DNA of 25,402 nucleotides from a virus: positions 1 through 25,402 of IMG/VR virus record IMGVR_UViG_3300017971_000724. The stretch is one strand, 5' to 3'. The notes beneath the pieces were generated by a model that saw only the letters and a program-made list of their open reading frames with translations, was not told where the DNA came from and made no database searches. Position numbers and translations under genes: made by a program. Position 1 is the first letter of the stretch; every line of letters begins with the position of its first letter. Shown here piece by piece: positions 1-25,402 of this stretch.

Positions 1-3000
1 CATCAGTTCCGGTTCCCTCGTCGGGGGCCTGAAAATAGATACCGGCAAGCACGTCATTGGCCGCTATATCGGTTTCCCCGGTTTGCAATGTGAGCACAAA
101 CGGGTTATCATCGGTGGTAGTGATAGACTTGAGAAAAATACCGTCATCCGGGTCATGTGTTACAGTAACGTCGGCATCTTCTCCCAACCAGATAACCGCC
201 GAATCTGAATCCAGGTAAATATCATCCTCAACATAGATATCAGAATCGCACTCAATCACACCTTCGATACCTACCTGTGGGGTAAAGTTCCAAGAATAGG
301 TGCCGTCACCTATCTGAAGAGTCGGGTTGCTTGCTGATTGCGTGAGGGATAACGTATTATTGGTGTCCTCATAGGTAAATGCCGCTTCCGCCCCCAAGCT
401 CCCTGAACTATTCCATTGAACGTAGGTATCCGAGCCAGCTGCGGTGGCTGTTACTGCTACCCACGATAATGTTCCCGAGCCATTGGTTTTCAACACATAA
501 CCGTCAGTACCGTCAGCAAGGGGCCATTGATAAGTTACAGATTCAGTCGGCGTTCCAGGGCTAAATGTCGTATCATAAGTTCCGCCCTCCATCATAAAAC
601 TTGAACCTGTAACCTTAGCAACCATTATAAGATTACCGGAAGGATCTATTTGAAGGAGAGTGTTTGATCCCGCTGTGGTTCCGGTTCCAATCTCAAAATA
701 ATCGTCATTATCACCTTCCTGGTCTGCGTTTATACCAAACCAATAATCGGTATCCGAGGCTGTTGCTTCATCAAGGATAACGGACGGATCCGTTGCAGCC
801 TGAGTGACAATACTTCCGGCAACATAGACATCGCCATCCTCGTCAACGGTGAAAAGTTTAGTTGTTGATTTGTAAACCCCGAAAACATACTGATCTGCTG
901 TCATACCCGCACCACCGGAATCTACCTGAATCAGAAACATCGGGTCCGTGGCTTCCGCTGCCGCTGTCGCTGCGGTTACGAACTTCAGGGAGTCGTCGGT
1001 TGTCTCGTCATAGTACGAATCCCAGTTCTGGTCAGTCCCATAAACAACCCCGTAGTTATCCGCAATCCTGAAATCCAGGTTCAACGACAGAGCGCTATCC
1101 GCTACGTGTGTCAAAGTCACATCCTGATCTGCCCCAAAATAGAGCACCGCCGAATCCGCTGCCAGGGCAAGATTGCCGCTTATATCGATTCTACCGTTAG
1201 TAGCATTCGTAATGGTTTCGTCATTTGACAGGATGATACCTTCTGCTCCGGTAATATCTATGGCATCATCAAAGGTATAGGAACTGGTTGCCCCTGCAAA
1301 AGCCAGGGTATTCGCCCCGTGAGTTACGGTTATATCGCCGTTGTAGAAGTTAATGACACCGCCGGTTCCGAGGAATAAGTCACCCCACGGGAGAGTGGCA
1401 TCACCCAACGTCTGCGTATTTGCCGCGGCGGGATTTATACCCCCGTCATCAATTTGAAGAATATCGGTCCCGTCCACGTCAAAGACAAATTTCCCGGCAT
1501 CGGCATCGACCTGTGCGGTAGCCGTTGCAAACTCTACGCTGTCAAGCAATTTATCGCTATCTCCAATGGCTCCCGTAATAACAAGGGCCTCAGCACCGCT
1601 TGTCCCGAATTGGATTACCGGGTCTGCATTGTTGGCATCGTCAAAGAATCTGAACCCGCCATCTGCCACAAAATCAAGGTAACTATCGTCATTGGATTCG
1701 ATGTAAACCGCACTATCACCAAAAGAGATATAGTCATCCAGCTCCATGAGAATACCGTTGTCGGCCACATGGGTAATCGTAACATCCTGGTCATCTCCTA
1801 ATTGGATTTTCCCGCCGTCATTCAGAAAGAGGTCATCAAACTCAAGGTCTGAAGTTCCAAGGTCCGCATCACCGGAAGCATCGGGGATAAAAGCCGTAAC
1901 TGCGGATACCAGCGTTGCTTCAAGCTCTCCGGTACTGGAATTAAAGGTTAGGTTGGAGCCTGTTTTGGCCTGTATGCTCCCCGTAGCGTCTGTCGAAAAC
2001 AATGGAAAGCAGGCCGTATCAGAGCTTTCATCGGCAATGGTTATTGCACCCTCATCCCCGAGATAGTCAAAATCTGACCACTTAATCGCGGATTCCGGCA
2101 CATTGGCAAGAGAGTTTCCGGCACCATCCACATCGAAAGACACTCCCGTAATGGCTCCAGTTGCGTCGATATCCCAATCCGAGCTGTTTACGGCAATCGT
2201 TTGTCCATTATTCCCGATTGTTAAGGCCGTGGTCCCGACAATGGCCTGACTGGTTCCAATGTCAATGCCTGAATCGCCAGTAATCAGTCCAGTAACGACC
2301 AACGGTTTGAGCACATCAACCGTTTCCGATACACCATCAATTTCTACATAAGCGGTAGCACTTCCTGCAACGTCAACCTTGATATACCCGACAACATCAT
2401 AGGCCCCCGAAGATGCAAACACGAGTTCGCCTGTACCGGCCTCGGCACTGCTATCCTCCAGGGTCAGTCCTGGGGCGGCAGCGGTCATGGTATCCGCTGC
2501 ATTGTTGGTGATAAAGGCATCGTCAACATCTATCTCGTCGTTGTCGGCGTCCCATGTACAGTTGGTCCCGCATGTGATTGTATTGATATCTGCGGCATCC
2601 ACGCTGTCATTGGGAAGGTCTATGTCGGCAGTTCCCGTAAAGCTAATAGCTCCAGCGTTTGATATTCCCACATAATTAGTCGAGCCACCGTCGCCAAGGG
2701 TAATTGTTCCCACCAGGTCAAGAGCATCGGCAGTTTCTCCGATGATAATCTTGTCATCGCCATCAGAAGTTTGTGCTATGGTCGTGGCTCCGGTATCTGC
2801 CGTGCTTATGGTTACATAGGCAGCGGAATCTACCGCCTGAATAAGATTCCCGGTAACCGTTGTGGGATCTTGCAGGGAAATAAGGGCAGTTCCATCCGTG
2901 GTGATATCTATGCTGTAGGTGCCCGTATCGGCCATTTTGTGAATGACGTTATCCGAATCATCGGTTTCCATAATAAGGTGATCGACGTCGTTATCCGCTG

Positions 3001-6000
3001 TCACCAGGGCAAGCACCTCACCATTGGTAGCATCTCCTGTTTTTTGTTCTATCTTGACAATCGCCACGTCACCAAATGCCCCGGTCCCCTCAACGGTAAA
3101 CATATTTTCGTCAGTATCCGCAAAGGTCAGGGTAGTGACTTCGTTATCATCGAAGGTGATCGTTTTGTCAGCATCCGGGTTGGCTATATCATCCCAGGGG
3201 GTATTTGAACCAACATCCGCCTCGAGAGAGAATACATTGGTTGCCGCATCATATTTAATAATTTTGTCGTCATCCGCCTCTGCGGGTGCATCTGTAAGGG
3301 TAAAAAGATAGCCAAGGGTTTCGCCATTGGTCGATATTTGAATAACCGGGCCCGTGTAGTCAGCATCTGGCCCATCGGTATCAAGATAGATTTCTCCTGT
3401 GGCATTGGTAGTTCCAGAGGTTCCATTTGGTATTTCAAGGGAGGTAGCGCTACCGGCATCTATCGCGCCTGACACAGTGGAAAGAGTGACGGTATTGCTG
3501 TCGCAATCGAGGGCATTGGCAGCCATGTCGATGCCTTTGCCCATCGTGATTTTCTCGTTGGTTCCATCCAGAGTAATAAGGGTGGTTGCCGCACCCGCAA
3601 TATCCACCTGAAGATTCGCAACAACGTCATTTTCACCCGATGAGGCGAATATCAGATTAATTGCACCGGCCCCCGCTGTGGTATCCTCCAGGGTCAATAC
3701 CGGATCTGTGTGGCTTGACGTAATGGTGCCGCCGTCTTGGTCTATTGATCCATCAATATCCATAGAGTCTACTTTGAGAGTCGCTATCTGAATGTCGAGC
3801 TGCGTCACGCCAGCATCGGAGCCGGTGATCAGCACTTCATTGTCTGTCGCCGTATCGAGATCGATAGCAAGTTTTTCTTCGTTATCCGAGGCAAATACAA
3901 TTACATCATCTGCGGCATTGGTAATGGTTTCATCGTTTGCAAGGGTTAATTCGGTTGCTCCCGTAATGTCTATCCCGCCGGTGGTGGTAATATCTCCGTT
4001 TTGTCCGAGGGTAAATACCGCCCCTCCGGCATCTTGAGCGATGATATAGTCGGCATTAGCCTCATTATCATCGACGCTGTAATCCAAATCTAAAAGATAT
4101 ACCTGATTACCTATCTCTGCGGTACTGACTTGAATCGTAACTACAGAACCCGCCGTATTTTGAGCACTGGTAAAGGTAAGGGTTTCAGTATCATCCAAAG
4201 ATATAGAGCTTGCCGCATCCGGGTCTGCAACGTCATCCAGGAGGGTAGCTGCGCCTGCATCGGCATCGGCCTCCCATCCAATAGTGTCCGTACCGGCATC
4301 AAATTTCAAAACCATGTTATCCTGTGCATCCCCGGGAAGGCTTGCAACGGGAATAACATAGCCCACTGTGGCATCATTGGTTGATATAACCAATGTTGCG
4401 GTTGCAAATTCTCCCCCATTGCCATTGGTATCAAGTGCAATTTCTCCCGTGGCATCACAGGTTGGGGTTTGGCCGTTTGGAATTTCCAATGAGGTAGCTC
4501 CCCCAAAATCCCACGTTCCCGTAAAGGCAAAGGCCCCGTCATCATCAATGTCTGCATCGATAATGGTATCATTGGCTATGTCACCAGCGGTAAAGGCCGC
4601 TCCCACGATATCTGCCAAGGCGGCGGGGGTTTTAAATTCCAAAGCGCTGTTGTTCGATGTGCTACCCAGTATGTAATTGTTGCCGCCTGAAGTCACCACA
4701 TTGTAGGTATCGTCTGCCGTGGCCTCTATTATCGAAACGTCGGCTTCGGTCAGCCCTGCTATGCTTTCAAGTGAAGCAATATTCAGGTCCGCAAGGTCAA
4801 CCGAATCGGCTGGCAAATCTATATCCGCAGTCCCGGCAAACGTCATATCTCCCGACTGATCTACCTGCACATAATTGGTTGACCCATCCCCAAAGCGTAC
4901 CGTGGGCTCTGCACTGGTTCCCGCATTGGTAACACGGATCATCTCTACCTGGGCAGGTGTACCCCCCACGTCATCGGTAGCTTCCCAAGAGCTGTAATTA
5001 TCGGAGGCTGCGGCAGCATTAGCGATGCTTATGGTATCCGCCAGGGTAAGGTTTGCTGTTCCGATAGTCCATCCGCCCGTAACGGTTTCACCTTCATCGA
5101 GCATTCCAATGCTTGCCACGTCGCTGAGGCTGTCAGAGTTTATCTGTGACCCGCCTACCAAAAGATCGGTTGCAGCGGCAATATTAATTGTTGCGGAACC
5201 GGCATTGGTAAGGTCACCGCTATGGTCTACCTGCCAGTAGTTTGTGCTTCCATCACCGAACCGAACCGTTGGCTCTCCCGCGGTAGCAGCGTTTGTCACC
5301 CTGATCATTTCAACCTGGGCAGGGGTTCCGCCTACCTCGTCAGTTGCTTCCCATGCGGTATAGTCGTCTGCTGCACCGGAAGGGTTGACTATCGATTTTG
5401 TATCCGCCAGGGTAATGTCCCCACTGGGATTAAGCGCGTCAACCACCAGCGTCGCTATTTGAATATCAAGGGTTGCAACCCCTGTGTTGGAGAGAATATT
5501 TACCTGGTCTGCACCACCATCCGCAAAGTAGATGTCCTCATCGGACACGGTTATCTCAACATTGGTATCCGCAACAAGGTCGAGGTCGCCGTCAGTTAGT
5601 TGGGCGATATAGGTTCCGGAATCTCCGAACTGTAGTTGATGTGTCGAGTTGATTAACCAGCCTGTATTGTCTACATGAGTAATGCTGGCTTCCGTGGCAT
5701 CTTCCCATACAATAGAACCGGCGTTAGGAAGGCGAATTGTTCCCGCGTCTGCCGGGTCAGAACCAAACGATAAAGAGGTTGCTATGGTTGGAGAAGCACC
5801 GAGGGTAAGACCACTGACACCTTCGCCAAAATCCGTGGTATCGTAAAGTACCTGTAAGGCATCCTCGGTTGCAACCAATGTGGCGTTTCCGGTTGAGGGG
5901 GTAAGGTCAAAATCAATATTGACTTCAGTATCCGGGCTTTCTGCTAAACTAAAACCAACACCAAAATCAAGCGTAACTATATCAGCGCCACCAACCCCGG

Positions 6001-6469
6001 CATCACCTTCTTGAACGGTAGTTAAGGTACCTGAACCGGAAGCGGTTTGCCATCCCCACCCACCGGCACCATCTGTCTTCAAAAACTGACCCGCTGACCC
6101 GTCTGCGGCAGGCATGGTAACTGAATGCCCGGGGAGCATAAGGGTATAGTCAGAGGCAATGTTGGGCACATCAATCTTCATCTTATTGCTATCGCCGTCA
6201 TAGAGGTAAATATAAGTCCCACCATCGCTTGAACCGTCGAGACATGCCCCATCCGCGCAATCGCCCACACCCGTCACGTCTCCGCTTCCTGCTGCCATAT
6301 CATCAAGAGTATCGAGCGCTGCTTGTACTGTGGTATCCGCTGAGGTCAGATTTGTGCCGAAATTCGCCGTGTTAGTGGTTACGTCCTTCGCCATCATCCT
6401 CCAGGCAAATACGCTACCCGCAAAAACAAAGACGAAAAGAACGGTCAGCCAAAAAATGTTGCGTTTCAT
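1..6469 (-). CDS. Giant repetitive tail-fibre-like protein with N-terminal signal peptide (3' end outside window)
   Basis: One open frame of 2,156 codons runs from the ATG at 6469 to base 2 and leaves the window; I read every codon and found no stop. The start has a perfect Shine-Dalgarno (AGGAGGAG) directly upstream. Residues 1-22 look like a Sec signal peptide: K2-R3, a hydrophobic core (IFWLTVLFVFVFAG), then GSVFA before W23. The rest is rich in Asp, Thr, Gly, Ala and Ile in short beta-like units. It includes a TVQAALDTLDD segment (about residue 48) and two copies of a motif LP..DG..G..LKT.G.G..W (about residues 110-135 and 1980-2000), both of kinds common in phage fibres and repetitive surface proteins. 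Longer modules are duplicated internally. I infer a receptor-binding fibre. An exported adhesin is the main alternative because of the signal peptide. No C-terminal chaperone or peptidase domain is visible within the window. Confidence 0.88.
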   Translation of the reverse strand, partial: MKRNIFWLTVLFVFVFAGSVFAWRMMAKDVTTNTANFGTNLTSADTTVQAALDTLDDMAAGSGDVTGVGDCADGACLDGSSDGGTYIYLYDGDSNKMKIDVPNIASDYTLMLPGHSVTMPAADGSAGQFLKTDGAGGWGWQTASGSGTLTTVQEGDAGVGGADIVTLDFGVGFSLAESPDTEVNIDFDLTPSTGNATLVATEDALQVLYDTTDFGEGVSGLTLGASPTIATSLSFGSDPADAGTIRLPNAGSIVWEDATEASITHVDNTGWLINSTHQLQFGDSGTYIAQLTDGDLDLVADTNVEITVSDEDIYFADGGADQVNILSNTGVATLDIQIATLVVDALNPSGDITLADTKSIVNPSGAADDYTAWEATDEVGGTPAQVEMIRVTNAATAGEPTVRFGDGSTNYWQVDHSGDLTNAGSATINIAAATDLLVGGSQINSDSLSDVASIGMLDEGETVTGGWTIGTANLTLADTISIANAAAASDNYSSWEATDDVGGTPAQVEMIRVTNAGTSAEPTVRFGDGSTNYVQVDQSGDMTFAGTADIDLPADSVDLADLNIASLESIAGLTEADVSIIEATADDTYNVVTSGGNNYILGSTSNNSALEFKTPAALADIVGAAFTAGDIANDTIIDADIDDDGAFAFTGTWDFGGATSLEIPNGQTPTCDATGEIALDTNGNGGEFATATLVISTNDATVGYVIPVASLPGDAQDNMVLKFDAGTDTIGWEADADAGAATLLDDVADPDAASSISLDDTETLTFTSAQNTAGSVVTIQVSTAEIGNQVYLLDLDYSVDDNEANADYIIAQDAGGAVFTLGQNGDITTTGGIDITGATELTLANDETITNAADDVIVFASDNEEKLAIDLDTATDNEVLITGSDAGVTQLDIQIATLKVDSMDIDGSIDQDGGTITSSHTDPVLTLEDTTAGAGAINLIFASSGENDVVANLQVDIAGAATTLITLDGTNEKITMGKGIDMAANALDCDSNTVTLSTVSGAIDAGSATSLEIPNGTSGTTNATGEIYLDTDGPDADYTGPVIQISTNGETLGYLFTLTDAPAEADDDKIIKYDAATNVFSLEADVGSNTPWDDIANPDADKTITFDDNEVTTLTFADTDENMFTVEGTGAFGDVAIVKIEQKTGDATNGEVLALVTADNDVDHLIMETDDSDNVIHKMADTGTYSIDITTDGTALISLQDPTTVTGNLIQAVDSAAYVTISTADTGATTIAQTSDGDDKIIIGETADALDLVGTITLGDGGSTNYVGISNAGAISFTGTADIDLPNDSVDAADINTITCGTNCTWDADNDEIDVDDAFITNNAADTMTAAAPGLTLEDSSAEAGTGELVFASSGAYDVVGYIKVDVAGSATAYVEIDGVSETVDVLKPLVVTGLITGDSGIDIGTSQAIVGTTALTIGNNGQTIAVNSSDWDIDATGAITGVSFDVDGAGNSLANVPESAIKWSDFDYLGDEGAITIADESSDTACFPLFSTDATGSIQAKTGSNLTFNSSTGELEATLVSAVTAFIPDASGDADLGTSDLEFDDLFLNDGGKIQLGDDQDVTITHVADNGILMELDDYISFGDSAVYIESNDDSYLDFVADGGFRFFDDANNADPVIQFGTSGAEALVITGAIGDSDKLLDSVEFATATAQVDADAGKFVFDVDGTDILQIDDGGINPAAANTQTLGDATLPWGDLFLGTGGVINFYNGDITVTHGANTLAFAGATSSYTFDDAIDITGAEGIILSNDETITNATNGRIDISGNLALAADSAVLYFGADQDVTLTHVADSALSLNLDFRIADNYGVVYGTDQNWDSYYDETTDDSLKFVTAATAAAEATDPMFLIQVDSGGAGMTADQYVFGVYKSTTKLFTVDEDGDVYVAGSIVTQAATDPSVILDEATASDTDYWFGINADQEGDNDDYFEIGTGTTAGSNTLLQIDPSGNLIMVAKVTGSSFMMEGGTYDTTFSPGTPTESVTYQWPLADGTDGYVLKTNGSGTLSWVAVTATAAGSDTYVQWNSSGSLGAEAAFTYEDTNNTLSLTQSASNPTLQIGDGTYSWNFTPQVGIEGVIECDSDIYVEDDIYLDSDSAVIWLGEDADVTVTHDPDDGIFLKSITTTDDNPFVLTLQTGETDIAANDVLAGIYFQAPDEGTGTD
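2320..3707 (-). repeat. Third duplicated module in fibre gene (LTLEDxxAxAG)
   Basis: Copies lie at about 3552-3707 and 2320-2478. Each reads LTLED, then an FASSG-xDVV segment, then VD-AG-AT and a DG-xE strand. Together with DIQIATL copies near 5450-5480 and 3781-3801, and VT-THV-D copies near 5665-5715, 1760-1805, 1100-1140 and 148-185, this shows that a limited set of beta modules has been reused along the fibre. Confidence 0.7.
3080..4500 (-). repeat. Second diverged duplication in fibre gene (SLEIPNG module, about 120 residues)
   Basis: Two copies lie at about 4135-4500 and 3080-3450. Each starts with SLEIPNG, then ATGEI-LDT, an IST-xxTxGY strand, a K-DA-T segment and a DD-A-PDA motif, ending in TLTF. 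The spacing between copies is about 1,050 bases, so other modules lie between them and the protein is a mosaic rather than a simple tandem array. Confidence 0.75.
4814..5372 (-). repeat. Diverged direct repeat in fibre gene (WEATDEVGGTPAQVEMIRVT module)
   Basis: Two copies of a roughly 65-residue module lie 363 bases apart, at about 5177-5372 and 4814-5009. Both share WEATD-VGGTPAQVEMIRVTNA, then EPTVRFGDGSTNY and VDxSGD. A third, partial copy (GDGSTNYV, then GTADIDLP-DSVD) lies near 2590-2702. The DNA copies have drifted while the protein sequence is kept, so the duplication is old and under selection. Confidence 0.8.
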
Positions 6470-6470
6470 T

Positions 6471-6479
6471 TCTCCTCCT
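6471..6479 (-). promoter_or_regulatory. Strong ribosome binding site of the fibre gene
   Basis: AGGAGGAGA on the minus strand lies immediately before the ATG at 6469. The extended Shine-Dalgarno core ends only a few bases from the start codon. This settles the start and so the presence of the signal peptide, because no competing in-frame start upstream is needed. Confidence 0.8.
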
Positions 6480-6487
6480 GTGTGGGC

Positions 6488-6535
6488 AAACAAAAAGGGC
6501 GATCTAAGCTCTAGGTGCCTAGATCACCCTTTGTT
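6488..6535 (-). terminator. Intrinsic-terminator-like hairpin in the leader of the fibre gene
   Basis: Plus-strand bases 6494-6506 (AAAGGGCGATCTA) pair with 6520-6532 (TAGATCACCCTTT), a 13-position stem with one C/A mismatch. Pairing can extend outward through the A-rich and T-rich flanks with one bulged G. Read in the minus direction, the second arm ends in CCCTTTTTGTTTG, a T-run of the kind found at intrinsic terminators. It lies downstream of the ejection-protein stop (6694) and only about 12 bases before the fibre Shine-Dalgarno, so it acts as a terminator of the upstream operon, as an attenuator of the fibre gene, or both. Confidence 0.7.
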
Positions 6536-6624
6536 GTTTCTTGCGTCGGTTTAGCCTGGCCGGACTATTCCGAACCCGTTTTTATTTTGATTTTTTTGCT
6601 ATTTTCTTCTAAACTATAGTTACA

Positions 6625-6693
6625 ATGAACCCCATATTATTAATGGCAATTATTTTTTTCATCCTTTGGGTGGTGCTGGCAAATACTAAGTAA
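6625..6693 (+). CDS. Possible 22-residue membrane microprotein (weak)
   Basis: A short plus-strand frame begins with MNPILL, carries a continuous hydrophobic stretch (AIIFFILWVVLA) and ends in polar NTK. Its stop abuts the stop of the convergent ejection gene. It is the only non-shadow plus-strand candidate in the window and fills the one real intergenic gap. Against it: there is no Shine-Dalgarno, it is very short, and an AT-rich gap can give such a frame by chance. Confidence 0.2.
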   Translation: MNPILLMAIIFFILWVVLANTK

Positions 6694-8736
6694 TTACTCT
6701 CCCCATGCCTGCAATTCATCTTTTATTAAATCAGCAGCATTCAATACTCTAAGCGTTGTTGCTGGCACAGTTTTTGCTAAAGGGGAAACCCTTATGCCAC
6801 CAGCAAGCCATCTTGCCCCAATTGGATTAAGCATTAGGCGTGATAACACGTAGGGACCAATAATAATTGCCCCTGCTGTTTTTGGCATACCAACTGCACC
6901 GAATCCGACTGCACCGGCTACTTGAGAAGCGGCAGCAGCTTGTTTTAGCTGAATGAAAATCTTTCCAGCGCCTTCCCCCTGCTGTTCTTGGATAACTTTT
7001 AGGGTATGGGCTATATTTTCAATTTGCTTGATATGTTCTTTTTTAAAAATTGCATTAATGCTTTTTTGACCCATCCCGCTCCTTCCATACATATTGTTCA
7101 AGAGTTTTCTTCCGATAAGCTCACCTGTCCGTTGGTCTACTGATTTTGCAAGCAAATCCCCAAAATACCAAGTCTCCATCATCTCCCATTGTCTTTTACC
7201 CAACACAGCTTTAAGTTTATTTATTCCAGAAATCCCTTTATTTCTGAATACTAAATTAACAACCTTTTCTGGTTCATTCAGTTTTTTTGGATTAGCAGCA
7301 TTCATCAACTTTCTAAGGAAATAATTATTATATTTAGCTGCTCCTTGTTTATATAAATCATTAGCTTGTCTCCATATTGTAAGTGCCTCTGGATTTGCTT
7401 CAGCAAGATTTTTACTGATAGAGTGATCCAACATTGCCTCAAGTTTTTTTGCTAAACCTATGGCTGGAGCCTTAGGATTGCTTATCTTAAAATCATCGGC
7501 TATATCGATAAGTCTTGTTCTGAGATCCTTTGCAGTAAGAAAATCAAGACCTTCTGGAATTCTATCGATTGCATTAACTATCTCATCACCGGCATATGTT
7601 GCGTCAATACCTTGGAGTTTTGCTATCCTTCTTTTTAGCGGTTTGATAAATTCTTTTAGGTTTTTAGTTGAAATAATTACTGGGCTGATTTCTTCTTCAA
7701 TTTGTTTACTAACTGATTTTTCAAGCTGTTTACCTGTAGGACCAAGAATACTACTGGGAATCATTTCGGTAATAGTTCTTTTTTCAATAGTCGGTCTTAA
7801 CATTTCATCAATAGTATTATACAAAGGATCTGTGATTGCTTTTCTATAGGATTTCCATTTCTGTTCTATCAAAAGAGTGACGGTTTCTCCAATAGCATCA
7901 GCATCGGCGGTTTTTGTAAAATTGGAGGCAAGATCGTCAATCATATTTTCAACTGCTCTGCCCCGCGTAATTATTTTAAAATCAGCTATTCTTTCACCAC
8001 CAATTAAACTTGCTTCCCCAAGATTATGAAGAATATCCAAAGCTCTACTTTCCGTCATTTCCGATGGTAAAATGGCAGGTTGTTTTTTTCCAAAAAGACG
8101 GGAAATTGGTTGATACCATTTCGCCTTCGGCATATATTCATCAAGAGTTTGCATCGCAAGGCGACCTTCTTCTGTGATTCTTTTGGCAAATGGTGCTAAC
8201 ATTTTACTCGCACCGGCAGCAAAAGCGCCACCTACAAGCTCATAAGCACCTTGTTTTGTTCCTGCCTTTCCAATATCTTTTATTCCTTCCCAGGTAGCCC
8301 TTGGGCCAGTGGGGGGTTCATATTTATACTGATAAAGTTTATGGAGTAACAGGTTTTGCGTTCCTTGCATTTCTTGAGTAATGCCATATCTTTTCGCAGT
8401 TGCTCCTACAACACCACCTGCTATTGCACCAGCAGTGGGACCAAGTGGAGGAGCAAGCGGAGATAATGCTAGCGCTCCAAGGGTAGCCCCTGCCATCTCA
8501 GGGCTTTCTTTTTTTAAATTTTCCCACAATTCCGCTTTTGAAAATAACGCGTCAGCTTCTTTGGTGGCAGGAACAAAACCACCCTCTTTCTGTGAGTATG
8601 TATACAAACCAATTCTCTTAGAGAATTCATCAAAAGGCATATCAGAGTAACTTTTTTTATGTAACCGTTCCGCTAATTCCCTATCAGAAAGATCATTATA
8701 CTGTGGATACTTTTTTCTTATCTCTTCAATTTTCAT
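6694..8736 (-). CDS. Large internal virion / DNA-ejection protein candidate
   Basis: 680 residues. The N-terminus carries a motif I recognise from large internal virion proteins of many short-tailed phages: IRKKYPQYNDLSD-ELAERLH, then YSDMPFDEFSKRIG (residues 6-43). A Gly/Ala-rich hydrophobic stretch follows at about 82-112 and another near 590-635, either of which could enter the cell envelope during infection. Much of the middle is charged and predicted helical. No lytic transglycosylase or peptidase motif is evident. The ATG at 8736 overlaps the TAA of the gene before it (TAATG), and an operon-end hairpin follows. The gene is strikingly AT-rich compared with the fibre and packaging genes. 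I infer it is injected with the DNA; the exact role is unknown. Confidence 0.75.
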   Translation of the reverse strand: MKIEEIRKKYPQYNDLSDRELAERLHKKSYSDMPFDEFSKRIGLYTYSQKEGGFVPATKEADALFSKAELWENLKKESPEMAGATLGALALSPLAPPLGPTAGAIAGGVVGATAKRYGITQEMQGTQNLLLHKLYQYKYEPPTGPRATWEGIKDIGKAGTKQGAYELVGGAFAAGASKMLAPFAKRITEEGRLAMQTLDEYMPKAKWYQPISRLFGKKQPAILPSEMTESRALDILHNLGEASLIGGERIADFKIITRGRAVENMIDDLASNFTKTADADAIGETVTLLIEQKWKSYRKAITDPLYNTIDEMLRPTIEKRTITEMIPSSILGPTGKQLEKSVSKQIEEEISPVIISTKNLKEFIKPLKRRIAKLQGIDATYAGDEIVNAIDRIPEGLDFLTAKDLRTRLIDIADDFKISNPKAPAIGLAKKLEAMLDHSISKNLAEANPEALTIWRQANDLYKQGAAKYNNYFLRKLMNAANPKKLNEPEKVVNLVFRNKGISGINKLKAVLGKRQWEMMETWYFGDLLAKSVDQRTGELIGRKLLNNMYGRSGMGQKSINAIFKKEHIKQIENIAHTLKVIQEQQGEGAGKIFIQLKQAAAASQVAGAVGFGAVGMPKTAGAIIIGPYVLSRLMLNPIGARWLAGGIRVSPLAKTVPATTLRVLNAADLIKDELQAWGE

Positions 8737-9779
8737 TATCTTATTCCAAGAGGATCGGGGGCTTCAGATTGAGGTACTTTTAAATTCGATTGTTTGAGAA
8801 CTTCCAACCTTCTTCTTTGTAACATTTCCAAATTCTTTTTGCTCTGGCTCCATTTTGCAGCCCAAACAGTGGGTGGATCATCCACATCCGGTACTTGCTT
8901 CATAATTCTTCTTGCCTCAACTTCGCTCATCTGTGCGCCAGTAATTTCTTTAATAACTTGATTTTTAAAGGCCGCTGTCGCTGCATAAAATTCAGATTGT
9001 TTTTGTGCATTCAAACCAAAAACATCTTTTACCTTACCAACTCTACCAGCCAGAGGACCAACAAAGGCTTTATCATAAAGATCCTTTAAATTATTGAGAG
9101 AATCTATGCTTGCCCTTCCGGTAGCAATAGCTGTTCTTTCTTGTGCTGATGCCGGTTTTTCTTGGGTGATATTTACTTGAGCAGCGGGAGTCTTTACAAT
9201 TTTCCATCCTTTAGGAATATCTTCTCCGCGTATATGGTATTGTTGGCCCCCTCCTGGTTTAATTTCTCCTTTCGCATCTGTTTCTTGAATGATATCGTAA
9301 GTAATGTTACCCAATGCTAGGCGTTCTATATCTTTGGGGGTGACTTTTTCTATTCCACCACGAGCACCGATTAATAAATTCAATTTTTGTTCGATATTAG
9401 TGGCTTTTGTTGGACCTATATATTGAGCTTTTCCGCCATAAAGCATTACCTTTCCGCCATCTCCCGCATCCATAATTTGTGGTTGTGGCCTTCGATAGGC
9501 TTTTCTTCCAACCACCATATCCGGTTCAGGTTTACCCTCTAAAAATGTTTCCGCTCCTGGTTGCCAACCTTCCTTTCCCAGTTGATACTGGCGTTCCTCA
9601 AGTTTCGCTTTCCTTGCAGCTTCACTCTCAATTTCATACCTTTCTTTCCACGCATCCTGATTGAGTTTTTGCTGATACATGGCCTGCACAAGGGGCATAA
9701 TAGCCTGACTGAAATAGTAACCGAAGTTCGTCGGTTGCTTTCTTGGTGTGTATTCTGTTGGTATGTAATGGACTGCCAT
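8736..9779 (-). CDS. Putative internal virion / ejection protein
   Basis: 347 residues, no recognised catalytic motif. The N-terminus is aromatic and hydrophobic (GYYFSQAIMPLVQAMYQQ, residues 20-37), followed by a charged helix rich in Glu, Lys and Arg (about 43-70). The middle is Gly/Lys-rich and the C-terminal half looks helical (about 210-330), with a Pro-rich tail. Size, position between two other ejection candidates and TAATG coupling at both ends support a virion role. It shares the AT-rich composition of the next gene. It could instead be a chaperone or scaffold for its neighbours. Confidence 0.65.
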   Translation of the reverse strand: MAVHYIPTEYTPRKQPTNFGYYFSQAIMPLVQAMYQQKLNQDAWKERYEIESEAARKAKLEERQYQLGKEGWQPGAETFLEGKPEPDMVVGRKAYRRPQPQIMDAGDGGKVMLYGGKAQYIGPTKATNIEQKLNLLIGARGGIEKVTPKDIERLALGNITYDIIQETDAKGEIKPGGGQQYHIRGEDIPKGWKIVKTPAAQVNITQEKPASAQERTAIATGRASIDSLNNLKDLYDKAFVGPLAGRVGKVKDVFGLNAQKQSEFYAATAAFKNQVIKEITGAQMSEVEARRIMKQVPDVDDPPTVWAAKWSQSKKNLEMLQRRRLEVLKQSNLKVPQSEAPDPLGIR

Positions 9780-10522
9780 TACGGGGCACCTCCTGGGCCA
9801 TACATATCGGGAAGATATGGATTTGCATAGTTTGGATATTGCCTTGTATATTCCTGTTGCACCTGTTGACTAATGACATCCATAATATTTGTCGGTATTG
9901 CTGCCCCCGGCTGTACTTGCTGAATTGTCGGATAATGAGAAACAAGAAGATCGGACTGGGCTTGTGGGAGCATAGTCATTGCAGACTGATAGGGCATCAT
10001 CCCTGTCTCATAATTTGTTCCGGCTTCCGTCATATTCCTTTGAAGCATTGCCTGCCAGAGATTCTGTTGCGCCGGCTGCGTCATGCCCCAACCAGTCATT
10101 GCCATGCTGGGAGCTGCTTTCTGCATGTATTGTCCCATAACATCGGCAGCCGCGCCAGACATACCGGCACGTGATGCGCCCAACTGTCCACCCCCCTGAA
10201 GCTGATTACGCATCATTTGCATACCCTGCATGTAAGGCTCCTCGATACCAGCGCGTATATTGGGGTCTAAATTATTGTACCAGCCTTGGTTTGGCATCAT
10301 ACCTTCCGCTGAAGGAATATCATAACCGCCATATCTGGGTAATTGACCGCCATAAAGTTCACCAAGTTTCGGCTCAATCATGCCCCACATCGTCTGTTGC
10401 TGTGGTGACATATATTCCATGTAATATGTCGGTAATGGCTGCTGCGATTGGTTTGCTTCCTGAGCGGCTTTTCTTTGTTGATAAGCTGCGTATGCCGCCG
10501 CTGCTGCTGCTGCCCATCCCAT
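9779..10522 (-). CDS. Ala/Gln/Met-rich internal virion protein (ejection protein candidate)
   Basis: 247 residues. It opens with MGWAAAAAAAYAAYQQRKAA, a small-residue hydrophobic segment followed by basic and Gln-rich sequence, as in small ejection proteins of podoviruses (T7 gp14-like or P22 gp7-like in character; homology not shown). Residues 95-210 are rich in Met, Gln, Gly and Ala (GMQMMRNQLQGGGQLGASRA), and the C-terminus is Tyr/Pro/Asn-rich. The start has a good Shine-Dalgarno (GGGAGG) that overlaps the stop of the preceding gene, and its own TAA overlaps the next ATG. Together with the two following genes it forms a three-gene ejection set. Confidence 0.65.
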   Translation of the reverse strand: MGWAAAAAAAYAAYQQRKAAQEANQSQQPLPTYYMEYMSPQQQTMWGMIEPKLGELYGGQLPRYGGYDIPSAEGMMPNQGWYNNLDPNIRAGIEEPYMQGMQMMRNQLQGGGQLGASRAGMSGAAADVMGQYMQKAAPSMAMTGWGMTQPAQQNLWQAMLQRNMTEAGTNYETGMMPYQSAMTMLPQAQSDLLVSHYPTIQQVQPGAAIPTNIMDVISQQVQQEYTRQYPNYANPYLPDMYGPGGAP

Positions 10523-10526
10523 ATCA

Positions 10527-10982
10527 CTACCTCCCTATTTGTCTTTTTCCGATATAGAGATATTCTTTTTTTAATGTCTCAAGACCCAACTTTCCCCACT
10601 CTTCTTTGAATCGTTCCCCTAATTTTCTGCTTTGGGAATGGAAGCAAAAATACTTCAGGTTATATTTCTTTAAAAATTCTGGAAACTTTGCATAAAGTTG
10701 ATGTGTCAGGTCCGGGTCTTTATCTTTCATGTAAAAATAGTTGCACATACCCATAGAATAGTGCGGGAAATTAAGCCGGTTAAACACAATGAATCCGATA
10801 GGTTCAAGTGGGTTTCCCTTGTGTGCCACCCATATCTCGGGCATAGCCATATCGAAATAGGCCATAATGGAAAACTCATCCGAACCGGGCTGTGCGAGTA
10901 TTTCCGAAAGCTCAATAATGAGCGGTAGAAGTGAGCGCCTGATATAATCAGGATTGTCTACTTTGATAATGCCTGGTTCCAT
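10527..10982 (-). CDS. GNAT-like N-acetyltransferase family protein (probable)
   Basis: 151 residues, soluble. The order fits a GNAT fold: an N-terminal helix pair (about 12-35), a strand carrying the presumed substrate side (EIWVAHKGNP, about 49-58), PIGFIVFNRL (61-70), YFYMKDKDPDLTHQLYAKF as the strand and loop before the main helix, YFCFHSQSR (111-119), and a C-terminal LKKEYLYIGKR. The usual Q/RxxGxG/A acetyl-CoA loop is not clear, so activity is uncertain. GNAT-like proteins recur among phage structural genes without a settled role. A Shine-Dalgarno (AAGGAG) precedes the ATG. Confidence 0.55.
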   Translation of the reverse strand: MEPGIIKVDNPDYIRRSLLPLIIELSEILAQPGSDEFSIMAYFDMAMPEIWVAHKGNPLEPIGFIVFNRLNFPHYSMGMCNYFYMKDKDPDLTHQLYAKFPEFLKKYNLKYFCFHSQSRKLGERFKEEWGKLGLETLKKEYLYIGKRQIGR

Positions 10983-10994
10983 AAAACCTTCTCC

Positions 10995-11495
10995 TTAAGC
11001 ATCTGTGAGATAAAGTACGTCAATGTAAAGACCACCAGTATCCACTAAACTCGTCATATCTGCCACGGCCCCATCAGCACTTGTTCGCACAGTAATCACT
11101 AAATCATTTGAAATTGCGACATGTTGAACCAATAAATCTGACGTGCTGTTATTGTCATAAAGATTGATTGCGAGTGAGGCTATCACGTTTCCCTCAAGAC
11201 CCGCTGCCTCTATGGTTAATGCTGAACCATCGGCTGATAAGCTGAAATTCCCGGTCGTCGCATCCTTTGCTATGTTGTCTGTTTCCGCTACAGTATCGCC
11301 ATTCCACAATGAAGCGACGGTGCATTTGAGCGTATTCGCATTGGTTCCATCCACAATTACCACGCTTGAGTGCCTTAAAACCAAACCTTGCGTTCTGTCA
11401 GTTTCAATAATTGAAAGCTCAAGCAATCTAACAAGTTGCTGTAACCAAACATCCAAGTTTGCATTACCAGTTGCCGGTGGGTATGAAATTTGCAT
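10995..11495 (-). CDS. Unknown virion-associated protein
   Basis: 166 residues. A short helix at the N-terminus (about residues 14-30, LDVWLQQLVRLLELSI) is followed by beta-rich, Thr/Ala/Asp-rich sequence that resembles fibre or tail-tip material. The ATG overlaps the stop of the nozzle-like gene (TAATG), so it is probably made in step with it. A tail accessory or fibre-attachment protein would fit; there is no domain I can name. Confidence 0.55.
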   Translation of the reverse strand: MQISYPPATGNANLDVWLQQLVRLLELSIIETDRTQGLVLRHSSVVIVDGTNANTLKCTVASLWNGDTVAETDNIAKDATTGNFSLSADGSALTIEAAGLEGNVIASLAINLYDNNSTSDLLVQHVAISNDLVITVRTSADGAVADMTSLVDTGGLYIDVLYLTDA

Positions 11496-13048
11496 TAATG
11501 ATACCCCAAAGTGACATAGCTAAATTGTATTTCAGGCACGGAGAACGGTTCACTTTTTAAATCGGTTCCCCACTTTATTTGATGTAAACGAGCGGTCTGA
11601 TCCAAATAGAGGATTGGCTTGCTTGGATTGTTCATGCTGATAGAACCTATTGAGGTCCATGCCTGCTGCTCAACCTCTGCAACCGTATCCCCGCCCCGCC
11701 AATAAAGATCGATGCTATGAAGCTGGGTTTCGGCAAATTTCATCCAGATTTCAAGCAATCTGGTAAATTGCTTCCCATAGCCAGGAAAGGGAATAATCGG
11801 CTCTATTCGGTAACCGTCCCAATCGCTCCCGTCATCGCCTTCGCTCGACTGTGTATAAAGGTGCCCATTACTATTACCGAAAACCATTTTATGAGATTCG
11901 CTGGTATAGTAAGCCCATGTTCGGGCTGAAGGCCACACATCATCTGTTTCTATGACGAGATCATTCCATGTATAACCTGTAAATGTTCTCCATGAATCCA
12001 ATCGCCTTGCGGCTTTATTCTCATGCCTCCATTGTCCTGTTTTTCGATTATAGAAAATGATCCTGCTCGGTGTGGTATCGTTATCTACCGGAATATTCCA
12101 GGCAATTTCGTTGCCAAAAGGCATCCACACAGAATCAATCAGACCACGATAGGTAGATGGAATTCGCCCTATCATATCCTCATAATCCTCAGATATGATC
12201 TGCGGCTCTGTTGTGCCGTCAAACCTGCAAAATCCTCTTTGTGGATCATAAAAATATATTGCAATACCATCGCTTATAATTGAAAACGGCGAGGCCGTAC
12301 CCCATCCTTTTATGATTGGTACGAGGGAATAAATGGGGCTTCCGGTTGAATAATAGTCCATCCTGTAAATGTCGGTTTCCGATAGGATAAAAGCTGTATT
12401 GTGCCCAAGCTGAATACCGCCCTGGATAGAATCACCAGATTTGTAAAGCTGGTTAGCTGCCGGAAATGTGGTTTCTGCAAGGGCATCTGTCCATCTGATT
12501 TCAATGTCTCCGTCCGTCTGATCTGAATAGAGGCCCACGATTCTATTGGTAAAATTCATCAAGTATCTGAATTTGTATTCCGTACCCGATGCTATCAGTT
12601 TAGAGACATTCGCATCGTTATAGTCTATCTTATAAGGAGTGTGCTCTGCCCTATCTGCAAACACCATATAAGTGCCATACTGAATGATGCTGTAAAGGTC
12701 TACATCATCAGTCGCAAAGGTATTTCCCCCACTTACGTCTCCCTGGTCACGACTTGCATCAAATTTGTAAACCTTGCCGTTGTCAAAATAGAAATGCACC
12801 CTGTTTGTGCCATCCCATAATTCATGCAGGCCGAGGCATTTTGTAGCCTGAGCATTGGCGCTATTAGACCACTGAGCCCTGCCGAGTGCCTTTGAGCAGG
12901 AGTTTTTTTCACGCTCTAAATCGAAGTTCTGTCCTCCCGCGTCATGGGTGATAAAATCGCTTTCACCTATCGCATTGAACATTTCGGGTGAATCAATCGG
13001 GCAGTTATTCTTAGTACCCAAAAGAGGGCGTATCGTTAAATAGTGCAT
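11495..13048 (-). CDS. Tail nozzle / DNA-stabilisation-like protein (beta-propeller type)
   Basis: 517 residues from the chosen ATG. It consists of repeated beta-strand units with aromatic turns (KVYKFDASRD, AFILSETDIYRMDYY, GIAIYFYDPQRGFCRFDG, RIIFYNRKTGQWRHE, GHLYTQSSEGDD) and ends in a beta domain containing LYWRGGDT and IQFSYVTLG. This layout is typical of the tail nozzle or gp10-like stabilisation proteins of short-tailed phages, which plug the DNA channel after packaging. A frame extending to 13072 exists, but the ATG at 13048 overlaps the previous stop as TAATG and has AGGA 5 bases upstream, so I use it. Family placement rests on sequence character, not on a search. Confidence 0.65.
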   Translation of the reverse strand: MHYLTIRPLLGTKNNCPIDSPEMFNAIGESDFITHDAGGQNFDLEREKNSCSKALGRAQWSNSANAQATKCLGLHELWDGTNRVHFYFDNGKVYKFDASRDQGDVSGGNTFATDDVDLYSIIQYGTYMVFADRAEHTPYKIDYNDANVSKLIASGTEYKFRYLMNFTNRIVGLYSDQTDGDIEIRWTDALAETTFPAANQLYKSGDSIQGGIQLGHNTAFILSETDIYRMDYYSTGSPIYSLVPIIKGWGTASPFSIISDGIAIYFYDPQRGFCRFDGTTEPQIISEDYEDMIGRIPSTYRGLIDSVWMPFGNEIAWNIPVDNDTTPSRIIFYNRKTGQWRHENKAARRLDSWRTFTGYTWNDLVIETDDVWPSARTWAYYTSESHKMVFGNSNGHLYTQSSEGDDGSDWDGYRIEPIIPFPGYGKQFTRLLEIWMKFAETQLHSIDLYWRGGDTVAEVEQQAWTSIGSISMNNPSKPILYLDQTARLHQIKWGTDLKSEPFSVPEIQFSYVTLGYH

Positions 13049-13845
13049 TATATTCCTGCTGGAAAATACCAACCATTTGTGTAAACAGCCACAGTATTAC
13101 TGCTTGTTCCAGATTTATATACCTGTATTTTTTGGCTGCTATCGGTAATTATTGGCAAGACAATCTGAACGGAATAATTGTTGCTTGATAAATTACCAAT
13201 GCCCTGTCCGGTGCTTCCAGTTTGCCCATTTGTACGAACCTTTATGGCACTGCTTGCAGACACATATAGACCTTCAATATACACGTTAGCCAGAAGGCTA
13301 AATACCGGCATAGTCAGCGCCAAACCTGCAACGGGATACCATGTAGCATCTGTAATGTTGGTTGCCGCTTGATCGGTGATATAATTCGCATACCGCACAT
13401 AATCCCCACTATTGAAAAATTCCAAAATATTGCTTGGCGTAGAATTTGTACGAACCGCAAAAATACACCGATCATCCCCGTTATACCAACCGGCATATGT
13501 ATCAGACCATGCCGGCTCTGTGCTTGACCACAGCAATTCCGAATTTGTTATCTCGGTGCCGCTGGTAATTCCCGAATGATCGAGATAGAGATAATACCAG
13601 TCGTCTTTTACCGGAGAACTAATAGCACCTGTCGTCAATTCTGCATCCCACCAGCACACTTTGTCTTTACAATAATAGTAGGCAGGTTTACATTTAATAG
13701 TATAGGCAGTAGTGCCACCGTTATATGTAAAGGTTGAGCGCCTTTCCTTTAACCAGAGAGCTAAAAATTCAAGATTTTCTTTTATATCCGGCACATCAGA
13801 ACTAATCGCATTTCCGAGTGCCGGAATGTCTTCATTCCAGGTCAT
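13048..13845 (-). CDS. Unknown tail/virion protein, beta-rich
   Basis: 265 residues. The N-terminus (MTWNEDIPALGNAISSDVPD, then IKENLEFLALWLKER) resembles the attachment end of phage tail appendages, with a helix that could pack as a bundle. The rest is Ser/Thr/Tyr/Trp-rich beta sequence. Its second half (about 165-265) looks like a separate sandwich ending in WYFPAGI. There are clustered Cys at about 52-64 (KCKPAYYYCKDKVC). The ATG has TAGGAG upstream and the stop overlaps the nozzle gene start. A tail appendage or adaptor is likely; no family is recognised. Confidence 0.55.
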   Translation of the reverse strand: MTWNEDIPALGNAISSDVPDIKENLEFLALWLKERRSTFTYNGGTTAYTIKCKPAYYYCKDKVCWWDAELTTGAISSPVKDDWYYLYLDHSGITSGTEITNSELLWSSTEPAWSDTYAGWYNGDDRCIFAVRTNSTPSNILEFFNSGDYVRYANYITDQAATNITDATWYPVAGLALTMPVFSLLANVYIEGLYVSASSAIKVRTNGQTGSTGQGIGNLSSNNYSVQIVLPIITDSSQKIQVYKSGTSSNTVAVYTNGWYFPAGI

Positions 13846-13854
13846 TTTTTACTC

Positions 13855-14601
13855 CTAATTCTGATACCCTCTTATGTATCCTTTTTCAAAAACACTCACT
13901 GCCCTGAAGCCCATCTCCTTCCACTTGCGCTTTGCGTTGGCCCGGGAGCTTCTTGCAAGCCCGTCGTTCCACTTGCTCTTAAACCATGTGGCCTTCTCAA
14001 AATCATGCAGGGATTCAAAGGATTCAGCAATCGCATAATCACAGCACCGGAAGCGCTCTATCTCCGGCAGGAACGTCATGTCGGTTGCAGTGTTGTCGTC
14101 ACCCGATCTTTCATAATCAATCTCAATGATAGTGCTGCCGCTTACCGGGGGCACAAGCCACAACTCCATGTTTTTTATGCAACCCACCAGAGGTTCATTA
14201 TTGCTTTCCTCGTCGGGGTCGGGGAACTTCGTGTCGAATAGGGTAGCAGGCCAAAGCGTAATCGTTCTATCATTGGTCTGGTCTTTTATACGGATATCAC
14301 CACCGTTATAATCGGGCGGCAAAGAAACCCTGTAATCACTCGCCGTGAGCGTGGCATAAGCATATCTCCTGGCGAAAGTGAAAGACTTCACCTGCATAAT
14401 CTCTTCTTTCGCCCTGATTAACCAACGCTGCACTTCGGTACTGGTAGGTGAAGAGGTTGCAGATAAAGTTCCCCTCTTGAGCTTGCTTTCCACCTCTGTC
14501 TGCATTGCAGAGATATCCGACAGGGTTCCCGCGATAAAGGAAATTGTAGGATGTTCGGTCCATGAGGTATTTACACTCGTGGTCGCATCGGTAATCGCCA
14601 T
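13855..14601 (-). CDS. Head-to-tail adaptor-like protein
   Basis: 248 residues. A helix (about 57-75, STEVQRWLIRAKEEIMQ) is followed by FARRYAYATLTASDYRVSLP, then an I-D strand, a P-x-LF segment, ELWLVPPVSGSTIIEIDYE strands and a long C-terminal helical region with FRCCDYAIAESFESLHD. This order of helix, small beta core and C-terminal helices is typical of the adaptor proteins that sit between portal and nozzle in short-tailed phages. Position between capsid genes and nozzle gene agrees. Its start lies two bases beyond the stop of the second small paralogue. Confidence 0.6.
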   Translation of the reverse strand: MAITDATTSVNTSWTEHPTISFIAGTLSDISAMQTEVESKLKRGTLSATSSPTSTEVQRWLIRAKEEIMQVKSFTFARRYAYATLTASDYRVSLPPDYNGGDIRIKDQTNDRTITLWPATLFDTKFPDPDEESNNEPLVGCIKNMELWLVPPVSGSTIIEIDYERSGDDNTATDMTFLPEIERFRCCDYAIAESFESLHDFEKATWFKSKWNDGLARSSRANAKRKWKEMGFRAVSVFEKGYIRGYQN

Positions 14602-14605
14602 GACA

Positions 14606-14869
14606 TTAATAACCCCATACCCAAAGGTTTATCTGGTCACCATTCGCGTGGGTGGTTCCAAGTTCAATAGATGATCCCGCGCCCGTGCAAAGATAGGCTG
14701 CAATATTGCTCGCCACGCTCACGCTTGTAATCATTGCGCTGTCGATGTAATGGAGATCGAGTTCAGCGGCAGTAATTGCAGTAGTGGCACCATCCAATGT
14801 AACCAGGAAGGCTTTCAGCATCTTTTTACCGAGCCCTCCCCGTCTTTGTTCTGAAAATGCTAAAGTCAT
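14606..14869 (-). CDS. Small conserved protein, paralogue B (probable virion component)
   Basis: 87 residues from the ATG at 14869, which has AGGGAGG 4 bases upstream. A longer frame to 14935 exists but overlaps paralogue A and lacks this ribosome site. Hand alignment with paralogue A gives about 49 identities over 87 positions, including FLVT-DG, LD-HYIDSA, AYLCTGAG and an identical C-terminus INLWVWGY. The pattern is beta-rich with a small basic N-terminus, as in head decoration or fibre-base proteins. Function is unknown; the copies could also be substrates of the neighbouring enzymes. Confidence 0.75.
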   Translation of the reverse strand: MTLAFSEQRRGGLGKKMLKAFLVTLDGATTAITAAELDLHYIDSAMITSVSVASNIAAYLCTGAGSSIELGTTHANGDQINLWVWGY

Positions 14870-14882
14870 TTGTCCCTCCCTG

Positions 14883-15149
14883 CTAGTAGCCCCATACCCA
14901 TAAATTAATCGTGTCTCCAGCCACAAACGCATCACCGATTACAATAGATGTTCCCGCACCAGTGCAGAGATAAGCACCCACATTTCCCGACATGCTCACA
15001 CCTGCTACCTGGGCACTATCTATGTAGTGCATATCAAGGTCGCTGGCATCGACAGTCGTATTGCTGCCATCCATTGTCACAAGGAAAGATTTCATTATCT
15101 TTCCCCCAACGGCTCCCCTGGCTTGCTCCGCCACAGTCAGACTTCCCAT
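14883..15149 (-). CDS. Small conserved protein, paralogue A (probable virion component)
   Basis: 88 residues. It is the first of two tandem paralogues and lies 12 bases downstream of the radical SAM gene. AGGAGG before the ATG supports the start. The central LDMHYIDSAQ segment and the AYLCTGAG loop hold its only Cys, which is kept in both copies, as are the two C-terminal Trp and the final Tyr. No signal peptide or membrane segment is visible. A capsid decoration or minor structural protein fits size and place. Confidence 0.75.
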   Translation of the reverse strand: MGSLTVAEQARGAVGGKIMKSFLVTMDGSNTTVDASDLDMHYIDSAQVAGVSMSGNVGAYLCTGAGTSIVIGDAFVAGDTINLWVWGY

Positions 15150-15161
15150 TTTTATATCCTC

Positions 15162-16097
15162 CTACAAGATTTTGTACTTCGCGCTGGAAGTACAGTTTAT
15201 TGTTCTTTTTTTGTCTATCGTGCTATAAAGGAGCGGTGATTCATCCTCTATATTGAGTTGGTCGCAATGCTCACAAGGTAAACCCTTCAAGTCTCCCTCT
15301 CTGTGCTTCCTTCTCAATTCTTGATACGCGTCACCTTCCAGTATATCCCTCAACTTAGTTGTCGTTGTGTCCCCCAAAACTATCTCTGCATCCGTGATAA
15401 AACAGCACGGTATTATCTTTCCATCCCACTGAATCTGCACCGGACCTCTCTCGGGTCTGCCACAGGTCTTTTTGCGCTTTACAGTCCTGTTTCGGTAATC
15501 CTTTGCAATGCTCCAGTTATGGGGTTTCCAGATTTCAAGCTCGTCACAAACACCTTCCCAAAATTTCCTCACATCTTCAACTGACTCTCCGTGCATGGGG
15601 ATGACACTCACGGAAATTTTTGTGTTATATTTCCACACTTCCCTGATATTGATTGCCGTGAAAATATTCATAAGGGTGTGCATCCACGTCAGACTCTTAT
15701 GCACATTTTCATAATCAACCTTATTGATTCCATGTACGCTGAACCTGATATGCGTGAGCCCCGCATCAAACAGTTTTTGGGACCACCCACTGTGGCAGAG
15801 GGATCCGTTAGAAGTAATAAAGGTTTCCCTGCCGAGTTTCGTGCAGAATTCAATCTTCTTATCGATAGTCTTATCTAAAAGCGGCTCACCAAACCCGAAA
15901 GGTGAAATCAGTTTTGCTCCAAGCTCTATGGATTGTTTGACCAACTTCTTGAATGCCCCATCAGTCATCACACCCTTTCTGCGCTTAATGCAATTATGAT
16001 TGCAAATAGTGCATTGAGCATTGCACAGGTTGGTTGTCTCAATCCGCACTTCAGGGTTAATCAGTTGCGTACCTATATTGTTCAACGTACTTAACAA
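15162..16097 (-). CDS. Radical SAM / SPASM-domain protein
   Basis: 311 residues counted from 16097. The radical SAM cluster motif is C25-NAQ-C29-TI-C32, followed by GFGEP (68-72) for the SAM amino group and ITSNG (94-98). The C-terminal part has SPASM-type cysteines for extra Fe-S clusters: C212 in TCGRPERG, C231-C232 in KIIPCCF, C275 and C278 in LPCEHC. Such proteins modify peptides, proteins, sugars or cofactors by radical chemistry; the substrate here is unknown. The first codon at 16097 is TTG and the frame overlaps the previous gene by 41 bases. Later TTG, CTG or GTG starts are possible, so the N-terminus is uncertain. Its neighbours are a small unknown protein, a methyltransferase and the two small paralogues. 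Confidence 0.88.
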   Translation of the reverse strand: MLSTLNNIGTQLINPEVRIETTNLCNAQCTICNHNCIKRRKGVMTDGAFKKLVKQSIELGAKLISPFGFGEPLLDKTIDKKIEFCTKLGRETFITSNGSLCHSGWSQKLFDAGLTHIRFSVHGINKVDYENVHKSLTWMHTLMNIFTAINIREVWKYNTKISVSVIPMHGESVEDVRKFWEGVCDELEIWKPHNWSIAKDYRNRTVKRKKTCGRPERGPVQIQWDGKIIPCCFITDAEIVLGDTTTTKLRDILEGDAYQELRRKHREGDLKGLPCEHCDQLNIEDESPLLYSTIDKKRTINCTSSAKYKIL

Positions 16098-16404
16098 TGT
16101 TTTCCCCTATTTCAGTGAGCGTATTACAATTTGTTAAATCAATTAATCTATCGTAATATTCATGTAAAATCGGGAGGTAAAGCGAATAAAACGCTAAACT
16201 CCATACCGTCATATCATTCTGAACCCAATAGATTAAAACCTTCTCGCCCTTAAGCGCTAAAGGATTTGTATAAGCCCCAAAAACAGCAATGGAAACGTCA
16301 CACGGTTCCTCTTCTTTGCATACAGTCACCCCGTTTTCCGTTAAACAATCTTCAATTTTTTCGATAGACAATCGAGATGGCATAAAAACCTTAACATCTC
16401 GCAT
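16057..16404 (-). CDS. Small unknown protein, possibly glycosyltransferase-like
   Basis: 115 residues with alternating strands and helices: VKVFMPSRLSIEKIEDCL, then DVSIAVFGAYTNPLALKGEK, VLIYWVQNDM and a C-terminal helix ending IGENIVKYVEQY. The layout hints at half of a Rossmann-like fold, as in the acceptor half of GT-B enzymes, but it is too short for a full enzyme and no nucleotide motif is clear. It overlaps the methyltransferase by 14 bases; the in-frame ATG at residue 8, preceded by AAGG, is an alternative start. It could be a partner subunit of the flanking enzymes. Confidence 0.5.
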   Translation of the reverse strand: MRDVKVFMPSRLSIEKIEDCLTENGVTVCKEEEPCDVSIAVFGAYTNPLALKGEKVLIYWVQNDMTVWSLAFYSLYLPILHEYYDRLIDLTNCNTLTEIGENIVKYVEQYRYATD

Positions 16405-17002
16405 TAATCATCACCCCATCAGGAAAATGTACAGCCAAAGCAGTGTCACGCCCATTAAATATAATAATCAACCAAAAATGCGGATTGATTTGCGCGTTTA
16501 TTATCGAAAACCCGTGTTCTTCAAACTTGTTCATCCACCACTGCCCGTTGTGAATACAGATATGTGTGTTAAATGGTGGATCACCCCTTGTTGCCACTGT
16601 GAAAAAACACTCCTCACTTACTCTTTTAACCTCAGAAAGGACAGCATCTATGTTTTCCTCCGGTATATGCTCCAAAACCTCACAACAGAAATACATATCG
16701 AATTGATTGTCTTTATACGGAAGTTGCTCACCAAATGCCTTTACCTGGTGTCCGCTTAAAACATCAACGCTGGGATGGTATAATTCCGTTACATAACAAC
16801 GGTGCCCATCCTGTAAAAACTTTACCGCTTCATAACCGTTGCCACTTCCGAGGCAATGAACCGTCTTTTTTCCTTTTTGGAAATCGGAACGCTGACAAAG
16901 AAAAGCGGCGAACTGCAAGCCCCTGTTGACTGCTGGTGATCCATAATCAAGGGAGCCGTAAATACCCCCTTCGGAGTATAGTTTTAATGCTTCCTCGTTC
17001 AT
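16391..17002 (-). CDS. Class I SAM-dependent methyltransferase
   Basis: 203 residues. Motif I is HCLGSGNGYE (49-58), the Gly-rich SAM loop. The acidic end of strand 2 is E73 in VTELYHP. The post-motif strand and signature FDMYFCCEVLEHIPEE (101-116) match the type 11/23 methyltransferases, which usually act on small molecules, sugars or surface-glycan intermediates rather than DNA. There is no NPPY/DPPY motif, so a DNA adenine or cytosine N-methylase is unlikely. It overlaps the zinc-ribbon gene by ATGA. Its place between the DUF115 and radical SAM genes suggests shared work on a glycan or protein. Confidence 0.85.
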   Translation of the reverse strand: MNEEALKLYSEGGIYGSLDYGSPAVNRGLQFAAFLCQRSDFQKGKKTVHCLGSGNGYEAVKFLQDGHRCYVTELYHPSVDVLSGHQVKAFGEQLPYKDNQFDMYFCCEVLEHIPEENIDAVLSEVKRVSEECFFTVATRGDPPFNTHICIHNGQWWMNKFEEHGFSIINAQINPHFWLIIIFNGRDTALAVHFPDGVMINARC

Positions 17003-17214
17003 ATCTTCTTGAATTTCGGTCCCAATGTAGCCTGCACGGTGTCGCTAAACTTGACATGCAAAGGTGCCTTTGGGCTCGTCTTCTTACGCTTCAGAATATC
17101 TGCTCGCTGCTTGCGTAACTTTTCAGTACACACACTGCAACAATAGAATTCACTCGGTATGATGATCGGGCCACCACATGCCAGGCACACACCTTCTTCA
17201 AGTCGGTTTCCCAT
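16999..17214 (-). CDS. Small four-Cys zinc-ribbon protein
   Basis: 71 residues. Cys pairs C10-x2-C13 and C25/C26-x2-C29 could bind one zinc. The C-terminal half is Lys-rich (KLRKQRADILKRKKTSPKAP), which could contact nucleic acid or an acidic partner. The ATG overlaps the stop of the previous gene as TGATG, and its stop overlaps the methyltransferase start as ATGA, so it lies inside a coupled set. Role unknown. Confidence 0.7.
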   Translation of the reverse strand: MGNRLEEGVCLACGGPIIIPSEFYCCSVCTEKLRKQRADILKRKKTSPKAPLHVKFSDTVQATLGPKFKKI

Positions 17215-17438
17215 CAGCGTTCCTCTAATCCGAATTTATCTTTGATGATTCCAAACCTGTCGTTGAAAAACGGTCCCTGTTGGATGCCGAATCCGCGGTC
17301 GAAGTCGGGGCGCGTTATGTATAAGCTGTCATCTGCCTGCTTTCCCCTGAATTGACATTCCGGGTGATATCCTCCATTCTCTTTTGAACTAAGTTTCCCG
17401 CATTTCGGGCAACGATAGGGATTTCCCCTCCGGGCCAT
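17214..17438 (-). CDS. Small zinc-ribbon protein nested over the DUF115 3' end
   Basis: 74 residues. C10-PK-C13 and H25-PE-C28 could form a zinc knuckle; the remainder is aromatic and charged (FDRGFGIQQGPFFNDRFG). The start is marked by a perfect Shine-Dalgarno (AAGGAGGT at 17445-17452) 6 bases before the ATG, inside the DUF115 coding sequence. The first 124 bases therefore overlap that gene in a different frame. Role unknown. Confidence 0.7.
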   Translation of the reverse strand: MARRGNPYRCPKCGKLSSKENGGYHPECQFRGKQADDSLYITRPDFDRGFGIQQGPFFNDRFGIIKDKFGLEER

Positions 17439-18589
17439 CGCATTACCTCCTTGGCTAATTGAAATTGTCTTACTGCGTCTTCAAACATCATGGTATGCCA
17501 GCGGGGGCATACCTCATCGAGCATATACCAATCTTCATTTTTTGATTTGTGAACTTTTGCACGTGACATTACCCCAAGCATTCCACCCTCAGAACAGTTA
17601 TAATAATGCCAACGCAGATCGGTTCTGTTCATATTCGCCATTGCCCACGCCTCAATCCAGGTCTTATAAACCCACAAATTATGGGTAGTTCCCACAAGGC
17701 TTAATTCAACGTTGTAAGACCCCTTCCCCGTATAGATAAGCGGGCGCGAGAGCTTAAATCCCATCCATTTATAGGCGTTTTTTGCCTCATCTCTCCCATC
17801 CTGCATCTGTGTGGTTTGATAGTCACCGTCGGCATAATAGGTTTCCCTGCGCTTTTCAACATCCCTATCAAGCAAATAAGAAAGGTCATTTCCCAGTGCC
17901 ATAAAGGAACTTGAGCCAAACACAGCCAAACCCAGAAGAAACATGCAGTTGAGCACATTTCCCCCCACAAGCATCGTATGGGGTTCCGGGTCTTGCTTCG
18001 CAACCTTCCTGAATTCATCAACTGACGATTCGCTGCCGGGGATATAGAACCTGATTTCCCTCCCCTGGCGCGACCATCGTTTCAATACTCTTGGCGAAGC
18101 GGCAAGTGTCGAAATTAACGTAACGTTCCGACCTTCCCTTGGAATATCTTCAGTGAGTTGTGGAAGCACATCTTCACTCGCATCAGCAAGCATTACAAAG
18201 TCAGGTAAGATACCCATTTTCAATAGAGGCTTAAACTGATGGTTAGAGGCAATTATCATAAAATCCCGATCTTCCCATGATTTCCGTCCATCCGTTGCCG
18301 CTATTCTTTCTAAAACATGCTGATTCTTTTTAAATGAAGGCCCTGCACCGACACCGATAACCGACTTATTCTTCCCGAGGTTAAGGCAATCACGTTTCAA
18401 TGAGCCATGTTTTCTCCAGAGATTGTTTTCAATGTTCCTGCGCGTATTAACTCTCCAGAGATCAGCCAATCCCTTATTTGTGTTCTTATTTGATGCATCG
18501 ATATAATTCCAGGAATCCGGCGTAATCACACCTTTGAACTCGGGGTGGCGCTTGATTATTTTTTCGTAACTTGCAAATTCTATAGCCAT
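17315..18589 (-). CDS. DUF115 / Maf-like (MptE-like) protein, putative glycosylation-related enzyme
   Basis: 424 residues. The key motif is SVIGVGAGPSFKKN (76-89), the nucleotide-binding loop of the DUF115 family, followed by MIIASNHQFKPLLKMGILPD (about 112-131) and DFVMLADASE. The family includes archaeal 6-hydroxymethylpterin diphosphokinase (MptE) and bacterial Maf proteins, which transfer nonulosonic acids to flagellin. Phage members are known but their substrates are not. The ATG lies only 8 bases after a GC-rich hairpin that follows the capsid gene; the best ribosome-site match (GGGGTG) lies in that hairpin. The last 124 bases overlap the next gene. I infer transfer or activation of a sugar-like group; pterin chemistry is less likely. 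Confidence 0.75.
   Translation of the reverse strand: MAIEFASYEKIIKRHPEFKGVITPDSWNYIDASNKNTNKGLADLWRVNTRRNIENNLWRKHGSLKRDCLNLGKNKSVIGVGAGPSFKKNQHVLERIAATDGRKSWEDRDFMIIASNHQFKPLLKMGILPDFVMLADASEDVLPQLTEDIPREGRNVTLISTLAASPRVLKRWSRQGREIRFYIPGSESSVDEFRKVAKQDPEPHTMLVGGNVLNCMFLLGLAVFGSSSFMALGNDLSYLLDRDVEKRRETYYADGDYQTTQMQDGRDEAKNAYKWMGFKLSRPLIYTGKGSYNVELSLVGTTHNLWVYKTWIEAWAMANMNRTDLRWHYYNCSEGGMLGVMSRAKVHKSKNEDWYMLDEVCPRWHTMMFEDAVRQFQLAKEVMRWPGGEIPIVARNAGNLVQKRMEDITRNVNSGESRQMTAYT
17445..17452 (-). promoter_or_regulatory. Shine-Dalgarno inside the DUF115 gene
   Basis: Minus-strand AAGGAGGT lies 6 bases upstream of the ATG at 17438. It is the strongest evidence that the overlapping zinc-ribbon frame is translated, since the DUF115 frame continues another 124 bases across it. 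Confidence 0.75.
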
Positions 18590-18597
18590 GAGTTATT

Positions 18598-18619
18598 GGG
18601 GCACCCCGAAGGATGCCCC
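18598..18619 (-). promoter_or_regulatory. UUCG-capped RNA hairpin between capsid and DUF115 genes
   Basis: On the minus strand GGGGCATCC, loop TTCG, GGGTGCCCC form a 9-base-pair stem with a single G-U pair and a very stable UUCG tetraloop. It starts 8 bases after the capsid stop. No T-run follows (AATAACTC), so it is not a standard intrinsic terminator. It may protect the capsid mRNA 3' end, mark a processing site, or hide the DUF115 ribosome site. Confidence 0.7.
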
Positions 18620-18627
18620 CATTAAGG

Positions 18628-19821
18628 TTAGCTTAAACGGGTGAACATGCCATGCTGTCCGAGGTTGTAGCCTTTCATCTCCATTGAAAACTCGGAGATA
18701 ATCTGCCAATCCTCGAAGTCACCCTTCTTGCCCAGTTTCTCCATGATCGCCTTGCGGTTTTTCTTGGCCCTCAAGCGAATCCTGCTGGTGTCCAGAATGA
18801 ACATCAGGTTCACAGGCTTCTTCGCCATAGGCACAAGATCGACCTCAATGCCGGATTCGCCGAGATAGGACGTAATGTGGCCGCCGCCCTTCCCCTCGTT
18901 GATCCTGGTTCTAATCCGGTTCTTGTCCCAGTGCGTAAACTTCGCAATCTGCGAAAGAGCACCGAAAACCGAGAGATTGCGCGACCCATTCTCCCACAGC
19001 TCATTGAGGACATTGTTTACCGCAGTCTCAGTGAGCGATGTGGTTGAGGTGTCGATATGCGTCCCAGTCTGACCGATGAGAAAACCGAGCACACCGTTCA
19101 TCGTTCCCGCAATACTAGATGTTCTGGCGGTATAACCGGAATACAGAGCAACGTTTTCCCTGTGTCTCTGCATCTCCTTCAACCGCATTAAAATCTGGTG
19201 TTGGTCTTCCCTGTTTACTGCATAGTATGCGGTATTCTGCATACTTCCAGTGATTGCCACGTCCTGCCTCAAGATATTGAACCCGTTTGAACACTGGGTT
19301 CTATCCCGTGGCGTACCGTCTCTCGGCAGTGAACCTTCCCCGGCAATCCCGCCAAGAATATAGAGCTTATCTGCCGCCGTTGCTGATGTACAAGTAAACC
19401 CGGTTGCCGCTACCCATTCAAGCGTACAAGAAGCCTCGTTTACACTATCTACCATCATAAGGCCATGCTCCCCATCCGTGGAACTGTAATGATAGAGCAT
19501 GCTTCCGGTTACAAGCTGTTTTACGGCCTCAGTTGTGGTAAGGCCCTCAACAGTCGTAAAGACAATGGATGTAACAGTGGTAGCCTTTGCGCCAGTAACC
19601 ATATACCCCGGACCAAGATTTTCGGAAATCCATTCTATCGAAAGTCCGTCACTGTCCGCTCCCCATCCAATCCTGTTTACGAAAGGAGTATCCGCCAGTG
19701 CCAGAAGATCCAGCACATCGGACACGTCCCTCTTCTCAAGACCGGAGGAAAGGGTAAGCAGGGTAAATTCCGGTTTACCCCGATCAGTCGAGGCGGTCAT
19801 TGCATGATAACTAATAGCCAT
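18628..19821 (-). CDS. Major capsid protein, SU10/DUF5309-like
   Basis: 397 residues. RDVSDVLDLLALADTPFVNRIG (about 31-52) is the family's N-terminal signature, followed by the strand IEWISENLG. Then comes the typical block NGFNILRQDVAITGSM, YAVNREDQHQILMRLKEMQRHRENVALYSG (about 180-230), which matches the spine helix of HK97-fold capsids of this family. The C-terminal MGKKGDFEDWQIISEFSMEM-like end completes it. A beta-rich insert (about 105-160) could form a surface loop. AGGAGGT before the ATG predicts strong translation. Directly upstream is the scaffold gene, the normal order. The fold assignment is firm; the decoration state is unknown. Confidence 0.85.
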   Translation of the reverse strand: MAISYHAMTASTDRGKPEFTLLTLSSGLEKRDVSDVLDLLALADTPFVNRIGWGADSDGLSIEWISENLGPGYMVTGAKATTVTSIVFTTVEGLTTTEAVKQLVTGSMLYHYSSTDGEHGLMMVDSVNEASCTLEWVAATGFTCTSATAADKLYILGGIAGEGSLPRDGTPRDRTQCSNGFNILRQDVAITGSMQNTAYYAVNREDQHQILMRLKEMQRHRENVALYSGYTARTSSIAGTMNGVLGFLIGQTGTHIDTSTTSLTETAVNNVLNELWENGSRNLSVFGALSQIAKFTHWDKNRIRTRINEGKGGGHITSYLGESGIEVDLVPMAKKPVNLMFILDTSRIRLRAKKNRKAIMEKLGKKGDFEDWQIISEFSMEMKGYNLGQHGMFTRLS

Positions 19822-19846
19822 TGTAAATGACCTCCATTATTAATTG

Positions 19847-20626
19847 TTATTTGGAAGCCAATAACGCCAACTGAACGGCCTCCAATTCTTCTTCTTCGGT
19901 GAGCATCGATTTCGCTTTCAACTCCTTAAGACGCTTCTCTTCAGGAGTCTCTTCATCCTTTGTCTCTATGTGAGACACCCTGGCACCATCTTCGACATGG
20001 GGTGCAGCCGCAGCGGGCTTTCCACCCTTCAGTGTGTTGATGGTTTCGACAGAGCGTTTTGCCAGACCCTTGTAGAATGCGACCACCGTTTTATGGTATT
20101 CATCGACAGGATTTATCATGCCGTTCTGCACCTTCCACAGAAAATCAGAATCCCGCTCCTTCTGCTCCCAAATATCCTTTACGAGCGAGAAATGCTCATC
20201 TTCCCGGATTGATTTGTGCATTTGCATTGCCTGTTCTCTTGCCTTTTGCTGTTGAATAAGCTCAGCCTTTTTCTCCTCTCTCATCGCCTCGCGTACAAGG
20301 CTTTTAAGATCGGCATTACCCGGCGTTGTATCATCATCGTAATAGTCATCCTGTTTCCGGCGGGTCGTTCCCCTCATGGACAGCACTTCTTCCTTGAGTG
20401 ACTGGATCTCATTTCTTGCCGCTCCGAGCTGATTGGCAAGATTGCCTGCTTCCCGGCTCGCTATCAGCTTGCCTTCGAGTTCCTTCGGATTTGTCACGCC
20501 TGCGCGCTCCAACTCCGCCACCAGTGCATCAATGTCCATTGACGGGGTTTCTTTAGATTCTTCTACCTTTGTTTCTTCCTCGCTTATGCTTGGAAGCTCA
20601 TCGGTTTTTACTTTGTCATCTGGCAT
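19847..20626 (-). CDS. Capsid scaffolding protein
   Basis: 259 residues. Strongly acidic N-terminus (EEETKVEESKETP), long charged helices with coiled-coil potential (about 33-90 and 115-150, including REEKKAELIQQQKAREQAMQ), a low-complexity Ala/Pro linker and a Glu-rich C-terminus. This makeup and the position directly before the major capsid gene define phage scaffolds, which direct procapsid assembly and then leave or are cleaved. No protease domain is seen here or in the window, so exit without cleavage is more likely. AAGGAG precedes the ATG. Confidence 0.8.
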   Translation of the reverse strand: MPDDKVKTDELPSISEEETKVEESKETPSMDIDALVAELERAGVTNPKELEGKLIASREAGNLANQLGAARNEIQSLKEEVLSMRGTTRRKQDDYYDDDTTPGNADLKSLVREAMREEKKAELIQQQKAREQAMQMHKSIREDEHFSLVKDIWEQKERDSDFLWKVQNGMINPVDEYHKTVVAFYKGLAKRSVETINTLKGGKPAAAAPHVEDGARVSHIETKDEETPEEKRLKELKAKSMLTEEEELEAVQLALLASK

Positions 20627-20627
20627 C

Positions 20628-21005
20628 TTAATTCTCCTTGCGGTTTTGGCTCGGTCTTACCTTGCCGTGTATTAAATCAGACCATTTACTCTTTTTCTTC
20701 ATCCAACCAACTGGATTAGAAAGGAAATCGAGCATTTGACTGATATGGTAATATGTCCGTTGAATCACATCCTTTTCCTCTGCGGAAAGTTCCGTGTAGC
20801 TTCGCTCGAACATATTGGTTGCCATTTTTCCTTTTATTGTAAGCAGCAGGTCGCGGTGAAATTTCCATTCTTTAGTGTTCAGGATTCTATGATAATCGGC
20901 GAGCCCCTGCTGAAATTCCCCGGACGTTCTGAATAACTCAACAAAATCATTGAGCAGATTTTTGATTTTTTGCCTCCTGCTTAATCGATTCCAGAGCCAT
21001 GTCAT
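20628..21005 (-). CDS. Small helical protein between portal and scaffold
   Basis: 125 residues from the ATG at 21005 (AGGA 8 bases upstream); a TTG-initiated frame to 21011 is less likely. It overlaps the portal 3' end by about 60 bases. Mostly helical, basic, with KFHRDLLLTIKGKMATNMF and SAEEKDVIQRTYYHISQML. An in-frame AUC codon 6 bases after a perfect AGGAGG (minus strand near 20971-20976) could mark an alternative shorter start, but AUC starts are rare. No family recognised; an assembly factor is plausible. Confidence 0.6.
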   Translation of the reverse strand: MTWLWNRLSRRQKIKNLLNDFVELFRTSGEFQQGLADYHRILNTKEWKFHRDLLLTIKGKMATNMFERSYTELSAEEKDVIQRTYYHISQMLDFLSNPVGWMKKKSKWSDLIHGKVRPSQNRKEN

Positions 21006-22905
21006 AGCCAAATTCCTGTTTGTTCAATGTAAGTTGTTCCTTGAAATCCTTATCACTGGTGACCAATTTTCCCTGTGTCTCCATCTGAATCTTACTTTGT
21101 TCCTGCATCATTGCGGCCTTTTGCTGCTGTTGCATCTCCTGCATAAACTGTTGGGGACTTTTCAGAAGCAAATCTGCTTCTCTGATATCCATTAATTCCA
21201 TCATTGTTTTGAGCATCTGATATTGGTTTATCCACGGGTGCTGCATCCACATCTGAGCGAGCTGCACTAATTGCTGCGCCCTGAATTGTTTACCCATAGC
21301 CGGTTCCATTGACGTGTAGCGTGCAGAAAAATCAAAATCAGGATGAATGTCTTCACCGAATAACTGACCGAATTGTGGTCCCTGCTGTGCTTCCTTATCG
21401 CCTATCCGGTATTCAAAGCCGCTTGGCAAATGAAATGTATTGAGCACCATCATGTAGCGCAGCAACGGCCTGATTCCGAGATAATCCATGCTCATAAGCA
21501 TGAGCTTCGCCCTGGCCTCTCCCATGCTCTGAAGGGAATAGACTACTCCCACGCGCTCCTGTCTCGTCGGGGTCTGCCCCATATTGTAGGGATACATCCC
21601 GGTCAAATCCTGAATCGTACTCTCATAGAAGTGTTCCTGCTCCTGAAAGAGGTTAGAGTGCATATCGGGAATGACAATGGGCTCCACTTCTCCCTGGTGG
21701 GCGGGGACAATACCAAATGGCTTCCAGGTAAGAGCCGCCGGGTCAATGTCGGCTTCAGGGTCAACCCGCATCATCTGATTGACCATCATCATTACGTTCT
21801 GCATTCTTAGGTTGCCGAGGTTGTTGATCTGCTCCTGAATACCCTTGCACAAGCGTACAAGGCCCACATCCCAATAAAGCTCAGGGTGCATGTAGCAGCC
21901 AATATCAAATAGAGGGCGGATACCGTAAGTATTGCGCTGCACACTAAGAATGGTCTTATAGTTGCCGATATGAACAATGGCTTCTTCCTCCTGGCCCTTA
22001 ATTTGCATACCGCTTCCAACCTCATAGGGCGCAGAATCGAAAATCAACCGGCAGTATGCTTCAAGTATGTCAACTTCGGGAGCCTGATATTTGCCCCGAT
22101 GCTCCAGTTCCGTTTTCTCAAGCGCATTTTCGATCCCGAGACTTGCCATAAATGCTTCATCGGAATCCTGTGCATATAGCCCGGCACCAGCGCTCGGTTC
22201 CCAGCCTAATTCCTTGATATTCTTGTAAATACCCTTATCTGCCTTCTTTTTTATTTCATCTATACTTCTCTTGTAGACCAGAAAAACGGCAGGCATCTTT
22301 TGAATCGACTTATATTCCGGGTCTGGTACAAACATTTTGTTATGAAGGACTTCTACATAAGGCCCGTCATAAATCGTCTGCATTTCCTGGCTGATATGGT
22401 CAATCGTGTCATAGCCCTGAAAGTTGCCGAGCCGGTCAAAATTGGGCATTGGCAGCGCAATTCTTCGCGGGGTAAGGCGATCTTCTTTTTTCCAGTAAGC
22501 CTTCACAATACCCTTACCAAACGTGAGGTTGTTAAAGGCCCACTTCATCATGGTAAGATAGGAGCCACCCTGCATATCAATGTCATTCAGTGATTCGAGT
22601 TGAAAATTAAGAACACCCTCAACCTTTTTTGCCCGCTGTATGTCTACCTTTTTGCGCGGCTTCACCGAGACAATGTTGCCGGATTGGTAAAGTTGGTCCA
22701 TGAAGCGTGACAATATGGTATAGATAATCGGCAAGATGCGGTTAAATACCTCGCTGTAAGCAAGGGGATAGTCCTCGGGCCGCCTGTGGCCAAGGTAATA
22801 TTCGATGTCTTCATCGTAATTATCCCGGCTGTACTTGTTTCTATCCCATTGCTGCTTGTAGAGCTGCATCAGCCAGCGAAATATATCTCTCTCTTTTGCT
22901 GTCAT
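20947..22905 (-). CDS. Portal (head-tail connector) protein
   Basis: 652 residues, within the size range of podovirus portals. The N-terminal domain has RNKYSRDNYDEDIEYYLGHR (about 22-41), typical of the clip/wing start, then AYSEVFNRILPIIYTILSRF. The core includes MKWAFNNLTFGKGIVKAYW and DVGLVRLCKGIQEQINNLGN, with DLTGMYPYNMGQ where portal stem and crown meet, and a Gln/Met-rich C-terminal barrel (MQEMQQQQKAAMMQEQSKIQ) as in P22-type portals. The start overlaps the cupin stop (ATGA). Function: the dodecameric gate through which terminase packages DNA. Confidence 0.85.
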   Translation of the reverse strand: MTAKERDIFRWLMQLYKQQWDRNKYSRDNYDEDIEYYLGHRRPEDYPLAYSEVFNRILPIIYTILSRFMDQLYQSGNIVSVKPRKKVDIQRAKKVEGVLNFQLESLNDIDMQGGSYLTMMKWAFNNLTFGKGIVKAYWKKEDRLTPRRIALPMPNFDRLGNFQGYDTIDHISQEMQTIYDGPYVEVLHNKMFVPDPEYKSIQKMPAVFLVYKRSIDEIKKKADKGIYKNIKELGWEPSAGAGLYAQDSDEAFMASLGIENALEKTELEHRGKYQAPEVDILEAYCRLIFDSAPYEVGSGMQIKGQEEEAIVHIGNYKTILSVQRNTYGIRPLFDIGCYMHPELYWDVGLVRLCKGIQEQINNLGNLRMQNVMMMVNQMMRVDPEADIDPAALTWKPFGIVPAHQGEVEPIVIPDMHSNLFQEQEHFYESTIQDLTGMYPYNMGQTPTRQERVGVVYSLQSMGEARAKLMLMSMDYLGIRPLLRYMMVLNTFHLPSGFEYRIGDKEAQQGPQFGQLFGEDIHPDFDFSARYTSMEPAMGKQFRAQQLVQLAQMWMQHPWINQYQMLKTMMELMDIREADLLLKSPQQFMQEMQQQQKAAMMQEQSKIQMETQGKLVTSDKDFKEQLTLNKQEFGYDMALESIKQEAKNQKSAQ

Positions 22906-23231
22906 AGCTTAGATCCTAAATTTTGACGTTCAATGTCGCCCTCATCGTACAGGACAAACATCTCTTCAATCATTTCGGAGTCTTCATAGACCTTAAATTC
23001 ATGGTAGACACCGGGACCAACAGTAAATTCATTGCCCGTTCCAAGGATTGTCTCGCCAAATTCGGTTTTTATGCCCACTTTTCCGCGAATTACTACGAAT
23101 TTGTTCCATTTAGCCTGGTGTTTGTGCCAACTGCACCGGGTTTTCGCCTTTAGTTTCAGATAACTTGTGGCATGTGTGCTATCCTGGCGGATTAACCAAC
23201 GCTCACCCCATATTTTCGCGGTACGTTCCAT
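22902..23231 (-). CDS. Small single-domain cupin
   Basis: 109 residues. Cupin motif 1 appears as SWHKHQAKWNKFVVIRG: H36 and H38 are in place, but the usual metal-binding Glu is Asn (N43). Motif 2 is GNEFTVGPGVYHEF with H77. The fold resembles mannose-6-phosphate isomerase-type or epimerase-like cupins. Loss of the Glu may mean another metal site or a structural role. The ATG overlaps the stop of the basic microprotein (TAATG). A sugar-related role would match the DUF115 cassette, but this is inference. Confidence 0.7.
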   Translation of the reverse strand: MERTAKIWGERWLIRQDSTHATSYLKLKAKTRCSWHKHQAKWNKFVVIRGKVGIKTEFGETILGTGNEFTVGPGVYHEFKVYEDSEMIEEMFVLYDEGDIERQNLGSKL

Positions 23232-23374
23232 TATTTTCCCTTAGTCCAGCCGCTGCCCTTTTTGCGTTTAATGCCGGTAGATGACAAGCACACAGCGTAA
23301 GGCTTAACTTTTTTCTTCCTTTTCCTGTTTTTGGCCCTTACCTTACGCACACACCTATCAAGTTTCGCTGGCAT
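23231..23374 (-). CDS. Basic 47-residue microprotein (too short for standard calling)
   Basis: ATG at 23374, stop TAA at 23231-23233 overlapping the cupin ATG (TAATG). GGGAG lies upstream of the start. The sequence holds LDRCVRKVRAKN, a Lys/Arg-rich core (KRKKKVK) and KPYAVCLS, then GIKRKKGSGW. The C-V-x-x-V-x-x-K ... AYAVC spacing matches a type of tiny phage protein I have seen near structural genes. The two Cys and high charge suggest binding to DNA, RNA or an acidic protein. It overlaps the zinc-ribbon gene upstream by 17 bases. Confidence 0.65.
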   Translation of the reverse strand: MPAKLDRCVRKVRAKNRKRKKKVKPYAVCLSSTGIKRKKGSGWTKGK

Positions 23375-23615
23375 TACTTTCTTCTCCCTTAATCAAGTGG
23401 CGTTTTGCTTCCTCGCAATCGGCACTGAACCTGTGTATGGCATCATCGATTTTCCTGTGCGCCCTTGTTGCCGCTTTTTCAATACTCACGATATATTCTG
23501 ATTGTTTGTTGGCACAGTTTTCGCATATCTCCTGTCCAGTAAGGTTTGAAATCTCAGATGGAGAAGCATTGCGGATAAATTGTTCACATGAACTGCAAAA
23601 GATTTTTATTGCCAT
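23358..23615 (-). CDS. Small four-Cys zinc-ribbon protein
   Basis: 85 residues. C7-SS-C10 and C31-EN-C34 can form one zinc site. A helix rich in Glu and Lys (about 45-75, SIEKAATRAHRKIDDAIHRF) follows. It abuts the preceding gene by one base and overlaps the basic microprotein. Neighbours are packaging genes, so it may help terminase or portal assembly; function unknown. Confidence 0.65.
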   Translation of the reverse strand: MAIKIFCSSCEQFIRNASPSEISNLTGQEICENCANKQSEYIVSIEKAATRAHRKIDDAIHRFSADCEEAKRHLIKGEESNASET

Positions 23616-23616
23616 A

Positions 23617-23970
23617 TCAATCCCATAACCTGTAACAAAGTTTAGCGGTTACCACGATACCGCTTGTGCTCCCCGTTTCCGTCACCCTGAACTTCACGGT
23701 CTCACACGGTATCATATCTAATTCGTCAAAATGCACACCGTCTGATTGTTCGCCGGTGGATTTCGTTTTATTGGTTGCTATCGCCGTTGATATAAGCACA
23801 TAGGAAACACCGTCGGGGGAGGCGAGATATTCTATTTTCGCTGTGCCGTCGCCGGTAATGGCATAATAAAGAGAATGCTTCCTCTCATCATGCCCCAACA
23901 TAATCTCGCCGGAATCGGCACTTTCCCCGGCACCTACTATTTGCGCTGTAAATATCGCCCTATGCGACAT
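23617..23970 (-). CDS. Small beta-rich protein, unknown, possibly virion-associated
   Basis: 117 residues from the ATG at 23970, which overlaps the terminase stop (TAATG) and has AGGTGG 5 bases upstream; the GTG-started frame to 23979 is less likely. Strand-rich sequence (IFTAQIVGAGES, YYAITGDGTAKIEYLASPD, YVLISTAIATNK, VKFRVTETGS) suggests an immunoglobulin- or jelly-roll-like domain as in head decoration proteins. No recognised family. Confidence 0.55.
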   Translation of the reverse strand: MSHRAIFTAQIVGAGESADSGEIMLGHDERKHSLYYAITGDGTAKIEYLASPDGVSYVLISTAIATNKTKSTGEQSDGVHFDELDMIPCETVKFRVTETGSTSGIVVTAKLCYRLWD

Positions 23971-25400
23971 TATATCCACCTACTAAGGTCAACAATTTTT
24001 CGCCCGTCATCTCTCGGGCTGAAGCTCACAAGCGGCCACTTAGACCGCGACCTCTTAGACACTTCCCTCCATCCAAGCTCCTGCAAGATATAGCGTATGC
24101 AAATCGGATAATCAGACCACTTAGGGTCGGGAGTACCGTCGTTGCTGTCACCCTTGCGTTTCCAGTAGTGGTTGTCCATGTACTGCCTGACATAACGGCA
24201 GTTTTCCTTGACAAATAACCGCGGGTGATCCTTGGTATTTCCCCGCAAATAATCGTTGACAATGGAAATACCGGCCTCGGGATCACGGTTTCTGCCCTCA
24301 GCGGTTACAATTCCGTTCCGCCTGAACTCATCCCATGCGTTAAACCCCTTCAGGAGGGCGTTATATTTGCTCTTGGCAGAGGGATCTTGGTAGCGTACCC
24401 ACTTCCGCTTATCACCGGGAAACCCCTCAATCTGCTGAAATATTACCGCCAAATCAGCAATGCTTTTCTCTTCTGCAAGCTGCTTATCAAGTTCATCAAA
24501 AACAACAATATTCCCATCATGGTCCCGGTAAGCCCATATTGCCGCACACGGTTTGCTCTGGTGCCAGTCAAAAGCCATATACCAGTCTGCATCCCAATTT
24601 TCAGGTAACGGATGGTCAGCCGGTAAAATGTGTCCAGTATAGGTTTCAGAGTTCCAATAAGTATTCTGCCAGGGCCAATGAATGCGCTTGCCCCAGCTCG
24701 GATATTTACCGAAAACCTGAACGTCTATCTGCTCTTTCGTTTTGCCCTTGCTAAACCGCTCGATAAATTTTTGCGTAATTGCGGGGTTATCGGCCATACA
24801 AGCGTGAAATACTTCGATATCTGGGTCATCCATTGCCGCATCGACAACCTTTTCCTTTGTCCAGCTTGGCCCCTTTCCCTCTTCATAAGGGGGCGTTAAA
24901 CCTCCAAGTATTTTTCCATGCCCCTTGGCGTTTCGCAGGCCGCGCTTATTCTCATCCCATACGCGCTCATCGCTTTCTTCATCCATAACAAGAAGATCCT
25001 GCTCGCGCCCGCGCATGAACTGCCAGCCCTGCTCCTGGGTGACAAAGTTGATATAACTGCCGTTAAGAAGATCGATAGTCTTGTGGTCCTTCGTGTATCC
25101 CTTCTTAATCATACTTTTGGGCAGCAATGGCCCAACTTCCATGCTCCTCGGTTGTATGATTTGGGGCTCAAGCAGCTTCTCAAGGGCCACATCTTCAACA
25201 TTATCGAAAGAGGGCACAAGCACCCTGCACCGCAGCGGAGGATCAGCAAATTGCTTGGGATGGATGCCCAACAAATACTCAACAATATTCCAGTAGAGCA
25301 AAAGCGTCTTTCCGGTCCCGTTTGCCGCTATAAGCCACCGCTGCCACGCATCGGAGAGAATAAAGTTCATCTGCTGCTTATAGAAGTGCTTCTGCCACAT
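23970..25400 (-). CDS. terL: Terminase large subunit (DNA packaging motor, 5' end at window edge)
   Basis: 476 residues in the window. ATPase domain: Walker A AANGTGKT (25-32) and Walker B LLVMDEE (136-142) with the catalytic Glu pair. Nuclease domain: first RuvC-type Asp at 278 in WYMAFDWH, and an acidic residue in VVFDELDK (about 300). C-terminal LQELGWREVSKR ends it. Usual large terminases have about 30-50 residues before Walker A, and only 24 are seen here. The ATG at 25400 is at the very edge, so the true start may lie just outside. The small subunit must be further right. It packages DNA into the procapsid through the portal. Confidence 0.9.
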   Translation of the reverse strand: MWQKHFYKQQMNFILSDAWQRWLIAANGTGKTLLLYWNIVEYLLGIHPKQFADPPLRCRVLVPSFDNVEDVALEKLLEPQIIQPRSMEVGPLLPKSMIKKGYTKDHKTIDLLNGSYINFVTQEQGWQFMRGREQDLLVMDEESDERVWDENKRGLRNAKGHGKILGGLTPPYEEGKGPSWTKEKVVDAAMDDPDIEVFHACMADNPAITQKFIERFSKGKTKEQIDVQVFGKYPSWGKRIHWPWQNTYWNSETYTGHILPADHPLPENWDADWYMAFDWHQSKPCAAIWAYRDHDGNIVVFDELDKQLAEEKSIADLAVIFQQIEGFPGDKRKWVRYQDPSAKSKYNALLKGFNAWDEFRRNGIVTAEGRNRDPEAGISIVNDYLRGNTKDHPRLFVKENCRYVRQYMDNHYWKRKGDSNDGTPDPKWSDYPICIRYILQELGWREVSKRSRSKWPLVSFSPRDDGRKIVDLSRWI

Positions 25401-25402
25401 AA

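Follow-up and report, generated by a model that had tools for sequence, protein, structure and literature searches.

Amongst described systems, the closest to the locus considered here are the Maf flagellin glycosyltransferases (M. magneticum, structure 5mu5; C. botulinum CbMaf; and those of Campylobacter and Aeromonas), which share Pfam family PF01973 with a DUF115/MptE-like protein encoded in the window (the whole 25,402 nt stretch of viral DNA analysed herein), and provide its best structural match. The proposed analogy is with O-glycosylation, in the cytosol, of Ser/Thr residues on a surface protein that self-assembles. Maf is, however, 632 aa in length versus 424 aa for the window protein, only the Maf core is matched, and the window gene, unlike Maf, sits beside a capsid gene with no flagellin in sight. 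Archaeal MptE (HPPK of M. jannaschii) belongs to the same family, which also includes a pterin kinase, and displays a related fold; it is a weaker match than Maf, and no pterin genes lie near the window gene. A second resemblance is to BtrN, the 2-deoxy-scyllo-inosamine dehydrogenase of butirosin, which oxidises an aminocyclitol. Both BtrN domains align with a radical SAM protein of the window, although the relationship is remote (profile-level) and the window gene context is viral.

With regard to phages, Che8 and related mycobacteriophages carry enzymes thought to glycosylate their capsid or tail proteins (Freeman 2023, as cited in PMC11256854 and PMC12619734), a likeness to the role proposed below. 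Those phages use glycosyltransferases, whereas the window, from an unrelated and uncultured SU10-type family, combines a DUF115 enzyme with a twitch radical SAM protein and swappable, putatively decorating enzymes. Cultured SU10-type phages (e.g. Cronobacter phage A24) possess a capsid protein distantly related to that of the window (about 26 % identity over 60 %), but the region following the head genes in the A24 record is without annotated enzymes, unlike the cassette described here. No paper that counts DUF115 or MptE-like genes among phage head components was found in the open-licence literature.

Layout and conservation of the cassette

As the sequence-only reading had described, an enzyme cassette lies as one coupled run between the genes for an SU10-type major capsid protein (MCP) and an SU10-type adaptor. 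Its six ORFs are all encoded on the minus strand and are tightly packed, with intergenic distances of −124, −1, −4, −14 and −41 nt from the DUF115 gene through to the radical SAM gene. The gap between the MCP and DUF115 genes is 38 nt, and that between the radical SAM gene and the next small gene (paralogue A) is 12 nt. The features are as follows.

22902..23231, minus strand: small cupin, 5′ of the portal gene; possible sugar enzyme (Cupin_2, E 3e-4; MannoseP_isomer, 0.0084; both below cut-off)
18628..19821, minus strand: SU10-type MCP, left border (PF17236 SU10_MCP, E 7.3e-36, 124.6 bits; phrog_1328, 1.3e-30)
17315..18589, minus strand: DUF115/MptE-like protein, 424 aa, best read as a Maf-like glycosyltransferase core (PF01973, fold match, position)
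17214..17438, minus strand: small Cys-rich (zinc-ribbon-like) protein, 74 aa, starting within the DUF115 gene (same-place relatives, ribosome-binding site)
16999..17214, minus strand: small CxxC...CxxC protein with a basic tail, 71 aa (four invariant Cys)
16391..17002, minus strand: class I SAM methyltransferase, 203 aa, variable slot (PF08241 Methyltransf_11, E 1.7e-10)
16057..16404, minus strand: 115-aa protein travelling with the window-type methyltransferase (relatives in L008 and L020)
15162..16097, minus strand: radical SAM enzyme with twitch domain, BtrN-like, 311 aa (PF04055 Radical_SAM, 1.8e-11; PF13186 SPASM, 7.5e-12)
14883..15149, minus strand: small beta protein, paralogue A, a possible virion protein and acceptor (same-place family in relatives)
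14606..14869, minus strand: small beta protein, paralogue B (57 % identity with A across the aligned region)
13855..14601, minus strand: SU10-type adaptor, right border (PF24175 SU10_adaptor, E 2.1e-7, 32.0 bits versus a cut-off of 27)

The portal (PF23899, 84.7 bits), MCP and adaptor models all exceed their cut-offs, marking an SU10-type structural block, and the portal has no cultured match. The small cupin is kept in nearly all relatives covering its position. Terminator- and promoter-like sites inside the run are at or below chance, and Rfam and tRNA scans of the window returned no match. Hypermodification of DNA was set aside as an explanation, with no base-modifying gene seen within the run.

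Relatives' DUF115 genes were found by an alignment-based scan of viral contigs; a single-sequence scan of the same kind of contigs returned no match, nor did tblastn of the window and L008 copies against cultured phages. The DUF115 gene is positioned directly 3′ of the MCP gene in all 17 viral records extending past the MCP, as well as in a MAG contig; an 18th related record ends at the MCP and is outside this count. Among the 14 records spanning the region, 13 have a single radical SAM gene, placed 5′ of the small beta/fibre genes and adaptor. The co-occurrence in relatives on which the original suggestion had been staked is thus borne out for both of these genes. As the cassette is kept in at least 14 distinct contigs, its arrangement is not a product of chance. 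Some contig pairs amongst the relatives are near-identical.

Nonetheless, the cassette is not one inherited unit. Distances between DUF115 proteins track those of the MCP beyond the portal (partial r 0.43, p 0.0004), whilst radical SAM distances do not (r about 0.2), which weighs against a single joint pathway. The notion of the six genes as one set finds little or no support: the window-type methyltransferase and the 115-aa protein recur in two relatives only, and the histories of the anchor genes differ.

Products of the cassette genes

The first gene had been labelled DUF115/Maf-like, and both halves of that label find support at the level of the core. PF01973 is matched at E 2e-15 (57.5 bits versus a cut-off of 34.6), and its cut-off is also passed in 17 of 18 related records. 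The nearest structure to the predicted model (mean pLDDT 71, built on 7 sequences, with a poor C-terminal part) is Maf 5mu5, with a Z of 18.9 and rmsd of 3.9 over 243 aligned residues at 19 % identity; sialyltransferases score Z about 7. The Maf match is confined to Maf residues 244–512, which form the catalytic-core fold. The N- and C-terminal domains of the three-domain Maf architecture were not found in the 424 aa protein, its score against the NCBIfam PseD model is 16.6 bits versus a cut-off of 670, and a PDB sequence-profile search gave no match. The protein is therefore best read as a predicted Maf-like glycosyltransferase core rather than as a full Maf or PseD equivalent.

The two ORFs that follow had been called zinc ribbons. 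Neither rises above the cut-off of any Pfam model, but the 71 aa protein has four Cys that are invariant across 8 relatives, and the 74 aa protein is preceded by a strong ribosome-binding site, AAGGAGG, within the DUF115 gene, and has relatives at the same place in L003, L005, L006, L014 and L059. The presence of a SAM methyltransferase is upheld by its Methyltransf_11 match, with same-slot relatives of this type confined to L008 and L020, where relatives of the 115 aa protein lie directly 3′ of it. The description of the latter as Rossmann-like is not sustained, with no Pfam, PHROG, NCBIfam or credible PDB profile match (the best PDB E-value of 0.11 being that of chance).

For the radical SAM protein, both domains match BtrN, its closest PDB match. 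Residues Cys 25/29/32 (CxxxCxxC) and Cys 212/231/232/275/278 are conserved in relatives; the first three, together with 212/231/275/278, align with the SAM cluster and one candidate auxiliary cluster of BtrN, and either of the adjacent Cys 231 and 232 could be the auxiliary-cluster ligand. As the candidate auxiliary-cluster positions are those of BtrN, the C-terminal domain is better named a twitch domain than the full SPASM domain initially assigned, the radical SAM part of that assignment being retained. The Cys of the SAM cluster seem to be missing from L020 only because of where its ORF was started; the motif lies in open frame upstream. A relationship to anti-phage prokaryotic viperin (pVip) was rejected, with 30.3 bits versus an NCBIfam cut-off of 180 and a PADLOC match to the radical SAM domain only.

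Beyond the cassette, paralogue A belongs to a family with at least 7 relatives at the same place. The small beta protein has an all-beta model (pLDDT 87), and is given no fold identity because fold searches tied between cupins, beta domains of glycosidases and the tip of a phage tail fibre, none scoring above Z 6.5. For paralogue B, the likely start is the ATG at 14869 and not the GTG at 14935, with a ribosome-binding site preceding the later ATG.

Possible roles of the cassette

The middle of the cassette is a swap zone, in which relatives carry different methyltransferases (Methyltransf_23/24), a sulfotransferase (Sulfotransfer_3), a NeuD-like hexapeptide acyltransferase (8.6e-20) or glycosyltransferases (GT2). 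GDP-mannose-dehydratase-family genes are present in 5 of 14 records, two of which pass the cut-off for GDP-mannose 4,6-dehydratase; a GDP-fucose-synthase-like gene is found in one lineage, and a CMP-Kdo synthetase exceeds the kdsB cut-off in only 2 of 14 records, one of them without a radical SAM gene. The GDP-mannose 4,6-dehydratase or CMP-Kdo synthetase genes adjoin those for terminase and portal, within the same structural block. Together with the Maf-like fold, the swap-zone and sugar-nucleotide genes point to sugar chemistry. In a second phage group, a relative of the window's radical SAM gene likewise occurs with glycosyltransferase-like genes, 5′ of the connector gene.

We consider it reasonably probable that the cassette is a late virion glycosylation module, in which the Maf-like enzyme would add sugar to a protein of the head or fibre, and the remaining enzymes would make or trim that sugar. 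The genes, their order and conservation, the fold match and the relatives' sugar-nucleotide genes form the observed part of this reading. The earlier proposal that the phage modifies its own late proteins gains from the co-occurring DUF115 and radical SAM genes, the relatives' sugar genes and the Maf-like fold, but these do not single out which protein would be modified. From its fold, the DUF115 protein would act as a cytosolic glycosyltransferase moving an activated sugar to Ser/Thr, with candidate acceptors being a head protein or the neighbouring small beta/fibre proteins. The donor would probably be CMP-linked (Kdo or a nonulosonic acid), and Maf-type enzymes are able to use CMP-Kdo (PMC11339370). 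By homology to BtrN, the twitch radical SAM enzyme may oxidise or remodel a hydroxyl-bearing carbon of the sugar or its precursor. Judging by their families, the swap-zone enzymes would methylate, sulfate or acylate the sugar or extend it by another one, and we therefore propose that the outer chemistry differs among phages.

To our knowledge, glycosylated phage particles are known in few cultured groups only. In the present case, an entire uncultured family seems to have glycosylation machinery as one core part of its head genes: a transferase linked to the capsid stands fixed at one end and a radical enzyme at the other, whilst the putatively decorating set between them is exchangeable. Its gene content suggests that this family of tailed bacterial viruses probably coats its own particles with an unusual sugar. 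If true, viral glycosylation would gain a new type of enzyme, diversifying pressure on particle sugars would be suggested, and the cassettes would be a compact place to find radical SAM enzymes that tailor sugars and transferases that O-glycosylate proteins. More tentatively, and with less than even likelihood, this may be viral Maf-type O-glycosylation, the first of its kind, in which a capsid-locked DUF115 transferase puts a CMP-activated Kdo-like or nonulosonic sugar on capsid or head-fibre subunits, and sugar types unknown in cells arise from the twitch radical SAM enzyme together with methyl-, sulfo- and acyltransferases that can be swapped.

Enzymes of the same classes serve surface glycans, CMP-Kdo, the donor for the LPS core, is the product of KdsB, and phages are known to change host serotype (PMC12619734). 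At a late stage of infection, the enzymes could alter the LPS, the capsule or the S-layer glycan of the host, blocking re-adsorption of progeny or superinfection and leaving the virion untouched. This we regard as unlikely, as the cassette sits in a late structural operon and its DUF115 gene is tied to the MCP gene across all relatives, co-diverging with it. Very unlikely is that the radical SAM protein is a maturase altering the neighbouring small beta proteins in a RiPP-like manner, the DUF115 protein being unrelated to it. SPASM/twitch radical SAM enzymes often act on peptides, and small paralogous proteins lie 3′ of the radical SAM gene in many relatives; yet L008, L009, L020, L028 and L064 keep that gene with no detectable small-protein homologue, and hence no always-adjacent precursor peptide, no peptide-binding (RRE-type) domain was found, and the best solved match is an aminocyclitol dehydrogenase rather than a peptide maturase.

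Highly improbable is a role for the DUF115 protein as an MptE-type pterin or nucleotide pyrophosphokinase, with the cassette serving cofactor or nucleotide chemistry. The Pfam family is named after MptE, and the model matches M. jannaschii HPPK at Z 13.6; Maf, however, leads by 5 Z units and aligns over more residues (243 versus 210), and in relatives the genes that lie nearby are those for sulfotransferase, acyltransferase and sugar-nucleotide enzymes rather than for pterin enzymes. Just as improbable is a cargo hot spot whose middle genes are passing acquisitions with no joint function: slot contents vary from phage to phage, the methyltransferase (GC 0.43) and 115 aa (0.37) genes are AT-richer than the DUF115, zinc-ribbon and MCP genes (0.45–0.51), and the radical SAM history differs from that of the MCP, but nearly every member of the family has the DUF115 and radical SAM genes, and the slot enzymes share one broad theme.

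Gene order in the window and its relatives

The entire 25,402-base virus record, which is classed as a probable fragment, carries all of its major genes on the minus strand, including these four:

25400–23970, minus strand: terminase-like gene, named from sequence and place (no Pfam model above threshold)
22905–20947, minus strand: SU10 portal (PF23899)
19821–18628, minus strand: SU10 major capsid (PF17236)
14601–13855, minus strand: SU10 adaptor (PF24175)

Transcription passes from the terminase-like gene through small genes, including a cupin, to the portal, a scaffold-like gene and the major capsid gene, and then through six cassette genes, two small paralogues (A and B), the adaptor and more tail genes to a very long fibre-like ORF. 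The sequence-only reading correctly observed this cassette, whose densely packed genes overlap by 1 to 124 nt. Above the Pfam cut-offs it contains MptE-like (the DUF115 protein), Methyltransf_11 and Radical_SAM plus SPASM. The first zinc-ribbon gene starts within the DUF115 gene, behind a strong AAGGAGG that makes it very likely a genuine gene rather than a frame artefact; for paralogue B the most likely start is 14869. No family (Pfam, PHROG, NCBIfam) or credible PDB profile match was found for the 115-aa protein. The DUF115 protein has no PHROGs match, in agreement with its absence from cultured phages (tblastn with the window and L008 copies). The fibre-like ORF (2–6463, minus strand; more than 2,150 codons, open at the record end) is repetitive with a signal-peptide-like start, and has the look of a giant fibre or adhesin. 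A 680-aa protein (6694–8736) with weak PHROG matches to tape-measure and head-morphogenesis proteins is possibly an ejected internal protein.

Relatives (L-numbered loci and contigs) were gathered by IMG/VR scans, with three proteins (capsid, DUF115, radical SAM) and alignments built from them as queries. A single uncultured phage family supplied 18 records, which were searched for PF01973 and radical SAM and include the near-identical pairs L003/L004, L064/L065 and L016/L019; an additional relative, L055, is an 8-kb contig from the bin of an actinobacterial MAG, with an uncertain host link. The genes keep one order: terminase, cupin, portal, small gene, scaffold and major capsid, followed by DUF115, zinc ribbon(s), a variable slot, radical SAM, small beta or fibre-like protein(s) and the adaptor. 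PF01973 exceeds its cut-off as a single copy 3′ of the capsid gene in 17 of the 18 records, the other (13,482 bases) stopping at that gene; in a control set of 14 genomes it was found only in archaea. Thirteen records have a single radical SAM gene; four of the remaining five stop short of its site, and only L067 covers the site without the gene. The portal has no match among 50,697 cultured phage records, and the capsid has only weak matches to cultured phages, one being Cronobacter phage A24, whose head-gene block is without annotated enzymes.

Slot contents and sugar-nucleotide genes

The contents of the variable slot are as follows:

Methyltransf_11 plus 115-aa protein: window, L008, L020
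A different, Cys-ribbon methyltransferase (Methyltransf_23): L003, L005, L006, L014, L016, L055
Methyltransf_24 type: L006, L014, L016, L059
Sulfotransfer_3: L008, L009, L064 over the Pfam cut-off; L016/L019 below it
Hexapeptide (NeuD-like) acyltransferase plus two GT2 proteins: L014
GT2 domain: L055
Empty: L007

The window's slot genes have a higher AT content than their borders (GC 0.37 for the 115-aa protein and 0.43 for the methyltransferase, against 0.51 for the capsid gene), as expected of later arrivals. A protein of 311–326 aa without a Pfam match is encoded between fibre-like protein and adaptor in L008 (9490–10470), L064 (12757–13713) and L067 (11407–12342); by eye it looked DUF115-like, and it may be an additional transferase acting on the fibre.

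The structural blocks of L014 and L059 include a GDP-mannose 4,6-dehydratase above the TIGR01472 cut-off, that of L059 also holding a methyltransferase of Methyltransf_13/23/14 architecture, and that of L016/L019 a GDP-fucose-synthase-like protein (345.7 bits, under the model cut-off of 500). Adjoining the GDP-sugar dehydratase/epimerase gene is a 284–289 aa protein for which no family was named (L014:1535–2389, L016:1678–2547, L059:3491–4354). A CMP-Kdo synthetase over the kdsB cut-off lies one to two genes upstream of the terminase on the contigs of L067 and L028 (L070:14690–15403, L071:913–1638).

Predicted chemistry of the conserved enzymes

The DUF115 model (mean pLDDT 71, pTM 0.78; poor past residue 385) has Maf 5mu5 as its nearest structure (Foldseek E 2e-6, Z 18.9, rmsd 3.9 over 243 residues, 19 % identity), matching the Maf core only. 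Lower matches were M. jannaschii HPPK (Z 13.6), SteA (10.9) and sialyltransferases (about 7). Since Maf of C. botulinum and G. kaustophilus accepts CMP-Kdo besides CMP-Neu5Ac (PMC11339370), a CMP-sugar is the leading guess for the DUF115 donor. Fold searches with the small beta protein model (pLDDT 87) gave no clear relative.

In a profile built from seven radical SAM relatives, two stretches match BtrN: the radical SAM domain and the domain at the C-terminus. In the latter, Cys 212, 231, 275 and 278 line up with the auxiliary-cluster region of BtrN; as conservation extends to both 231 and 232, either is a candidate ligand. The Cys positions are kept across 29 homologues, except for Cys 212 in one remote homologue. 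An apparent loss of SAM-cluster Cys in L020 was an ORF-start artefact, and in L010 they are missing where the contig is cut. As BtrN oxidises an aminocyclitol alcohol and, unlike MoaA, has one auxiliary cluster with four Cys ligands (PMC9012708), the alignment favours sugar oxidation as the predicted reaction.

Inheritance and probable target

The main proposal of the sequence-only reading, that the phage itself produces a glycan-type modification whose probable targets are its own late proteins, seems on balance the best explanation, and would make the cassette a variant within phage virion glycosylation, not a separate kind of system. The particle is favoured over the host surface as target because of cassette position and co-divergence, not chemistry.

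Pairwise distances were correlated across 12 shared contigs. Those of DUF115 follow the capsid (r 0.83; 0.43 with the portal removed, p 0.0004), whereas those of radical SAM give r 0.20 with the capsid and 0.56 with the tail gene at 11495–13072. The two genes therefore have separate histories: DUF115 is inherited with the capsid, whilst radical SAM is exchanged more freely or belongs with the downstream genes. Linkage may account for part of the DUF115–capsid correlation, but the scaffold, equally near the capsid gene on its opposite side, reaches only 0.56; this excess weakly hints at the capsid protein as the DUF115 partner.

In a second phage group (L010, L029, L030, L031, L035, L037), radical SAM relatives at 35–40 % identity sit beside FkbM or other methyltransferase and glycosyltransferase-like genes, immediately 5′ of a connector-like gene; the connector and some transferases were named by sequence reading and BLAST between loci, not by family models. 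The head differs in this group, L029 having an HK97-type Phage_capsid protein (PF05065), and that two unrelated head types have one radical SAM lineage in a matching position argues for a role in the particle. Kyanoviridae Phage C48C1 (L002, 98839–99825 of the record) carries, 3′ of baseplate genes, a radical SAM gene at 30 % identity, with a carbamoyltransferase and a glycosyltransferase nearby.

The small cupin of the window (22902–23231) lies 5′ of the portal, and almost every relative keeps it. Its distances correlate at r 0.55 with the radical SAM gene versus 0.23 with the capsid, and it possibly belongs to the same sugar chemistry.
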